A stretch of DNA of 64,000 bases from Tenacibaculum todarodis (GTDB taxonomy: Bacteria; Bacteroidota; Bacteroidia; Flavobacteriales; Flavobacteriaceae). A program made the position numbers and the translations under genes. The notes below the pieces were generated by a model. That model was not told the DNA's origin. It did no database searches and worked only from the letters and a program-made list of their open reading frames with translations. Each line of letters starts with the position of its first letter. Position 1 is the stretch's first letter. The stretch covers positions 2,668,001 through 2,732,000 of the forward strand of contig NZ_CP018155.1 in NCBI RefSeq assembly GCF_001889045.1, written 5' to 3'. Below are positions 1-64,000 of this stretch, one piece after another.

Positions 1-1144
1 TTGTTAAGGTTGAAATTGCTTTGGCTTCAATATCATTTGCCATTAATGCGGCATGATGACAAACTGATTTTGTGATAAATCTGTTGGTTCTAATATGTGG
101 TGGCGCAGAGGGAACTTGAATTAAATCTGAATACTCTACACTTCCAATAATTTCAGTCATTTTTTGAATTACCTTAATTGGGTGTTTACCTACAGAGGTT
201 TCTCCAGAAAGCATTACAGCATCGGCTCCATCCATAATAGAATTAGCAACATCGTTAACTTCTGCACGTGTTGGTACAGCGTTTTCAATCATAGTTTCCA
301 TCATTTGTGTCGCAATGATTACTGGAATACGTGCTAATTTTGCTCTACATACCAAGTTCTTTTGAATAATAGGTACATCTTGCATTGGTATTTCTACACC
401 TAAATCTCCACGCGCAACCATCAATCCGTCACAATACGGAATTAAAGCGTCTATATTTTCTACAGCTTCTGGTTTTTCAATTTTTGCAATTACGGGAACT
501 CTAAAGTCGGAATTATGCTTAATTAAATCGCGTAACATTCTTAAATCTTCTGGATTTCTAACAAATGATAATGCAATCCAATCTACTTCTAATTTTAATG
601 CAAAAATTGCATCTTTTTTATCTTTTTCTGTTAACGCAGGAAGTGAAATTGCTGTATTTGGTAAGTTTACCCCTTTTTTAGAGTTTAAAGGACCTCCTAC
701 AATTACTTTGGTAGTTACTGCAGTTTTTTTATCAGTAGCTGTAACTTCAAATAATAATTTCCCATCGTCTACTAAGATTTTTTCACCAACTTTTACGTCT
801 TTTGGAAAACGTCCATAAGTCATAAAAGCTTTTTCTTTGGTTCCAATACATTCTTCTGTGGTAAAAGTAAAGGTATCTCCGTCTTCTAACATAACGCCTT
901 CTTCCATAACTCCTACACGAAGTTTTGGACCTTGTAAATCGGCTAAAATGGCTACGTTATAACCTCGTTCTTCATTTATTTCACGAATCATCTTGATTCG
1001 CTCTTTTACAACGTCATATTGTGCATGCGAAAAATTTATTCTAAAAACATTTACACCTTTGGCTGCCATTTCTGCAATTATTTCTTTTGTATTGGTTGCA
1101 GGTCCTAGTGTTGCAACTATTTTGGTTTTTTTATTATGTGGCAT
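1..1144 (-). CDS. pyk: Pyruvate kinase, C-terminal part cut by window edge
   Basis: Pyruvate kinase makes pyruvate and ATP from phosphoenolpyruvate and ADP in the cytoplasm as the last step of glycolysis. Reading from an ATG at 1144, the translation opens with MPHNKKTKIVATLGPAT and holds the N-terminal substrate region (RINFSHA), the catalytic lysine region (VIAKIEKPEA) and the metal/substrate signature MVARGDLGVEIP. About 381 codons are present; a full enzyme has about 475, so the C-terminal regulatory domain lies outside the window. The start is only 2 bp past the stop of the IPExxxVDY gene, so the two are probably co-transcribed. There is no sign of decay; the truncation is only the window edge. 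Confidence 0.96.
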   Translation of the reverse strand, partial: MPHNKKTKIVATLGPATNTKEIIAEMAAKGVNVFRINFSHAQYDVVKERIKMIREINEERGYNVAILADLQGPKLRVGVMEEGVMLEDGDTFTFTTEECIGTKEKAFMTYGRFPKDVKVGEKILVDDGKLLFEVTATDKKTAVTTKVIVGGPLNSKKGVNLPNTAISLPALTEKDKKDAIFALKLEVDWIALSFVRNPEDLRMLRDLIKHNSDFRVPVIAKIEKPEAVENIDALIPYCDGLMVARGDLGVEIPMQDVPIIQKNLVCRAKLARIPVIIATQMMETMIENAVPTRAEVNDVANSIMDGADAVMLSGETSVGKHPIKVIQKMTEIIGSVEYSDLIQVPSAPPHIRTNRFITKSVCHHAALMANDIEAKAISTLT

Positions 1145-1146
1145 AG

Positions 1147-1617
1147 TTAAAAAATTAAAGAATCTTTAGATTTTAATGTTGTTTGATCTATTATGTAAGA
1201 AGTTATAACTTCTGGTATAGTTTTTATTTTTGTTAATGCGTCTTGTACATCAGCATAATTGATATCTCCAGTTATTTTTAAGAAAAAATCTACTTTTTTC
1301 TTTTCTGGTATTAAATAATTTTTAGTTTCACTTGTAAATAATACGTTTTCTGAAGATGTATTGGTGTTGTTAGAAAAGATATTGGAAATTAAAAACCAAT
1401 CAAAGTCGTATTTAGAATCTGTAAATTTGTAAACAGGAAAAGAAGCGTTGCTGTTTTTTCCTTCAAAATCTAAATCGTAAGCTGCTCTAGAAAAAGTAGT
1501 TTTAAGTTCTTTATTAAGCAAATATGCTAACTTATAATCTTCTAAAGTAGTATGAATTCCTATTAACGTGTAATTATCTTCGCAAAAATCATCAAAATTT
1601 AACGCGTGTACTTGCAT
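1147..1617 (-). CDS. IPExxxVDY family protein
   Basis: This is a 156-residue cytoplasmic protein of a small Bacteroidetes family named for an IPExxxVDY motif. Here the motif reads IPEKKKVDF, at about residues 103-111, with Phe in place of the final Tyr. There is no signal peptide or membrane segment. It sits between rnc and pyk, a placement I recall for this family in other flavobacteria, with 2 bp to pyk and 67 bp to rnc. Its function is unknown; proximity to pyk and RNase III suggests housekeeping but proves nothing. Confidence 0.8.
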   Translation of the reverse strand: MQVHALNFDDFCEDNYTLIGIHTTLEDYKLAYLLNKELKTTFSRAAYDLDFEGKNSNASFPVYKFTDSKYDFDWFLISNIFSNNTNTSSENVLFTSETKNYLIPEKKKVDFFLKITGDINYADVQDALTKIKTIPEVITSYIIDQTTLKSKDSLIF

Positions 1618-1684
1618 AAAACAAAGTTAAGCATTGTAATGTTAGCTTATAGTAAAACTTACGAAAACGTTATAGGTAACTTGT

Positions 1685-2422
1685 TTAACCCGTAATTAAG
1701 TCTTGCATAGCGTAGTATACTCTTTTTGAAGCTTGCTCTTCTGCTTTCTTTTTAGAAGTGGCTCTTCCTTTTGCTACAAAATTACCATCAATGCTAATTT
1801 TTACACTAAAGTGCTTTATGTTTTGGTTGCCAGTATCTTCGTAGGTGTCAAAAGAATACTTTTTCTTTTGTTTTTGGCACCATTCTATAATTAGCCCTTT
1901 GTAACTTGTAATCTTTCCCTCTAAACGCTCAATATCTACATAAGGCTCTATAACTTTATCGTAAATAAATTGATTGCAATAATTGTAACCTCTATCTAAA
2001 TAAATAGCGCCAATTAATGCTTCAAAGATATTACCGTGAATATTATCTCCTATATGATCGTTAGAAATGTTGCTTTTTACAAAATTAATAAGTTCTAGGT
2101 CTTTACCCAACTCATTTAAATGCTCTCTACTTACAATTTTAGAGCGCATTTGTGTAAGGTAACCTTCGTCTCCAGACGGAACTTTTTTGTATAAATAAGA
2201 AGCAATTACAGAACCCAACATAGAATCACCTAAAAACTCCAAGCGTTCGTAATTAATTGGATTTCCTTTACTATCCGTTTCTTTTATGGAACGATGTGTA
2301 AATGCTTTTTTATAATGCGAAAGCTTTATTGGTTTAAAATTGAGTAATTCTTTCATTTCATAATAAAAGTCCTCATCTTCTTTGTTTTGAGGTTTTACTA
2401 TTCTACGAAGGAAGTTATTCAT
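1685..2422 (-). CDS. rnc: Ribonuclease III
   Basis: RNase III cleaves double-stranded RNA, including rRNA precursors. The 245-residue protein has the catalytic domain first, with the signature ERLEFLGDS at 59-67 (acidic residues E62 and D66), a second catalytic region GNIFEALIGAIYLD near 130-143 (E134), and a C-terminal double-stranded RNA-binding domain from about 171 to 243. The position equivalent to E. coli Asp114 is Asn131 here, while the essential Glu (E117 in E. coli) is kept as E134. It is 4 bp downstream of fabF and is probably in one transcript with acpP and fabF. Confidence 0.96.
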   Translation of the reverse strand: MNNFLRRIVKPQNKEDEDFYYEMKELLNFKPIKLSHYKKAFTHRSIKETDSKGNPINYERLEFLGDSMLGSVIASYLYKKVPSGDEGYLTQMRSKIVSREHLNELGKDLELINFVKSNISNDHIGDNIHGNIFEALIGAIYLDRGYNYCNQFIYDKVIEPYVDIERLEGKITSYKGLIIEWCQKQKKKYSFDTYEDTGNQNIKHFSVKISIDGNFVAKGRATSKKKAEEQASKRVYYAMQDLITG

Positions 2423-2426
2423 ATAA

Positions 2427-3677
2427 TTAATCTAATTTTTTAAACGCAACACATGCATTATGACCTCCAAAACCAAAAGTATTACTTAAAGCAATTTTTA
2501 TATCTCTTTTTTGAGATTTGTTTAAAGTAAGATTTAATTCTGGGTTAATGTTCTCATCAACAGTTGTATGATTTATTGTTGGAGGAACAATACCGTGTTT
2601 CATTGCTAAAATTGAAGCAATAGATTCAACAGCACCTGCAGCTCCTAATAAATGACCTGTCATTGATTTGGTAGAATTGATATTAATATTCTTAGCATGC
2701 TCTCCAAACACTTCAGAAATTGCTTTTAACTCAGCAACATCTCCAAGTGGAGTAGAAGTTCCATGTGTATTAATGTGATCTACATCTTCAGGTTTAATTC
2801 CTGAATTTTCTAAACAGTTTTTCATCACAGCAATTACACCAATTCCTTCAGGATGTGGTGCCGTCATGTGATGTGCATCAGAAGACATTCCGCCTCCAAT
2901 AACTTCTGCATAAATAGTTGCGCCACGTGCTTTAGCATGTTCGTACTCTTCTAAAACAAGTGCGCCAGCTCCTTCACCTAAAACAAAACCATCTCTGGTT
3001 CCATCAAAAGGTCTAGATGCCGTTTCTGGACTTTCGTTTCTTGTAGATAATGCGTGCATGGCGTTAAAACCACCAACACCAGAAATTACAACCGCAGCTT
3101 CAGAGCCACCAGTTACAATAACATCACAAGTGCCTAAGCGAATGTAGTTTAAAGCATCTATCATTGCGTTAGCAGAAGATGCACATGCAGAAACTGTAGT
3201 ATAATTTGGTCCCATAAATCCATTTTTAATGGAAATATTTCCAGGAGCAATATCTGCAATCATTTTTGGAATAAAGAACGGATTAAATCTTGGTGTACCG
3301 TCTCCAGCACCAAAATTCATAGCTTCGTTTTGAAATGTTTCTAAGCCACCAATTCCTGCTCCCCAAATTACACCTACGCGTAATTTGTTTAATTTTTCTA
3401 GATCAAAATTTGCATCTGCAATTGCTTCGTCTGAAGCTACCATTGCATATTGCGTAAATGGATCCATTTTACGTGCGTCCTTTCTGTTAATAAAGTCCGT
3501 TACTTCAAAGTTTTTAATTTCACATGCAAAACGAGTTTTGAACTTGGCAGCATCAAATCTTGTGATAGGCGCTGCACCGCTAACTCCGTTAACTAATGCG
3601 TTCCAATATTCTTCAATATTATTACCAATAGGCGTTAATGCGCCAAGTCCAGTTACTACAACTCGTTTTAATTGCAT
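2427..3677 (-). CDS. fabF: Beta-ketoacyl-ACP synthase II
   Basis: FabF condenses malonyl-ACP with acyl-ACP during fatty acid elongation. The 416-residue length is normal. The catalytic triad of elongating ketosynthases is visible: Cys165 in VSACASSANAM, His305 in NTHGTSTP and His342 in TGHLLGAAG. It follows acpP by 7 bp and precedes rnc by 4 bp, the classic acpP-fabF-rnc order. Nothing unusual was seen. Confidence 0.98.
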   Translation of the reverse strand: MQLKRVVVTGLGALTPIGNNIEEYWNALVNGVSGAAPITRFDAAKFKTRFACEIKNFEVTDFINRKDARKMDPFTQYAMVASDEAIADANFDLEKLNKLRVGVIWGAGIGGLETFQNEAMNFGAGDGTPRFNPFFIPKMIADIAPGNISIKNGFMGPNYTTVSACASSANAMIDALNYIRLGTCDVIVTGGSEAAVVISGVGGFNAMHALSTRNESPETASRPFDGTRDGFVLGEGAGALVLEEYEHAKARGATIYAEVIGGGMSSDAHHMTAPHPEGIGVIAVMKNCLENSGIKPEDVDHINTHGTSTPLGDVAELKAISEVFGEHAKNININSTKSMTGHLLGAAGAVESIASILAMKHGIVPPTINHTTVDENINPELNLTLNKSQKRDIKIALSNTFGFGGHNACVAFKKLD

Positions 3678-3684
3678 ATAAAAA

Positions 3685-3921
3685 TTACTTTTTTGCTTCT
3701 TCTATATAACTTACTGCTTGACCAACCGTACCGATGTTCTCAGCCTGATCGTCTGGTATTTGAATATCAAATTCTTTTTCGAATTCCATAATTAATTCTA
3801 CAGTATCTAAAGAATCTGCTCCTAAATCGTTAGTAAAGCTAGCTTCTGTTGTTACTTCGTTATCGTCTACTCCTAATTTGTCTACGATAATAGCTTTTAC
3901 TCTTGATGCAATGTCTGACAT
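3685..3921 (-). CDS. acpP: Acyl carrier protein
   Basis: This 78-residue acidic protein carries acyl chains on a 4'-phosphopantetheine arm attached to Ser37 in the motif [10 protein letters not shown]. It is the first gene of the acpP-fabF-rnc run and has normal length. It supplies acyl groups for FabF next door, for FabH at 56137-57132, and possibly for the acyltransferases at 12762-15998. Confidence 0.98.
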
Positions 3922-3953
3922 AATGTTCTAATTTTTTAAATTTAAAATCGAGG

Positions 3954-3961
3954 CAAAAATA
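3954..3961 (-). promoter_or_regulatory. Candidate -7 box of the acpP operon
   Basis: On the minus strand the sequence reads TATTTTTG, an exact match to the Bacteroidetes -7 consensus TAnnTTTG, 32 bp before the acpP start codon. A clear TTTG -33 box at 19 bp spacing is not present, so this is a candidate only. Confidence 0.5.
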
Positions 3962-4099
3962 CTATTTTTATTAATTCAATCTAATTTTTGCTCGAAAAAT
4001 GAGTTCTAAAGTAAATAAAATTATAATCTTATCCAATAGAAATCACATTTGTTAATATTTATTCTTTTTTTTGCAGTAACATCACAATCTTATAAATAA

Positions 4100-4669
4100 A
4101 TGAAACGTATCGTTATTTTTGCCTCTGGGTCTGGTACTAATGCAGAAAATATTATTAATTATTTTCAGTTGAACAAAACTGCGGAAGTTACTCATGTGCT
4201 GTCTAACAATGAACATGCCAAAGTCTTTGAAAGGGCTGAACGCCTTGGTATAATGGCTTCCCTGTTCGATAAAGATGCCTTTAGAAAAGATAAAACTGTA
4301 CTTAATTTTTTATTGCAAGAAGCAGATTTTATCATTTTAGCCGGATTTCTTTGGAGAATTCCTTCAGAGATTGTTAAAGCATTTCCAAATAAAATTATAA
4401 ATATTCACCCTGCATTATTGCCAAAATATGGTGGAAAAGGAATGTACGGAATGAATGTTCATAAAGCTGTAAAAATGAATAATGAGACAGAAACTGGCAT
4501 CACAATTCACTATGTAAACGAAAATTACGACGAAGGAGCGATCATTTTTCAGGCAAAAACGTCAGTTTCAAGAGAAGATTCTCCAGAAGATATTGCAAAT
4601 AATATTCATAAACTAGAACAAATACATTTTCCGAAGGTTATAGAAAGTGTTATTTTACAGCATGAGTAA
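4100..4669 (+). CDS. purN: Phosphoribosylglycinamide formyltransferase
   Basis: PurN moves a formyl group from 10-formyltetrahydrofolate to GAR in de novo purine synthesis. The protein opens with the phosphate-binding loop FASGSGTNAENI (8-19). The catalytic residues can be placed at Asn101 and His103 in NIHPALLPKYGGKGMYG and at Asp144 in NYDEGAIIFQ. The 189-residue length is normal. It is transcribed away from acpP and its last 8 bases overlap the start of the RNase H gene. Confidence 0.95.
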   Translation: MKRIVIFASGSGTNAENIINYFQLNKTAEVTHVLSNNEHAKVFERAERLGIMASLFDKDAFRKDKTVLNFLLQEADFIILAGFLWRIPSEIVKAFPNKIINIHPALLPKYGGKGMYGMNVHKAVKMNNETETGITIHYVNENYDEGAIIFQAKTSVSREDSPEDIANNIHKLEQIHFPKVIESVILQHE

Positions 4670-5300
4670 GAAAAAAAAATACTACGTTGTTTGGAAGGGA
4701 AAAAAAACGGGTGTTTTTACTTCTTGGAAAGTTTGTAAAACACAAATTGATGGTTTTGAAGGTGCGCAATACAAAGCTTTTGCTAATTTGAACGAAGCCG
4801 AAAAGGCTTTCAAAGGAAGGTATGAAGATTACAAAGGGAAAAACACAAAAAAACCAACACTTTCAACTGCTGAAAAAGCAACCTACGGTTCTCCAATTTT
4901 AGAAAGTTTAGCTGTTGATGCTGCTTGTGCTGGAAATCCTGGAAAAATGGAATATAGAGGCGTATTAACCAAGTCTAAAAAGCAAGTTTTTATTCAAGGT
5001 CCTTTTAAAAAAGGAACCAATAATATTGGAGAGTTTTTAGCGCTTGTTCATGGAATTGCGCTTTTAAAGAGCAAAAAAATGGACGATTTACCAATTTATT
5101 CTGATTCTAAAATTGCAATGTCTTGGGTTAAAAGGAAACAATGTAGAACTAATGTTGTCTTCGATTCGTCTAATAAAGATGTATTAGAGTTGATAAAGCG
5201 TGCCGAAAAATGGCTGAAAGAAAACACCTATAAAAACCCTATTTTAAAATGGGAAACCAAAGCGTGGGGAGAAATTCCTGCGGATTTTGGTAGAAAATAA
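4662..5300 (+). CDS. Ribonuclease H family protein with N-terminal hybrid-binding domain
   Basis: This 212-residue protein would degrade the RNA strand of RNA-DNA hybrids. An N-terminal domain (about residues 6-50, YYVVWKGKKTGVF ... AFANLNEAEKAF) is the hybrid-binding module of eukaryote-type RNase H1. The nuclease domain follows, with acidic residues in AVDAACAGNPG, GEFLALVHG and YSDSKIAMSWV. I chose the ATG at 4662 over the in-frame GTG at 4647 because it begins the conserved MSKKKKYYVVW and overlaps the purN stop by 8 bases, which suggests translational coupling. Confidence 0.9.
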   Translation: MSKKKKYYVVWKGKKTGVFTSWKVCKTQIDGFEGAQYKAFANLNEAEKAFKGRYEDYKGKNTKKPTLSTAEKATYGSPILESLAVDAACAGNPGKMEYRGVLTKSKKQVFIQGPFKKGTNNIGEFLALVHGIALLKSKKMDDLPIYSDSKIAMSWVKRKQCRTNVVFDSSNKDVLELIKRAEKWLKENTYKNPILKWETKAWGEIPADFGRK

Positions 5301-5311
5301 AAGGTGTGTTA

Positions 5312-7936
5312 TTAAAAAACATACTTAATGTTTAACAAAAAATATCTTGGAACTATTTTAAAACTTGTTTCATTTCTCTGGAAATCAGACAGAAATACAT
5401 CGTTAAATTTTGTTATATTAGAGAGGTTGTTAATTTTAAATCGGTAAGATAATTTACTCTTTTTAGGATTATAATTTAAGTTTATATTTGAAAACAAATA
5501 ATCTTTAGAATTTATAGAGTAATAATTGTTTTCAAACTTACACAACCAATTATTAGATATTTTTATACTTGTGTCTAAACTACTTTCTAAATAACTGTTA
5601 GTAGAAAACTGTTCATTAAATTTTCCTTTAGAATAGTTAAGTTGAAAACCAAATTTAAAATTTATTGGTAATCTAAAATATGTGGTTCCTTGCATTCTAT
5701 ATATTGAAGTGTAGTTTTCCACATTACTTGTTATATTGTTTATTATTACAGGATTATTTGACCATGATTGTTGAGTACTTAACTTTAAGCTACTAGATAC
5801 ATCTTTTAAGTATTTTGTTGCACTTAAATTGTAATTAGTTAGTTTTCCTCCATTTACTATAGTATATTGGTTAAAATTAACGTTGTCGGAAATTAAACTC
5901 TTTACACCATAACTTTTATCAGAGAAACTATGTAACAAAAAAGAATTAATTAAAAATTGTTTTTTGTAATTATTGAATGTATAGTAAAAACCAAAACTAT
6001 GATTGTTTGATTGTTGAATGTTATCGAAGCCTTTATTAAATGATCTATAATTTGTTAATATATAACTTTCAGTTAAATATTTTGAATTTGGTAAATTATT
6101 TTGAAAACCATAACTCACACCAAAATTACCAATTTTGGTTTTATTGGAATGCAAACTTATCTTAGGGTTTACAAAAAAGTATTGATTATTCTTTTTGTTT
6201 AGATTTATATAATTTTTCTCTATAGATAGAGAGCTTCTTACTTTGAATAGTGTTGAAATATTGTAGTTATACTTTCCTTTTAAAGAGATTTTCTGATTTC
6301 TGTAATTAACATGGTTAGATAATGAATCGATTTTATGGATATTGTCAAATCTAAAACTACTAATAATCTTATCTTTATCTACTGTTGCTGAAAATTCTAA
6401 TCCATACTCAGCCTTATTTTTTTTTGTAATTAACTCAGAGTTTAAACCATAATAAGTAAGAGGTGTGTTGTTTTTTTGATAAATTGTTAAAGCTCCATCA
6501 TTATTAAAAACGTCACTAAAAGTATTTGGTAGAATGCTATAATTCTGTTTGGTGTTATTTATGCCTAAATAAGCATATGCTAACAATAAGGTATTGTTAG
6601 AAATTTTTTTTGTGAAATTTAAGTGATTGAAAAAATTCTGTTTTTTTTCTTTTAATTTTTGAACCACTTTTTCATTATTAAAAATAAGATTTCCATTATT
6701 TTTAGTTGGGTTGTTTTCAAATATGAAATTATAGGTATAATACTCATCATTCTTTGATAAATATTTTAACTCAAATTCTGTAGCAAATGATATATCCTTA
6801 ATTTCAATTTTATTTTGTTCTATAAAAGAAATTGTTTCAGGTTCAATAAAATATTTAGTGATGTTATTATTTTGTTTTTCTATATCATCATAAGTAAAAT
6901 AGGTCAGATTTCTTAATTTTGTTTGCTTAGAGAGATTAGTGACAAAGCTTAGTGAGTTTAAAAAAGAATTATTAAAAACATCTTCATCATTAGAGAAATT
7001 TGAAGATGATAGATTGTCAATAGTTATAAGTTCGTTATTAGTTTTTTCATTTTTTTTATTAACATTAAATCCAGTAAAATTTATTGTTTTTTCATTTTTC
7101 ACTTGTGAAACAGCTGAGTTTCCAATACTATTTATGTTTGATAGATTAAAGAATTTTATTTTATTTTTCAGTAAACCAATATTTATAGTTGTATTAGTGC
7201 TATTATTTGTTCCAAAACCCAAATCTAAATTTCCAAACCAAACATTTTTTTTATCATTTTTAAGTTTTAAATTTAAAGCTATTTTTTCTGATTCCTGAAA
7301 ACTTTTTAACACAGGGTTATCTTCAAAGTTAGTAAGTAATTCTACTTCTTTAATAGTGCTTGCATCTAAGTTTTTAGTTAATAATTTGTATTTATCATCA
7401 AAAAGATCATCGCCTTCAACAAGTAATTTGTCAATAGCTTTACCATTAACTTTTATAGTACCATTTAAAGAAATTTCCATTCCGGGTATATTTTTAAGTA
7501 AGTCTTCTACAACATTTTCTGAACCATCTTTAAATGCCGATACTTTGTAAACAATTGTATCTTTTTTAACTTTTATCTTTTCCCAAGTTTCAAGCACAAC
7601 TTCCTTTAATATTTCGTTTTTCTCTTGTAATAAGAAATTAGTATTTATTGTACTTTTTAATATGTTAATGATATTTTTTTCTTCTTCAAAACCTAAACCA
7701 TTAGCAACAATAGTTAATGTTTTTAATTTATTCTGATTTATAGAAATTTGAAACTCCCCTTTTTCGTTAGAATATCCGTATGATATTAATTGGCCATTTC
7801 CGTAAATCATTATTGTAATATTAGAAAGGTTATTGTGTTCTTTATCAATAACCTTTCCTTTAATATTAATGTTTTGAGAAATTATGTAGTGTGTAACAAA
7901 AAATAATAGTAACAGAAAATTACCTTTTTTTATCAT
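5312..7936 (-). CDS. TonB-dependent receptor-like outer-membrane protein with carboxypeptidase-regulatory-like domain
   Basis: This 874-residue outer-membrane protein has a signal peptide (about 1-20, ending IISQ), a carboxypeptidase-regulatory-like beta-sandwich (about 22-105), a plug-like region (DTIVYKVSAFKDGSENVVEDLLKNIPG, VNGKAIDKLLVEGDDLF) and a long Asn/Ser-rich barrel ending in Phe (NIKYVF). The barrel resembles the outer-membrane beta-barrel group of TonB receptors. Its start lies inside the end of the GLPGLI gene (17-bp overlap), so the pair is translationally coupled. The substrate is unknown. The high Asn/Lys content is typical of AT-rich flavobacterial barrels. Confidence 0.8.
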   Translation of the reverse strand: MIKKGNFLLLLFFVTHYIISQNINIKGKVIDKEHNNLSNITIMIYGNGQLISYGYSNEKGEFQISINQNKLKTLTIVANGLGFEEEKNIINILKSTINTNFLLQEKNEILKEVVLETWEKIKVKKDTIVYKVSAFKDGSENVVEDLLKNIPGMEISLNGTIKVNGKAIDKLLVEGDDLFDDKYKLLTKNLDASTIKEVELLTNFEDNPVLKSFQESEKIALNLKLKNDKKNVWFGNLDLGFGTNNSTNTTINIGLLKNKIKFFNLSNINSIGNSAVSQVKNEKTINFTGFNVNKKNEKTNNELITIDNLSSSNFSNDEDVFNNSFLNSLSFVTNLSKQTKLRNLTYFTYDDIEKQNNNITKYFIEPETISFIEQNKIEIKDISFATEFELKYLSKNDEYYTYNFIFENNPTKNNGNLIFNNEKVVQKLKEKKQNFFNHLNFTKKISNNTLLLAYAYLGINNTKQNYSILPNTFSDVFNNDGALTIYQKNNTPLTYYGLNSELITKKNKAEYGLEFSATVDKDKIISSFRFDNIHKIDSLSNHVNYRNQKISLKGKYNYNISTLFKVRSSLSIEKNYINLNKKNNQYFFVNPKISLHSNKTKIGNFGVSYGFQNNLPNSKYLTESYILTNYRSFNKGFDNIQQSNNHSFGFYYTFNNYKKQFLINSFLLHSFSDKSYGVKSLISDNVNFNQYTIVNGGKLTNYNLSATKYLKDVSSSLKLSTQQSWSNNPVIINNITSNVENYTSIYRMQGTTYFRLPINFKFGFQLNYSKGKFNEQFSTNSYLESSLDTSIKISNNWLCKFENNYYSINSKDYLFSNINLNYNPKKSKLSYRFKINNLSNITKFNDVFLSDFQRNETSFKIVPRYFLLNIKYVF

Positions 7937-8741
7937 AAAATTCAGTTATTTCAAAGTTTTCAATAAATGAATCTTTTAGTTGAAGTTTTACATTTGACTC
8001 TGTGTCTGCAGAATTAAAATTTTCAGCAAAAACTCTACCACTATTAATAGAATTTAAATAAGCGTCTATTAAAAATTTTCGATATTCTTTTAAAGTAATC
8101 CATTTTTTATGAATTTGATTAGGCTGTTTTACAGGTTTTGCTATATTAATACTAGTAATTGCTGGGTATTTTAAATTTTTAAAATAAAAGTAGATCTCTT
8201 TTTTTGTGTCGTATGCTTCTAAAATTAAACCAGGTAAACCTTGTAGTTTCCAAGGACCATATTTTATTGCAATTTTTGGTGTGTACCAAGCAGTATAATT
8301 TCTTCCTCTAAACTTAGTAATTGCTTTAATGCATAAATAGTTTCCTATTTTTTTTGTTTCTTTTGTAATTTTCCATTTTATTTTAGGTTTTTTTTCTTTT
8401 ACATAGGTAAAACCTAAACCCCTACTATATAAACTGTCTTTGTTGAAATCTGTATAATACCTAAACCCATATTTATTAGTGGCTTTAGTTACCATATAAA
8501 CATTGTTTTTATCCTTAAAGGTTTGTTCTTCACGAATATTTCCTTTTTCTAATGAATCGTTTCTAGTTATATAAATTGATTCATCTTTGTTAAATACTAG
8601 AACAGATGTATAATCAATACCTATATCTGAACCCATTCCCATACTTTCTTTTTGTCCATAAAACACAACTCCTTTTTTATCTTGAGAAAATATTGTAATA
8701 GAGAAGTATAAGAAAAATATAATTATAGCTTTTTTTATCAT
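7920..8741 (-). CDS. GLPGLI family protein
   Basis: This 273-residue exported protein belongs to the GLPGLI family of Bacteroidetes, named for a motif that appears exactly here at 168-173 in KLQGLPGLILEAYD. A signal peptide covers about residues 1-19 (ending FSQ). Family members are commonly encoded beside TonB-receptor-like proteins, as here; their function is not established. The gene overlaps the receptor by 17 bp and lies downstream of the small secreted peptide gene. Confidence 0.9.
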   Translation of the reverse strand: MIKKAIIIFFLYFSITIFSQDKKGVVFYGQKESMGMGSDIGIDYTSVLVFNKDESIYITRNDSLEKGNIREEQTFKDKNNVYMVTKATNKYGFRYYTDFNKDSLYSRGLGFTYVKEKKPKIKWKITKETKKIGNYLCIKAITKFRGRNYTAWYTPKIAIKYGPWKLQGLPGLILEAYDTKKEIYFYFKNLKYPAITSINIAKPVKQPNQIHKKWITLKEYRKFLIDAYLNSINSGRVFAENFNSADTESNVKLQLKDSFIENFEITEFYDKKR

Positions 8742-8753
8742 AGAAATTTAAGT

Positions 8754-8792
8754 AAAGTTGAGTTCTAAAATAAAGATTTAAAACTCAACTTT
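8754..8792 (-). terminator. Hairpin between the small-peptide gene and the GLPGLI gene
   Basis: An 11-bp perfect inverted repeat (AAAGTTGAGTT at 8754-8764, AACTCAACTTT at 8782-8792) with a 17-nt loop sits 28 bp past the stop of the small-peptide gene. The T-run after it is short and broken by A and C, so it may be a weak terminator or attenuator letting some transcription into the GLPGLI/receptor pair. Confidence 0.5.
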
Positions 8793-8820
8793 TAATATTA
8801 ATAGTTAGTAAAGTGTTTAT

Positions 8821-9045
8821 TTAACAAGACTCTTGCATTTGCACAGCCATTGCGTTAGCATTTTCCTCTGTGAAATTCCCAGTCATGTCATAATCGAATA
8901 TTCCATCTCCATCACAATCTACTTTAATTCTAAACTTTTTTAGTTTTGGAGGGCTCTCTAAATTAGTATTATTAATTAATGTTTCTGCATTCACTAAACT
9001 CCCGCTAGCAAATACAAATGCTAGTACTAAAATTATTTTTTTCAT
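8821..9045 (-). CDS. Small secreted protein with DxDxDG-like acidic loop
   Basis: This is a 74-residue protein with a clear signal peptide (about 1-20, ending VNA), leaving a mature peptide of about 54 residues. It contains an acidic loop DCDGDGIFDYD at 43-53 that resembles a calcium-binding EF-hand or dockerin loop, and two cysteines (C44 and C74, the last residue) that could form a disulphide. I do not recognise a named family. It lies directly upstream of the GLPGLI/receptor pair on the same strand and may be their partner or cargo, which is inference. Confidence 0.7.
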   Translation of the reverse strand: MKKIILVLAFVFASGSLVNAETLINNTNLESPPKLKKFRIKVDCDGDGIFDYDMTGNFTEENANAMAVQMQESC

Positions 9046-9145
9046 AATTTCTAAAATTTATAACCTTTTTTAAGGTTAGTTGATATTTAATTTTTAGAAT
9101 TGTTTCTGAGTAAACAAGTTTACAATTCTTAAGAAACTTGTAGAA

Positions 9146-9169
9146 AAAGTGTTACTTTTGCAACACTTT
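9146..9169 (+). promoter_or_regulatory. Palindrome enclosing a TAnnTTTG -7 box
   Basis: AAAGTGTT (9146-9153) and AACACTTT (9162-9169) form an 8-bp perfect inverted repeat around an 8-bp spacer. The sequence TACTTTTG at 9153-9160 fits the Bacteroidetes -7 consensus on the plus strand. The nearest plus-strand protein gene begins only at 9534, so if active it would drive a long leader or a non-coding RNA. Confidence 0.4.
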
Positions 9170-9303
9170 CCTCTGTTTGTTTTTTGTCAATTCATTGGCA
9201 CTAATTTTTAAGTTAAACATTTATTTGCAAGATTTTTGTTCTTAAATTTATAAGCAGAGGATTTTTCTTTTTCATAGCAATCTCATCTTTATAGTATTAA
9301 GTT

Positions 9304-9330
9304 CTCCAAAGTTTAAAAAGTATTTTGGAG
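9304..9330 (+). terminator. Hairpin, possible intrinsic terminator
   Basis: CTCCAAA (9304-9310) and TTTGGAG (9324-9330) form a 7-bp stem, followed by an AT-rich tail with a T-run around 9340-9345. It could end a transcript begun near 9168. The stem is short and the T-run delayed, so confidence is low. Confidence 0.3.
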
Positions 9331-9411
9331 TTTCCAAATATTTTTAATTCTTATTTAGCGTGGTATTTTTACGATGCCAAAAAAGCTATATGGATTTAAG
9401 CTTCTTTTTTG

Positions 9412-9419
9412 TATCTTTG
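9412..9419 (+). promoter_or_regulatory. Candidate -7 box for the HTH gene
   Basis: TATCTTTG matches TAnnTTTG exactly and lies just before the tandem repeat. A start about 6-7 bases downstream (near 9426) would place the whole repeat array in the 5' leader of the HTH gene. No TTTG -33 box at ideal spacing is evident. Confidence 0.5.
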
Positions 9420-9430
9420 ATTTAAAGAAA

Positions 9431-9531
9431 AAATTACTATTCCAAAAATTACTATTCCAAAAATTACTATTCCAAAAATTACTATTCCAAAAATTACTAT
9501 TCCAAAAATTACTATTCCAAAAATTACTATT
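9431..9531 (+). repeat. 15-bp tandem repeat, six full copies plus a partial seventh
   Basis: The unit AAAAATTACTATTCC repeats without error. The core TTACTATTCC begins at 9434, 9449, 9464, 9479, 9494 and 9509. A seventh copy beginning at 9524 breaks off after TTACTATT and runs straight into TAATG, whose ATG at 9534 starts the HTH gene. The unit length is a multiple of three and the frame upstream of the ATG is open back to a TAA at 9423, but it contains no start codon, so the array is leader and not coding. Confidence 0.95.
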
Positions 9532-9533
9532 TA

Positions 9534-9761
9534 ATGTTTTTATTTAAAACTACTGAAGAGTTAGAAAGTAACTTATTAAAAAGAATTAAAGAAGAAAGAG
9601 AAAAAATTGGGTTGTCACAATATGAGCTTGCTAAACGAATTGGTTTAGGGCAAAGCGCGTATCAAAAAATTGAAAAAGGAAAAACACGTTTAGATATGTT
9701 TCGTTTTTTAAAAATTACGCAAGCTTTAGGTGTTTACCCGAAAGATTTCTTTGACAATTAA
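9534..9761 (+). CDS. XRE/Cro-type helix-turn-helix protein
   Basis: This 75-residue protein is almost entirely a Cro/C1-type DNA-binding domain: LKRIKEEREKIGLSQYELAKRIG, then GLGQSAYQKIEKGKTRL as the recognition region and FLKITQALGV as the last helix. Such single-domain proteins act as repressors or antitoxin-like regulators; no toxin gene is adjacent. The ATG is the only reasonable start and is fused to the end of the 15-bp repeat array, so translation and expression may depend on copy number. It converges on the BTAD gene, with 6 bp between the stops. Confidence 0.85.
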   Translation: MFLFKTTEELESNLLKRIKEEREKIGLSQYELAKRIGLGQSAYQKIEKGKTRLDMFRFLKITQALGVYPKDFFDN

Positions 9762-9767
9762 AATAAA

Positions 9768-10571
9768 TTACCCAATCGCTTCAATTTCTTTTAATAATTG
9801 TTTAGTTTCTGGTAAAGGTGAAATGCCATATTCTTCTTCCAAAATTACTTCGCACTTCATATACGTTTTAATAGCTTGTGGTCTATTTCCTTTTGCTAAA
9901 TAACCACGCATTTGTAATCTGTAAGCATCTTCCCAAGTATTGTCTATTGCTAAAGCTGCTTGTGCTAAACGGATACTTTCAAGCGGATTTTCTGCCAATA
10001 AAATTTCTGCCAACGTAATATAAGCGCCTAAAATTAACAACTGACTTTTCTCCCGTTCTTCAGAAGACCAATCTTCGTAAATTCTATTGGGTAAAAAAAC
10101 ACCTTGGTACAATTCAATTGCTTTTTTGTAGGCTTTTTTGGCAATTTCTTTTTCTTCGGAAAGCGCTTGGTTTCCAATAATTATGTATTTTTCTAAAGCA
10201 TCAATATCTATCCAAACTTTATCTGTTGCTAATTGATAACTTACACCTTGTCTTAATATAAATTGTGGTTCCGTACGCGAAGGTCTATTAGGTTCTAAGG
10301 CTTTATTTATTCCGTGTAAAGCAACTTTAAAATCACGATCATTCCAATCTTCCCAAAGATTGTCCATAATTTTTTCTTTATGAAGCGCGTGTCTATGTCT
10401 GTTGGAAATTAAGTATTGTAAAAGCTGAATTGTTTTATCACGTCCAAATTCTTTAGAAGAAATTTTTTCTTCATTTCTCCATACCGAAAACTGCCCCAAC
10501 GTTTTAATTTTGATGGGAGCTTGCTCATAAAACTCTGTGAGCTGTTGTAGTTTGTCGGATAATTCAGACAT
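9768..10571 (-). CDS. BTAD-domain (SARP-like) regulator
   Basis: This is a 267-residue protein with an N-terminal winged-helix-like region (about 20-110: IKTLGQFSVWRNEEKI, then GRDKTIQLLQYLISNRHRHALHKEKIMDNLW) and a C-terminal helical-repeat domain (about 118-265) of the bacterial transcriptional activator type, including YRLQMRGYLAKGNRPQAIKTYMKCEVILEEEYGI. This architecture is that of SARP/AfsR regulators, better known in actinobacteria. It lies 6 bp after the coiled-coil gene and at the far end of the lipid block, so it may regulate that block; this is inference. Confidence 0.8.
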   Translation of the reverse strand: MSELSDKLQQLTEFYEQAPIKIKTLGQFSVWRNEEKISSKEFGRDKTIQLLQYLISNRHRHALHKEKIMDNLWEDWNDRDFKVALHGINKALEPNRPSRTEPQFILRQGVSYQLATDKVWIDIDALEKYIIIGNQALSEEKEIAKKAYKKAIELYQGVFLPNRIYEDWSSEEREKSQLLILGAYITLAEILLAENPLESIRLAQAALAIDNTWEDAYRLQMRGYLAKGNRPQAIKTYMKCEVILEEEYGISPLPETKQLLKEIEAIG

Positions 10572-10577
10572 AAAAAA

Positions 10578-11090
10578 TTATTTTTTACTGATTTTATCTA
10601 CTTTAGAATTCAGTTTTTTAATTTCTTTAGAAAGGGAATCTATAGATGTTTGAAGTTCATGATAATCTGCTCTAGAAGCTTTTTTCCATTGGTCAAATTG
10701 TACTTTCTCACTAATTTCTTCCCCTAAATTTTCTATCTGATCTTGGATTTGTTCCTGAATATTAGAAAACTGCTTCTTCGGATTTTTTATAGTTTCCTTT
10801 AAAAACTGAGGAGCAACATCTCTTACTGTTTTAAACATAGAAAAACTCTTTTGCAAAATACTTTCACGTTCTTCTTTGGGTTCATCTTTTGTAGCTTCAT
10901 TAGTTAACAACGCTAATTTTTCTTGCATAAAAACAAGTGCATCATTAAAGTCAGAAAATCGTTTTTCATCACCATCTTGTACATGACTTATTTTACCGCG
11001 CCACTGTACTTTTGCATCGCCGTTTTCTTTGTATATCTGTTGGTTAAAACGCACCATAAAAGACGCATTTTGATCTTGTTTTTTTGCCAT
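10578..11090 (-). CDS. Hypothetical coiled-coil protein
   Basis: I do not recognise a family. The 170-residue protein has no signal peptide. Residues about 10-65 form a compact part (FMVRFNQQIYKENGDAKVQWRGKISH). The rest is helical, ending in a heptad-rich, Lys/Asp/Ser-rich tail (LQTSIDSLSKEIKKLNSKVDKISKK). The amphipathic middle and coiled-coil tail resemble phasin-like granule-surface proteins in general style. That idea is strengthened only by the storage-lipid genes on the same strand. It lies between the hypothetical membrane protein and the BTAD regulator, with 12 and 6 bp spacing. Confidence 0.75.
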   Translation of the reverse strand: MAKKQDQNASFMVRFNQQIYKENGDAKVQWRGKISHVQDGDEKRFSDFNDALVFMQEKLALLTNEATKDEPKEERESILQKSFSMFKTVRDVAPQFLKETIKNPKKQFSNIQEQIQDQIENLGEEISEKVQFDQWKKASRADYHELQTSIDSLSKEIKKLNSKVDKISKK

Positions 11091-11102
11091 AATGTTATTT
11101 AT

Positions 11103-11633
11103 TTACCAACTTAAACGTTGAACTATTATTGTTCTTTCATCAGATAAAAAACCAACATAAAATGATTTGCTATCTTCAAGCAGGTTGTATTCGCTTATAA
11201 TTACCTGATTGTTGTCTTTAGAGAGTTTAATAGCTTTATCGAGTTCTCTTGAACTAATTTCTTTTATATCTTTTTTAAAACCTTTACTTTTTAAAATAAT
11301 AGGTAATTTTTTATAGAAATATTTGCTTACTTCTATTGTTGAAACAGAAGTGTAATCTCCAAAATGATCAGGAATACTTGCCGTCTTATACTTAATTTTT
11401 GAATATCTTGGTAATTCTATTGTTGTCACTTCTTTAAAATCTTCTCGATAAAATTCATCCGAAGGATAAATTCCTATATAAATAAAATATCCAACTATAA
11501 AAAAAGGTGTCAAAGACAATAACTTCCATTTTGAATTATATCCTTTTTTCTTGATATATCGATTAATTAAAAAAGACATTGAAATTAGGATTCCAATAAA
11601 AATTATGAAAAAGAGTATTAGGTATATTATCAT
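11103..11633 (-). CDS. Hypothetical membrane-anchored protein
   Basis: This 176-residue protein has two N-terminal membrane segments (about 4-24 and 38-56) and a soluble remainder of about 115 residues with no motif I recognise. It starts 2 bp after the gpsA stop and ends 12 bp before the coiled-coil gene, so all are probably in one transcript. Confidence 0.7.
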   Translation of the reverse strand: MIIYLILFFIIFIGILISMSFLINRYIKKKGYNSKWKLLSLTPFFIVGYFIYIGIYPSDEFYREDFKEVTTIELPRYSKIKYKTASIPDHFGDYTSVSTIEVSKYFYKKLPIILKSKGFKKDIKEISSRELDKAIKLSKDNNQVIISEYNLLEDSKSFYVGFLSDERTIIVQRLSW

Positions 11634-11635
11634 TC

Positions 11636-12637
11636 TTATCCTGGTTCTTTTTCAGAGCCAATTTCAATTTGTAATAAACCTTTAAAAGCTTGTTGTATAG
11701 TATTTCCTTCGTATAAAACCTTATACACTTCTTCAGAAATTGGCATTGGAACGTTATAATCTTTTGCTAATTCCATAACCACTTTTGCGGTTTTCACACC
11801 TTCAGCAACTTCGTTCATTTCTTCAATAATTTGGGCTAAACTTTTACCCGTTCCTAATTGAAAACCTACATGGTGATTTCTACTTTTATCGCTGGAACAT
11901 GTTGCTACCAAATCTCCCATTCCAGCCAAACCAGCAAACGTGCTTTTTTTACCGCCCATTGCAACACCTAAACGTGTTAGTTCTGCCAAACCACGAGTAA
12001 TTAATGCCGCTCTTGTGTTATCACCAGCATTTGCGCCATCACCCATTCCTGTTGCAATTGCCATAATATTTTTTAAAGCACCACCCAATTCACAACCAAT
12101 AACATCAGAATTTGTATAAACACGAAATAATCCTGAACTAAAAATAGGTTGTAGATTTTTAGCAATAGTGTCATCAACCATTGCAATTACAGCCGCTGCA
12201 GCTTTTCCAGAATGAATTTCCTTTGCTAAATTTGGACCTGTTAAAACACCGGCAGGATGTCCAGGTAATAATTCTTCAATAATTTCTGTCATTCGCATTT
12301 TTGAAGAAATCTCTAAACCTTTTGCTAAATTAACAATAGGAATCCAAGGTCTTATATGTGGTTTTGCTTGTTCTAAAACTGCTCTAAGATTTTGAGAAGG
12401 AATTCCCATTACAATTACATCGGCATTTTCTACGGCTTCTTTAATTGTATTTACCGCCTTTAAAGAACGCGTTAGTTTTGCATTTGGTAAATACCGTTGA
12501 TTGGTGTGATGCTCGTTTATTTCATCAACCGTTTCTTTTCTACGCGCCCAAATAGTTGCTTCCGCATTTTTTGCAACAATAGATGCTACTGTTGTTCCCC
12601 AAGAACCGCCACCAAGTATGCCTACTTTTAATTTCAT
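11636..12637 (-). CDS. gpsA: NAD(P)+-dependent glycerol-3-phosphate dehydrogenase
   Basis: GpsA reduces dihydroxyacetone phosphate to sn-glycerol-3-phosphate, the backbone of phospholipids and triacylglycerol. The 333-residue protein has the Rossmann motif GILGGGSWGTTVA (6-18), the TGPNLAKE substrate motif, and the conserved GALKNIMAIATGMGDG and GLAGMGDLVATC segments. It lies 124 bp downstream of the acyltransferase fusion on the same strand and would supply that enzyme's substrate. Length and motifs are normal. Confidence 0.96.
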   Translation of the reverse strand: MKLKVGILGGGSWGTTVASIVAKNAEATIWARRKETVDEINEHHTNQRYLPNAKLTRSLKAVNTIKEAVENADVIVMGIPSQNLRAVLEQAKPHIRPWIPIVNLAKGLEISSKMRMTEIIEELLPGHPAGVLTGPNLAKEIHSGKAAAAVIAMVDDTIAKNLQPIFSSGLFRVYTNSDVIGCELGGALKNIMAIATGMGDGANAGDNTRAALITRGLAELTRLGVAMGGKKSTFAGLAGMGDLVATCSSDKSRNHHVGFQLGTGKSLAQIIEEMNEVAEGVKTAKVVMELAKDYNVPMPISEEVYKVLYEGNTIQQAFKGLLQIEIGSEKEPG

Positions 12638-12761
12638 AAGTTATATTTTTAAAGACATTAATTATCACAAAAGAATGTGTTAATGTATTGTTTTCGATAT
12701 AAAAATCGAATTAAAGGTACTGTTTTTTATGGATTTTTACTTTTACCGAAATAAAAAAAGA

Positions 12762-15700
12762 TTAGTTTTCTAACGCAACTTTATACAAATCTCTCACTTC
12801 TTCTACATACGTATCTATATGTTTTACTTTCCATTCAGAAGTATCAACAGGATCTAAAATTACAACTTCAATGTGTGTTGGTTTAAATACTGAGCTCCCT
12901 TTTGGCATTGCCATATATGCGTTTTTTATTACAATAGGAATTATAGGAACACCTGCTGCCATTGCTAAATGAAAAGCACCTTTTTTAAATTTCCCTAACT
13001 CTTTACTTCCGCTCCTTGTACCTTCAGGAGCAATAACTACGGAAGTTCCATTTTTAATAACTTCTGCAGCATCTTTCATAGATTTTAGTGCATTTTTTTT
13101 ATTTGAACGATCAATAAAAATTGCACCCATTGCTTTAAATAAAGGTCCAAAAGGAGTCATTTCTAACTCTTTTTTTGCAACTCCAGCCACATCTTTTCTT
13201 AATAATTTTGATATGATAAAAAAGTCTGCCGAAGATTGATGATTAAAACAAAAAACGGCTGGTCTATAATCTTCTAAATTGTTTTTTCCTTTAACTGCAA
13301 TATCCAATCCGGCAAATTTTGTTCCCAAATCTCCAATGCTTGCAATGGTTGTGTTTATAGCTTCTTTTTTAGATAAAGTAAAAGCTCCACGAATAATTCC
13401 TTTTACTGCTGAAGGATATAAACTTGCGGCTGCTAAACCAGTTCTAAACCTATTTACAATTGGTTGTCCGTTTGTTTCATCGAAGCGTAAAATTGGCCAA
13501 CCGCTTTCAAAAGCAACTTGAGACAAACGACTATCTGGATTAACAGCATGTGGTTTCCCAACAATTTCTAACAACGGATAATCATCAAAACTATCTGTAT
13601 AAAAGAAACTTTTAGATAAATCTATATCGTTTTGTTTTGCAAACTTTTTTCCAGCGTTAGCTTTTCCTTCGCCCCAACACATTTCTTTAATTTGACCTGT
13701 AAATTTACCACGATTTACTTCCATTTCTGTACAATAAATATCAGAAATACCCAGCTCATCTGCAATTGGTTTTATTTGATAAACAGTGGCTGCTGAGATA
13801 ATTACTATTTTATGTCCTTTTTCTAAATGCGAAGCGATTAAAGTACGTGCTTCTGGATAAATTGTGTCAACTAAATGTTTTTTATATACTTCTTGTCCTA
13901 GTGTTGTAAAGTCTTTTTCTTTGATTCCTTTTACACCAAGAGCCGATAGTTTTGTGAGTACTTCAAAATCTCTATTTCCTGCTCCGTAAAGTAAAATTGT
14001 TGCAAATTGAGACAGCAATTCTTTAGTAGTAGTTTTACCACTTAATAAACGAGATTGTACAAATTTTTTGGCAGAAAAATCATTGATTAATGTTCTGTCT
14101 AAATCGAAAAATGCTGCAATATGAGCACCTTCTTCTTGTTCTAGAATTCTATTAGATATCGTATCCAAATCAGAGCCAGGAACCACTTCTTCTTCGGTTT
14201 CTATTGCTGTAATATTCAATAATGATTTTACCTCAAGTTTTTGAAGTTCATTTAAATGATTAGTGAATTCATCTAATTCTTGCATCCAACTTTCTAAACC
14301 ATCATAATCTATTTTTCCTTCAACAGGAATTAGCTTTGCATTTTTTGCAAAGCGTAATGAGTTTGTTAAAAACGGTTTAGAAACACTATCTAATCTTGAG
14401 ATACGAGATTGCCAATGCAACTCCTTTCCTTTAAATAAACACAAGTCTAAGAATTCAGAATATATAAAATCATCTTCTAAATCCCAACTATTTAAAGTAT
14501 GGCAAACAACTTTGTTTGCTTCAAGATAAATTAACAATAATCCTTTAGAAACAAATAATTCTTGCTTCTTTAAAAGTGTATTTATATCTCCATTTGGGTC
14601 CGTAATTATCTTTCTCCAGTTTTTATCGAATAAGTTTAATTCGTCTTCAATTTCTGTTGAAAATTTAGGTTTGTTTGTGTAGAAAAATTCAAATTTAAAT
14701 GTGTTACGCAAGTGCATAATTTCTTCCCAAAAATGAAGAATTCTATCTGTTGATGTATCGTCTTTAATTTTTATCAAAGCCATTTCAATAAAGGCTCTGT
14801 GATATAAATGACTTGCCGACATGTTTGCATAATAGGTTGCCGACAAATATTCATTTGGAGCTAAACTATATTGTGTTTTTCTCCCAGCTTTACTTTTTTG
14901 AATTATATGTGCGCCAAGTAATAAATTCAGTGCTTTTTGTACAGTAACATCTATTTTGTTTCCTCGGTCTAACAACACATCTTCTTTGCGTTGTTCTATG
15001 TAATTCATCAACTTTATTACGTTGATTTCTATTTCTTTTTTAGTGAGCGCAAAGTTGTTTAAAAGGGCGTTACAAACTAAAGAAACTGTAGTTACTGGTG
15101 TAATTGTATTTGCTTTGTGAATTAATTCAAAAGCAAAACGAGGTAACGTGTTTTTATCAGCATAACTGTCTTCTTCCATATCTGGAATAATAGCATTTGT
15201 ATGTTGAGAATTTTCTACAGGTTCTCCAAAACGAATGGAAGCTCTACCGTAACGATGTCCTAAATTTTTTAAATATTTTCCAAACAAAGCAAGGTTTTCA
15301 GATTTTTTGTCTGTTCCTTTTCCTTCTTCGGTCATTTCTTTCACGTCGGGAATTAAGTCATACACAATAGAAACAGGAACGTATTTTATTGGACGAGAAC
15401 TTGCTTTTTCTCCTTCCATAATGTATTTTAAAATCCCCATTTGTGGATAGACGATTTTACCTGTTCTTGAGCGAGTTCCTTCAATATTCCACGTTAAATG
15501 ATCTCCGTTTTCAATAAAACAAGAAATATAATGGCGTAAAGACGCTTTGTAAACGGCATCATCTTTAAAACTTCTGCGTAAAAAGATTAAACCAGAATTT
15601 TTCCCCAATTGCTTTACACCAGGCATTGCCAAATTTATACCTCCAAAAAAGTAGGGAATTGGCATTCCGTAGCGGTGTAAGGTTGTTACTAAAACAACAG

Positions 15701-15998
15701 TGTCTAAATAGGTTTTATGAGTCAAAATAAATGCGACAGAATTTTTACGCATTAATTTCATCAACTTTTTAATTTCCTGACGATCTACATCAATTTTATC
15801 TTCATAAGCTTTAGAAAGCATATATTCAAAACCCTTTAAGGTAGCCATATTTGCTATTGGGTTTTGTTCTGCATACATTTCCGTAATACAAAGTTCTGCT
15901 TCTTTTTGAACTTCTTCTAAAGATTGTTTACGTTGTAAAGCAATTCCTTTAAGTTCGTCTTGAAACTTTGGTTGGTTAAAGATTTTTTCTATAGACAT
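12762..15998 (-). CDS. PlsB-HAD-PlsC triple-domain acyltransferase/phosphatase
   Basis: This 1078-residue protein joins three enzyme modules. Residues about 80-265 form a PlsB-like glycerol-3-phosphate acyltransferase with HKTYLD at 94-99, FLRR at 139-142 and IEGTRS at 172-177. Residues about 265-600 match the long C-terminal part of PlsB. A HAD-IB phosphatase follows at about 625-830, with FDLDRT (nucleophile Asp632, Asp634, Thr636), ISAAT near 734 and YTDSFDD (Asp805/806). A PlsC-like acyltransferase ends the protein, with NHQSSAD (His920, Asp925), IDRS at 962 and PEGTRSG from 991. In mycobacteria plsB2 and a HAD-PlsC gene are neighbours; here they are one polypeptide. It could in principle turn glycerol-3-phosphate into phosphatidate or diacylglycerol. 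All catalytic motifs are intact. Confidence 0.9.
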   Translation of the reverse strand: MSIEKIFNQPKFQDELKGIALQRKQSLEEVQKEAELCITEMYAEQNPIANMATLKGFEYMLSKAYEDKIDVDRQEIKKLMKLMRKNSVAFILTHKTYLDTVVLVTTLHRYGMPIPYFFGGINLAMPGVKQLGKNSGLIFLRRSFKDDAVYKASLRHYISCFIENGDHLTWNIEGTRSRTGKIVYPQMGILKYIMEGEKASSRPIKYVPVSIVYDLIPDVKEMTEEGKGTDKKSENLALFGKYLKNLGHRYGRASIRFGEPVENSQHTNAIIPDMEEDSYADKNTLPRFAFELIHKANTITPVTTVSLVCNALLNNFALTKKEIEINVIKLMNYIEQRKEDVLLDRGNKIDVTVQKALNLLLGAHIIQKSKAGRKTQYSLAPNEYLSATYYANMSASHLYHRAFIEMALIKIKDDTSTDRILHFWEEIMHLRNTFKFEFFYTNKPKFSTEIEDELNLFDKNWRKIITDPNGDINTLLKKQELFVSKGLLLIYLEANKVVCHTLNSWDLEDDFIYSEFLDLCLFKGKELHWQSRISRLDSVSKPFLTNSLRFAKNAKLIPVEGKIDYDGLESWMQELDEFTNHLNELQKLEVKSLLNITAIETEEEVVPGSDLDTISNRILEQEEGAHIAAFFDLDRTLINDFSAKKFVQSRLLSGKTTTKELLSQFATILLYGAGNRDFEVLTKLSALGVKGIKEKDFTTLGQEVYKKHLVDTIYPEARTLIASHLEKGHKIVIISAATVYQIKPIADELGISDIYCTEMEVNRGKFTGQIKEMCWGEGKANAGKKFAKQNDIDLSKSFFYTDSFDDYPLLEIVGKPHAVNPDSRLSQVAFESGWPILRFDETNGQPIVNRFRTGLAAASLYPSAVKGIIRGAFTLSKKEAINTTIASIGDLGTKFAGLDIAVKGKNNLEDYRPAVFCFNHQSSADFFIISKLLRKDVAGVAKKELEMTPFGPLFKAMGAIFIDRSNKKNALKSMKDAAEVIKNGTSVVIAPEGTRSGSKELGKFKKGAFHLAMAAGVPIIPIVIKNAYMAMPKGSSVFKPTHIEVVILDPVDTSEWKVKHIDTYVEEVRDLYKVALEN

Positions 15999-16014
15999 TT
16001 AGACGTTTGTTTGA

Positions 16015-17187
16015 CTAATTATAATTAGGTATTGATATTAAATCTTTTAGGATATCACCTTTTTTTCGTTCCCAAAATTTTGGGAAAAACATATTTTCTA
16101 ATTTAGTAATAAAACCTTTTGGTTTTCTTCCTTGTGTGTTTTCAATTAAAGCATTTGCTACAGTTACTAAAACTGATGCATTTGCTCCCATTCCCATATG
16201 ACTTCCGTAAACCTCTACGTTTTTAATGTTTTTTCGCATTGTTTCTGCCTCTAAACAATGTTTCCACGGTACTAATCCATCTGTTTTAGTGTAAATACAA
16301 GTTACTGGTACTTTGGGTATTTCTTCTAGTTCTTTTAAAAACTTGTCGTTACGTTCACGCAAAGTTTTTCCTCGTAAAAATTCTAATACGCGTACTAAAG
16401 GAGTTTGCATATTGTTTACTCCCCAAACAGGAGAACCAATTGTAACTAGTTGCTCTACTTTATCTGGGTAACGATTGGCAATTATTTTAGCAAATATTCC
16501 TCCGCCAGACCAACCTACTAAACTAACCTTTTCTCCATGCTTTTCATAGATTTCATCTAAACGTTCTACCAGTTTTGGCAAGTATTTAGAGTTAATCATA
16601 TTTACACCTAATTCCCATTTATAAGTTTTAAAACCTACTGATTTTAAGTATTTACGAACAAATTTAGTAGAGCTATCGTTTCCTAAATATGGAGGCATTA
16701 ATAAAACGGGTTTGTTGTTTCCTTGTTTTTTCTTGGGAATTAAATAGTACAAACCAAACATGGTACTCCATTCTACTAAAGAACGTGTTTCTAAAAACAT
16801 GTTGAAAGGTGGAGGAGCAGGAATTGTTTTATTTATTTTTATAATTTCTTCTCTAAAATGTGCAACAATTGGAGAAGAAATATCTTTTTTTAAGTTCTTC
16901 GGAAGCGTTTCTAAATTAATGCTTTCTAAAACTAAAACAAGTGTTATATAATCTCTATCTGGCCCAAATTCCTCACAAATATTTATGCAATTATTAGTTA
17001 GTTTTATTAATGTTTCCTTATTAAATTCATCATTCTTAATAGATTTTAAGATGAATTTTTCAAAAGGATGGTCTTCAAATTTTTTAGTAACTAGTTCTTT
17101 CGCTTTTGTAAGGGAATACTCATTTATCATAGCAACTTTAATTGCCATTTTAGTAAATGTAGTATATAGGGTTTTATTATTTTCCAT
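16015..17187 (-). CDS. Alpha/beta hydrolase related to PHA synthase/lipase fold
   Basis: This 390-residue cytoplasmic protein has a helical N-terminal region (1-155) and an alpha/beta hydrolase core. The nucleophile elbow is GWSGG with Ser227, and a full triad can be proposed with Asp303 (KTDGLVPW) and His330 (GSHMGM). The PPYLGNDSSTKFVRKYLKSVG segment recalls polyhydroxyalkanoate synthases, but those have Cys as nucleophile, so this is more likely an esterase or lipase. It sits 16 bp before the acyltransferase fusion and 3 bp after the monoacylglycerol-lipase-like gene, in the same transcript by spacing. The M. tuberculosis plsB2-plsC locus also has a carboxylesterase (lipQ) nearby. Confidence 0.8.
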   Translation of the reverse strand: MENNKTLYTTFTKMAIKVAMINEYSLTKAKELVTKKFEDHPFEKFILKSIKNDEFNKETLIKLTNNCINICEEFGPDRDYITLVLVLESINLETLPKNLKKDISSPIVAHFREEIIKINKTIPAPPPFNMFLETRSLVEWSTMFGLYYLIPKKKQGNNKPVLLMPPYLGNDSSTKFVRKYLKSVGFKTYKWELGVNMINSKYLPKLVERLDEIYEKHGEKVSLVGWSGGGIFAKIIANRYPDKVEQLVTIGSPVWGVNNMQTPLVRVLEFLRGKTLRERNDKFLKELEEIPKVPVTCIYTKTDGLVPWKHCLEAETMRKNIKNVEVYGSHMGMGANASVLVTVANALIENTQGRKPKGFITKLENMFFPKFWERKKGDILKDLISIPNYN

Positions 17188-17190
17188 TTG

Positions 17191-18132
17191 TTATTCTGAG
17201 TATTCTTTTGATTGAATGTGGGAATTCAACCAATTTAAAAAATCTTGTTCTACTTCTTTCTTGTTGGTTTCATTCAACATTTCATGTCTTCCACCTTCAT
17301 ATAATTTTAAAGTTAGGTCGTTAATACCTGCTTTAATGTATTGACTTGCCACTTTTTGCACTCCTTTTCCCATTTCTCCAACGGGATCTTTATCACCCGA
17401 AAATATATAAATAGGAATATTTTTTGGAGTAGCTTTAAACGTTTCTAAATCGTTAATTTTTTTACTTCCTTTTAAAATGTCAATAAACATACTGATTGAA
17501 AAATCTTCAATTCTTAAAGGATCTTTTGCAAATAAATCTACTTCTTTTTCATCTCTACTAATCCAATCTACTTGTGTTCTGTTGGGTTTAAATTTTTTAT
17601 TAAATTCAGAGAAAAAGACAGATTTTAAGGTGTTACTGCTTCTTTTTCTACCTTTAAAAAACTTTACCATATTAGCGCCAGCAAGTCCAATAGAACCTAA
17701 ACTTTTAATGTAACTTCCAGTTCCAGAAAGTATCAACGCTTTTATATTGTCACCGTGTTCTGTTATATATTGTCTACTTAATAAAGAACCCATACTGTGG
17801 CCAAAAAGGATGATTTTTTCCTTCGGATATTCTTTCTGAATAATTTTAGTTAAATCATACATATCATTAACTGCATCTTCAAAATAATTTTCACCTTCAT
17901 AAACACCTAAATATTCTTTTGATTTAGTTGAATTTCCATGAATACGATGATCATTTGCATAAACATCAAAACCTTGTTGTTGTAAAATTTCTGCAATACG
18001 TTTATATCTTCCAGCATGTTCACCAACTCCATGTGCTATTTGCACAATACCTTTTGGATAAGCTACTTTCCAGCGGTAATAAAATATTTTTTCACCGTCT
18101 TTTGCAGTAAATGTATGTGTGCTAAAACTCAT
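17191..18132 (-). CDS. Monoacylglycerol lipase/lysophospholipase-like hydrolase
   Basis: This 313-residue alpha/beta hydrolase of the monoglyceride lipase type would release fatty acid from monoacylglycerol or lysophospholipid. It has the oxyanion-hole motif HGVGEHAGRY (34-43), the nucleophile elbow GHSMG with Ser113, an acid residue in SGDKDPVG, and the catalytic His in GGRHEMLNE. Its ATG overlaps the stop of the WS/DGAT gene by one base (TAATG), a sign of translational coupling. It has no signal peptide, so it acts inside the cell. Confidence 0.87.
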   Translation of the reverse strand: MSFSTHTFTAKDGEKIFYYRWKVAYPKGIVQIAHGVGEHAGRYKRIAEILQQQGFDVYANDHRIHGNSTKSKEYLGVYEGENYFEDAVNDMYDLTKIIQKEYPKEKIILFGHSMGSLLSRQYITEHGDNIKALILSGTGSYIKSLGSIGLAGANMVKFFKGRKRSSNTLKSVFFSEFNKKFKPNRTQVDWISRDEKEVDLFAKDPLRIEDFSISMFIDILKGSKKINDLETFKATPKNIPIYIFSGDKDPVGEMGKGVQKVASQYIKAGINDLTLKLYEGGRHEMLNETNKKEVEQDFLNWLNSHIQSKEYSE

Positions 18133-19967
18133 TATCTATTTAAAAATTCTGATAAAATTGAAATCAATTTATCTTGGTGTTTTTTATCTCCTTCAAACTT
18201 CATTCTTCCTTGTATAACTAATTCTTGTAGTAAGAATTTTTGCTGATGTAAAGCAATTAAATTTGTATCATCAATACTAAATGATGCTTTTGCTTTTCTT
18301 TCTTTCTTCTTTTTTAAAACACCTTCATCTTGCGTAAAATCTAAACTCCAAAAATGAGATTCTTCTTTAGAAGTTACTTCAAATTGATACAAACCTTTGT
18401 GTTTTTTTACAATTTCAGCATTATTTTTTATAAAGCGTTTAAATGCAGAGAAAAATGCTGAACTTGCTAAGGTTGCTTTCGCAATTTCTTTCTCCTTTTG
18501 CTTTCCTCTTTTCTGAATAATTTTTTCTAACTTATTGGCTTCTTCTCTAATGAAACGAGAAAATTTACCAGCATCAGGCATTGTTTTAGCATCGGAAGTT
18601 GTTGTTATACTTACAGTTCCGTTATAGCTAAAAGCAGCTATAATTAAACCAAAACCATCTACAACGGGTGTTAAACCAAAAACCCCAACTGTTTTATGTC
18701 CTTTTAAATATAAGGCTGTTTGTGGTCCAGGAACATTAGTAATTGTTACATTAAAAGGTGGTCTGTGTAATTCTTTAATATTGTATTTGCTATAGATTCC
18801 TGAAGCTAAATTTGCCAAGCCAAAAGGAACACTTTCAGCCATTTTCATTAAACTTTTTGCACCAACAGCTTTATGGCGAGATTTTCCCACTTCTGTTTGT
18901 TCTTGTATGTATTCTAATCGCTCAATTGGGTCTTCTATGTGTGTTCCTATTTGAACCAACATATTAGAAATCTTATTTCCATAATTTTGTTTTTCGCCTT
19001 TTACTCGGATTGAAATAGGAACATTTGCAACCAATGGTAAAGATGGTAATTGATCTTTTTCAATTAAATATCTTCTAATAGCTCCGGCGCAAATATTTAC
19101 TATAACATCGTTAATGGTTACGCCCATAATTTTACGAAGCGAGTTTATTCTATCAAAAGATAAAATTGCGGTTCCCCAAGTTCTCTTTGGAGAAATTGAA
19201 CCATTAAAGATGGTTTTTGGAACTGAAAAGGATTTTTTATCAAAAGGCTTATTTCCAACCACTGCTTTTTTTGCTTTCTGTTGCATAACTGATACAGCAG
19301 CTTCTCCTACCAGTTTTGGTATTTTAAGTGGGGCTTTAAAAAACTTATAGGAGCTTTTTAATAATAAACTTAATTCTTCTGGAAGCGGTTCTGGTTCAAA
19401 AGGTTTTGGTTTTGGAATTGGTTTTGTACTGTCGGCTTTGTTTTTATCAAACAACATTCCCATTAATCCAACTCCAGAGGCACCATCAATCATAACATGG
19501 TGTACTTTTGTAAGTATAGCAACAGAGCCTTTTGGGATTTGAGAAATAGTATCCAAACCTTCTATAAATGTAATAGACCAAAGTGGTCTTCTTAAATCTA
19601 AGGAAGCACTAAAAACGGTTGCTGTTGTGTCTCTTAATGTTTTCCAATCTGCTGGATCGGGTAATTTTATTCTGTTTAAATGTAAATCGAGCTCAAAATT
19701 TGGATCGTCTACCCAATATGGATAATCTAAATCGAACGGAACATTTAATAACCGTTGTCTAAACTTTGGCATTAAATGTAATTTAGAAGCAATGGTGTCT
19801 TTAAAGTCATCAAATTTTAAAGAATCTTCTACAATAATTAAAGTTCCAATATGCATTGGATTAAGTGCGCTTTCTGCATATAAAAATGCAGCATCTTGCC
19901 CAGTAACTTGTTTTATAGAGCTGTCTAAAGCATCATCCAATAAATCTTTAATTACTTTTTTTGTCAT
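18132..19967 (-). CDS. Wax ester synthase/diacylglycerol acyltransferase with C-terminal SCP2-like domain
   Basis: WS/DGAT enzymes transfer acyl groups from acyl-CoA to fatty alcohol or diacylglycerol, making wax ester or triacylglycerol at the inner membrane. The 611-residue protein has the active-site motif HHVMIDG at 156-162, the PLW motif at 128-130 and TINDVIVN in the C-terminal half. The usual enzyme is about 450-480 residues. The extra C-terminal part (about 505-611) has the pattern of an SCP2 sterol/lipid carrier domain: FEVTSKEESHFWSLDF, then ASFSIDDTNLIALHQQKF and IQGRMKFEGD. It is the first gene of the tight lipid cluster. Confidence 0.92.
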   Translation of the reverse strand: MTKKVIKDLLDDALDSSIKQVTGQDAAFLYAESALNPMHIGTLIIVEDSLKFDDFKDTIASKLHLMPKFRQRLLNVPFDLDYPYWVDDPNFELDLHLNRIKLPDPADWKTLRDTTATVFSASLDLRRPLWSITFIEGLDTISQIPKGSVAILTKVHHVMIDGASGVGLMGMLFDKNKADSTKPIPKPKPFEPEPLPEELSLLLKSSYKFFKAPLKIPKLVGEAAVSVMQQKAKKAVVGNKPFDKKSFSVPKTIFNGSISPKRTWGTAILSFDRINSLRKIMGVTINDVIVNICAGAIRRYLIEKDQLPSLPLVANVPISIRVKGEKQNYGNKISNMLVQIGTHIEDPIERLEYIQEQTEVGKSRHKAVGAKSLMKMAESVPFGLANLASGIYSKYNIKELHRPPFNVTITNVPGPQTALYLKGHKTVGVFGLTPVVDGFGLIIAAFSYNGTVSITTTSDAKTMPDAGKFSRFIREEANKLEKIIQKRGKQKEKEIAKATLASSAFFSAFKRFIKNNAEIVKKHKGLYQFEVTSKEESHFWSLDFTQDEGVLKKKKERKAKASFSIDDTNLIALHQQKFLLQELVIQGRMKFEGDKKHQDKLISILSEFLNR

Positions 19968-20008
19968 GCTTGCTATTTTACTTTTAAACAGTGTTTATTC
20001 TACATAAA

Positions 20009-20034
20009 AAAAAGAATCTTTTCAAATTCTTTTT
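20009..20034 (-). terminator. Second hairpin upstream of the lipid operon
   Basis: AAAAAGAAT (20009-20017) pairs with ATTCTTTTT (20026-20034). On the minus strand it is followed by a run of T. It would act as a second stop for metG transcripts before the WS/DGAT gene. Confidence 0.5.
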
Positions 20035-20100
20035 GTGTTATGCAATATAGGTAAATTTTATTACTTGCTTACCTGCTGATTAGGCGTTTTTTACGCATAA

Positions 20101-20126
20101 AAAAACCGCAAGTCATTGCGGTTTTT
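20101..20126 (-). terminator. Intrinsic terminator of metG
   Basis: AAAAACCGCAA (20101-20111) and TTGCGGTTTTT (20116-20126) form a perfect 11-bp stem with a 4-nt loop, 22 bp after the metG stop, ending in a T-run on either strand. Confidence 0.9.
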
Positions 20127-20148
20127 AATATTGATTTATAAAAGTTGA

Positions 20149-22218
20149 TTAACAAACTTCATTTCCGTTTTTCACTTCTTGTTGTGGTTCTACAAATGCG
20201 AGTTTACCATCTTGAGTATCCGTCATTAAGATCATTCCTTGGCTTTCTACACCGCGTATTTTTCTTGGCGCTAAGTTGCATAAAACAGAAACTTGTTGCC
20301 CAATAATATCTTCGGGTGAAAACGTTTCAGCAATACCAGAAACGATAGTTCTAACATCAATACCAACATCTACTTTTAATTTTAAAAGCTTTTTAGTTTT
20401 CGCTACTTTTTCAGCTTCTAATATAGTACCAATTCTAATATCTAATTTAGTGAAATCTTCAAAATCTATCGTTTCTTTTTGAGGTTCCACAACTTTATTT
20501 TCTTGTTCGTTTGCTAATTTAGTAGCTTGTAGTTTTTCAACTTGTGCTTCAATAGTTTTGTCTTCAATTTTAGAGAATAATAATTCCGCTTTATTAATTT
20601 GATGATTTGCTGCTAATAGCGTTTCTTTTTTAGCAACATCTTTCCAAGATAGAGATTCTTCGCTTTCGCTCTGAATGACATTAAGCATAGATTTCAATTT
20701 AGTTGAAGTAAACGGTAAAAAAGGTTCACTTAAAACCGATAATGCTGTTGCAATTTGTAAGGCAACATACATAATGGTTTTAACACGTTCTTCATCAACT
20801 TTTATAACTTTCCAAGGCTCTTCATCTGCTAAATACTTGTTTCCAAGTCTTGCTAAATTCATTAATTCTTGAGAAGCTTCTCTAAATCTATATCTTTCAA
20901 TAGATTTTGCAATAACATCTGGAAATTGCTGTAAACTTTCTAAAGTTTCTTCGTCAATTTCTGTAAAATCGTTTGGAGTTGGAACAATTCCGTTGTAATA
21001 CTTGTTAGTTAAAACAACTACACGATTTATAAAGTTCCCAAAAATGGCAACCAATTCGTTGTTGTTTTTTGCTTGAAAATCTTTCCAAGTAAAATCGTTG
21101 TCTTTATTTTCTGGTGCATTTGCTGTTAAGGTATAACGCAATACATCTTGTTGATTTGGAAATTCTTCTAAATATTCGTGTAACCAAACTGCCCAGTTTT
21201 TAGAAGTAGATAATTTGTTTCCTTCTAAATTTAAGAACTCGTTTGCTGGTACGTTTTCAGGTAGAATATAATCTCCGTGTGCTTTTAACATTGCAGGAAA
21301 AATAAGACAGTGAAAAACAATATTGTCTTTCCCAATAAAGTGAACCATTTTGGTGTCATCTTTTTTCCAATAATCTTCCCAGTTTTTACCTTCACGTGCT
21401 GCCCATTCTTTGGTAGCAGAAATATAACCGATTGGCGCATCAAACCAAACATACAATACTTTTCCTTCGGCATCTTTTAACGGAACTGGAATTCCCCAAT
21501 CTAAATCTCTAGTTACCGCTCTTGGACGTAAACCATCGTCTAACCAAGATTTACATTGCCCTAAAACGTTTGTTTTCCAGTCCTTTTTATGATCTTCTAA
21601 AATCCACTTGCGTAAAAAAGCTTCGTGTTTGTCTAATGGTAAAAACCAGTGTTTTGTTTCTTTTATGGTTGGTACATTTCCTGTAATTGCCGATTTTGGG
21701 TTGATTAAATCTGTTGCGTTATGAGAAGTTCCACAGTTTTCACATTGATCTCCATAACTTTCTTCGAAACCGCATTTAGGACACGTTCCAATTACAAATC
21801 TATCTGCTAAAAACTGATTTGCTTCTGCATCATACAATTGCGCAGAAACTTCTTCTATAAACTCTCCATCGTTATACAGTTTTGTGAAAAAATCTGATGC
21901 TGTTTCATGATGAATTTCTGCCGATGTACGTGAGTAATTATCAAAAGAAATACCAAAATCTACAAACGATTTTTTGATAATTCCGTGGTATTTATCAATA
22001 ATATCTTGTGGAGAAATACCTTCTTTTTTTGCACGCATTGGTATTGCTGCACCGTGTTCATCTGAACCACAAATGTATATTACATCATTATCTGTTAAAC
22101 GCAAGTAACGTGCGTAAATATCTCCTGGAACATAAACACCAGCTAAATGCCCAATATGGATTGGTCCATTTGTATATGGTAAAGCTGCGGTTATGGTATA
22201 TCTTTTTGGTGATTTCAT
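20149..22218 (-). CDS. metG: Methionyl-tRNA synthetase
   Basis: MetG charges tRNA-Met. The 689-residue protein has the HIGH motif at 21-24 ([12 protein letters not shown]), a zinc ribbon ([17 protein letters not shown]), the KMSKS-equivalent KLSTS, and a C-terminal Trbp111-like tRNA-binding domain (about 580-689, [17 protein letters not shown]). The frame is open 102 bp further upstream, but I chose the ATG at 22218 because it begins the conserved [18 protein letters not shown] and lies about 20 bp after a -7 box. Confidence 0.97.
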
Positions 22219-22238
22219 TTCTTTTGATTTTTGCCCCA

Positions 22239-22246
22239 CAAAAGTA
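22239..22246 (-). promoter_or_regulatory. Candidate -7 box of metG
   Basis: On the minus strand this reads TACTTTTG (TAnnTTTG consensus), 20 bp before the metG ATG. It supports the downstream choice of start, since the longer frame would begin upstream of the promoter. Confidence 0.55.
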
Positions 22247-22324
22247 CAAAACACGGTTGATTTTGTTACATTTACATTGCAATAGATTTTTAATCTATTT
22301 GAATTAAGAAAAAAAGACATTATT

Positions 22325-23311
22325 TTGAAGAATAAAATTCACTTTTTATTGATTTTTTTGCTGATGAATTCCTTAGCAAACGCTCAAACCAATCCTATGA
22401 AATTAATAACTCCACCATTTTTACAAAAAGGAGATACAATTGCTATTGTTGCGCCTGCTGGAATTTTAAAAAACCGAAAAGCAGTTATTAACTTAGCTAA
22501 AAAACAAGCTGAGGTTTGGGGTTTAAAAGTTGTTTTTGGTAAAAACATGTTTAAAACTGATAATCATTTTGCTGGAACGGATGAAGAACGTTGTCAAGAT
22601 TTTCAAGATGCGTTAGACAATCCGAATATTAAAGCAATTTGGGCAGCTCGTGGCGGTTATGGTTCGGTTAGGATTTTAGATATGTTAGATTTTTCTAATT
22701 TTAAAGAAAATCCTAAGTGGATAATTGGGTATTCAGATATTACGGCATTTCACAATCACGTTCATAATTTAGGCGTAGAAACGGTTCACGGAATTATGGG
22801 AACTAGTTTTCAAGACACACCAGAAGTTATTGCAAAAAGCGTTGAAAGTTTACGAAAAGCACTTTTTGGAGAGGAATTAAATTATAAAATTACACCTTCT
22901 AAATACAATCAAAACGGAACCGTTTCAGGTGAATTAGTTGGTGGAAATATTGCTATTTTGGCTTCTATGTTAGGTTCTGAAAGCGAAATTTCTACGGAAG
23001 GAAAAATTTTATTTATTGAAGAAATTGGTGAGTACAAATACTCCATTGATAGAATGTTGCAAAGTTTAAAACGTGCCAATTATTTTACCAAAGTAAAAGG
23101 GATTATTGTTGGTGATATGACAAAGGTGAAGAAGAATTCGACGCCTTGGGGAAGTTCCATTGAGCAACTTATTTTAGATGTTGTACCTAATGATATTCCT
23201 GTTTTGTTTAATTTTCCTGCGGGTCACGAACCTGATAATAGAGCATTGATTATGGGAAGAAATGTTGAGTTGGCAGTTGGCAGTAAGCAGTCTTCAGTAG
23301 TTTTTAATTAA
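22325..23311 (+). CDS. LD-carboxypeptidase (peptidase family S66)
   Basis: S66 enzymes remove the terminal D-alanine from murein tetrapeptides during cell-wall recycling. The 328-residue protein has the proposed nucleophile Ser137 in [12 protein letters not shown], Glu232 in [17 protein letters not shown] and His301 in [10 protein letters not shown]. The start is TTG at 22325; it is preferred because it completes a signal peptide ([19 protein letters not shown]), so the enzyme is exported. The last residues ([15 protein letters not shown]) are encoded by sequence resembling the local low-complexity CAGTT-type filler, so the C-terminus may be a recent extension. It is divergent from metG and overlaps the next gene tail to tail by 4 bp. 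Confidence 0.88.
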
Positions 23312-23661
23312 GAATTAAGCTTTAAATCAATAATTAAATTATCAATATCATTCGATAGTTTTTCTAGTCTGTTTTTTCTGTTTATTTGTTCACTATATTC
23401 TTTACCATAAAATCCCCCAAAAATTTTTAACCAGGAAAACTTTGGTTTATTATGATTGTTCTCATTTAAATCAAAATTTAATGAAAAAACAGTGTTTATA
23501 ATATAATAGGAGAGTTTGCTTTCTTTGAGTAGGCCTTTAAACTTTCGGATTTCAATTTCTAATTGATTAACCTCATCTTCATTTATAATTTTATCAAAAG
23601 AATGTCTTGAGCATTCTGCTTTTAAGAAATTTAAATATTTAAATAATGTTTCCTCAGTCAT
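23308..23661 (-). CDS. Hypothetical protein
   Basis: This is a 117-residue protein with no family I recognise. It is charged and mostly helical by appearance, with no signal peptide and no membrane segment. Its stop overlaps the end of the LD-carboxypeptidase gene by 4 bp on the opposite strand. The only support is the open frame and flavobacterial-type codon use. Confidence 0.55.
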   Translation of the reverse strand: MTEETLFKYLNFLKAECSRHSFDKIINEDEVNQLEIEIRKFKGLLKESKLSYYIINTVFSLNFDLNENNHNKPKFSWLKIFGGFYGKEYSEQINRKNRLEKLSNDIDNLIIDLKLNS

Positions 23662-23699
23662 AAGAGTAAAAATACTGAATAAAATTGTAATTTAACAAA

Positions 23700-24059
23700 A
23701 TGGCACAACACAATGAACTTGGTAAATTAGGTGAGGAGTTAGCGGTAAAATACCTGCTAAAAAAAGACTATAAAATAATCAAGCAGAATTATCGCTACTT
23801 AAAAGCTGAAGTTGATGTTATTGTTCAAAAAGGAAATCTGCTAATTTGTGTTGAGGTTAAAACACGCTCTTCTACTTTTTTTGAGAATCCGCAAGATGCT
23901 GTAAATCCGAAGAAAATTAAATTATTGGTTTCCGCAATGAATAATTATGTGGAAGAATATGATTTAGATGTTGAGGTAAGGTTTGATATTATTACGGTTA
24001 TAAAACACCAAAACGACTTTAAAATTGAGCATATTGAAGATGCTTTTTTGTATTTTTAA
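23700..24059 (+). CDS. yraN: YraN family (UPF0102) endonuclease-like protein
   Basis: This 119-residue protein has the restriction-endonuclease-like fold of UPF0102. Visible motifs are LGKLGEELAVKYL, then AEVDVIVQKGNLLICVEVKTRSS (the PD-(D/E)xK-type core) and RFDIITV. The family is linked to DNA handling, but no cellular role is settled. Length is normal. A hairpin with a T-run follows at 24097-24127. Confidence 0.9.
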   Translation: MAQHNELGKLGEELAVKYLLKKDYKIIKQNYRYLKAEVDVIVQKGNLLICVEVKTRSSTFFENPQDAVNPKKIKLLVSAMNNYVEEYDLDVEVRFDIITVIKHQNDFKIEHIEDAFLYF

Positions 24060-24096
24060 TTTTTTCACCACATAGTTACATAGAGCACATAGTTTT

Positions 24097-24134
24097 AACC
24101 TTTCAGGTTTTAAAAACCTGAAGGGTTTCTTTTT
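24097..24134 (+). terminator. Hairpin terminator after yraN
   Basis: AACCTTTCAGGTTTT (24097-24111) pairs with AAAACCTGAAGGGTT (24113-24127) and is followed by a long T-run. It lies 38 bp after the yraN stop. The palindrome also has the look of a dispersed flavobacterial repeat. Confidence 0.7.
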
Positions 24135-24169
24135 TTGTTATTTAAAAGTGTGTCTAAAAGGTTGTTTGG

Positions 24170-24189
24170 ATTCCTGCCTACGCAGGAAT
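24170..24189. repeat. REP-like palindrome ATTCCTGC-N4-GCAGGAAT
   Basis: Two 8-bp arms flank the loop CTAC. The right side continues into GACA. The same arms with other loops occur twice more between batE and batD (37442-37520). The next bases (24208-24243) form a related unit, ATTCTG...CAGAAT with CCGAAG/TTTCGG inside and again GACAG at the edge. Confidence 0.85.
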
Positions 24190-24259
24190 GACAGAATGTT
24201 TATTGAGATTCTGAAATTCCGAAGTTTCGGTACAGAATGACAGAAGTTAGCAAACAAGT

Positions 24260-24403
24260 TTAGCCCTGATTGCAGCGGCATCCTTTTTATGCTGAACTCG
24301 TTTCAGTATCTTTTTTTTAAAATCAATTCTTTTTCCTTGTAACAGATGCTGAAATAAATTCAGCATAAATAAAAAGATATAGCGAAAAGCAGGAAATAGC
24401 TTC
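24260..24403 (+). repeat. Structured intergenic element, copy 1
   Basis: The element begins TTAGCCCTGATTGCAGC and ends GCGAAAAGCAGGAAATAGCTTC, read here in two parts because of length limits: GCGAAAAGCAGG then AAATAGCTTC. The middle contains ATGCTGAA/TTCAGCAT arms, including a perfect 8-bp hairpin at 24346-24366, and complementary CTTTTT and AAAAAG tracts. An inverted copy with the same ends but a different middle lies at 27406-27504. From memory, elements with these ends recur in other flavobacterial genomes; this was not checked. Confidence 0.75.
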
Positions 24404-24412
24404 TAAAAAAAA

Positions 24413-24910
24413 CTACTCTTCCAACGCTTTTAAAATTGCTTTTTTAAGTGGCATAAAATGCGATTGTTTAGAACCGCTGTCCACATAAGCAAACTTGCCA
24501 TTTTTATCAATGACAAAATAAGACGGATACACTTGTTTTTTGTTGAAAACTTCGCTGACATCCATTGCTGAATAGGCGATTTTAAACACAAAAGGATGCT
24601 TGTTTAAGAATTCGAAAATTGGTTCTTTACGGTCTAAAGCTGGCGCAACGAATAAAATATCGTTTCTGTTTTCCATTTCTACAACCAACTCGTTTAATGG
24701 CGGAATATCAATAACGCAAGGTAAACAAGAGGTAAACCAAAACTTAAAAACTACTACTTTGTCTTTAATGTCTTCTTGTGTTAGACGCGTTCCGTCGGTT
24801 AACCAAAGTTTAAAATTTGGTATAGAATCGCCAACTTTAAAGTTCTCTTCTTGGGCAACTAATGTTACTGATAACCAAAGAAAACAAAAAAGTAAAAAGA
24901 GACGTTTCAT
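24413..24910 (-). CDS. TlpA-like thiol-disulphide redox protein
   Basis: This 165-residue exported protein has a signal peptide (about 1-19, ending VAQ) and a thioredoxin-like fold of the TlpA/AhpC-TSA type. The redox motif is C-L-P-C (Cys62, Cys65) in FWFTSCLPCVIDIPPL. It probably reduces or oxidises disulphides in the periplasm. It begins 2 bp after the larger redoxin gene, so the two form an operon. Confidence 0.87.
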   Translation of the reverse strand: MKRLFLLFCFLWLSVTLVAQEENFKVGDSIPNFKLWLTDGTRLTQEDIKDKVVVFKFWFTSCLPCVIDIPPLNELVVEMENRNDILFVAPALDRKEPIFEFLNKHPFVFKIAYSAMDVSEVFNKKQVYPSYFVIDKNGKFAYVDSGSKQSHFMPLKKAILKALEE

Positions 24911-24912
24911 GT

Positions 24913-26337
24913 TTATTTTTTCTCTGGAGTTGTTGCTTTTTTAGCGTCTTTTTTTGGTGCGTTAATTGCAGAAATTACCTTTTTAATTTCTTTTAAATCG
25001 TATGGTTTCGAAATGATTTTTTTGTTAGCGTCTAACACAAAATAAGATGGCGTTGCGTGTACTTGGTACGTTTCAGTAACCAATTTATTATCCCATTTAT
25101 CTTTAGGATTTAAACCAATTACATGGTGCCAACCGTATAGTTGCTTTGTGAATTCGTTCCACTCAAAATCTTCTTTTTCTAAAGCGTACGCAACTACTTC
25201 AGTATCTTTTTGCGTTTGCATAAATTTATACAATTCTGGCACCTCTTTTACACAGTGAGAACAGCTTGTGCTCCAAAAAATAAGTAAGTAGTTTTTACCA
25301 CCTTTTAAAGTTGATAATCTTTTAGTTTTTCCTTCTTCTTTCCAAGAGAAATCTGGAGCAATTCGTCCAATTGCAGCTTGTACTAAAGCTAATTTCTTAG
25401 CTTTAAAAGCGTTGTCTTGAAAACTTGCTGGTAATTTACTGTAATAATCGTTAAAAAGTACATCTACTGTTTCTCCGTTTTGTTGTTTCGCAAACTGAGT
25501 TACTAAATATTCTAAAGTTTCCTTTTTAAGTTTTACGTCCGTTATTTTAGACATAACATTTCCTATAGATTCTTTAAAAAGTTTTTGTTGTAATTCTGGT
25601 TCAGCAGAATAATTTAAGTAGAAAATATAGTCTGAAACTCTATCTATTAAGAAAGACGAATTGTATAATTCTTTGCTACTAAAATCTATATTATTAAAAT
25701 AATTATCTACTATAGAACTAAAATATTCTTGCGGACTTGCAACTGGTTTTGAATCTACATCTCTTTTTAATGCTTTTATAAAATGATTTGCTAATAAACC
25801 TTTAGATCTATCATCATAAATAGTATAAACATCTTGCAGTTTTTTAACTGCTTCTGGAAATTGTTTAGCAACGCTTTCTGAAGCATCTCTTAAATACACA
25901 ACTTGTAAAGAATCTACCGTTTTTTGTGTTATTTGTGTTGCTTGTAAAAACTCGTTAAAAACCTGATTTTCCTTAGATTCCATAAAAACTACCGATTGCT
26001 CAGGATAATCTGGATGAAAAGATAGTTCTACATTCTCTTTATTAAAAAGGAAGTCTAAAAATCCGCTTCCGTCTTGTCTATACGTTAATCTGTAAGAACC
26101 CGTTTTGGTTTCTGCAGGAAGAGTAAACTCAAAAGTACCAACTTGTTGCTCTTTTCCTTCAATAGTTAGCGTTTCAATTTTAGTATTTGTGTTGGCAATA
26201 AATTTTTGCTTAGCGCCTTCTACCTTATATAAAATAACCCAATCGGTATTGTTTGGAGGTAACATTGTACCTTTTACACTGTATTGCGCTTGTGCTATAG
26301 AAGTTATAAGTACTAATAATAGAAGTATTTTTTTCAT
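24913..26337 (-). CDS. Thioredoxin-like protein with long N-terminal domain
   Basis: This 474-residue exported protein has a signal peptide (about 1-17, IAQA), an N-terminal beta-rich region of the DUF4369 type (about 20-115, YSVKGTM ... LDFLFNKENVELSF), a helical middle (about 120-320), and a C-terminal thioredoxin-like domain with C-S-H-C (Cys359, Cys362) in FWSTSCSHCVKEVPELY. I chose the ATG at 26337 over the upstream one because it opens directly on the signal peptide. It is paired with the smaller redoxin. Such proteins are abundant in Bacteroidetes; their substrate is unknown. Confidence 0.85.
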   Translation of the reverse strand: MKKILLLLVLITSIAQAQYSVKGTMLPPNNTDWVILYKVEGAKQKFIANTNTKIETLTIEGKEQQVGTFEFTLPAETKTGSYRLTYRQDGSGFLDFLFNKENVELSFHPDYPEQSVVFMESKENQVFNEFLQATQITQKTVDSLQVVYLRDASESVAKQFPEAVKKLQDVYTIYDDRSKGLLANHFIKALKRDVDSKPVASPQEYFSSIVDNYFNNIDFSSKELYNSSFLIDRVSDYIFYLNYSAEPELQQKLFKESIGNVMSKITDVKLKKETLEYLVTQFAKQQNGETVDVLFNDYYSKLPASFQDNAFKAKKLALVQAAIGRIAPDFSWKEEGKTKRLSTLKGGKNYLLIFWSTSCSHCVKEVPELYKFMQTQKDTEVVAYALEKEDFEWNEFTKQLYGWHHVIGLNPKDKWDNKLVTETYQVHATPSYFVLDANKKIISKPYDLKEIKKVISAINAPKKDAKKATTPEKK

Positions 26338-26501
26338 CAGAATATATTCTTTTTTACTGTTTTTTAATCTCATTATTTTGACACTTTTTTTAGCTTTTTG
26401 TCACACCAAAAAAATGTAAATCGCTAATCTTTTTTCAAGAAGCGTACCAAAATTACTATTTCTTACGTAAATTAGGTACATTGCATCAAATTTTCTTACA
26501 A

Positions 26502-27296
26502 ATGAGTTTAAAAAAAGAAGTAGTTTGGATAACTGGAGCATCCTCCGGAATTGGTAAATCACTAGCTTTAGAATATGCAAATCAGGGAGTTAAATTAATT
26601 TTATCTTCAAGAAATACAACGGCTTTGGAAGCTGTTAAAGCAGCATGTAAAAATCCGTCCGAAGTACAAATTTTATCGCTCGATTTAGAAGATTACGAAA
26701 ATTTACAGCCAAAAGTAACAGAAGCACTTTCTTTCTTCGGAAAAATTGACGTTTTGGTAAATAATGGCGGCGTTAGTCAGCGTTCATTAGCAAAAGATAC
26801 GTCAATTGCAGTAGATAAAAAACTGATGGATGTAAATTACCTTGGAACCGTTGCGCTTACAAAAGCTTTATTGCCTCATTTTATAGAAAATAAAAGCGGA
26901 CATTTTGTGGTAACCACAAGTATTGTTGGTAAAGTTGCCACGCCAATGCGCTCAAGTTACTCCGCAAGTAAACACGCTTTGCATGGTTTTTTTGACGCTT
27001 TAAGAGCAGAACATTATAACGATAATATCTCTGTAACACTTATTTGTCCTGGTTTTGTTGCAACCGATGTTTCTAAAAATGCTCTAACTGGAGACGGAAG
27101 TAAACAGAATAAAATGGACGAATCTACCGCAAACGGAATTCATCCAGATCGTTTTGCAAAACTGATGTTAAAAGCCATTAAAAATAAAAAGGAAGAAGCC
27201 TATATTGGTGGCGCAAAAGAGCGTTTTAGTGTCTATGTAAAACGATATTACCCAAAATTAGTTTCGCGTTTAATTAGAAAGTGGAAGGTTACTTAG
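26502..27296 (+). CDS. Short-chain dehydrogenase/reductase
   Basis: This 264-residue NAD(P)-dependent oxidoreductase has the cofactor motif TGASSGIG at 11-18, NNGG at 87-90 (classical NNAG with a Gly), and the catalytic Ser140, Tyr153 and Lys157 in YSASK. The ATG at 26502 is used in preference to the in-frame TTG at 26481 because it starts directly before the Rossmann strand. The substrate cannot be read from sequence. It resembles the DltE/DHRS7-like group of SDRs in general form. Confidence 0.88.
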   Translation: MSLKKEVVWITGASSGIGKSLALEYANQGVKLILSSRNTTALEAVKAACKNPSEVQILSLDLEDYENLQPKVTEALSFFGKIDVLVNNGGVSQRSLAKDTSIAVDKKLMDVNYLGTVALTKALLPHFIENKSGHFVVTTSIVGKVATPMRSSYSASKHALHGFFDALRAEHYNDNISVTLICPGFVATDVSKNALTGDGSKQNKMDESTANGIHPDRFAKLMLKAIKNKKEEAYIGGAKERFSVYVKRYYPKLVSRLIRKWKVT

Positions 27297-27360
27297 GATT
27301 CAGTGTTCAGTGTTCAGTTGACAGTTGCAGTTCCAGTTTGCATTGAAAAAATCTTAATTT

Positions 27361-27390
27361 TGTCATTCTGAACTCGTTTCAGAATCTCAT
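27361..27390. repeat. Palindromic repeat unit TGTCATTCTGAA...TTCAGAATCTCA
   Basis: ATTCTGAA and TTCAGAAT arms flank a CTCGT loop, with TGTC at the left edge. A shorter relative, CTGAACTCGTTTCAG, lies inside the element at 24260-24403, and a further unit, TGTCATTCCGAAGTTTAC with complementary GTAAAC, lies at 27521-27553. They share edges with the ATTCCTGC palindromes. Confidence 0.7.
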
Positions 27391-27405
27391 TTCACTGTTT
27401 TTTTT

Positions 27406-27504
27406 GAAGCTATTTCCCGCTTTTCGCACTCGCTTTTTTTGGTATTTCGGCTACGCTCAACAACCAAAAAAGAGCTCAAACAAATGCTTCAATCGGGGCT
27501 AAGC
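27406..27504 (-). repeat. Structured intergenic element, copy 2 (inverted)
   Basis: Read on the minus strand it begins GCTTAGCCCCGATTGAAGC and ends GCGAAAAGCGGG-AAATAGCTTC, the same ends as the element at 24260-24403 with a few substitutions. The middle has its own pairing, GGTTGTTGAGC near 27461 and TACCAAAAA/GGTATT tracts, and is unrelated in sequence to copy 1. The pair flanks the two redoxin genes and the SDR gene. Confidence 0.75.
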
Positions 27505-27566
27505 GTATTTATGAAGTTTCTGTCATTCCGAAGTTTACTTTTTTGTAAACTGTCAATTTCAATCAA

Positions 27567-27920
27567 TTAAAAGAAACCCAACGGTTCAAAATAATTAACA
27601 ATTGCCTCTTTTATTAAAACCGATTGTTCTCCAGGTTTTAGGTTTGGTAACTCTGTAAGTGTTTTATAATGCGGCCAACCATCTTCATCAAAAAAATCGA
27701 ATTCGTAATAACCATAAGGTTCTAACAACTTGCAAATAGCAATGTGCATTAGGTTTAGTTTTTCGTCTTTTTTAAACTCACGTTGTCCTTGTCCTAATTC
27801 TTGTACGCCAATTAAGTAGATAATTCCGTCTAAATTTAAAGTGTCGCCTTCAGAAAATTGTTCCGTAAGTTTGGTAACAACAACATCCCATTTTTCTTTT
27901 AAGTCGGTATTTTTTTGCAT
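27567..27920 (-). CDS. Conserved hypothetical protein
   Basis: This is a 117-residue acidic cytoplasmic protein without signal peptide or membrane segment. Segments such as LNLDGIIYLIGVQELGQG and YYEFDFFDEDGWPHYKTL look conserved and folded. I believe similar proteins exist in other flavobacteria, but no function is known to me. It is divergent from cvpA. Confidence 0.7.
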   Translation of the reverse strand: MQKNTDLKEKWDVVVTKLTEQFSEGDTLNLDGIIYLIGVQELGQGQREFKKDEKLNLMHIAICKLLEPYGYYEFDFFDEDGWPHYKTLTELPNLKPGEQSVLIKEAIVNYFEPLGFF

Positions 27921-28034
27921 ACAAAAAGTTTAAGGCTTCAAAGATACGAATGAGTTCGTTATATTTGATGCCGAAACTGCACAGATAATTAATATATTTA
28001 GTGCGTTATCTCACTTTTAACACTTTTTATTACC

Positions 28035-28565
28035 ATGAATACATTTGATATAATAATTGCCGCGCTCTTACTTTTTGGATTTGTACGCGGATTAATGAAA
28101 GGTTTGTTTGTAGAAGTAGCTTCTTTAGTAGCTTTGGTTGCGGGAGTTTATGGCGCAATTCACTTTTCGTATTTTATTTCAGACTGGTTAAAAGACAGTG
28201 TAGAATGGGATGAAAAATACATTTCGTTAGCTGCCTTTGCAGGAACTTTTGTAGTAATCTTGGTTATAATTTCTTTAGCCGGAAAATTACTAACCAAAAT
28301 AGCCGATTTTGCTTCGCTTGGTTTTCTTAATAAATTATTAGGAGGCGTTTTCGGCGCTTTAAAAATCGGATTAATTTTAAGTGTTGTTTTTATTTTCTTC
28401 GGAAAAATGAACGATACTATTCCGTTTGTAAAACAAGAAACCTTAAACGAATCTGTTTTGTACAAACCTGTTAAAAAAATTGCTCCAATGATTTTTCCTT
28501 CTATCATTAAAGAAGATGGAGAAATGGATATTCCTGAGATAGAGCGTGGAGAAGAAGATAATTAA
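28035..28565 (+). CDS. cvpA: CvpA family membrane protein
   Basis: This 176-residue protein has four predicted membrane segments (about 4-24, 28-48, 65-85 and 103-123), with the family signatures FDIIIAALLLFGFVRGLMKG and FLNKLLGGVFGALKIGLIL. CvpA was named for colicin V production and is linked to envelope stress; its molecular role is unclear. The C-terminal tail is acidic. It lies 30-40 bp before the secreted hypothetical gene. Confidence 0.88.
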   Translation: MNTFDIIIAALLLFGFVRGLMKGLFVEVASLVALVAGVYGAIHFSYFISDWLKDSVEWDEKYISLAAFAGTFVVILVIISLAGKLLTKIADFASLGFLNKLLGGVFGALKIGLILSVVFIFFGKMNDTIPFVKQETLNESVLYKPVKKIAPMIFPSIIKEDGEMDIPEIERGEEDN

Positions 28566-28604
28566 TCAAATTTTAAAAAACTAATACATTAAAAAATGCA
28601 CAAC

Positions 28605-29210
28605 ATGAAAAAGGCAATATTTATTCTATTTTTACTTTTAACCAATTTTATTTATGCTCAAGAGAATTTTGAAATAGTAATAAATGGAGAGAAATTCGAA
28701 ATAAAATTAGACAAAGATTATGAGTTAAAAGTAGATAATAAAGTATTAAAAGTTAATGTAAAACAGAAAGATACGTTATTGTATTATGATAAGGCGTTTA
28801 ACTTTAAATACCCAAAAGAATATAAAGTTGTAAAATCTGATTTGGCTGAAGGTATCGAGCAATTAATGTTAATGACAGCAGAAGGTTCTGGTTTTATGAT
28901 TCAAAAGTACACAACCATTAATCCTAGTATGCTTAATGAATTAATGCTTAGTGAAGTTACAAAAGAAAGCGTTAATTATGGTTTTGAATTGAAGAGAGAA
29001 GATTATGAAAGAACGTTAGCTTCTGGATTAAAACTTAAAGTAAATAAAGCTGTGTTAACTTATAATGGCGATACTAATATTTACGAAATAGCTTCCGTTG
29101 GAGGTAAAGATTCTGGTGTCTTAATAATGACCATGAAAATGGACGATTTAAAAAACTCTTCAGGTGAAAAATTGATAAATTTAATCTGGAATACGTTGGT
29201 GGTTAATTAG
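28605..29210 (+). CDS. Hypothetical secreted protein
   Basis: This 201-residue protein has a signal peptide (MKKAIFILFLLLTNFIYAQ) and a mature region with no motif I recognise; FNFKYPKEYKV and VGGKDSGVLIMTMKMDDL may be strand-forming. An upstream ATG at 28596 adds only MHN and is less likely than the ATG at 28605. It ends 4 bp before the NUDIX gene, but the spacing alone does not show a shared role. Confidence 0.7.
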   Translation: MKKAIFILFLLLTNFIYAQENFEIVINGEKFEIKLDKDYELKVDNKVLKVNVKQKDTLLYYDKAFNFKYPKEYKVVKSDLAEGIEQLMLMTAEGSGFMIQKYTTINPSMLNELMLSEVTKESVNYGFELKREDYERTLASGLKLKVNKAVLTYNGDTNIYEIASVGGKDSGVLIMTMKMDDLKNSSGEKLINLIWNTLVVN

Positions 29211-29214
29211 GTAA

Positions 29215-29601
29215 ATGAAAACAATTCCCGTTACTTGTGCAATCATTCATTTTGATGATAAAGTTTTAGCTGTTCAAAGAAGTAAAACAATGAAACTTCC
29301 TTTGAAATGGGAATTTGCAGGAGGAAAAATTGAAAAAGGAGAAACAGAAATTGATTGTACTAAAAGAGAAATATTTGAGGAATTAAATATTCAAATAGAA
29401 GTAAAAGAGAAATTAACACCTGTTATTCATCAATATTCTGATTTTAAAATTAAACTGATTCCCTTTATAGTTAAATATATTTCAGGTGAGTTAATTTTAA
29501 AAGAACATTCTGACTTTGTTATAGTTAATAAAGAAGAATTGACTAATTTAGATTGGGCAGAAGCGGATTTACCTATTTTAAAAGAATTTTTAGCATTATG
29601 A
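29215..29601 (+). CDS. NUDIX hydrolase (MutT-like)
   Basis: This 128-residue protein cleaves nucleoside diphosphates linked to another moiety, probably a (modified) nucleoside triphosphate. The Nudix box runs from Gly37 to Ile59: GGKIEKGETE, then REIFEELNI, with metal-binding Glu at 52, 55 and 56. The Gly normally before the last residue is Asn58. Its stop overlaps the ATG of the helicase gene (ATGA), so the two products are probably made together. That coupling is the best clue to its job. Confidence 0.9.
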   Translation: MKTIPVTCAIIHFDDKVLAVQRSKTMKLPLKWEFAGGKIEKGETEIDCTKREIFEELNIQIEVKEKLTPVIHQYSDFKIKLIPFIVKYISGELILKEHSDFVIVNKEELTNLDWAEADLPILKEFLAL

Positions 29602-32600
29602 ATCAAGGAATTTACGAAGAATTAATTACACAATTAGTATCTGAAAAATTAAATGAACTTGATAAAGATAAATTCTTTCTAAAGAAAACTTCAATTGATA
29701 AGGAAGAAGCTTCGAATGTTTTATCTAAGCATTTAGCAAAAACTTTAAAACATGCTTTTCAACTTATAAAAGGTAAAGCTGAATTACAAATTGAAATTGC
29801 TAACAAAATAATTAAATTACTAAAGGACGAGTTAAATAAACAAGAATTTAATGATGATTTAGTAAGTATCGAAGGTGAGATTTTAAAGGCAGTATTTTCA
29901 AAAACTGATGCGCACTTTTCAAATTTAGATTTAAGATTAAAAGAAATAACTCCTTACACAAGATTAACACAGAGTGAGTTATTTACTGGTGGAAACGGTG
30001 GTTTATCTCTAGAAAGTGAACTAAAAAAAGAGATTCTTTCCTCAAACGAAATATATCTTCTTGTTTCTTTTATAAAATTTAAAGGGATTATTATTCTTGA
30101 AAAAGAGTTACGAGAATATACAGAACGTGGTGGAAAACTAAAAGTAATTACCACGACATATATTGGAGCAACAGATTATAAAGCTATTCAACTACTTTCT
30201 AACCTTCCTAATACAGAAGTCAAAATATCTTACAATACAAGTAATGAAAGGTTACACGCAAAAGCATATCTTTTTTATAGAAATACTGGCTTTCATACTG
30301 CATATATTGGCTCTTCTAACTTTTCTAGGTCAGCTTTAACAGATGGTTTAGAGTGGAATTTAAAAGTTACAACCAAAGAAGTAAGTCACATAATTGATAA
30401 ATTCAACAAGACATTTGATTCTTATTGGAAGAGTGATGATTTTGAATTATTTGATGATTCTAAACACAAAGAGAAACTTCAAAATGCCTTAAAACAAAGT
30501 AAATTTAGTAAACCTTATGAAAACGCTACAGCTTTGTTTGATATTAAACCTTTTCCTTATCAAAAAGAGGTATTAGAAAAACTAGAAGTAGAAAGAACGG
30601 TTCACAATAGATTTAGAAACCTTGTAGTTGCAGCAACTGGAACTGGAAAAACAGTTATTTCTGCGTTTGATTACAAACGTTTTAAACAAAATAATAAGTC
30701 TGCAAAACTTCTATTCCTTGCACATAGAAAAGAAATTATCCAAAAATCATTATCTACTTTTCAAGGCGTTTTAAGGAATAATAATATTGGTGAATTATGG
30801 GTTGACGGAATGGTTCCTGATAATTTTGAATTTGTATTTGCTTCTGTACAATCTGTCAAAAACAAGTTTGAACAATATAACTTAACTCCTGATTATTATG
30901 ATTATATAATAATCGATGAATGTCATCACCAAACCGCTAATAGTTATAGAGAAATAATTAACTATTTTAAACCAAAGATTTTGCTAGGCTTAACTGCTAC
31001 ACCTGAACGAATGGATGGTGGAGACATTTTAGAAGATTTTGATAATAAAATTGCTGCAGAAATTAGATTACCTGAAGCAATGAATCGAAAATTACTTTGT
31101 CCTTTTCAATATTTCGGAATAACAGATAGTATAGATTTAACAAATGTAAGTTGGGCTAGAGGTAAATATGTCGCAAGTGAATTAACTAGTCTATATACCG
31201 AAAATGACAGAAGAGTTAGAGAAATTATTGACGCATTAGATAAATACACAAAAGATATAAATGAAGTTAGGTCTTTAGGTTACTGTGTTTCTATGGAACA
31301 TGCTAAATTTATGGCTAAAAAATTCACATTAGCAGGATTAAAAGCCGATTATTTAACAAGCATAAATAGTACAGACAGAATTCAAATTCGTCAGAAACTT
31401 GAAAAAAAGGAAATTAATTATCTATTTGTAGTCGATATGTTTAACGAAGGTATTGATATTCCTGAAATTGATACTGTTCTATTTTTAAGGCCAACTGAAA
31501 GCTTGACAGTCTTTTTACAACAACTTGGAAGAGGACTGAGACTTCACGAAGATAAAGACTGCTTAACAGTTTTAGATTTTGTCGGAAATTCTAAACCTGA
31601 ATATAATTTTGAAAGTAAGTTTAGAGCTTTAATCGGTAAAACTAATACAACCGTTAAAAAAGAAATCGAAGACGATTTCCCACATCTTCCTTTGGGTTGC
31701 TCAATTATTTTAGAGAAAAAATCAAAAGAAACAATTCTTAAAAATATATCAGCAGCAACATCTTTAAATAAAAATAAATTAATTCAAAGAATACAACAAT
31801 TTCAAAACGACACTAATTTACCATTAACATTAAGTAATTTTATTGAATTTTACAACATTCCTGTTCAATCAATCTACAAAAGAGGTAGCTGGAAACGGTT
31901 ATGTCAATTAGCAGGAAAAATAGAAAATTTCAATTCTGAAAATGAAAAATCCATTGTTTCCGCTATTTTAAACAAATGGTTATCTACAAATTCATTAAGT
32001 TATTTCTCTTTTATTCTAAAAATTGCAAAACAGAATTTTAAAGTAACAATTTCAGATTTAAATGAAAATGAAAAAGCGATGCTATTAATGTTGCATTATG
32101 ACGTTTGGCAGAAAGAAGGAGATTTTGATTCTTTAGAAAAAAGTATACATCATATTGGTGTTAATCCTGTTTTAATTGAAGAAATAAAGGAGATTTTGGA
32201 GTTTTTAATTGATAAAACAGATTTCAAAGAATTACCTATCCAACTTCCGTACGAGCAGCCTTTAAAATTGCATAGTCGTTACACGAGAGACCAAATTTTA
32301 GCAGCTTTTAAATTTAGTAGTTTTGAAAAAAAATCATCTAATAGAGAGGGAACAGCATTAAATAAAAATTTAAATACTGAAATTCTATTTATCAATCTTA
32401 TAAAATCAGAAGAAAACTTTTCACCTACAACAATGTATGATGATTATGCGGTAAATGAATTATTATTTCATTGGCAAACTCAAAACTCTGCAAGACCAGA
32501 TATAGGAAAAGGATTGTCTTATATAAAACATCAAGAAGAAAATAAAAGAATCTTACTCTTTGTTCGCGAAAAAGCAAAAGATGAATTTGGTAATACAAAA

Positions 32601-32732
32601 GGTTACGTTTTTATAGGGGAAGGAAATATAAAAGACTATTACGGTTCAAAACCAATGAGTATTAATTGGGAATTAAATGAACCTATGCCAAATTATTTAT
32701 GGAAAGATGCAGCTAAACTTTCTGTTGGATAG
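29598..32732 (+). CDS. PLD-nuclease/SF2 helicase with C-terminal DUF3427-like domain
   Basis: This 1044-residue protein has a helical N-terminus (1-115), a phospholipase-D-type nuclease domain (about 130-290) with H220-x-K222 and GSSN at 238-241, and an SF2 helicase core. The helicase shows Walker A AATGTGKT (345-352), DECH (440-443), TATP (466-469) and motif VI QQLGRGLR (641-648). A helical region of about 690-890 follows, then a C-terminal domain (about 893-1040, YTRDQILAAFKFSSFE ... KGYVFIGEG) that fits DUF3427. The true start is the ATG at 29598, overlapping the NUDIX stop. Such proteins are suspected in phage defence or DNA repair. Nothing is frameshifted or missing. Confidence 0.88.
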   Translation: MNQGIYEELITQLVSEKLNELDKDKFFLKKTSIDKEEASNVLSKHLAKTLKHAFQLIKGKAELQIEIANKIIKLLKDELNKQEFNDDLVSIEGEILKAVFSKTDAHFSNLDLRLKEITPYTRLTQSELFTGGNGGLSLESELKKEILSSNEIYLLVSFIKFKGIIILEKELREYTERGGKLKVITTTYIGATDYKAIQLLSNLPNTEVKISYNTSNERLHAKAYLFYRNTGFHTAYIGSSNFSRSALTDGLEWNLKVTTKEVSHIIDKFNKTFDSYWKSDDFELFDDSKHKEKLQNALKQSKFSKPYENATALFDIKPFPYQKEVLEKLEVERTVHNRFRNLVVAATGTGKTVISAFDYKRFKQNNKSAKLLFLAHRKEIIQKSLSTFQGVLRNNNIGELWVDGMVPDNFEFVFASVQSVKNKFEQYNLTPDYYDYIIIDECHHQTANSYREIINYFKPKILLGLTATPERMDGGDILEDFDNKIAAEIRLPEAMNRKLLCPFQYFGITDSIDLTNVSWARGKYVASELTSLYTENDRRVREIIDALDKYTKDINEVRSLGYCVSMEHAKFMAKKFTLAGLKADYLTSINSTDRIQIRQKLEKKEINYLFVVDMFNEGIDIPEIDTVLFLRPTESLTVFLQQLGRGLRLHEDKDCLTVLDFVGNSKPEYNFESKFRALIGKTNTTVKKEIEDDFPHLPLGCSIILEKKSKETILKNISAATSLNKNKLIQRIQQFQNDTNLPLTLSNFIEFYNIPVQSIYKRGSWKRLCQLAGKIENFNSENEKSIVSAILNKWLSTNSLSYFSFILKIAKQNFKVTISDLNENEKAMLLMLHYDVWQKEGDFDSLEKSIHHIGVNPVLIEEIKEILEFLIDKTDFKELPIQLPYEQPLKLHSRYTRDQILAAFKFSSFEKKSSNREGTALNKNLNTEILFINLIKSEENFSPTTMYDDYAVNELLFHWQTQNSARPDIGKGLSYIKHQEENKRILLFVREKAKDEFGNTKGYVFIGEGNIKDYYGSKPMSINWELNEPMPNYLWKDAAKLSVG

Positions 32733-32797
32733 TTAACGTTTCCTAAAAGTTGTATATTCACAAGTAAAATAAGAATATCAATTAATTTAAGAAACGT

Positions 32798-33676
32798 ATG
32801 TCTGCTGCCGAACTTATAAGTACCATTTTTTTACCAGTTTCTCTTGCTATTATTATGTTAGGTATGGGAATGACGTTAATACCAACCGATTTTACTAGAA
32901 TAGCAAAAAATCCTAAAGCGGTTTTAATTGGGTTAACCAATCAGCTTATATTTTTGCCAATAATTGGTTTTACGTTGGCAATTGTTTTTGGTTTAAATCC
33001 AACTATGGCAGTTGGTTTACTAATTTTAGCAACGTGTCCTGGAGGTCCAACAAGTAATTTAATAACGCAGGTTTGTAAAGGAAATATTGCTTTATCGGTT
33101 ACTTTAACAGCGATAGCAAGTATTGTTAGTGTGCTTACAATTCCGTTTATTTTATCGTACGCTTTAGAGTATTTTGGTTCAGATACAAATGTTACAATTC
33201 AATTGCCAATAGTAGATACTATTTTACAAATAATGGTCATAACGGTTATTCCAATTTCAATAGGAATGTTAATCCGTAAGTATAAAACTAGTTTTGCAAA
33301 ACGAATGGAAAAACCAATGCGTATTGCCTCCACAGTAATTTTTATATTGGTTTTTATAGCGGTAATTGCAGCAAACCTAAATGTAATTGGTAGCGCAATG
33401 AAAGAAGTTGGTTTGGTTACGTTGGTTTTAAATATTGCAACAATGGGCTTAGGTTTTTTAACAGCTAAGTTTTTTAAACTCGATTTTAAAAGTAGTATTT
33501 CGGTAACTGTAGAAAGCGGAATACAAAACGGAACGCTCGCTTTTGTAATTGCTACTTCTATATTAAATAATGCCGAAATGGGAATACCAACAGGAGCTTA
33601 CTCAATTTGGATGTTTGTAACTGGAGGGTTTTTAATGTGGTATTTTGGTAAAAGAGAAGAAACCGTTTCTAATTAA
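32798..33676 (+). CDS. Bile acid:sodium symporter (BASS) family transporter
   Basis: This 292-residue inner-membrane protein has about nine hydrophobic segments and the BASS signatures LATCPGGPTSNLITQVCKGNIALS and VESGIQNGTLAFVIA. Bacterial members take up organic anions with sodium; the substrate here is unknown. It ends at a shared hairpin facing the carbonic anhydrase gene. Confidence 0.9.
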   Translation: MSAAELISTIFLPVSLAIIMLGMGMTLIPTDFTRIAKNPKAVLIGLTNQLIFLPIIGFTLAIVFGLNPTMAVGLLILATCPGGPTSNLITQVCKGNIALSVTLTAIASIVSVLTIPFILSYALEYFGSDTNVTIQLPIVDTILQIMVITVIPISIGMLIRKYKTSFAKRMEKPMRIASTVIFILVFIAVIAANLNVIGSAMKEVGLVTLVLNIATMGLGFLTAKFFKLDFKSSISVTVESGIQNGTLAFVIATSILNNAEMGIPTGAYSIWMFVTGGFLMWYFGKREETVSN

Positions 33677-33684
33677 AGCAAAAA

Positions 33685-33710
33685 AAAAGCGAACCTCTCG
33701 GTTCGCTTTT
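33685..33710. terminator. Bidirectional intrinsic terminator
   Basis: AAAAGCGAACC (33685-33695) and GGTTCGCTTTT (33700-33710) form a perfect 11-bp stem with a TCTC loop between convergent genes. It is flanked by A-runs and T-runs, so it serves both strands. Confidence 0.92.
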
Positions 33711-33733
33711 CAATATATAAAAAAGATTGTTTT

Positions 33734-34369
33734 TTATAACATGGCAACTTTACCAGAGCTAATATGGTAAACTCCACCAACAATTTTAATTTCTCCGTTA
33801 GCTTCCATTTCTTTTAGAATAGGACTTTTCTCTCTAATTCTTTCAATGGTTAATCTTACGTTATTTTCAATTGTTTGGTTTACAAACTCTGTATTAGAAG
33901 AGTTGTGTTTTCCTTTTACTTGTGATTCAGATTTTTTAACTGCTGGCTGAATATTGTCTAACATTGAAGTAATGTTTCCTAATTCTACATGGTCGCAAGC
34001 TGCTTTAATTGCTCCACAGCTTTCGTGACCTAATACAAAGATTAACTTACTTCCTGCAACTTTACAAGAATATTCCATAGAACCTAAAATGTCTACGTTT
34101 TCGAAGTTTCCTGCAACTCTAGCTACAAAAACATCTCCAATTGTTTGATCAAAAATTAATTCTACAGGAACTCTAGAGTCAATACACGAAAGAACAATTG
34201 CTTTTGGGTGTTGACCATCTGTAGTTTGTGTTATTAATGCTTTATGATCTATTGTGTGTACTTCGTCTCTTATAAAACGAGAATTACCTTCAATAAAATC
34301 TTGTAACACCATTAAAGGTGTTAATTTATCTTGTACGTCTTTTGTTACTGCTTTATTTCTATGTGGCAT
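33734..34369 (-). CDS. Beta-class carbonic anhydrase
   Basis: This 211-residue zinc enzyme interconverts carbon dioxide and bicarbonate. The zinc ligands are Cys62, His115 and Cys118 (SCIDSRVP, GHESCGA), with the catalytic dyad Asp64 and Arg66. It begins 10 bp after the SulP transporter gene and is almost surely co-transcribed with it. The pairing suggests the transporter carries bicarbonate. Confidence 0.95.
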   Translation of the reverse strand: MPHRNKAVTKDVQDKLTPLMVLQDFIEGNSRFIRDEVHTIDHKALITQTTDGQHPKAIVLSCIDSRVPVELIFDQTIGDVFVARVAGNFENVDILGSMEYSCKVAGSKLIFVLGHESCGAIKAACDHVELGNITSMLDNIQPAVKKSESQVKGKHNSSNTEFVNQTIENNVRLTIERIREKSPILKEMEANGEIKIVGGVYHISSGKVAML

Positions 34370-34379
34370 AATGTTTTTT

Positions 34380-36245
34380 TTATTTTGTTGTGTCTTTTAC
34401 ATTTTCTTTAATCCATTTTGTACATTTTTTAAAATCTTTAAAAATATGCTCATTTGGAATAAAATCTGGAATAATGTCAATACGTTCCATCATATAACGA
34501 GGTTGTTTTAATAAACCAACAAATAGAACATCAACATCTTTTGTTTTTAAATCTTGTAGCATGTCTTCCATGGCATATAAACCAGATTGATCCATATACT
34601 GCATACGACCTAATCTTAAAATTACTGTTTTTGCAGTTTTTGGAATTTGAAGAGTTAGTGCTTGGAAATCGCTTGTAGAACCAAAGAATAATGGTCCTTT
34701 TATATGTTTGATAAAAACTTCCTCTTTTAGATTACTTGGAAAATCGCCTTCATCGTCCCAAGCTTCTTCTTTTAATGATTTTACGTCAGAACGTTCTGCT
34801 GTTAAATCACCAATTTTCTTCATAAACATTAATGAAGCAATAACTAAACCAATACCAACGGCGTACACTAAGTTCCAAAATGTAGATAAAAATAATACTA
34901 CCAACATTATAATAACTTCAGAACTTACTTTAAAAGGACCAATTTTAGCATCTCTTGGTAAAGCAGGTATTGCTTTTAAACCTTTATAATCCATTACACC
35001 AATACCAACGGTAATTAAAATACCTGCTAATACTGCGGCAGGAATTTTAGATGCAACTGGACCTAAAGCATACATAATTACTAATAGCATAATACCAGCA
35101 ACCATTCCGGAAAGCTTTGTCTTTCCTCCAGCATTAATATTTACAACCGTTCTAATAGTTGCTCCAGCTCCAGGAATTCCTCCAAAAATAGCTGCAATAC
35201 TATTTCCAATTCCCTGACCAATTAATTCCTTATTGGGCTTGTGTTTAGTCTTCGTCATATTATCTGCAACTACAGATGTTAAAAGTGAATCTATGGCACC
35301 TAATAACGCTAATGTTAACGCTGTAAAAATATATGGCGTTACACTACTAAAACTAAAGTCTGTAAAAATGCCTAAATTCGGAACAGGAAATCCACCAGGA
35401 ATTTCTTCAATTGGTCTATAATCTGGGAAAAAGAAAATAGCAATTACTGTTACTACTAACAATGCTACCAATGTACTTGGAACAGCTGTTGTTATCTTTT
35501 TAAATCCGTAGATAATTACAATGGTTCCTAAAGCTAATAAAAGCTCTAGCCAATTGATGTTTTGTAATGCTCTACCCAAAACTTTAAAAGTTCCCATAAC
35601 ACCAGAAGCTTCTTTACCAGCCAATGTTTTACTTTCTCTTAAAATATCATCTTGCGTTATTTTTCCTGCTCTATCTACAGTTTCTTTAAAGTTTTCTAGA
35701 ACTAAAATTCCTTCTCCAGCCTCTTCTTTTAAGATGTTTTCAAGAATTATTTCTTCCGCTTGCGGTTTAAATTGTTCTACAAATTGCGCATCTTCTTTTG
35801 CATAATAACCTACGGCAGGTAAAATTTGAGTTACTAAGATAATAACTCCAATTGCGGTCATAAAACCGGAAACTACAGGATACGGAATGTATCGTATATA
35901 TTTACCTAAACCAATTAAACCTAAACCAACTTGTAATAAACCGGCTAATAAAAATACAGTTAAAATTATTGGTAAAGCTTTTGAAACATCTCCATCATTT
36001 GCAGCTACTAAACCTGCAATTACAACCATACTTACTGCTGTCATTGGTGCAGTTGGTCCAGAAATTTGTGTGCTTGTTCCACCAAAAAGAGCGGCGAAAA
36101 AACTAATAAAAATTGCACCATAAAGACCAGCACTTGGTCCTAAACCAGAGGAAACTCCAAAGGCTAATGCTAAAGGTAAGGCAACAATACCAGCGGTTAT
36201 ACCACCTAAAATATCACCTTTAAGGTTACTAAATAAATTTTTCAT
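34380..36245 (-). CDS. SulP family anion (probable bicarbonate) transporter
   Basis: This 621-residue inner-membrane protein has about 12-14 membrane segments and a C-terminal STAS domain (about 510-605, VFIKHIKGPLFFGSTSDFQ and LRLGRMQYMDQSGLYAMEDM). SulP proteins move sulphate, bicarbonate or dicarboxylates. Coupling with carbonic anhydrase favours bicarbonate. A charged insertion of about 80 residues (148-230, rich in Glu and Lys) interrupts the membrane domain after SGFMTAIGVIILVTQILPAVGYY. It is longer than I expect and may be a regulatory loop. Confidence 0.92.
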   Translation of the reverse strand: MKNLFSNLKGDILGGITAGIVALPLALAFGVSSGLGPSAGLYGAIFISFFAALFGGTSTQISGPTAPMTAVSMVVIAGLVAANDGDVSKALPIILTVFLLAGLLQVGLGLIGLGKYIRYIPYPVVSGFMTAIGVIILVTQILPAVGYYAKEDAQFVEQFKPQAEEIILENILKEEAGEGILVLENFKETVDRAGKITQDDILRESKTLAGKEASGVMGTFKVLGRALQNINWLELLLALGTIVIIYGFKKITTAVPSTLVALLVVTVIAIFFFPDYRPIEEIPGGFPVPNLGIFTDFSFSSVTPYIFTALTLALLGAIDSLLTSVVADNMTKTKHKPNKELIGQGIGNSIAAIFGGIPGAGATIRTVVNINAGGKTKLSGMVAGIMLLVIMYALGPVASKIPAAVLAGILITVGIGVMDYKGLKAIPALPRDAKIGPFKVSSEVIIMLVVLFLSTFWNLVYAVGIGLVIASLMFMKKIGDLTAERSDVKSLKEEAWDDEGDFPSNLKEEVFIKHIKGPLFFGSTSDFQALTLQIPKTAKTVILRLGRMQYMDQSGLYAMEDMLQDLKTKDVDVLFVGLLKQPRYMMERIDIIPDFIPNEHIFKDFKKCTKWIKENVKDTTK

Positions 36246-36320
36246 TTATAAATGTTTGATTAGCATCTTTTCTGAAATTTAAAGAAAGATGCAGGGTTAA
36301 TAATTTTTATTGAATTTGAG

Positions 36321-36611
36321 TTAACTCAACTCGGGAGGAGGCGTATCTAATTTTGGATACTCAGAAACGTAATTTTTAGTTGTAAAACGTACGTTTTTTT
36401 TCTTTTGAATTCTATTGAATAGGAAAGAATTTGATGTAGTTGTGTTAATTTTAACGTCTTTTAAAGAAACTTTTCCAGTGCTTTCTTCCTCTTCATTTAG
36501 GTTTAATAAAATGGTAATATCTTGTGTATTATCAACCAGACTTATTATTGTAGGAGCTACAATTAAGCTAGTAAAGAGAAGTAGAAAAAAAGTTGCAACT
36601 TTAATTTTCAA
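36321..36611 (-). CDS. Hypothetical small exported or membrane protein
   Basis: This 96-residue protein begins with a hydrophobic segment (about 5-25, VATFFLLLFTSLIVAPTIISL) that is a signal or anchor. The rest is polar with a Lys/Arg-rich stretch (NRIQKKKNVRF) and ends in PKLDTPPPELS. No family is recognised. It lies between SulP and batE on the same strand; a 10-bp-class hairpin (36263-36292) separates it from SulP. Confidence 0.6.
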   Translation of the reverse strand: MKIKVATFFLLLFTSLIVAPTIISLVDNTQDITILLNLNEEEESTGKVSLKDVKINTTTSNSFLFNRIQKKKNVRFTTKNYVSEYPKLDTPPPELS

Positions 36612-36675
36612 ATTAACTTATGTTTTTAAAAAAGCAAAAATAAGAAAGTACACGTTAATAATTGTTAATTTACAA

Positions 36676-37437
36676 TTAAAAAGTGGTTATAATTTTTAAA
36701 TTTTCATCAATAGTCCAGCCAATTTTACCGTCTGCAAGTTTAATTTTTTTCCAATTATCAACTGTATCTAAAACAAATACTTTAGTTCCTTCATGGATTG
36801 TGAAAACATCATTAGAATTTTCTGTTGGAGCATTTTTAACTTCAACTTCTTCACTAAAAATAATAGCCTCAACAGTATTTTTCTTTAAATTGAATTGATT
36901 ATAAGTTATAGCAATTGTAGCAATCAGTAATAAAAAACTAAGACTACTAAATACAAAAAACAACCTTTTTCTATTGGGAGTTTCTGCAAAATAGAATACT
37001 AAAAATAAGATAGCTGCTAAGAATGATAGAAATACACATACAATTGCCCATTCGTTATAAGTGAGTTTCTGTAAGTAGTTTTTGTTAAATTGTTGTAACA
37101 GCGATTTTGGTAACTCTTCAATGCTATCTAAAGTTAATCTATTGGCAAAAATTAAATTGTTTTTTGCGTCTGTGTTTAACGGATTTAATTTTAAAGCTTT
37201 CTCGTAATTATAAACTGTTGGAGCAACTTTATTTAGTTTATAATAAGCGTTTCCTAAGTTGTAATACAACTCAGAAGAAACTTCTTTGTTGGCTTCAATT
37301 TGATTATAAATATCAATAGCTTCTTGATATTTACCCTCTTTATAGAATGTGTTTGCTTTGGTAAATAATTCGTCAGTAGTTTGAGCGGTTGCAAATCCGC
37401 TAATAATTATTGTTAATATGAAAATTATGTTCTTCAT
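36676..37437 (-). CDS. batE: BatE-like protein, TPR and SH3-type domains
   Basis: This 253-residue protein has a signal peptide (ending ATAQ), tetratricopeptide repeats (about 20-95: ANTFYKEGKYQEAIDIYNQIE, SELYYNLGNAYYKLN), two membrane segments (about 132-150 and 160-178) and a C-terminal SH3-like domain (about 195-253, TIHEGTKVFVLDTVDNWKKIKLADGKIGW). It is the last gene of the Bat (Bacteroides aerotolerance) operon. The Bat proteins are thought to form an envelope complex linked to stress tolerance. Confidence 0.88.
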   Translation of the reverse strand: MKNIIFILTIIISGFATAQTTDELFTKANTFYKEGKYQEAIDIYNQIEANKEVSSELYYNLGNAYYKLNKVAPTVYNYEKALKLNPLNTDAKNNLIFANRLTLDSIEELPKSLLQQFNKNYLQKLTYNEWAIVCVFLSFLAAILFLVFYFAETPNRKRLFFVFSSLSFLLLIATIAITYNQFNLKKNTVEAIIFSEEVEVKNAPTENSNDVFTIHEGTKVFVLDTVDNWKKIKLADGKIGWTIDENLKIITTF

Positions 37438-37441
37438 TTTT

Positions 37442-37520
37442 CTGTCATTCCTGCGAAGGCAGGAATCTTATTCTTATTAAATTTACTTTGATTGGATTCC
37501 TGCCTAGGCAGGAATGACAA
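37442..37520. repeat. Two REP-like palindromes in a long inverted arrangement
   Basis: ATTCCTGC-GAAG-GCAGGAAT (37447-37466) and ATTCCTGC-CTAG-GCAGGAAT (37496-37515) are separated by 29 bp. The outer edges TGTCATTCCTGC and GCAGGAATGACA are themselves inverted, so the whole forms a roughly 78-bp foldback. It lies between batD and batE inside the operon. A third unit lies at 24170-24189. Confidence 0.9.
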
Positions 37521-37537
37521 ACTTTAGTTTTCTTGCT

Positions 37538-39301
37538 TTATAATTGTTTATCTAATTGTGTTATTACTTGTTTTGCATTGTTGTATTCTTCTTCCATTTG
37601 CAAGTTGGTTATTGGTGTGTAACGTGCAAAATCACTTGATTTTAAAACATCAATAAATTGAGAAATGGTTGTGTTATCTATTTTCTTATCTTGTAAAAGA
37701 AGTGTTATTTTTTCTCTACTAATATCAGAAGTTTCAATGCTTAACTTCGCTTTTAAATAATTATGCAATGCTCTTTCTAAAGCTTCGTAAAACGCTTCTT
37801 TTTTACCTAGTTGCTTTTGCGCTTCTGATAAATATTTTTTAGCAAGTTTGTCTGCTTTTCGTAAACGATTACCAACAATATCTCCATCTCGTTCTTCTTT
37901 CTTTTTAGCTAAAAAAATACCGATAGGAATTGAAAGTAACGGTAAAAGCAATAACACATAAAATAAATTAGATTTAAAGAAATCATCCTTTTCTAAGGTA
38001 GCAAAACTGCTTGAAGTTTGTATGTATCTAAAATTGTTACCTGTTGCTTTTACTGCTTGTTTATTAACTGCATTTTCATCAACTTTAGCAACTAATTCCT
38101 TGCCTTCTAAAACATCTACATATAAATCTTCAGTTGTAATAGTTTGATAGGCTTTTTCCTTCGGATTAAAATAAGAAAATGACGTATTCGGAATTTTATA
38201 TTTCCCTTTATATTCTGGAACAACTGTATATAAATCGAATACTTCTCCGCGTAAACCGCCTGCACCAACACTTACTTTTTCTTTTCTTTCTGGTGCGTAG
38301 ACTTCTAATTCTTCTGGAGTTTCAATAGATGGTAATTCAAATAATTTTAGGTTTCCTTTTCCTTTTACACCTACTTTAATTTGAGAAGATTCGTTTGCTT
38401 TAAGTGTATTTTTACTTAGTGTTACATCAAAAGAAAACTCACCAACGGCACCTGTAAAATCTGCTGGTTTATTTTCTAATGGTAAACCTTTAACTTGAAT
38501 TGTTTTTCTTGTTGAAGAAAAATCTTTTCTAACTTGACGTGTTATTGGGTTTCCAAAGAAATCTCCACGACCTGTTGGAACAGCAACTACAATGTCCATT
38601 TTCATTGGGTCAATAGTTAGTTTACCAGATTTTGTAGGAATTAAATAAGCTTTGTGTAAGACTGCATATCGATAACGTTCGCCGTTATATTCGCCGATTT
38701 TTGCTTGTACACCGTTTAGTTTTATCTCTTGATTCCAAAAGCCATTATATTGTGGTGCTTGTGTAATTGCATTGTCATAAATACCAACATTTTCGCTAAA
38801 ATAAAGTCGATATTCTACATAAATACCTTCGCCAACATAAGGTCTGGATTTAGATATTTCTGCTACTAAATGTATGTTTTGCTCGGCAATATAATTTGGA
38901 TCGTTTGGGTTTTTAGGAACTTTAACTGCTCCAGTAACAATAATTTTAACAGGTTTAGATTGTAATGTTTTTCCGCCTATTTCAATACTTGCACTTGGTA
39001 TATTAAACTCACCTTGTCTTTTAGGTTCAATAATATACGTATAAGATTGAGAAAAACTCGCTTTACCGTTTATCCAAGATTGACTAACCGATTGACTTGG
39101 GCCGCCAACAACTTTAAAGTTTGTGAAATTTGGCGATTTAAAATTATCTGCTCCTTGTTTGTTTATAGTAAACTGTACACGTAAACGTTGGTTTACACCC
39201 AGTTTGTTTTTACTAACAGTTGCTGTAAGTTCAGTTTCTTGTGCGGTTGCAATAACAGCTAAAAAACTTAGTATAAATGTTATGTAAAATTTCAACTTCA
39301 T
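37538..39301 (-). CDS. batD: BatD family protein
   Basis: This 587-residue membrane-anchored protein has a signal peptide (ending TAQ) and a long periplasmic beta-sandwich region of the BatD/oxygen-tolerance type (about 20-435; TATVSKNKLGVNQRLRVQFTIN, YVEYRLYF, GKGNLKLFELPSIETP). It also has one membrane segment (about 447-466, LFYVLLLLPLLSIPIGIFLA) and a cytoplasmic tail. It is part of the bat operon, with a 69-bp gap after batC. Confidence 0.93.
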   Translation of the reverse strand: MKLKFYITFILSFLAVIATAQETELTATVSKNKLGVNQRLRVQFTINKQGADNFKSPNFTNFKVVGGPSQSVSQSWINGKASFSQSYTYIIEPKRQGEFNIPSASIEIGGKTLQSKPVKIIVTGAVKVPKNPNDPNYIAEQNIHLVAEISKSRPYVGEGIYVEYRLYFSENVGIYDNAITQAPQYNGFWNQEIKLNGVQAKIGEYNGERYRYAVLHKAYLIPTKSGKLTIDPMKMDIVVAVPTGRGDFFGNPITRQVRKDFSSTRKTIQVKGLPLENKPADFTGAVGEFSFDVTLSKNTLKANESSQIKVGVKGKGNLKLFELPSIETPEELEVYAPERKEKVSVGAGGLRGEVFDLYTVVPEYKGKYKIPNTSFSYFNPKEKAYQTITTEDLYVDVLEGKELVAKVDENAVNKQAVKATGNNFRYIQTSSSFATLEKDDFFKSNLFYVLLLLPLLSIPIGIFLAKKKEERDGDIVGNRLRKADKLAKKYLSEAQKQLGKKEAFYEALERALHNYLKAKLSIETSDISREKITLLLQDKKIDNTTISQFIDVLKSSDFARYTPITNLQMEEEYNNAKQVITQLDKQL

Positions 39302-39370
39302 AATTCTTTAAAACGGCAAAAATAATATTTTTTAACTGCCAACTGTGACTGAAAACTGTCAACTGATTTT

Positions 39371-40165
39371 CTACCAGTCTTTTTCTTGTTTTACTTTCTT
39401 ACCTTTTGCTTTTTTAGCATTCATCTTTTTCTGAGTCTTTTTTTCTTCATTATTAAGACTTTCTAAAAGTTGCTTCATCTGCTGAGGTGTCATTTTTCCT
39501 TGTTGTGGCTTAGGCTCTTGTTTTTTCTTGTCTTTGTTTTTATCCTGTTTGTCATCACCTTTGCCATCTTTATCATCTTTCTTCTTATCCTTGTCGTCGC
39601 CGTCTTTCTTATCTTTATCCTTGTCTTTATTTTTGTCGTCCTTGTTCTTGTCGTCTTTTTTATCCTTGTTTTTATCTTTATTTTTGTCGTCTTTCTTGTC
39701 TTTATTCTCTTTATCTAATAATTGTTGTGCAACAGCGAGATTGTAACGAGTTTCATCATCTTTAGGATTATTTCTTAAAGAATTTTTATAAGCATCTACA
39801 GCAGGTTGATATTGTTTTTGCTCCATCATTGCGTTACCAATATTGTGATATGCTTCTGCTTTGGCAAACTTGTCTTTTGCTGTTTTTGCGGTTAATTCGT
39901 ATTGAGGAACTGCTTCTTTATAATTTTTTTCTTGATAAAGAGCGTTTCCTAAATTATAGTTTCCTTTTTGATATTTACTGTTTTTGCCCAATGCTTTTTT
40001 ATAGGCTACAGAAGCATCTACATACTTTTGTTTGTTATACAAATCGTTTCCATCTCGTAATAAAGCACGTGCTTCTCTTTGGAGTTTAAGTGTGTCTTGT
40101 TGTGCTAAAATTCCTGTGGAAGTTAGCATTAAAAGGAATAAAAGTATGTTTCTAAAAATCTTCAT
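39371..40165 (-). CDS. batC: BatC-like TPR protein with Lys/Asp-rich tract
   Basis: This 264-residue protein has a signal peptide (1-21, ILAQ), TPR repeats (about 28-150; GNYNLGNALYQEKNYKEAVPQYE, EAYHNIGNAMMEQKQY), then a 65-residue stretch made almost only of Lys, Asp and Asn (about 151-215), and a basic tail. The start at 40165 is chosen because it opens on the signal peptide; an upstream ATG at 40225 lies inside batB. The charged tract is encoded by a repetitive GAC/AAA-rich stretch and is probably length-variable. Confidence 0.88.
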   Translation of the reverse strand: MKIFRNILLFLLMLTSTGILAQQDTLKLQREARALLRDGNDLYNKQKYVDASVAYKKALGKNSKYQKGNYNLGNALYQEKNYKEAVPQYELTAKTAKDKFAKAEAYHNIGNAMMEQKQYQPAVDAYKNSLRNNPKDDETRYNLAVAQQLLDKENKDKKDDKNKDKNKDKKDDKNKDDKNKDKDKDKKDGDDKDKKKDDKDGKGDDKQDKNKDKKKQEPKPQQGKMTPQQMKQLLESLNNEEKKTQKKMNAKKAKGKKVKQEKDW

Positions 40166-40166
40166 T

Positions 40167-41207
40167 TTACTTCTTTTCTTCGTTAAATAAATCAACTTTA
40201 CGCAACCATTTTGTTTTTTTATCAAATAGAAAAATGTCTATTAATAAAAACAAAATACCAATACCAATAAACCACTGAAATTGGTCTTTATAGTCTGAAA
40301 ACTGTTTGGTTTCAAACTCACTTTTTTGCGCATTTGAAATAATATTCTCTATAATTTTTACAGGATTATCGGTTTTGTTTCCGTCTATATAATTTCCATT
40401 AGCAGCATCTGCAATTCCTTGTAAAACCTCTGGTTTACGTTTTGTAATTACCGTTTCTCCTTTGTTATCTTTTTTATAACCAATAAGCGAGCCATTAATT
40501 TTCATAGGAATTGGGCCACCTTTTTCTGTCCCAACACCAATAGTGTAAACTTTTACACCTTCATTGGCTATATTTTGAGCTACTTGTTTGGTTTCTTCTT
40601 GATGATCTTCACCATCAGAAATAATAATTAAAAAACGGTTGGTTTGCTCGTCATTATTATAATATGTTTTTGCCAAATTTAAAGCTTCGGTAATTGCTGT
40701 TCCTTGGCTAGAAACCAAATCTGGATTCGCATTTTGTAAAAACATTTTTGCAGCTCCATGGTCGGTTGTAATTGGTAAAAGCGGATACGCATTACCTGCA
40801 TAAATTATAATTCCAACTCTATCGCTACCAAGTTTATCAATAATTTTAGAGATAATTTGTTTCGATTTTTCTAATCTGTTTGGTGCAATATCTTCTGCCA
40901 ACATACTTTTAGAAACGTCTAAGGCAAACACTACATCTACACCTTCTCTTTTAACAGTTTGTAGCTTTGTTCCCATTTTTGGATTTACCAAAGAAACTAT
41001 TAAAAAGGCCATTCCAATCAACAAGAAAACTAACTTTAAAGTAGTTTTAAATGTGGAAGAGTTAGGCGCTAATCTTTCTAATAAATCGGAATTAGCAAAT
41101 TTCTTCTGTGTGCGTTTTTTCCACCATAAAACCAACAGAAAAATAACAATCATTACAGGAATAATTGCTAATAGGTAAAAATATATTGGTTCTTCTAATT
41201 TGTACAT
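40167..41207 (-). CDS. batB: BatB, von Willebrand factor A protein
   Basis: This 346-residue inner-membrane protein has N-terminal membrane segments (about 8-28 and 58-76), a VWA domain (about 85-300) with a metal-adhesion motif in FALDVSKSMLAED and the downstream ISDGEDH, and a C-terminal membrane helix (about 312-330). It starts 85 bp after batA and ends 1 bp before batC. VWA pairs such as BatA and BatB are thought to assemble with MoxR. Confidence 0.94.
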   Translation of the reverse strand: MYKLEEPIYFYLLAIIPVMIVIFLLVLWWKKRTQKKFANSDLLERLAPNSSTFKTTLKLVFLLIGMAFLIVSLVNPKMGTKLQTVKREGVDVVFALDVSKSMLAEDIAPNRLEKSKQIISKIIDKLGSDRVGIIIYAGNAYPLLPITTDHGAAKMFLQNANPDLVSSQGTAITEALNLAKTYYNNDEQTNRFLIIISDGEDHQEETKQVAQNIANEGVKVYTIGVGTEKGGPIPMKINGSLIGYKKDNKGETVITKRKPEVLQGIADAANGNYIDGNKTDNPVKIIENIISNAQKSEFETKQFSDYKDQFQWFIGIGILFLLIDIFLFDKKTKWLRKVDLFNEEKK

Positions 41208-41292
41208 TTCTCTTAGTTAAAAAGTTGAAGGTTTAAAAGTTGAAAGTTGAGTGCGAAACTTTGCAACTTTATACTTTTTTACTTTACAACTA

Positions 41293-42300
41293 CTATATAA
41301 AACTCTTAAATATTGTGTTTCTTAAAATGAATTCAAACAATAATAAACCTAAGCCAAGTAATACTAAATCTCTATACTTTTCTTGGTAATTGTAATATTT
41401 AAATTCTTCTATTTTTGTTTTTTCAAGCTTGTCAATTTCATCATAAATTTCTTTTAATTTTGAATTGTCTGTTGCTCTAAAATATTTTCCTTCGGTTTCT
41501 TTTGCAATGTGTTTTAACAACGCTTCGTCAATTTCTACCTGTTGTTTTCTAAATGATAACTTACCCGTTCTTGGGTCTTTACTCCATGGAAAATCTGCCA
41601 TTCCGTTGGTTCCAATTCCAATTGTGTATGTTTTTATTTTTAACTCTTTAGCAAGTTCAGTTGCAGTTCTTGGGTCAATGTTTCCGGAATTATTTACACC
41701 ATCAGTTAGCAAAATAATTACCTTACTTTTTGCTTTGCTTTCTTTTAGTCTATTTACAGCAGAACCTAATCCCATTCCAATTGCGGTTCCACCTTCTAAT
41801 TGTCCCCATTTAATTTCAGAAATGGTTCTTTTTACAATAGATTTATCGCTTGTAATTGGTGTTTGTGTAAAACTTTCTCCAGCATAAATTACTATTCCGA
41901 TTCTATCATTTGGACGACGATTTACAAATTCCGTAGCCACTTTTTTAAGAGCTTCTAATCGGTTTGGTCTTAAATCTTTTGCCAACATACTTGCAGAAAC
42001 GTCAATTGCCATAACAATATCAATTCCGCGGTTTGTTTTTGTTTTTTTACTTACTGAAACATTTCTTGGACGTGCCAATGCAACTATAAATGCGGTTAAA
42101 GCCAATAAACGTAATAAGTAGAGTAGTGGTTTTAACTTCGGAAGAAAAGAACCTTTAACATTAAAGCCTTTTACACTTGGCATTGTAAGTTGTGCGCTTT
42201 CTCTTTTTCTGCTGAAAAAATACCACAAAGCAAGTAGTGGAATTGCTATAAGCAACCACAAAAACTCTGGACTATGAAACTCGAAATTACTCCAATTCAT
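41293..42300 (-). CDS. batA: BatA, von Willebrand factor A protein
   Basis: This 335-residue inner-membrane protein has the same plan as BatB: N-terminal membrane segments (about 10-28 and 55-73), a VWA domain with MAIDVSASMLAKD and LLTDGVNNSG, and a C-terminal membrane segment (GLGLLLFEFILR). Its first 14 bases overlap the upstream membrane-protein gene, which suggests coupled translation. Confidence 0.94.
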   Translation of the reverse strand: MNWSNFEFHSPEFLWLLIAIPLLALWYFFSRKRESAQLTMPSVKGFNVKGSFLPKLKPLLYLLRLLALTAFIVALARPRNVSVSKKTKTNRGIDIVMAIDVSASMLAKDLRPNRLEALKKVATEFVNRRPNDRIGIVIYAGESFTQTPITSDKSIVKRTISEIKWGQLEGGTAIGMGLGSAVNRLKESKAKSKVIILLTDGVNNSGNIDPRTATELAKELKIKTYTIGIGTNGMADFPWSKDPRTGKLSFRKQQVEIDEALLKHIAKETEGKYFRATDNSKLKEIYDEIDKLEKTKIEEFKYYNYQEKYRDLVLLGLGLLLFEFILRNTIFKSFI

Positions 42301-43279
42301 CTTCTGTAGTTATAGTTTTAGGTTTCAAGTTAGCAATAATGTTTTCTGCATCTTTACGGTCTTCTTCAATTTCTAAAGCCATAGGTTTAGATTTCGCGAA
42401 TTTTACTAAATCGGCTTCTTGCAATAACCCTTTTAGTGTTTTAATTGTTTCTTTTGAAGTTTCAATAGATTTTATGTTATTGAAATCTACTAAAGTATCT
42501 ATTACTTCATCCGTAGTGCTTTCTAGTGCAGGTATTTTTAATTCTCTCTCAATGTAGCCACGAACAATATCTGTTAATTCACTATAGTATTTTTTAACAT
42601 GATTGTTTTGCCACAATAACTTTTCATCTAATTGTTGTAGTTTTTTCATAGCTTCTTCAAAAGGAGCTAAAGCAGGAACAATAATAAGCTCTTCTTCCTC
42701 TTTTTTCTTACGGAAGAAGAAATAATACACCAATAATCCAATAATTACAAGTGCAGCAATAATCCAATAAACAAGGTTTTTAAAGTCATCAAATTGATAC
42801 GGTTCAGATTTTATTCCTTTAATTTCAAATTTCTTTACTTTAGTAGTGTCAACAGCCACAGTTGCTACATTCACCAATAAACTGTCAGTTAAAAATGCCT
42901 GATTTTTTATGAATATTTGCTGTTGTGGAATGTAAAATGCGCCACTATCAAAACCTGTTAAAATATACTTTCTAATCAAGCTATTTTTAACAGTATCTAT
43001 TTTGGTGGAATCAACAACTTCTAAGCCTTTTAATGCTAGTTTTGGTATAATTACATTTTCTGTTTCATTTATAGAAATTTTATATTGAAACTGCTCTCCA
43101 ATTCTAATGTTTGCAGTATCAATTTCCACTTCAACTTGAGAAAATCCAAGAGAGGAAACAAAGAAAAATAGCAACATAAAACCTCTCTTCCCGGCCTTCT
43201 CTCCAAAGGAAAGAAGGCGTTTGGCTTGTCTTTTCTTTTGGCTTTTCTGAAACTCGTTATATGTGTCGTTTTTTTTCAA
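42287..43279 (-). CDS. Membrane protein of the bat operon, unnamed
   Basis: The frame of 330 residues has a hydrophobic signal (LLFFFVSSLGFSQ), a periplasmic beta-rich part (about 47-165), a membrane segment (about 170-190, LVYWIIAALVIIGLLVYYFFF) and a cytoplasmic helical tail rich in Glu and Lys. The start is uncertain. From 43279 it has a 34-residue basic leader (RLLSFGEKAGKRGF) encoded by palindromic CTTCTCTCC/GGAAAGAAG sequence; the ATG at 43177 would begin at the hydrophobic core. A gene in this place is common in Bacteroidetes bat operons. I have no firm name for it. Confidence 0.8.
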   Translation of the reverse strand: MKKNDTYNEFQKSQKKRQAKRLLSFGEKAGKRGFMLLFFFVSSLGFSQVEVEIDTANIRIGEQFQYKISINETENVIIPKLALKGLEVVDSTKIDTVKNSLIRKYILTGFDSGAFYIPQQQIFIKNQAFLTDSLLVNVATVAVDTTKVKKFEIKGIKSEPYQFDDFKNLVYWIIAALVIIGLLVYYFFFRKKKEEEELIIVPALAPFEEAMKKLQQLDEKLLWQNNHVKKYYSELTDIVRGYIERELKIPALESTTDEVIDTLVDFNNIKSIETSKETIKTLKGLLQEADLVKFAKSKPMALEIEEDRKDAENIIANLKPKTITTEDELE

Positions 43280-43356
43280 TTTTTTAAAATATTCTATTTT
43301 TTTATTCTTATTTCGTCTAACCGTTTCTTCCTTTTGAGAAGGTTAGGGTGTGCTTT

Positions 43357-44220
43357 TTATTTGTGTTTAAAATAGCCTAATAATTTTTTAACATAACTCT
43401 CGTCTATACGAGTGTTTATTGTTCCAGCGCCACTTTTTTTAAATGTTGAAATAAAATAATCGGACAATCTTAATGCGTTTGCTTTGTAGCTTGTTCTTAC
43501 AGATTTTGATGAAGTGTTAACTAAACTTACTTGTCCGTTTTCAGCATCTAACATTGGCACCATTCCTAAATTAGGAATTTCCTCATCGTGTTTGTCATAA
43601 ACCCTAATTCCGGTTACATCATGTTTATTTCCAGCAATTTTTAGCGTTCGTTCATAATTATCATCCATAAAATCAGACAACATAAAAACTATGGCTTTTT
43701 TCTTCATGATGTTAGAAAGAAATTTAAACGCTTCGGCAATATTCGTTTGTTTACTTTTTGGCTTAAATTCAATTAATTCTCTAATAATTCTTAAAACGTG
43801 ACTTCTACCTTTTTTTGGCGGAATATACAATTCAATAGCATCAGAAAATAAAATTAACCCAACTTTATCGTTATTTTGAATTGCTGAAAATGCTAGAGTT
43901 GCAGCAATTTCTGTAACAGTATCTTTTTTAAATTGATCTTTAGTTCCAAAAAGCTCTGATCCAGAAACATCAACCATTAACATCATGGTTAACTCTCTTT
44001 CTTCTTCAAAAACTTTTATATAAGTTTCGTTGTAGCGCGCTGTAACATTCCAATCAATGGCTCTAATATCATCGCCATATTGGTATTGTCGCACTTCAGA
44101 AAACGTCATACCACGACCTTTAAATGTCGAATGGTATTCGCCTCCAAAAATATGATTAGACAAGCGTTTTGTCTTAATCTCTATTTTACGAACTTTTTTA
44201 AGTAATTCTTTTGTATCCAT
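43357..44220 (-). CDS. DUF58 domain protein of the MoxR-Bat operon
   Basis: This 287-residue cytoplasmic protein has the DUF58 signature YQYGDDIRAIDWNVTAR at about 46-62, followed by a VWA-like fold (MMLMVDVSGSELFG). DUF58 proteins nearly always accompany MoxR ATPases and are thought to be part of the same chaperone-like machine. It lies 88 bp after moxR. Confidence 0.93.
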   Translation of the reverse strand: MDTKELLKKVRKIEIKTKRLSNHIFGGEYHSTFKGRGMTFSEVRQYQYGDDIRAIDWNVTARYNETYIKVFEEERELTMMLMVDVSGSELFGTKDQFKKDTVTEIAATLAFSAIQNNDKVGLILFSDAIELYIPPKKGRSHVLRIIRELIEFKPKSKQTNIAEAFKFLSNIMKKKAIVFMLSDFMDDNYERTLKIAGNKHDVTGIRVYDKHDEEIPNLGMVPMLDAENGQVSLVNTSSKSVRTSYKANALRLSDYFISTFKKSGAGTINTRIDESYVKKLLGYFKHK

Positions 44221-44308
44221 TGTTTTAGTAAACAGTTTTCAGTATTCTAATTTAGTAGTTAGTAAGAGTAAGCAACTGCCTACTGCTACTTATTTTACTG
44301 CAAACTTT

Positions 44309-45298
44309 CTATGGTACTTCAATCTCGTTTACTATTTGGCTAATAATATCCATTGAAGAAATATTTTCCGCTTCCGCTTCATAAGTAACTCCAATTCTAT
44401 GACGTAAAACATCGTACACAATGGCACGTACATCTTCTGGAATTACATAACCTCTTCGTTTAATAAAAGCGTAACATTTTGCAGCTTTTGCTAAGTTGAT
44501 ACTTCCACGAGGCGAAGCTCCAAAACTAATTAATGGTTTTAAGCTTTCTAAATTGTATTTTTCAGGATAACGAGTAGCAAAAATGATGTCTAAAATATAT
44601 TTTTCAATCTTTTCGTCCATGTAAACTTCATTCACTACTTCACGAGCTTTAATTATTTCGGCAACAGAAACAGTTGGATTTACAGTTCCAAATCCGCCAT
44701 TCAAATTTTGACGCATAATTAATTGTTCATCCGCTAATTTTGGGTAATCAATAACCACCTTCAACATAAAACGGTCCATTTGGGCTTCTGGTAACGGGTA
44801 AGTTCCTTCTTGTTCAACTGGATTTTGAGTTGCCATTACTAAAAATGGTTCATCTAATTTAAAAGTAGTGTCGCCAATTGTAATTTGACGTTCTTGCATG
44901 GCTTCCAATAAAGCTGATTGAACTTTTGCTGGCGCACGATTAATCTCATCAGCCAACACAAAATTTGCGAAAATTGGTCCTTTTTTTATTGAAAAGTCGT
45001 TTTCTTTTACATTGTAAATCATTGTACCAACAACATCCGCTGGTAATAAATCTGGAGTAAACTGTACTCTACTAAAACTTGCTTGCACAGCTTTGGATAA
45101 AGTATTGATGGCTAGTGTTTTTGCTAGTCCAGGTACACCTTCTAAAAGTATGTGTCCGTTACCTAATAAACCAATTAATAAGCGCTCAACCATTTCTTTT
45201 TGACCGATAATAACCTTATTTATTTCGGTTGTAAGTATGTCTACAAAAGCACTCTCTCTTTCAATTTTCTCATTAATAGCTCTTACATCTACATCCAT
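44309..45298 (-). CDS. moxR: MoxR family AAA+ ATPase
   Basis: This 329-residue ATPase has Walker A GVPGLAKT (54-61), Walker B LADEIN (115-120), sensor 1 ATQNPVEQEGTYPLPEAQMDRF in part (MATQNPVE), and the arginine-rich C-terminal lid. MoxR proteins act as chaperones with VWA-domain partners. It is the first gene of the minus-strand operon moxR-DUF58-(membrane protein)-batA-B-C-D-E and has a -7 box about 36 bp before its start. Confidence 0.95.
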   Translation of the reverse strand: MDVDVRAINEKIERESAFVDILTTEINKVIIGQKEMVERLLIGLLGNGHILLEGVPGLAKTLAINTLSKAVQASFSRVQFTPDLLPADVVGTMIYNVKENDFSIKKGPIFANFVLADEINRAPAKVQSALLEAMQERQITIGDTTFKLDEPFLVMATQNPVEQEGTYPLPEAQMDRFMLKVVIDYPKLADEQLIMRQNLNGGFGTVNPTVSVAEIIKAREVVNEVYMDEKIEKYILDIIFATRYPEKYNLESLKPLISFGASPRGSINLAKAAKCYAFIKRRGYVIPEDVRAIVYDVLRHRIGVTYEAEAENISSMDIISQIVNEIEVP

Positions 45299-45333
45299 TT
45301 GATATCTTTATTTGTGTTATAATTTTAGAAAAA

Positions 45334-45341
45334 CAAAGCTA
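45334..45341 (-). promoter_or_regulatory. Candidate -7 box of the moxR-bat operon
   Basis: The minus strand reads TAGCTTTG, an exact TAnnTTTG match, 36 bp before the moxR ATG in the 240-bp divergent gap shared with the TonB receptor gene. No ideal -33 box is seen. Confidence 0.5.
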
Positions 45342-45538
45342 CAATAATAGTAAATTTTGAGTTGTTAAAGTATGGTTAAAGATTAATGTTAAATTAGGTG
45401 AGTCTTTTTTAATTGAAATTAATTATGAGATGTTATTATTTAATGGAAAGGTGTTAAAGTTGTAAATATGTTAATAATAGTTTGTTTTTGTTAAAAAAAA
45501 TATAAATATTTGTATGATAACATTTAACCAATAAATAT

Positions 45539-48466
45539 ATGAAACAAAGTTATTTTTTTAAGAAAACACTTGTTGCATTTTTACTTTTATTAAGCAGCTC
45601 TTTAATAGCTCAAACAATAAAAGGTAAAGTTGTGGGCTCAGATGGTGAGACACTTCCTTACATAAATGTAATAGAAAAAGGAACTACCAACGGTACAACT
45701 ACCGATGATAATGGAGAATTTGCTATAAATTTAAAGCAATTACCAACTACAATAGTAGTTTCTTCAATTGGATTTGAGACTGTAGAACAGTCTGTAACTT
45801 CATCTAAATATCTTACAATTACTCTTGCAGAAGACAGTGTAAGTTTAGATGAAATTGTATTAGTAGGTTCTCGTAACAAGAGTCGTACAATAATTGATAC
45901 ACCAGTACCAATTGAAGTTTTAGATGTAAAGGAATTAGCACAAGCTAGTCCGCAAGTTAATTTAAATCAAATTTTAAATTATGCTGCACCTTCATTTACG
46001 TCTAACACTCAAACTATTTCTGACGGTACAGACCATATTGACCCAGCATCTTTAAGAGGTTTAGGTCCAGATCAGGTATTAGTACTTGTTAACGGTAAAA
46101 GAAGACATAACTCTTCTTTAGTTAATGTAAATGGAACTTTTGGTAGAGGTAGTGTAGGTACAGATTTAAATGCAATACCTGCTGCAGCTATTAAAAGATT
46201 AGAGATATTAAAAGATGGTGCAGCGGCTCAGTATGGTTCTGATGCAATTGCAGGAGTTATTAATATTGTTTTAAATGATACTACTAATGAGTTAAACTTA
46301 TCTGTTACAGCTGGAGCTAATGTTTCTAGTAATGCAAATGAACAAACTGGAGGTATGGATGGTGAAACCGTAAATGTTTCTGCTAACTACGGTATTGACT
46401 TAGGTAAAGACGGTGGTTTTATTAATTTTACTGGAGATTTTGATTTTAGAAATCCATATAGTAGAATGAAAGAATGGGAAGGAAGCGTTTTTAATGCTTA
46501 CAATTCTATTGAATGGGTTGCAGCGCAATCTGGTGGATATGATTTGTCAAATCTTTCAATGGGTGATATTCAGTTTTTAGCGCAAGGTGTAACGCATTTT
46601 GATTTAGCTACTAAAAATGCTATTAATAATGCTGGTTCAATGAGTGAGTTACAGGGTCTTTTAGGTTTTGATACAACAGATGCTGAATTAATTGCAAGAG
46701 GGCAAACTCGTAGCGATTATAACATGAGAGTTGGTCAGTCTGGCTTACGTAGCGGGCGTTTCTTTGCAAATATGGAATTGCCTTTAGATGATAACGGAAC
46801 AGAATTGTATTCTTTTGCAGGTATAAGTTCTCGTAATGGTAACTCAGCTGGTTTTTATAGACTGCCAAATCAATCTCGTACTTACACACCAGCATATTTA
46901 AATGGTTTTTTACCAGAAATAAACTCTAAAATTAACGATCAGTCTGTTGGTGTTGGTATTAAAGGTAAAATTGGTGAATGGGATGTAGATTTTTCTAATA
47001 CTTGGGGTAAAAACAGTTTCTTGTATGAAATTTCTAATACAGCCAACGCATCTATGTTAAGTTCTACGCCTACTAGATTTGATGCAGGAGGTTTTTCTTT
47101 TGGACAAAACACAACAAATTTAGATTTTTCTAAGAACTATCCTGATGTGTTTAGTGGATTTAACGTTGCATTAGGAGCAGAATATAGAACTGAAGTTTAT
47201 GAGATTGAAGCTGGAGAAGAAGCTTCATATACACAATATGACATTAATGGATTGCCAGTTACTGCTACAACTTCTGGAGCAACAGATTTCTTTGGAAATA
47301 CAAGACCAGGAGGATCACAAGTTTTCCCTGGATTTAGCCCAGATAATGAAGTTTCAAGAAATAGAAATAGTATTGCGGCTTACGTAGATTTTGAAGCAGA
47401 TCTTACTGAGAGATTTTTAGTAAGTGTTGCTGGTAGATTTGAAAACTATTCAGATTTTGGTTCAACATTTAATTATAAGGTAGCATCAAGGTATAAGTTA
47501 ACTGATAATTTTGCTGTAAGAGGAGCGTTTAATACAGGTTTCAGAGCACCGTCTTTACACCAATTAAATTTTAACTCTACATCAACTATTTTTGATCAAA
47601 ATGGAGACCCACAAGAGGTTGGTACGTTTGCAAATGATAGTAGAGTAGCAAAATTATTAGGAATTCCTGAATTAAAACAAGAGGAATCTGCAAGTGTAAG
47701 TTTAGGTTTTACAGCTAAATTACCAGATGCAAACATGAAAATTACTGTAGACGGTTATTGGGTTGGTATAGAAGATAGAGTTGTTTATACAGGTCAGTTT
47801 ACTACTAATGATACTAATAGTAACCCTAATGATGATTCAAATTCAGAGTTTGGTCAATTGTTAAGAGATGCAAATGCAACAGCAGCATCATTCTTTGCAA
47901 ATGCAATTGATACAGAGTCTAAAGGGATTGATGTTGTTATTACCCATAAAGCTCGTTTTGGAAATGATATGACTTTAAAATCTGATTTATCAGGAACATT
48001 TTCTGAAACAAAACAAGTGGATGATATTCATTCTTCTCAACAGATTGTAAATGCAGGTCTAGAAGGTACTTATTTTCCTGATGATAGTAGAGTTTACTTA
48101 GAGGAAGCAGTTCCAAGAACTAAATTAAGTTTATCAAACAACTTAACAGCCGATAAGTTTAACGTATTTATGAGAAACGTCTATTTTGGAGAAGTTACAG
48201 AAGCAACAACAAATGTAGATAGACAACAAGTTTTTAGTGATAAAATTGTTACTGATTTATCAGTAGGGTATAAAGCTACAGATAACTTAACATTAACTGT
48301 TGGAGCAAATAACATTTTTGATGTATATCCAGACAGAGCTGCAGATGCTTTAGCAGATGGAGGAAACAATAGAAGTAGTGGTCGTTTTGATTGGTCAAGA
48401 AGAGCACAGCAGTTTGGTATTGGAGGTAGATTCTTATTTGCTAGGTTAAGTTTCACATTAAAATAA
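45539..48466 (+). CDS. TonB-dependent receptor
   Basis: This 975-residue outer-membrane receptor has a signal peptide (ending LIAQ), a carboxypeptidase-regulatory-like domain (about 27-105, IKGKVVGSDGETLPYINV), a plug domain (about 115-260; LRGLGPDQVLVLVNGKRRH, LKDGAAAQYGSDAIAGVINIVL) and a barrel to the end. The plug is of the SusC-unlike, ordinary receptor type, and no SusD gene follows. Two lipoprotein genes follow at 12 and 17 bp spacing. The substrate cannot be told. The last residue is Lys after FTL, not the usual aromatic residue. Confidence 0.94.
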   Translation: MKQSYFFKKTLVAFLLLLSSSLIAQTIKGKVVGSDGETLPYINVIEKGTTNGTTTDDNGEFAINLKQLPTTIVVSSIGFETVEQSVTSSKYLTITLAEDSVSLDEIVLVGSRNKSRTIIDTPVPIEVLDVKELAQASPQVNLNQILNYAAPSFTSNTQTISDGTDHIDPASLRGLGPDQVLVLVNGKRRHNSSLVNVNGTFGRGSVGTDLNAIPAAAIKRLEILKDGAAAQYGSDAIAGVINIVLNDTTNELNLSVTAGANVSSNANEQTGGMDGETVNVSANYGIDLGKDGGFINFTGDFDFRNPYSRMKEWEGSVFNAYNSIEWVAAQSGGYDLSNLSMGDIQFLAQGVTHFDLATKNAINNAGSMSELQGLLGFDTTDAELIARGQTRSDYNMRVGQSGLRSGRFFANMELPLDDNGTELYSFAGISSRNGNSAGFYRLPNQSRTYTPAYLNGFLPEINSKINDQSVGVGIKGKIGEWDVDFSNTWGKNSFLYEISNTANASMLSSTPTRFDAGGFSFGQNTTNLDFSKNYPDVFSGFNVALGAEYRTEVYEIEAGEEASYTQYDINGLPVTATTSGATDFFGNTRPGGSQVFPGFSPDNEVSRNRNSIAAYVDFEADLTERFLVSVAGRFENYSDFGSTFNYKVASRYKLTDNFAVRGAFNTGFRAPSLHQLNFNSTSTIFDQNGDPQEVGTFANDSRVAKLLGIPELKQEESASVSLGFTAKLPDANMKITVDGYWVGIEDRVVYTGQFTTNDTNSNPNDDSNSEFGQLLRDANATAASFFANAIDTESKGIDVVITHKARFGNDMTLKSDLSGTFSETKQVDDIHSSQQIVNAGLEGTYFPDDSRVYLEEAVPRTKLSLSNNLTADKFNVFMRNVYFGEVTEATTNVDRQQVFSDKIVTDLSVGYKATDNLTLTVGANNIFDVYPDRAADALADGGNNRSSGRFDWSRRAQQFGIGGRFLFARLSFTLK

Positions 48467-48477
48467 AATAAAGAAAT

Positions 48478-49338
48478 ATGAAATATTTAAATAAAATACT
48501 ATTTGCAGCAATAGCAGCAATAGCTTTTACTTCTTGTGAAACAGATGATTTTGATCCTGTAGTAGCAACAAGTTTTGATCCAGAACAAGTAGAAATCTCT
48601 TTTTCTGATACTAATAAAAATGTTATGGCTTTGGAAGCAGGAGGTACTGCTAATTATGAAATTTCTTTGTCTAAAGCATTACCTTTAGAGGCAAGTGTTA
48701 CTTTTAAAATAACTTCTTCAGATGGTTCTATAGAATCTAATGGAGCACAAGAAGTAAGTTATTCAGAAGTTATGTTTGCAGCAGGAGAAACAAGTAAAGA
48801 ATTAGTTTTAACTTTTGCAGATGATGCTAAAGAAGATGCTAGAGAAGTATATACAGTTGCAATTGAGAATTTGACTTTTACAGAATCTCAAAACAGTAAT
48901 TTTATATTACTTACTAATGATGTTGAGAATCAATCTAGAACTGTAAAAGTTTACGATTCATTAAAAACAGTAGTAACAACAGCAGGTGATGCTACGGTTA
49001 CATTAAGTTGGAGAGATGCTGCAACAGATTTTGATTTCGGTATGTTTAATTCTGCTGGCTCAAGTATAGATTTTGGTTCTGCATTTAATACAACGCCAGA
49101 AACCTTAACTATTTTAGAAGCTGAAGCAGATGATATATTCACTTTTACAATTTATGTTTGGGAAGCGGGTAGCAATGCTATTGATTATAATTTAGAATTT
49201 GTTTCACCAACAGGATCAGAAAATTTTACTGATACGCTAATAAATGCTTCGGGGTTTTATGATACAATTGAAGATACTTTAGAAATTTCTAAAACAACTA
49301 ATGGATCAGAAGTAACCTATTTAATAGGAAAAGTATAA
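48478..49338 (+). CDS. Lipoprotein with Calx-beta-like region
   Basis: This 286-residue protein has a lipoprotein signal ending FTSC (Cys20), so it is anchored in a membrane, probably the outer one. Residues about 38-140 look like a Calx-beta-type sandwich (VMALEAGGTANYEISLSKALPLEASVTF, AREVYTVAIENL). The rest (about 160-286) is a second beta-rich domain with DATVTLSWRDAATDFDFGMF. It is co-transcribed with the receptor and may capture its substrate at the surface; the function is not known. Confidence 0.8.
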   Translation: MKYLNKILFAAIAAIAFTSCETDDFDPVVATSFDPEQVEISFSDTNKNVMALEAGGTANYEISLSKALPLEASVTFKITSSDGSIESNGAQEVSYSEVMFAAGETSKELVLTFADDAKEDAREVYTVAIENLTFTESQNSNFILLTNDVENQSRTVKVYDSLKTVVTTAGDATVTLSWRDAATDFDFGMFNSAGSSIDFGSAFNTTPETLTILEAEADDIFTFTIYVWEAGSNAIDYNLEFVSPTGSENFTDTLINASGFYDTIEDTLEISKTTNGSEVTYLIGKV

Positions 49339-49354
49339 CTTTAAAAAATAAAAG

Positions 49355-50188
49355 ATGAAATATATATATAAATTAAAATTTGCAATTATTGCATTTGCGC
49401 TAATATTTAGCTCATGTGCTATTGATGATGATGAACCAACGATTGCGTCTTCAAAGGTTTACACAGTCAGTTTAACTACTGCTGGTGAGCTTATAGCAGA
49501 TGCAACACAAGAAAGCTCTTTTGTTGCTATTCGCTTATCTGAAGCATTAGATACAAATACTCAGGTTGAATATACTTTAAACGGAGTATCTGAAACTATG
49601 ATTTTTTCTCCAGGAGAAACTTCAAGATTATTTGAATTCGCAAATGATTCTGGAGCTTTTAATAGCTTAACTTTAGATGGTGTTAGAGGATTATATAACA
49701 ATGTTCAGTTAGGAGATAAACAAGCTGTTTCATTTCTAGTTTTACCTGCACCAAATCCTAATGGTATTGAGTTGTTGGCTTTTAATGAGCTAGGCGAAGC
49801 TGGAGCATTATGGTTTGGTATGAGTGCTTTTGATATAGCAACTGGAGATTGGATTACTGATATCCAAACAAACTCGGCAGGTACGCACCCAAGACCAATG
49901 ACTTTACCTTTGGATGGTTTAGGAAATGCAGGTTTCTATATTCCAAATGATGATTTACTTGCTTCAATTGATGCTTTTATGGCATTAAATTTATTTAACC
50001 AAAGTACTTCAGCAGAACCAATTGGTTTTACTATTTATGCTGTTTTTCCTGATGGAACTGTAGAGAAATTTACTGGTGATGTTCCTCCAGGTCAATTTGT
50101 AGATAATGCAGTAGTTGGTGTAAGCGTTAAAACTGATACATCAAGTACTAATCCAAATCAAGTACTTTATTCATTTTATGAATTATAG
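49355..50188 (+). CDS. Lipoprotein, partner of the TonB receptor locus
   Basis: This 277-residue protein has a lipoprotein signal ending FSSC (Cys21) followed by AIDDDEP, the acidic stretch common after the Cys in surface lipoproteins. The mature part is beta-rich with no named domain that I recognise (VAIRLSEALDTNTQVEYTLNG; FTIYAVFPDGTVEKF). It has the same general plan as the gene before it and is probably its distant paralogue. It is the last gene before a shared terminator. Confidence 0.78.
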   Translation: MKYIYKLKFAIIAFALIFSSCAIDDDEPTIASSKVYTVSLTTAGELIADATQESSFVAIRLSEALDTNTQVEYTLNGVSETMIFSPGETSRLFEFANDSGAFNSLTLDGVRGLYNNVQLGDKQAVSFLVLPAPNPNGIELLAFNELGEAGALWFGMSAFDIATGDWITDIQTNSAGTHPRPMTLPLDGLGNAGFYIPNDDLLASIDAFMALNLFNQSTSAEPIGFTIYAVFPDGTVEKFTGDVPPGQFVDNAVVGVSVKTDTSSTNPNQVLYSFYEL

Positions 50189-50215
50189 GATAAAGATTTA
50201 AAAATCAAATAAATT

Positions 50216-50241
50216 AAAAAGGATGCGAAAGCATCCTTTTT
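50216..50241. terminator. Bidirectional terminator between lipoprotein and lpxH
   Basis: AAAAAGGATGC (50216-50226) and GCATCCTTTTT (50231-50241) form a perfect stem with a GAAA tetraloop. It serves the plus-strand lipoprotein operon and abuts the lpxH stop. Confidence 0.92.
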
Positions 50242-51006
50242 TTATTTATATGTTTTTAGTTTTAAACTTTCTTTGTCAACAACTCCATACGTAAAATACT
50301 GTATCCAATCACCTAAATTAACATACTTGCTGTTTTCTTGTAGTTGTATATCTAATGGCAAATGACGATGACCAAAAACAAAATAATCATAATGTTTTTC
50401 AGTTAGTTTCTTTTTGCAATATTGCACTAACCATTCATTTTCTTCGCCTAAAAATTTAGCATCTTCATCACCAGAAATCATTTTATTTTTAACAGACATG
50501 TATTGCCCTAAACGAACTCCTAAGTCTGGATGTAGCCATTTAAATAACCACTTAAACAAAGGGAAAGTAAACACTTTTTTCATTCTTTTATAACCTTTAT
50601 CATGCGGTCCTAAACCATCTCCATGCCCGATTAAGAATAACTTATTGTTAATGGTAAATTCTTTTGGTTCATGAAAAACAGGAATGTTCAATTCTTTTTC
50701 AAAATAATCATGCATCCATAGATCATGATTTCCAACAAAGAAATAAATAGGGATTCCACTATCGCGAATTTCTGCAAGTTTACCTAAAACTCTAACAAAG
50801 CCTTTTGGAACTACAGTTTTATATTCGAACCAGAAATCGAATAAATCGCCTAATAAAAAAAATGCTTCAGCATCTTCTTTTACTTCATCTAACCAAGCAA
50901 CGAATTTTTTTTCGCGTGGAAAGCTAGCTTCTGTAGTTGGCGCTCCTAAATGTTGATCAGATGCAAAATAGACTTTTTTATTGTCTGAAGTATTTATAGT
51001 AATCAT
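50242..51006 (-). CDS. lpxH: UDP-2,3-diacylglucosamine diphosphatase
   Basis: LpxH hydrolyses UDP-2,3-diacylglucosamine to lipid X in lipid A synthesis. The 254-residue calcineurin-like phosphoesterase has its metal ligands in SDQHLG (Asp17, His19), GDLFDFW (Asp54), GNHD, GHGDG and GHRH. The family contains both LpxH and close relatives; the flavobacterial setting and length support LpxH. It ends directly at a terminator. Confidence 0.85.
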   Translation of the reverse strand: MITINTSDNKKVYFASDQHLGAPTTEASFPREKKFVAWLDEVKEDAEAFFLLGDLFDFWFEYKTVVPKGFVRVLGKLAEIRDSGIPIYFFVGNHDLWMHDYFEKELNIPVFHEPKEFTINNKLFLIGHGDGLGPHDKGYKRMKKVFTFPLFKWLFKWLHPDLGVRLGQYMSVKNKMISGDEDAKFLGEENEWLVQYCKKKLTEKHYDYFVFGHRHLPLDIQLQENSKYVNLGDWIQYFTYGVVDKESLKLKTYK

Positions 51007-51024
51007 TATAGCAAAGAAACGGCT

Positions 51025-52599
51025 TTAATTTTGGCTTTCCAACTCAAAAACTTTTTGAAGCATTTTGTCGTCTTCTTGGTTAGCTCTATATATTCCTTCT
51101 TCACCATATAATTCAGAAGCAATTATGGTTTTTAAGTATTTTTTTAACTGTTCTTTTGTTTTATAAGATGGATTAAAATCTTTTAATTTTGATAAGTATT
51201 GATCCGAAACTGTTCCGTTTTTATCAAAATTCAACATAAAACTTTCAACTGTTTCCTTAGATAATTCTTTTCTATTATCATCTACATACTTAAAAGCAAA
51301 CCTATTTAAAGAAATAAAGAAGTTTGTATGTACATAACCAGTTGTATCAATTGGTACAAATACATCAGGAATAATTCCTCCGCCACCAAAAACTATTTTC
51401 CCTTTTGGTGTTTTAAATTGTAAACTATCAATGGTTTTAATGCTGTCTTTGCTAAATAACTCTCCATTTTCATAACGTTGTTCTACATCACCATCATAAT
51501 CAATTGAATTGTTGTTTTTTTGAGATTTACTGTAGGGTTTCTGGATAGATCTTCCTGTTGGAGTATAATAACGTGCCGTAGTTAATCTAACGGCAGATCC
51601 GTCTCCTAAATCCATTTCTTCCTGTACTAATCCTTTTCCAAAAGAACGGCGCCCTATAATGGTTCCTTTATCATTGTCTTGCAATGCTCCAGCTACAATC
51701 TCTGAAGCAGAAGCTGAGTTTTCATCAATTAAAACATATAAACCACCTTTTTCAAAATCGCCTTTAGAGGTTGCAAATGATTTATCAATAAAACCCTTAT
51801 TGTTTTTTGTGAAGACAATTAGTTTATCGTCTTCTAAAAATTCATCAATAATACTATTTGCGATGTCCATAAATCCACCACCGTTTCCACGTAAATCGAG
51901 AACTAAGTCGGTCATTCCATCGTCTAATAAATTATCTAAAGAAGTTTTAAACTCTTTGTATGTATTACGAGCAAATCTGTCTAATTTTATATATCCAACA
52001 GAGTCATTTAACATATATGCTACATCTACGCTTTTAATGTTTACGTTGCCACGATTAACCATAACGTTAAAAGTTGAATCATTCTCTCTTCTATAAATTT
52101 GAAGTTTTACTTGTGTGTTTGGTTTTCCTTTTAAGTAATCTGGAACTTTTCCACTCGGTAAGTTTTTGCCAAATAAAGTATCTTTATTTGCCATTAAAAT
52201 TCTGTCACCAGCTTTAATTCCTGCTTTTATACTTGGCCCATTTTCAATAGGTCTAATTACCATAATAGAATCTTCAATCATTCTAAATTGTACACCAATT
52301 CCCACAAAATTACCTTGCATACTTTCGGTAACTGCTTGTAGTCTTTCTTTTGGAATGTATACAGAATGCGGATCTAATTTTTCCATCATTTCAGTAATAG
52401 CTCCGTCTAAAAGGTTGTCTGTATTAACAGTATCAACATAATCTCGTTGAATATAATCTATTAATCGTTTAATTTTCTTCTCTTTGGAAGAATTCCCAAA
52501 TGCTAAACTGGAAGAATTTCCGCCATTAAAAAAAACACCAATTAATATTCCGAATACAACGGCAATTGATAAATATATAGGTAAATTATTTTTATTCAT
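51025..52599 (-). CDS. S41 family C-terminal processing peptidase
   Basis: This 524-residue periplasmic serine protease has an N-terminal membrane anchor (about 7-24), a PDZ domain (about 90-175, GIGVQFRMIEDSIMVIRPIENG) and a tail-specific protease core. The catalytic pair is Ser297 (ENSASASEI) and Lys322 (FGKGLVQ). These enzymes degrade or trim envelope proteins. It overlaps the deaminase gene by 8 bp. Confidence 0.93.
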   Translation of the reverse strand: MNKNNLPIYLSIAVVFGILIGVFFNGGNSSSLAFGNSSKEKKIKRLIDYIQRDYVDTVNTDNLLDGAITEMMEKLDPHSVYIPKERLQAVTESMQGNFVGIGVQFRMIEDSIMVIRPIENGPSIKAGIKAGDRILMANKDTLFGKNLPSGKVPDYLKGKPNTQVKLQIYRRENDSTFNVMVNRGNVNIKSVDVAYMLNDSVGYIKLDRFARNTYKEFKTSLDNLLDDGMTDLVLDLRGNGGGFMDIANSIIDEFLEDDKLIVFTKNNKGFIDKSFATSKGDFEKGGLYVLIDENSASASEIVAGALQDNDKGTIIGRRSFGKGLVQEEMDLGDGSAVRLTTARYYTPTGRSIQKPYSKSQKNNNSIDYDGDVEQRYENGELFSKDSIKTIDSLQFKTPKGKIVFGGGGIIPDVFVPIDTTGYVHTNFFISLNRFAFKYVDDNRKELSKETVESFMLNFDKNGTVSDQYLSKLKDFNPSYKTKEQLKKYLKTIIASELYGEEGIYRANQEDDKMLQKVFELESQN

Positions 52600-53014
52600 T
52601 AGTTAGGTGCATAAGTTCAACGCCTGCTTTTTCTAAGAAATCTATTCCAGATGTGTCTTTGTATTTTTGAGCATAAACAACTCTTTTAATTCCTGATTGA
52701 TGGATGAGTTTGCTACACTCTTTACAAGGAGATAATGTTATATATAAAGTGGCGTCTTTGCACGATTGTGTTGAGCCAGCAACTTTTAAAATTGCGTTAG
52801 CTTCTGCATGTAAAACATACCATTTAGTATAGTTTTCTTCATCTTCACATGGATTTTCGAAACCGGTTGGAGTACCATTAAATCCATCAGAAATTATCAT
52901 TCTATCCTTTACAATAATTGCACCTACTTTTTTGCGTTCGCAGTGAGAAAGTTTCCCCCATTCATGCGCCATCCTTAAGTAGGCTTTATCGTATTTCAAT
53001 TTCTTTTTACTCAT
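52592..53014 (-). CDS. Deoxycytidylate (dCMP) deaminase
   Basis: This 140-residue zinc enzyme converts dCMP to dUMP for thymidylate synthesis. The zinc ligands and catalytic Glu are visible in LHAEANAI and SPCKECSKLI. The length and the DGFNGTPTGFENPCED substrate loop fit the ComEB-type deaminase. It overlaps the S41 protease gene by 8 bp. Confidence 0.92.
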   Translation of the reverse strand: MSKKKLKYDKAYLRMAHEWGKLSHCERKKVGAIIVKDRMIISDGFNGTPTGFENPCEDEENYTKWYVLHAEANAILKVAGSTQSCKDATLYITLSPCKECSKLIHQSGIKRVVYAQKYKDTSGIDFLEKAGVELMHLTNE

Positions 53015-53058
53015 AAAAGCTAAATTAGTAAGTTCAGTTTTATTGATGCGTTAATTAT

Positions 53059-53640
53059 TTACCAAAAAACCCTGTTAATCATCATTTGGGCAGCAAAACC
53101 GGCTACAACTGCAGATGCAACCAAAATCCAATCTCTTCTACTTACATTAAATATTCCTTGAAATAAAGCGCCAATTAATAAGATTATTAATACAATAATT
53201 ACCTGAGCAACTTCTACACCTAAAGCAAATTCTAATAGTGGAAAGAGTTTATCCTCATTTCTTCCAATCATCATTTTAAAATAGTTGGAAAAACCAAGTC
53301 CGTGCACTAATCCGAAGAAAAGAGCGAAAAATAAATTCTGGTTTTCTTTTCCTTGTGATGCTTTTTTGGCTGTAAAAATATTCATTAAACCGGTAATAAA
53401 AATAGTTAGCGGAATAAGAAATTCAACCAAATCTGCACGAACATTTATAATTCCGTAAGCAGATAAAGCTAGAGTTATAGAGTGTCCAATTGTAAATAAG
53501 GTAACTAACCAAATAAGTTTTGTCCATTGTCTAAAAATATAGACACAAGCAAGTACAATTAAAAATAGAATATGATCGTAGGCTCTTATGTCTAATACGT
53601 GATATAAGCCCATTTTAAAGTAGAGGATAAAATCGTTCAT
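53059..53640 (-). CDS. HupE/UreJ family membrane protein
   Basis: This 193-residue inner-membrane protein has about six membrane segments and the HupE/UreJ signature region (FLIVLACVYIFRQ; GHSITLALSAYG; LVHGLGFSNYF). The family is linked to nickel or cobalt handling beside hydrogenases or ureases, but none is seen nearby, so this may be an orphan with another role. It lies 16 bp downstream of the Lrp-type regulator gene. Confidence 0.85.
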   Translation of the reverse strand: MNDFILYFKMGLYHVLDIRAYDHILFLIVLACVYIFRQWTKLIWLVTLFTIGHSITLALSAYGIINVRADLVEFLIPLTIFITGLMNIFTAKKASQGKENQNLFFALFFGLVHGLGFSNYFKMMIGRNEDKLFPLLEFALGVEVAQVIIVLIILLIGALFQGIFNVSRRDWILVASAVVAGFAAQMMINRVFW

Positions 53641-53656
53641 TTTGGTAGTTTAAGGG

Positions 53657-54118
53657 TTAAATTTTAATTTGTCTATCAATTTGTTGGTCTAAAGAAATAA
53701 AAGTTTCTGTTCTAGAAACTCCTTTTATATTTTGAATATCTTTATTAAGTAAGTGCATTAAATCTTCGTTATTCTTACATAGTATTTTAATAAAAACAGC
53801 ATAATTTCCTGTAGTATAATGACTTTCTACAACTTCTGGTATTTCTTTAAGTCTTTTTATGGCAGAAGAATAAATACTAGATGAATCTAAAAAAATTCCA
53901 ACAAAAGCTGTTGTAGTATACCCTAAAGCTTTAGGGTTTAAGACCATTTTAAAACCTTCAATTAAGTCGGACTCTTCTAATTTTCGTAATCTTTGATGAA
54001 TGGCTGCTCCAGAAATGCCAACTTCTCTTGCAATACTTAAAATTGGTGTACGAGCATCTTTCACCAAACTTTTGATAATTATTTTGTCTATTCCGTCAAT
54101 TTTTAGTTTTTTCTTCAT
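53657..54118 (-). CDS. Lrp/AsnC family transcriptional regulator
   Basis: This 153-residue DNA-binding protein has an N-terminal winged HTH (ILSIAREVGISGAAIHQRLRKLEESDLI) and a C-terminal RAM/AsnC effector domain (TAFVGIFLD, YTTGNYAVFIKILCKN). Such proteins usually sense amino acids. It lies upstream of the HupE gene by 16 bp and may be co-transcribed with it. Confidence 0.92.
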   Translation of the reverse strand: MKKKLKIDGIDKIIIKSLVKDARTPILSIAREVGISGAAIHQRLRKLEESDLIEGFKMVLNPKALGYTTTAFVGIFLDSSSIYSSAIKRLKEIPEVVESHYTTGNYAVFIKILCKNNEDLMHLLNKDIQNIKGVSRTETFISLDQQIDRQIKI

Positions 54119-54145
54119 TGTAAATTCAATAAGGCATAAATATAA

Positions 54146-54181
54146 AAAAATAGCACATACAAAAGTGTATATGCTATTTTT
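54146..54181 (-). terminator. Terminator of the accB-accC transcript
   Basis: AAAAATAGCA (54146-54155) pairs with TGCTATTTTT (54172-54181), and the inner ATACA/TGTAT pairing extends the stem past one mismatch. It lies 28 bp after the accC stop and is followed by a T-run on the minus strand. Confidence 0.8.
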
Positions 54182-54208
54182 AATTTATTTTTTAAACAAA
54201 AAACTTGT

Positions 54209-55549
54209 TTATGCTTTCATTTCAAAATCTTCCATAAATTTTGTAGTGTAGTTTCCTGCTACATAATCTGGATGATCCATTAATTGTCTATGAAATGGAA
54301 TTGTTGTTTTAATTCCTTCAATAATAAACTCATCTAAAGCACGCTTCATTTTATTAATTGCTTCTTCACGTGTTTGTGCTTTTACAATTAATTTTGCGAT
54401 CATAGAATCGTAATTTGGAGGAATCATATAACCTGCATACACGTGTGTATCCATTCTTACTCCATGGCCTCCAGGAGCATGAAAAGTTGTTACTTTTCCT
54501 GGTGAAGGTCTAAAGTTATTATATGGGTCTTCTGCGTTAATTCTACATTCAATTGCGTGCATTTGTGGAAAATAATTTTTTCCAGAAATTGGTACGCCAG
54601 CAGCTACTAAAATCTGCTCTCTAATTAAATCGTAATCAACTACTTCTTCAGTAATTGGGTGTTCTACTTGGATACGAGTATTCATTTCCATGAAGTAGAA
54701 GTTACGGTGTTTGTCTACTAAGAATTCTACCGTTCCAGCGCCTTCATATTTAATGTATTCTGCAGCTTTTACCGCAGCTTCACCCATTGCAGTACGCAAT
54801 TTGTCTGTCATAAAAGGAGAAGGAGTTTCTTCCGTTAACTTTTGATGACGACGTTGTACAGAGCAATCTCTTTCAGATAAATGACATGCTTTTCCAAAAG
54901 AATCTCCAATAATTTGAATTTCTATATGGCGAGGCTCTTCAATAAGCTTTTCCATATACATATCATCATTACCAAATGCAGCTTTAGATTCTTGTCTTGC
55001 AGAATCCCAAGCATCTTTTAAATCTTCAGGTTTCCAAACAGCACGCATTCCTTTTCCACCACCACCAGCAGATGCTTTAAGCATAACAGGGTAACCAGTT
55101 TCTATAGCTGTTTTTTCACAATCTTCAAAAGATTCAATAACACCTTCACTTCCAGGAACACAAGGCACACCAGCTTCAATCATTGTAGATTTTGCGTTGG
55201 CTTTGTCTCCCATTCTGTCAATCATTTCTGGAGAAGCTCCAATAAATTTAATTTCATGTTCGGCACATAATTTAGAAAATTTAGCATTTTCAGATAAGAA
55301 GCCATAACCAGGATGTATTGCATCTGCATTTGTAATTTCTGCTGCAGCAATAATATTTGCCATTTTTAAGTATGACTCACTACTTGGTGCAGGACCAATA
55401 CAAACGGCTTCATCTGCAAAACGTACGTGTAAACTTTCTGCATCTGCTTTAGAATATACAGCTACAGTTTTTATTCCCATCTCTCTACAGGTTCTTATGA
55501 CACGTAAAGCGATTTCACCTCTATTGGCGATTAATATTTTTTTAAACAT
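54209..55549 (-). CDS. accC: Acetyl-CoA carboxylase biotin carboxylase subunit
   Basis: AccC carboxylates biotin on AccB, using ATP and bicarbonate. The 446-residue ATP-grasp enzyme shows [18 protein letters not shown], the glycine-rich loop [22 protein letters not shown] and [14 protein letters not shown]. Length and motifs are normal. It follows accB by 82 bp in the fabH-accB-accC run. Confidence 0.97.
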
Positions 55550-55631
55550 AATTTTCGAGTTTGAGAGTTTAGTTTTTTTTGATTTTAGGGTTAGTTTTTC
55601 TAACGTCTAAAGTCTAACTTCTTCCTTCTAA

Positions 55632-56108
55632 TTATGATGGATCTACTAAAAATAATGGTTGATCAAATTCAACCGGAGAAGAATCATCTACTAAAATCTT
55701 TACAATTTTACCAGAAACTTCAGATTCAATCTCATTAAATAATTTCATTGCTTCAATGATACAAACTGTGTCTCCAACTTTAATTTCTGTACCTACTTCG
55801 GCAAAATTTGGTTTGTCTGGAGATGGTTTACGGTAAAAAGTTCCTATAATAGGAGATTTAACCGTAACGTATTTAGAATCATCATTTACAGCAGCAGGAA
55901 TTGGAGCGGCAGCAACTGGTTGTGCAGCAGGTATTGATGCTGCAATTGGCATTTGAGCAACTGGAGCTGCAGTGTGCACAATTGTTGTTTCAGGAGTATC
56001 TGAACCTGTTTTAATGGTAATTTTTACATCTTCCATTTCAAGTTTTACTTCACTTGCACCAGATTTAGCTACAAATTTTATAAGATTTTGAATTTCTTTA
56101 ATATCCAT
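55632..56108 (-). CDS. accB: Biotin carboxyl carrier protein
   Basis: AccB carries carboxybiotin for acetyl-CoA carboxylase. The 158-residue protein has an N-terminal part, an Ala/Pro-rich linker (about 45-75) and a C-terminal biotinyl domain with Lys122 in EAMKLFNEIE, the modified residue. It sits 28 bp after fabH and 82 bp before accC. Confidence 0.97.
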   Translation of the reverse strand: MDIKEIQNLIKFVAKSGASEVKLEMEDVKITIKTGSDTPETTIVHTAAPVAQMPIAASIPAAQPVAAAPIPAAVNDDSKYVTVKSPIIGTFYRKPSPDKPNFAEVGTEIKVGDTVCIIEAMKLFNEIESEVSGKIVKILVDDSSPVEFDQPLFLVDPS

Positions 56109-56136
56109 ATTCTTTTGGGTTAATTAGTTGTTTTAG

Positions 56137-57132
56137 TTATGAGTTATATGCCCAAGTTAGGTAATTGGCTCCCCATGTGAAACCACCACCAAATGCGGCA
56201 AAAATTAAGTTATCTCCTTTTTTTAGTTGATTTTCGTAATCGTTTAATAATAATGGTAAAGTAGCTGATGTTGTGTTTCCATATTTATGGATATTCATCA
56301 TTACTTTTTCTGGGCTTACGCCAACTCTTTTAGCTGTAGCATCTATGATTCTTGTATTTGCTTGATGCGGAACTAACCATTGAATGTCTTCTTCGGTTAA
56401 ATTATTTCTGGTCAGCATTTTTTCTGCAACTTCAGCCATGTTTGAAACTGCAAATTTAAAAACTGTTCTTCCTTCTTGATGAACAAAGTGTTGTTTATTA
56501 GCAATTGTTTCTTCTGATGGAGGAAGTATTGAGCCACCAGCTTCTATTTTTAGAAAATCTCGGCCGTAACCATCACTTCTTAGATATTCGTCTTGTAATC
56601 CAAAACCTTCTGTATTGGGTTCAAAAAGTACAGCGCCAGCTCCGTCACCAAAAATTATGCAGGTTGCTCTATCTGTGTAGTCTATTATTGAAGACATTTT
56701 ATCTGCTCCAATTAATAAAACTTTTTTATATCTACCAGATTCTATGTAACTAGATGCAGTAGACATTCCGTACAAAAAACCTGAACAAGCAGCTTGTAAG
56801 TCGTAAGCAAAAGCATTTATTGCGCCAATTTTAGATGCTGTATATACAGCTGTAGAAGCTACAGGCATATCTGGTGTTGCAGTGGCAACTATTACTAAGT
56901 CTATATCTTCTGGATTTGTTCCTGATTTTTGCAATAAATCTTCAGCAGCTTTTATAGCCATAAAAGAAGTTCCTTTGCCTTCTTCTTTTAATATTCTCCT
57001 TTCTTTTATACCCGTTCTTGAGGTAATCCACTCATCATTAGTGTCAACCAAAGTTTCTAATACTTTGTTTGTGAGTTTATATTCAGGAAGAAATTTTCCT
57101 ACTGCGGTAATTGCGGCAGTTATTTTAGTCAT
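56137..57132 (-). CDS. fabH: Beta-ketoacyl-ACP synthase III
   Basis: FabH starts fatty acid synthesis by joining acetyl-CoA (or a branched primer) with malonyl-ACP. The 331-residue protein has its triad at Cys116 (AACSGFLYG), His256 (VPHQANTRII) and Asn286 (YGNTTSA). I chose the ATG at 57132, which begins MTKITAAITAVGKFLPE, over the one at 57153 with a 7-residue leader. It heads the fabH-accB-accC run. Confidence 0.96.
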   Translation of the reverse strand: MTKITAAITAVGKFLPEYKLTNKVLETLVDTNDEWITSRTGIKERRILKEEGKGTSFMAIKAAEDLLQKSGTNPEDIDLVIVATATPDMPVASTAVYTASKIGAINAFAYDLQAACSGFLYGMSTASSYIESGRYKKVLLIGADKMSSIIDYTDRATCIIFGDGAGAVLFEPNTEGFGLQDEYLRSDGYGRDFLKIEAGGSILPPSEETIANKQHFVHQEGRTVFKFAVSNMAEVAEKMLTRNNLTEEDIQWLVPHQANTRIIDATAKRVGVSPEKVMMNIHKYGNTTSATLPLLLNDYENQLKKGDNLIFAAFGGGFTWGANYLTWAYNS

Positions 57133-57251
57133 AAATTGTTGTTTGTTTATCAATCTATTAATAATAGAGTTGAGAATTCAAATTACGTGTTTTTTTTTCA
57201 CTTTTTGACCAAAAAAACGTCAAAAACATTCATTTTTGACGTAAATACGTA

Positions 57252-57279
57252 AAAAATCCCTCAAACTTGAGGGATTTTT
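57252..57279 (-). terminator. Terminator of rpmF
   Basis: AAAAATCCCTCAA (57252-57264) and TTGAGGGATTTTT (57267-57279) form a strong GC-containing stem with a T-run on either side. It lies 19 bp after the rpmF stop. Confidence 0.92.
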
Positions 57280-57297
57280 AATTTTTAAAGAGTTTTT

Positions 57298-57492
57298 TTA
57301 AGCTTCTGCTCCTGCAGATTCTAAAACAATTTGTCCTCTATAATATAGTTTTCCTTCGTGCCAGTGTGCTCTGTGGTATAAGTGAGCTTCACCAGTAGTT
57401 GGGTCAGTTGCTATTTGAGGCATTACTGCTTTATAATGAGTTCTCCTTTTATCTCTTCTTGTTTTAGATATTTTTCTTTTAGGATGTGCCAT
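57298..57492 (-). CDS. rpmF: 50S ribosomal protein L32
   Basis: This 64-residue basic ribosomal protein begins [17 protein letters not shown], typical of L32. The zinc Cys residues found in some L32 forms are absent, as in other flavobacterial copies. It starts 1 bp after the DUF177 gene, the usual yceD-rpmF pair. Confidence 0.97.
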
Positions 57493-57493
57493 T

Positions 57494-58030
57494 TTATGTG
57501 TTTTTTTCTGTTAGTAAATTCTTTAATTTATCCCACCTTGGGTCTGTTTCTTCTGTTTTTTCTTCTTTGAAAACTTCTAGTTTTTTTAACTTTTTTAATG
57601 CTTCAGACTGCATTGTGCCGTCTAATACATTTGGGTGTATTCTTTTGCTTGGTACTGCTAATACAATCATTTCATAGATATATTGTGCAACACTAAATTC
57701 ATAAGCTCCATGAGGTAATATTAATAACTCCTCATTTTCATCATTGAATTCTTCTCCAAACTTTACAACCAATGGTAAAGTTGATTTTATTTCTTGATTA
57801 AAAGTTTCATTTGAGATATCACAAGGAACATTTACGGTTCCGTTTGCTGTAAAGGTAAGCTCTAAAAGTGTACTTTTCTTTACAAAATTGATATCTACTT
57901 GAACGTTTGCGTCAAGAAAATCGTCAAACTTAAATGCGTCAAAGAACTTTTTATCAATTTGATAATCAAACGAATGGCTTCCTTCTTTTAATCCTACAAA
58001 CGGTATGTTGAATTGTTTTAAGTCTTTCAT
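57494..58030 (-). CDS. DUF177 (YceD-like) protein
   Basis: This protein of about 179 residues belongs to the DUF177/YceD family, linked to 23S rRNA or ribosome assembly and almost always next to rpmF. It shows [20 protein letters not shown] and the tail [17 protein letters not shown] typical of the family. ATG codons at 58030 and 58033 are both possible; the frame also opens with a TTG at 58036. Confidence 0.9.
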
Positions 58031-58101
58031 CATCAATCTAATTGAGCGTGCAAAGATATAAAAAATTGTTTGTTTAAATAACTTTGAGTAAAAAAAAATA
58101 A

Positions 58102-59136
58102 CTATTTGACTTTCAATATGTTTTTAGTTAGATTTTTGTGCTCGTTTCTATTCTTGTAAATTTTTAATGCGGTAAACAATGCTTCTTTAAAAGATGCTTC
58201 GTTTGCTGTGTTTTTTCCTGCAATATCAAAACCAGTTCCATGGTCTGGAGATGTTCTTACTTTATTTAGTCCGGCTGTAAAATTAACGCCGTTGCCAAAT
58301 GATAATGCTTTAAATGGGGCTAAGCCTTGGTCATGGTACATTGCTAAAACACCGTCAAACTGCGTGTAAGTTTTAGATCCAAAAAAACCATCTGAGGCAT
58401 AAGGCCCAAAAACAAGTTTTCCAGATTCTTTAATTTTATCAATAGTTGGCTTAATAATAGTATCGTCTTCTGTACCAATTACACCTTTGTCTCCACAATG
58501 TGGATTTAATCCTAAAACAGCAATTTTTGGTTTACTTATTCCAAAATCTTGTACAAGAGATGTGTACATGATTTCTACTTTTTCCTTAATTAGTTCTTCT
58601 GAAATTGTTTCTGCAACTAAAGAGATTGGAATATGACCAGTAATTAAACCAATTCGCAGTTCTTCAGTCATTAATATCATTAAGCTTTTTCCTTCTAAAT
58701 TTTCTTCAAGATATTCTGTATGACCTGGAAAAGAGAATTCATCCGACTGAATATTTTCTTTATTAATTGGAGCAGTTACCAATAAATCAATAGAGTTATT
58801 TTTTAATGCATTTGTTGCTGTAGATAATGATTGAAGTGCAAAGTTACCTGATTGTTCCGTTGCAGTTCCTAAATTAACAGGAACTTCATCTTTAGTAATA
58901 TTTAATAGGTTTATTTTTCCGTGAGAAATCTTATCTAAAGAATGTATTCCGTGTATATTGTTTTCTAGCTTTAGTAATTTCTTATAATAAGAGACAATCT
59001 TAGTAGTTCCAAATAAAACAGGCGTACAAAAGTCTAACATACGTCTGTCGTTAAAAGTTTTTAAAACCACTTCAATTCCAATTCCGTTGCTATCACCTAG
59101 AGAAATACCAACAATAATTTTATCTGATTTATCCAT
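58102..59136 (-). CDS. pdxA: 4-hydroxythreonine-4-phosphate dehydrogenase
   Basis: PdxA oxidises 4-phosphohydroxy-threonine in pyridoxal phosphate synthesis. The 344-residue protein shows SLGDSNGIGIEV, TAPINKE, FPGHTEYLEE, NPHCGDKG and YHDQGLAPFKAL, which hold the metal-binding His residues. I chose the ATG at 59136 over the upstream one at 59169 because it begins the conserved N-terminus. It is divergent from ribE. Confidence 0.95.
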   Translation of the reverse strand: MDKSDKIIVGISLGDSNGIGIEVVLKTFNDRRMLDFCTPVLFGTTKIVSYYKKLLKLENNIHGIHSLDKISHGKINLLNITKDEVPVNLGTATEQSGNFALQSLSTATNALKNNSIDLLVTAPINKENIQSDEFSFPGHTEYLEENLEGKSLMILMTEELRIGLITGHIPISLVAETISEELIKEKVEIMYTSLVQDFGISKPKIAVLGLNPHCGDKGVIGTEDDTIIKPTIDKIKESGKLVFGPYASDGFFGSKTYTQFDGVLAMYHDQGLAPFKALSFGNGVNFTAGLNKVRTSPDHGTGFDIAGKNTANEASFKEALFTALKIYKNRNEHKNLTKNILKVK

Positions 59137-59156
59137 ATTATCTTGTCTAATGTTCT

Positions 59157-59164
59157 TATTTTTG
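59157..59164 (+). promoter_or_regulatory. Candidate -7 box of ribE
   Basis: TATTTTTG matches TAnnTTTG, 31 bp before the ribE ATG. It faces the minus-strand -7 box at 59172-59179, so the two promoters overlap head-on. Confidence 0.5.
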
Positions 59165-59171
59165 AACAAAA

Positions 59172-59179
59172 CAAAAGTA
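59172..59179 (-). promoter_or_regulatory. Candidate -7 box of pdxA
   Basis: The minus strand reads TACTTTTG, 35 bp before the pdxA ATG chosen here. If it is real, the longer pdxA frame starting at 59169 would begin almost at the promoter, which supports the shorter start. Confidence 0.5.
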
Positions 59180-59195
59180 ACTAATTTTTAACGAT

Positions 59196-59783
59196 ATGTT
59201 TACCGGAATTATAGAAACTCTTGGAGAGGTTGTAAGAATAGAAAGAGAGCAAGAGAATATTCATTTTACTATAAAAAGTGATATTACTTCAGAATTAAAA
59301 ATAGATCAAAGTGTTGCGCATAATGGTGTTTGTTTAACAGTTGTAGCTATAGATAATGATATATATACGGTTACAGCAATTAAGGAAACATTAGTGAAAA
59401 CAAATCTTGAAAACCTTTCACTTAACACTAAAGTTAATTTAGAAAGAGCAATGAAGCTAGGTGATAGACTTGATGGACATATTGTTCAAGGTCATGTTGA
59501 TGAAACTGGGGTTTGTAAAGGTATAAATGATCAAGACGGAAGTACTGTGTTTACTTTTGCTTATAATTCTGATAAAAATAATATTACTATAGAGAAAGGC
59601 TCTATAACTATAAACGGAGTTAGTTTAACTGTTGTTAACTCAAAGAAAAATGAATTTAGTGTTGCAATAATTCCTTATACATTGGAACATACAACTTTTA
59701 AGAGTTTGTCGGTTAATGATAGAGTAAATCTTGAGTTTGATGTAATTGGGAAATATGTAGCGCGATTAACACAAGTGCAATAA
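59196..59783 (+). CDS. ribE: Riboflavin synthase, alpha chain
   Basis: This enzyme joins two molecules of 6,7-dimethyl-8-ribityllumazine to make riboflavin. The 195-residue protein has two homologous barrels: MFTGIIETLGEV and VAHNGVCLTVV in the first, LDGHIVQGHVDETG and SITINGVSLTVV in the second. Length and motifs are normal. It converges on the small PID-CTERM gene with 2 bp between stops. Confidence 0.96.
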   Translation: MFTGIIETLGEVVRIEREQENIHFTIKSDITSELKIDQSVAHNGVCLTVVAIDNDIYTVTAIKETLVKTNLENLSLNTKVNLERAMKLGDRLDGHIVQGHVDETGVCKGINDQDGSTVFTFAYNSDKNNITIEKGSITINGVSLTVVNSKKNEFSVAIIPYTLEHTTFKSLSVNDRVNLEFDVIGKYVARLTQVQ

Positions 59784-59785
59784 AA

Positions 59786-59971
59786 CTACTTTTCTTCTTT
59801 TAATTTCTTGTATCCATAAGCAATTCCTGCAGCTAATAAAAAAGAAATACCACCATCAATAGGAAGACCTGGTCCAGTAGGTAGACAAGGAGGAAAAGGA
59901 CAAGGAGGTCCAATTTGAGAATACGTGTTTATAACACAAAAAAAGAATAAGAAAAATAGGGATTTTCTCAC
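59786..59971 (-). CDS. Small PID-CTERM-type protein
   Basis: This is a 61-residue protein: signal peptide (about 1-18, ending TYS), a short Pro/Cys-rich middle (GPPCPFPPCLPTGPGLP) and a C-terminal block LPIDGGISFLLAAGIAYGYK with a basic tail. That block matches my recollection of the PID-CTERM sorting signal in Bacteroidetes: a PIDGG motif, a hydrophobic helix and Lys-rich end. Such proteins are thought to be processed at the C-terminus. Between the two signals almost nothing is left except the proline-rich piece. Confidence 0.75.
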   Translation of the reverse strand: MRKSLFFLFFFCVINTYSQIGPPCPFPPCLPTGPGLPIDGGISFLLAAGIAYGYKKLKEEK

Positions 59972-60092
59972 TTTGTTTTACAGTTTTAGGGGTTGATTCT
60001 TTTGAAATCTAGAGCCAAATATATGGTTTTAGAATTAAAAACCAAACAATACTTATAAAAGATATGGGGTTTATGTTTTATAAGTATAAAAA

Positions 60093-60118
60093 AAGCCTTT
60101 ACATTGCTGTAAAGGCTT
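60093..60118 (-). terminator. Terminator of the tRNA gene
   Basis: AAGCCTTTACA (60093-60103) and TGTAAAGGCTT (60108-60118) form a perfect 11-bp stem with a TTGC loop; on the minus strand a T-run follows. It lies just downstream of the tRNA. Confidence 0.88.
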
Positions 60119-60129
60119 GAAAATTAAAG

Positions 60130-60203
60130 TGGTCCCACGAGGACTCGAACCTCGGACCACCTGATTATGAGTCAGGTGCTCTAACCAACTGAGCTATAGG
60201 ACC
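60130..60203 (-). tRNA. tRNA with CAT anticodon (Met, or Ile2 if modified)
   Basis: On the minus strand a full 74-nt cloverleaf can be folded: acceptor GGTCCTA/TGGGACC-A, D-arm AGCTCAGTTGGTTAGAGC, anticodon arm CCTGA-CTCATAA-TCAGG, and T-arm CGAGG-TTCGAGT-CCTCG. The anticodon is CAT. The CCA end is not encoded. Elongator Met and lysidine-modified Ile2 tRNAs share this anticodon, and sequence alone does not settle which one this is. Confidence 0.95.
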
Positions 60204-60334
60204 ATTTTCGGACTGCAAATTAATGTTATTTTTTCAACATAATCAACATAAAAATAACTTATTCTTAATATTTTATAAAAATTGACGTTAAAATTATCCT
60301 TTAAAGTTTTTAATTTATTCAGAATCAATATATT

Positions 60335-61306
60335 TTAAACTTCTCGTTGCATTAATTGCAAACCAAAATTTTTAAGATTGATTTTGTTTTCTTCAGAAAT
60401 ATCTATAATTTCAAGTGTTTTAAACGCTTTTTCCGTGTACTCTTTTATAATACTTTGGGTTTCCTCTGGAATTTTATAAGTAGTAAAGATATTTTTTACT
60501 TCAATTATTTTAGTATCATTATCTTCTAATTTAGTGCTGTATAAAGATTTTAATTTCTCTTTATCTTTTGTTGAAGCAATTAGTAAAGATTTTAAATATA
60601 GAAAGGTTTTCTTGTTTTCCATAATATCTCCACCAACTTGTTTTCCAAAAGTTTCAGGATTACCAAAAGTATCTAAATAATCGTCTTGTAGCTGAAAAGC
60701 AATACCTAAATTTAATCCGAACTCATAAATTAAATCTGTATTTTTTTCTTCAGTTTCTGCAACAATTGCACCCATTTTTAATGCAGCACCCACTAAAACT
60801 GATGTTTTTAAACGAATCATGTTTATGTATTCAGGAATTGTAACATTGTTTCTTGTTTCAAAATCTACATCTAATTGCTGGCCATCGCAAACTTCTAGTG
60901 CTGTTTTGCTAAATAATTTTGCTAGTTTTTGAAAGACCACTGGTTCATAGTTTTCAAAATATTGATATGCTAATATTAACATGGCGTCACCAGAAAGAAT
61001 ACCGGTGTTTAAATTCCATTTTTCATGAACCGTTTCTTTTCCTCTTCTTAAAGGGGCGTCGTCCATAATATCATCATGAACTAATGTGAAATTATGAAAA
61101 ACCTCAATAGCTAAAGCTGCAGGAAGCGATTTTTTATAATCATCAGAAAATATATGACAACCCATTAAAGTTAATACAGGGCGCATTCTTTTGCCGCCTA
61201 ATTGTAAAATATACTCTATGGGTTCATAAAGGTTTTTAGGATTGTGAATCCAGTTTTTACTATTTAAATAGGCAAGAAACTCTTTTTGATAATGTAAAAT
61301 ATCCAA
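60335..61306 (-). CDS. Polyprenyl (isoprenyl) diphosphate synthase
   Basis: This 323-residue prenyltransferase joins isopentenyl diphosphate units. Both aspartate-rich motifs are intact: DDIMD (78-82) and DDYLD (208-212), as is GGKRMRPVL. Residue Phe73, five before the first motif, is bulky and fits a short-to-medium product (farnesyl or geranylgeranyl diphosphate), but chain length is inference. It is divergent from the TetR gene. Confidence 0.92.
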   Translation of the reverse strand: MDILHYQKEFLAYLNSKNWIHNPKNLYEPIEYILQLGGKRMRPVLTLMGCHIFSDDYKKSLPAALAIEVFHNFTLVHDDIMDDAPLRRGKETVHEKWNLNTGILSGDAMLILAYQYFENYEPVVFQKLAKLFSKTALEVCDGQQLDVDFETRNNVTIPEYINMIRLKTSVLVGAALKMGAIVAETEEKNTDLIYEFGLNLGIAFQLQDDYLDTFGNPETFGKQVGGDIMENKKTFLYLKSLLIASTKDKEKLKSLYSTKLEDNDTKIIEVKNIFTTYKIPEETQSIIKEYTEKAFKTLEIIDISEENKINLKNFGLQLMQREV

Positions 61307-61382
61307 ATCTTTAATTTTTTGTAAAAATACAGTAATCTATTAATTCATTTTTGTTGAAATGTTAAAAAATGATTAAAACTTT

Positions 61383-61410
61383 GGAAACTTTTTTTGTTTC
61401 TAAAGTTTCC
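61383..61410 (+). promoter_or_regulatory. Candidate TetR operator
   Basis: GGAAACTTT (61383-61391) and AAAGTTTCC (61402-61410) form a perfect 9-bp inverted repeat with a 10-bp spacer. The -33 box lies inside the spacer, so a bound dimer would block RNA polymerase. It is the natural binding site for the TetR protein encoded just downstream. Confidence 0.75.
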
Positions 61411-61423
61411 TAACGTATCTTTG
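61393..61423 (+). promoter_or_regulatory. Full Bacteroidetes-type promoter of the efflux operon
   Basis: TTTG at 61393-61396, a 19-bp spacer and TATCTTTG at 61416-61423 match the -33/-7 consensus and spacing reported for Bacteroides promoters. The ATG at 61433 is so close that the transcript would have only a few leader bases. Confidence 0.75.
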
Positions 61424-61432
61424 CCTGCGCTT

Positions 61433-62026
61433 ATGAGAGATAAATTATTACATACAGCTTCTGAAATGTTCTTAAATCTAGGTTTTAAGAGTGTTACTAT
61501 GGATGATATTGCCAATGAAATTGGTGTGTCTAAAAAAACCATTTATAGCCATTTTAAAAATAAAACAGAGTTAGTTGCAGCGGTTACGTCAAAGGTGTTT
61601 TGTACAATTTGTGAAGGTATAGATGCAATTAATGAGCAGAAAAAAAATCCAATTATAGAATTATTTGAGGTTAAAAGCTTTGCAATGTCTTTTTTAAAAG
61701 ACGAAAACTCTTCTCCACAATATCAATTACAAAAGTATTACCCTAAAATATATGCCTCGCTTAAATTGAAACAGTTTGAGTATATGCAACATTGTATTAA
61801 GAAAAACTTAACTAGAGGGATTGATCAAGAGTTTTATAGAGCGGACATTGATATAGATTTTATTGCAAGAATTTATTTTAATGGAATGATTGCTATAAAA
61901 GATAACGATTTATTTCCGCTAAAAAAGTTTTCTATGAATCAATTAATGAATCATTATTTAGAATATCATTTAAGAGGAATTTGTACAGAAAAAGGAATCC
62001 AAATATTAGAAAATCAGTTAAAATAA
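61433..62026 (+). CDS. TetR/AcrR family transcriptional regulator
   Basis: This 197-residue repressor has an N-terminal HTH (VTMDDIANEIGVSKKTIYSHFKNK, about 21-44) and a helical ligand-binding domain. The ATG at 61433 is chosen over the upstream one at 61394, which lies inside the promoter. It is followed after 7 bp by a TolC gene and an adaptor gene, so it probably controls its own efflux operon through the inverted repeat at 61383-61410. Confidence 0.93.
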   Translation: MRDKLLHTASEMFLNLGFKSVTMDDIANEIGVSKKTIYSHFKNKTELVAAVTSKVFCTICEGIDAINEQKKNPIIELFEVKSFAMSFLKDENSSPQYQLQKYYPKIYASLKLKQFEYMQHCIKKNLTRGIDQEFYRADIDIDFIARIYFNGMIAIKDNDLFPLKKFSMNQLMNHYLEYHLRGICTEKGIQILENQLK

Positions 62027-62033
62027 TAACTAC

Positions 62034-63377
62034 ATGAAAAGAGTATTATACATATATTTTATGGTGCTTTCTATAAGTAATATACAAGCTCAAGAAAAAA
62101 AAATGAGTTTGTCTATGCAAGAGGCAATAAATTATGCTATTAAAAATAGTTACCAAAATAAAACGGCTATAAATGATATTAAAGCTGCGGAAAAACGCAA
62201 ATGGGAAACCACAACAATGGGTTTGCCACAAGTTAACGGAGTTGTTAACTATCAAAACAATTTAAAACAAGCAGTTTCTTTATTACCTGCAGAAATTACA
62301 GGAGGAACTCCAGGTACTTTTACACCAGTTCTTTTTGGTACAAAGCAAACAATGAATGGTACAGTAACATTAAATCAGTTGTTATTTGATGGTTCTTATT
62401 TAGTAGGTTTACAATCTGCCAAAACTTATTTAAAAATATCTAATCAGGCAAAAGAAAAAACTGAATTGGTAACTAGAGAAGCTGTTATTAATGCTTACGG
62501 TAATATTTTGGTTACTGAAAAATCTATCGAGATTTTAGATCGAAATAAAAAAGTAAATGATAGGTTGTTAAAAAGTGCTAGAATAGGTTATGAAAACGGT
62601 TTAGCAGAACAAGAAGAGGTAGAGCAATTTGAAATTACTGAAGGAACTATAATAAGTAGTATTAGAAATGCAGAGCGTTTAAAAACACTTGCTTATCAAA
62701 TGTTAAATATTACTTTAGGAAACGAAATTAATACCAAACTTACCTTAACAGATACATTAGAAAAATTGGTGCTTACCAATACAGATTTAAACTTATTAGG
62801 ACAAGATTTTCAACTAAACAATCATATAGATTTTAAAATTGCAGAAAATACAAGAGAAAGTAATAGGCTTTTAATGCAGTTAGAAAAAAGTAAAGCATTG
62901 CCAACACTAAGTGCTTTTGTTAATTATGGATTTGCTGCAAATTCAGATTCGTTTAGTTTTTTTAATAGCGATCAAAAATGGTTTCAATCTTCTGTTTTAG
63001 GTGTAAATTTAAATATACCAATTTTTAGTAGTATGGGAAGAAGTGCAAGAACCGCACAAGCGCAAATTGCTTTAGAAAATTCTGATATTGAATTAGAAGA
63101 AACAAAACAACGTTTAAATTTACAGGTAGCACAAGCGCGTAGTACCTATCAATTAAGTATTGAGAATTACGAGACTGCAAAAAAGAATTTAAACCTTGCA
63201 ACGCGTATTGAAAATAAAAATCAAATTAAATTTAAAGAAGGTGTTGCAACAAACTTTGAGCTTTTACAAGCGCAACAGCAACTTTATACACAACAAAATA
63301 ACTTTGTGCAATCTATGTTAGACATAATTGCTAACAAAGCAACATTAGAAAACGCATTAAATATTCCTGTAAAATAA
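62034..63377 (+). CDS. TolC family outer-membrane efflux protein
   Basis: This 447-residue outer-membrane channel protein has a signal peptide (about 1-19, ending IQA) and two homologous coiled-coil/strand halves: SMQEAINYAIKNSYQNKTAINDI and LNIPIFSSMGRSARTAQAQIAL, with the closing repeats YETAKKNLNLATRIENKNQIKFKEG. It exports substrates together with the adaptor encoded 14 bp downstream. Length is normal. Confidence 0.94.
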   Translation: MKRVLYIYFMVLSISNIQAQEKKMSLSMQEAINYAIKNSYQNKTAINDIKAAEKRKWETTTMGLPQVNGVVNYQNNLKQAVSLLPAEITGGTPGTFTPVLFGTKQTMNGTVTLNQLLFDGSYLVGLQSAKTYLKISNQAKEKTELVTREAVINAYGNILVTEKSIEILDRNKKVNDRLLKSARIGYENGLAEQEEVEQFEITEGTIISSIRNAERLKTLAYQMLNITLGNEINTKLTLTDTLEKLVLTNTDLNLLGQDFQLNNHIDFKIAENTRESNRLLMQLEKSKALPTLSAFVNYGFAANSDSFSFFNSDQKWFQSSVLGVNLNIPIFSSMGRSARTAQAQIALENSDIELEETKQRLNLQVAQARSTYQLSIENYETAKKNLNLATRIENKNQIKFKEGVATNFELLQAQQQLYTQQNNFVQSMLDIIANKATLENALNIPVK

Positions 63378-63391
63378 GTAAAACTGAAAAG

Positions 63392-64000
63392 ATGAAAAAA
63401 ATAATATCACTAACTATACTATCAATTCTTTTAATTTCTTGTGGAGAAAAAAAAGAACAATCTTTAGAAGCAGTTTTAGCAAGTAAAGATTTAACAACTA
63501 TAAGAGCAAAGAAAACTAAATTAGATACTCAGCAACAAGAATTAGCAGCTCAAATTAAACAATTAAACGATGAAATTTCTAAACTTGATACAAACAAAAA
63601 AGTTCCGTTAATTTCAACTTTTACAGCAAATCAAGAAGAGTTTACACACTTTTTAGAATTACAAGGAAATGTACAAACAAAACAAAATGTATTAATCTAT
63701 CCAGAAATGGCAGGTCAATTACAACGTATTAATGTAAAAGAAGGCCAACGAGTATATAAAGGTCAAATTTTAGGTAGTATTGATAATGGCGGAATGTCTA
63801 ATCAATTAGCACAAGCACAAGCAGCAGAAGCATTTGCTAAAACAAGTTTTGAACGTCAAAAACGTTTGTGGGATCAAAAAATTGGAAGTGAAATTCAATA
63901 TTTACAAGCAAAAACAAATTACGAATCGCAACAAAACGCTGTAAAAAACCTACATAAAACGTTAGGAAAATATAGTATAAGAGCTCCTTTTTCTGGAGTA
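63392..64000 (+). CDS. RND/HlyD-type periplasmic adaptor lipoprotein, cut by window end
   Basis: About 203 codons are present. The protein begins with a lipoprotein signal (KKIISLTILSILLISC, Cys17), a coiled-coil region (LDTQQQELAAQIKQLNDEISKLD), and then the biotinyl-lipoyl-like part (NVLIYPEMAGQLQRINVKEGQRVYKGQILGSID) and the alpha-hairpin (AEAFAKTSFERQKRLWDQ). The rest and the expected inner-membrane pump gene lie outside the window. Confidence 0.92.
   Translation, partial: MKKIISLTILSILLISCGEKKEQSLEAVLASKDLTTIRAKKTKLDTQQQELAAQIKQLNDEISKLDTNKKVPLISTFTANQEEFTHFLELQGNVQTKQNVLIYPEMAGQLQRINVKEGQRVYKGQILGSIDNGGMSNQLAQAQAAEAFAKTSFERQKRLWDQKIGSEIQYLQAKTNYESQQNAVKNLHKTLGKYSIRAPFSGV

Follow-up and report, generated by a model that had tools for sequence, protein, structure and literature searches.

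A conserved gene cassette of Flavobacteriaceae predicted to make triacylglycerol and to coat and mobilise lipid bodies

Does the compact block of lipid genes found in Tenacibaculum todarodis serve the synthesis and turnover of a storage lipid, and if so, of which lipid? Internal fat-droplet storage is rarely discussed for flavobacteria. A first-pass annotation of the window, i.e., the whole stretch of 64,000 nt that was analysed, had described tightly spaced, same-strand genes for a WS/DGAT, two alpha/beta hydrolases, a PlsB-HAD-PlsC fusion and gpsA at positions 11636-19967. The coordinates and spacings of these five genes (a 1-base overlap and gaps of 3 bp, 16 bp and 124 bp, going from the WS/DGAT through the hydrolases and the fusion to gpsA) agree with our analysis, and Pfam and NCBIfam confirm their domains. 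The extent was drawn too narrowly, however, because three further genes follow downstream on the same strand, to position 9768. Two of them, encoding a 170-aa phasin-like protein (10578-11090) and a 267-aa BTAD-domain (SARP-like) regulator (9768-10571; PF03704, E 4.6e-15), belong to the conserved unit; these two genes are adjacent in 54 of 59 other flavobacterial loci, with a median gap of 7 bp. The third, orf176 (11103-11633), has no assigned function and lies outside the conserved gene set: it has no match in Pfam or NCBIfam, and no BLAST match in the 59 flavobacterial loci or in the loci of the relatives compared. Thus, the conserved unit consists of seven genes, all on the minus strand between 9768 and 19967. 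Many relatives additionally carry genes for a second phasin-like protein, a TetR regulator and an ABC1 kinase.

The first gene of the block (18132-19967) encodes a 611-aa WS/DGAT acyltransferase that scores above the cut-offs of PF03007 (E 2.5e-51, 175.4 bits, cut-off 23.6) and TIGR02946 (390.3 bits, cut-off 309.95), as well as those of PF06974 and, for its C-terminal SCP-2 domain, PF02036. The SCP-2 domain was absent from the first-pass description. The HHxxxDG motif is present in all 52 WS/DGAT sequences, including that of the window (HHVMIDG at residue 156), and the enzyme is predicted to have DGAT or WS activity. The next gene (17191-18132) encodes a 313-aa hydrolase that resembles monoglyceride lipases (PF12146, Hydrolase_4; E 1.4e-49, 169 bits, cut-off 27); all 57 sequences of its family retain the GHSMG nucleophile motif, and monoacylglycerol is its predicted substrate. 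It is followed by a 390-aa hydrolase (16015-17187), in which an N-terminal helical stretch, left uncovered by most structural matches, precedes a lipase-like alpha/beta-hydrolase domain with a GWSGGG nucleophile. The profile of this protein matches 27 of 395 genomes in a sample of the phylum; only the window's own match is full length, the others being short alpha/beta-hydrolase stretches. A viral origin was also considered, and no relative of this hydrolase was confirmed among viral contigs.

The fusion (12762-15998) is a single ORF of 1078 aa that joins GPAT (PF19277), HAD-IB phosphatase (PF12710) and AGPAT (PF01553) domains, all above the Pfam cut-offs, with both HX4D motifs, both EGTRS motifs and the DxDxT motif intact. 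Full-length fused ORFs were recovered by script in at least 46 of the 59 flavobacterial loci. The 333-aa GpsA (11636-12637) exceeds the cut-off of the actinobacterial-type model NF009098/PRK12439 (495.8 bits, cut-off 436), and it is the only PF07479 gene found in the complete genome of the strain.

Based on the genes present, their intact motifs and their co-occurrence, we consider it highly probable that this is a lipid-body cassette, which would make triacylglycerol and would coat and mobilise lipid bodies; the neutral-lipid synthesis and turnover locus proposed in the first-pass annotation is therefore still the best reading. GpsA would reduce dihydroxyacetone phosphate to glycerol-3-phosphate, which the PlsB and PlsC domains of the fusion would acylate twice with acyl-CoA as the donor, and its HAD domain would strip the phosphate to yield diacylglycerol, all from one polypeptide. 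The WS/DGAT-SCP2 would then add the third acyl chain, the phasin-like proteins would coat the resulting droplet, and the two hydrolases would return the lipid to monoacylglycerol and glycerol, under the control of the BTAD regulator and, in many relatives, of TetR and the ABC1 kinase. The alternatives weighed below partly overlap with this reading, and their probabilities need not sum to one.

Many bacterial WS/DGATs prefer alcohols, and acyl acceptors other than diacylglycerol are also possible. The stored product might thus be a wax ester, formed by joining fatty alcohols to acyl-CoA, with the Kennedy-pathway genes as mere neighbours. The best PDB match of the window enzyme, 7nxg, is indeed named O-acyltransferase WSD, the second being 6chj, a diacylglycerol O-acyltransferase. 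On the other hand, the gene is closely linked to GpsA and PlsB-HAD-PlsC, which are expected to make glycerolipid, and no fatty acyl reductase match was found among the cassette proteins scanned. The Kennedy-pathway partners favour triacylglycerol, and we regard wax-ester storage as unlikely. It is still less probable that the acceptor is another hydrophobic alcohol, such as a hydroxy-carotenoid, a quinol or a hydroxylated lipid, delivered by the SCP-2 domain. SCP-2 is a lipid-transfer domain, and its fusion to a WS/DGAT was not seen in the plasmid collection, where no WS/DGAT match covers 80% of the query; but a full glycerolipid route and a monoglyceride-type lipase would then be left unexplained.

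The same genes could also serve ordinary phospholipid synthesis, in which phosphatidic acid would be made from acyl-CoA and the WS/DGAT would act as an overflow. Since the only GpsA found in the genome lies in the cassette, that gene, at least, must serve phospholipids too. PlsY (PF02660) was not found in the genome, but the Bacteroides control was likewise not positive, so that this absence is uninformative. However, 43 of the 58 genomes in the genus lack the WS/DGAT, and none of these 43 has a PlsB match (PF19277), which indicates that this genus can build its membranes without PlsB. Moreover, the fused phosphatase would be expected to consume phosphatidic acid, and lipases and coat-like proteins are linked to the cassette. 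A primary role in phospholipid synthesis therefore has, in our view, only a slim chance of being correct.

The proposed triacylglycerol cassette includes candidate coat proteins whose similarity to phasins is, in both cases, below the curated family cut-offs. The 170-aa protein, with a predicted N-terminal beta hairpin followed by long helices, scores 19.5 bits against Phasin (PF05597; E 0.0011, cut-off 28.8). Its structure model is poor (pLDDT 54.7), the PDB contains no relative of it at E 0.001 (there is one match at 0.081), and no match was found in plasmids. Of the 45 family members, 12 match WXG100 and 4 match Phasin (the latter at E 0.01); that more members match unrelated coiled-coil models than match Phasin argues against a coat role. 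The second phasin-like protein has a score of 18.8 bits for its own copy against the same cut-off of 28.8, and 6 of the 22 members of its family match Phasin at E 0.01 (best E 1.7e-6), while a helix-hairpin-helix match is present in 17 of the 22. Its NCBIfam match to the phasin PhaH (E 4.1e-15, 56.6 bits, cut-off 250) lies in a region to which unrelated lysine-rich proteins also match; we regard it as probably compositional and do not count it. Weak matches to this protein in 25 further genomes of the genus (E 1.9e-22 to 5.8e-4) are nearly all due to the lysine-rich tail, the strongest of them, in genome G048, being a true partial cassette.

Two observations might point to PHA granules as the site of action of the phasin-like proteins, which would then merely travel with the cassette: the weak phasin matches, and a PhaE gene of Novosphingobium that has a relative of the 390-aa hydrolase nearby. 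However, PhaC (PHA synthase; PhaC_N, PF07167) was found in none of the 58 genomes of the genus, with Caulobacter as a positive control; we thus reject a PhaC-based PHA system as the setting of the phasin-like proteins in this genus. Given also their strict tie to the WS/DGAT, we consider this explanation very improbable.

If the proteins do coat droplets, marine Flavobacteriaceae may possess a self-contained lipid-droplet organelle cassette, in which the second coat protein tethers droplets to the nucleoid, a proposal that we put forward tentatively and to which we give clearly less than an even chance. In this one block, a single polypeptide would lead from glycerol-3-phosphate to diacylglycerol, and the triacylglycerol synthase would bring along a lipid-transfer domain; the block would also supply lipases for mobilisation, regulators, and dedicated coat proteins that fall outside the curated phasin families. 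The second of these coat proteins, with phasin-like helices, a lysine-rich linker and a helix-hairpin-helix end that is putatively DNA-binding, would be a convergent counterpart of the PHA-granule protein PhaF and of the rhodococcal MLDS. According to the parts of the literature consulted, the role of HBHA in lipid inclusions requires its lysine-rich C-terminal repeat region (PMC6176652), and MLDS links droplets to DNA (PMC5504291). The likeness to the actinobacterial TadA/HBHA and MLDS is one of description, and we do not claim homology; the flavobacterial protein differs from them by its helix-hairpin-helix match.

The distribution of the genes further supports a functional unit. Within the genus, 15 of 58 genomes carry the WS/DGAT. 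All but one of these, the same 14 in both cases, also have the 170-aa protein and PlsB, and the other 43 genomes have neither (hypergeometric p about 1e-12 for the co-occurrence of the 170-aa protein with the WS/DGAT, relatedness ignored). In a sample of the family, the WS/DGAT and the 170-aa protein are present in the same 9 of 299 genomes. The 59 other flavobacterial loci were located via the 390-aa hydrolase, which is therefore present in all of them by construction, and their list is a lower bound because the contig scan used two short peptide patterns. In 54 of these loci the five core genes (WS/DGAT, two hydrolases, fusion and GpsA) occur as a group, either complete or truncated at the border of a contig, and in the remaining five loci one or two genes are missing where the contig stops; this clustering is not due to chance. 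Two gene orders are conserved, in 29 and 26 of the 59 loci, the other four being undecidable.

Related gene sets are known from Actinobacteria. The comparison with mycobacteria made in the first-pass annotation is a real one: Rv2482c-Rv2485c of M. tuberculosis are described, in the part of the source available, as neighbouring WS/DGAT, PlsB, HAD-PlsC and esterase genes (PMC10699116), and a Mycobacterium paragordonae plasmid has a WS/DGAT, an alpha/beta hydrolase, HAD-PlsC and PlsB together. According to the available text of PMC4850399, the actinobacterial atf9-plsB-plsC operon, which includes HAD, is predicted to provide the complete set of four Kennedy activities, and in rhodococci its expression is lower under nitrogen limitation and it was judged housekeeping; a storage role of the flavobacterial cassette is therefore not certain. 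As in that operon type of rhodococci and mycobacteria, WS/DGAT, PlsB and HAD-PlsC are encoded together, but in flavobacteria PlsB and HAD-PlsC form one protein, the WS/DGAT carries SCP-2, and the unit includes GpsA, phasin-like and BTAD genes, and in many relatives TetR and ABC1. Flavobacterial WS/DGATs with SCP-2 and a neighbouring acyltransferase or hydrolase have already been published (Galvan et al. 2023, PMC10351704): the available text treats the same enzyme in many of the same genera, with neighbouring AGPAT/hydrolase, and its passages on Bacteroidota do not describe the PlsB fusion, GpsA, phasin-like proteins, regulators or relics. A plasmid of Caballeronia sp. Sq4a has three consecutive genes, for a protein related to the 390-aa hydrolase (34%, E 9e-37 in a small search), for a member of the phasin family and for a WS/DGAT, an arrangement that we count as independent support for this linkage. 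Unlike the flavobacterial cassette, that cluster has no Kennedy genes annotated within the 15-kb stretch, and its WS/DGAT match stops before the SCP-2 part.

Was the cassette transferred from an actinobacterium, as the first-pass annotation had suggested? In a comparison set of PLSDB records and curated models, the nearest counterparts of GpsA, PlsB and HAD-PlsC are actinobacterial. The PlsB part scores 444.3 bits against the actinobacterial PlsB2 equivalog NF002886/PRK03355, which is below the cut-off of 721 but far above its score of 168 against the E. coli-type PlsB model, and in a tree the window GpsA groups with those of Nonomuraea and M. paragordonae (98/95; long branches, small sample). 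The WS/DGAT tree indicates no donor (many of its branches are long, and its Halioglobus row is a partial frame of 307 aa). A recent transfer, however, is not supported, and we reject it on account of the spread of the cassette over many genera of Flavobacteriaceae and of relics: the cassette lies at one chromosomal site in Polaribacter, and some relatives without the WS/DGAT retain pieces at its chromosomal site, which indicates that it is old and has often been lost. It may still have an ancient origin in an actinobacterium-like donor.

What seems new is the whole cassette, with its three-domain fusion, its coat-like proteins, one of which has a putative DNA-binding end, and a cassette GpsA that is the only one found in the strain. 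The fusion is an unusual enzyme, a single chain that may catalyse three steps in the synthesis of glycerolipids; the phasin-like proteins are testable candidate droplet coat proteins outside Actinobacteria, and a storage cassette has apparently taken over a housekeeping step in one lineage. If our reading is correct, Polaribacter, Winogradskyella, Dokdonia and other marine flavobacteria, several of which are known from algal blooms and polar seas, would be able to bank carbon as fat, which would bear on carbon storage in the sea and on the survival of these bacteria between blooms.

The locus proved to be a conserved neutral-lipid cassette that has repeatedly been lost. On the minus strand of the window, the genes follow one another in the order WS/DGAT-SCP2, monoglyceride-lipase-type hydrolase, 390-aa hydrolase, PlsB-HAD-PlsC fusion, gpsA, orf176, a gene for a 170-aa protein (10578-11090) and the gene of a BTAD protein. 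The first-pass annotation had placed a neutral-lipid synthesis and turnover locus at 11636..19967, and its genes, coordinates and spacings were all exact; the extent it gave was nevertheless too small, as the loci of relatives show that the conserved unit is larger. Firstly, the five core genes, from WS/DGAT through the lipase, the 390-aa hydrolase and the fusion to gpsA, followed the same order in 22 other loci of the genus and family wherever the contig was long enough, and in these the 170-aa gene and the BTAD gene had two placements, either after gpsA or about 4 kb before the WS/DGAT gene. That stretch of about 4 kb carries the gene of a second phasin-like protein together with small related ORFs, and it also encodes a TetR-type regulator and an ABC1 kinase. 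In one genome (G051) the WS/DGAT gene is split in two frames (9637-11471 of locus L041) and the remaining cassette is intact. Secondly, when the 390-aa hydrolase was used as query against GTDB representative contigs, 60 loci emerged, 59 of them from Flavobacteriaceae, with carriers that include, by record title, Polaribacter, Tenacibaculum, Aquimarina, Lutibacter, Winogradskyella, Lacinutrix, Oceanihabitans, Ulvibacter, Patiriisocius, Croceivirga, Allomuricauda, Dokdonia and Bizionia. The remaining locus holds a distant relative in a Ramlibacter MAG, which adjoins genes that, judged from their translations, look like fatty-acid-oxidation genes. According to tblastn, all five core genes are present in 54 of the 59 Flavobacteriaceae loci, the other five being truncated where their contigs end. 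Of the additional genes, that of the 170-aa protein was found in 55 loci, BTAD in 54 and the second phasin-like gene in 49, and TetR and ABC1 in 39 each. Since TetR and ABC1 are absent from several loci that extend well beyond the second phasin-like gene (e.g. L118-L120), they are not fixed members of the cassette. Gene order was of type 1 in 29 of these loci and of type 2 in 26, four being undecidable. In Polaribacter filamentus ATCC 700397 the cassette genes lie on two contigs (L101 and L151), perhaps as two copies.

In the case of the window strain, whose complete genome is a single contig of 3.02 Mb, the second phasin-like gene and an adjacent 94-aa ORF are located about 16 kb to the left of the window (~2,651,220-2,652,125 of the genome; L163 10859-12128), and the sole TetR match is a 39% paralogue. 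Among named records, Tenacibaculum aquimarinum K20-16 comes closest to its 390-aa hydrolase (96%). Several other features were observed around the cassette. A perfect 15-base tandem repeat of 6.9 copies (9429-9531) separates the BTAD gene from the neighbouring gene, and on the plus strand it contains a repeated LLFQK frame. A plus-strand gene for a putative XRE-like regulator of 75 aa (9534-9761) converges on the BTAD gene. Within 5312-8741 lie a Porph_ging gene and a gene whose product has a CarboxypepD_reg-like domain, with weaker relatives of both recurring just left of the window, and 29553-32732 encodes a possible defence protein of helicase type, in which a PLD-like nuclease domain is combined with ResIII and DUF3427.

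The genes also co-occur across genomes. In the genus as sampled, which takes in Polaribacter species, the WS/DGAT gene is present in 15 of 58 genomes, and the 170-aa protein in 14, every one of them among these 15; the exception, G041, is 76% complete and has its WS/DGAT gene on a 7.1-kb contig. In the family sample, both occur in the same 9 of 299 genomes. The probability of such overlaps by chance is ~1e-12 for the genus and ~2e-17 for the family, figures that ignore shared ancestry. PlsB (PF19277) and the strong form of the second phasin-like gene (best E <1e-69) were found in the same 14 genus genomes; weaker matches to the latter in 25 more are nearly all due to its lysine-rich tail, G048 excepted.

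It had been suggested that the cassette might have arrived by transfer from an actinobacterial-type source. In the GpsA tree, whose outgroup sample is small and long-branched, the usual flavobacterial GpsA stands well apart from the cassette GpsAs, which group with those of Nonomuraea and M. paragordonae (98/95). Against arrival stand relic genes in genomes lacking the WS/DGAT gene (loci L158, L159, L160, L161 and L162), which we read as loss. The Polaribacter cassette site lies between a photolyase-like gene and udk, as named from sequence; a marker gene was seen in 28 of 87 loci examined, several of them being the same genome represented twice. Of the genomes without WS/DGAT, three retain nothing of the cassette at this site except a cassette-type gpsA, a fourth has gpsA next to udk, and a fifth still has the second phasin-like gene along with TetR and ABC1. 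The four lone gpsA genes form their own group (98/93) nested inside the cassette GpsAs (98/98). Of the 14 further genus genomes with WS/DGAT, 13 have the usual GpsA in addition to the cassette GpsA, and the incomplete G041 has the usual GpsA alone. The complete window genome contains one PF07479 gene, the actinobacterial-type gpsA of the cassette (11636-12637), so that in this lineage the cassette GpsA appears to have replaced the housekeeping enzyme.

Both phasin-like proteins are candidate coat proteins. Similarity to phasin is weak in the 170-aa protein (19.5 bits versus a cut-off of 28.8); at E 0.01 it extends to 4 of 45 family members, whereas other coiled-coil models match more of them (WXG100 12, NPV_P10 10). 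The second protein terminates in a putative helix-hairpin-helix. Of 22 members of its family, 17 match HHH_5, 12 match Apolipoprotein (best E 3e-9) and 6 match Phasin (best E 1.7e-6), with the window genome's own copy scoring below the curated cut-offs for all three. Because such matches can be compositional in helical, lysine-rich proteins, the case for a coat role depends chiefly on gene linkage. A Caballeronia plasmid lends this linkage outside support: it encodes, one after another, a hydrolase related to the 390-aa one (34%, E 9e-37 in a small search), a protein annotated as phasin family and a WS/DGAT. Three plasmid records contain such a hydrolase relative; in two, both from Caballeronia, it adjoins or is one gene from a WS/DGAT gene, the match being in three pieces in C. 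grimmiae, and in the third, from Novosphingobium, it lies near a PhaE gene. No PhaC was found among the 58 genus genomes.

Parts of this organisation have precedents. PMC4850399 describes an atf9-plsB-plsC operon with an AGPAT-HAD fusion and all Kennedy activities predicted, proposes HAD proteins as the phosphatases, and reports a lower atf9 transcript under nitrogen limitation; Rv2482c-Rv2485c are described in PMC10699116. WS/DGATs of Bacteroidota that carry SCP-2 and have an acyltransferase/hydrolase as neighbour are reported in PMC10351704, where the only main-text mention of phasin concerns a Pseudomonadota scaffold. For droplet proteins that have lysine-rich tails or bind DNA, HBHA (PMC6176652) and MLDS (PMC5504291) are precedents. 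Among the best open-access literature matches listed, none described the flavobacterial cassette in its entirety, the PlsB-HAD-PlsC fusion or lipid-body proteins of flavobacteria. What has already been published is a single enzyme family, and what is new is the organised unit, the purpose of which is most likely TAG bodies.
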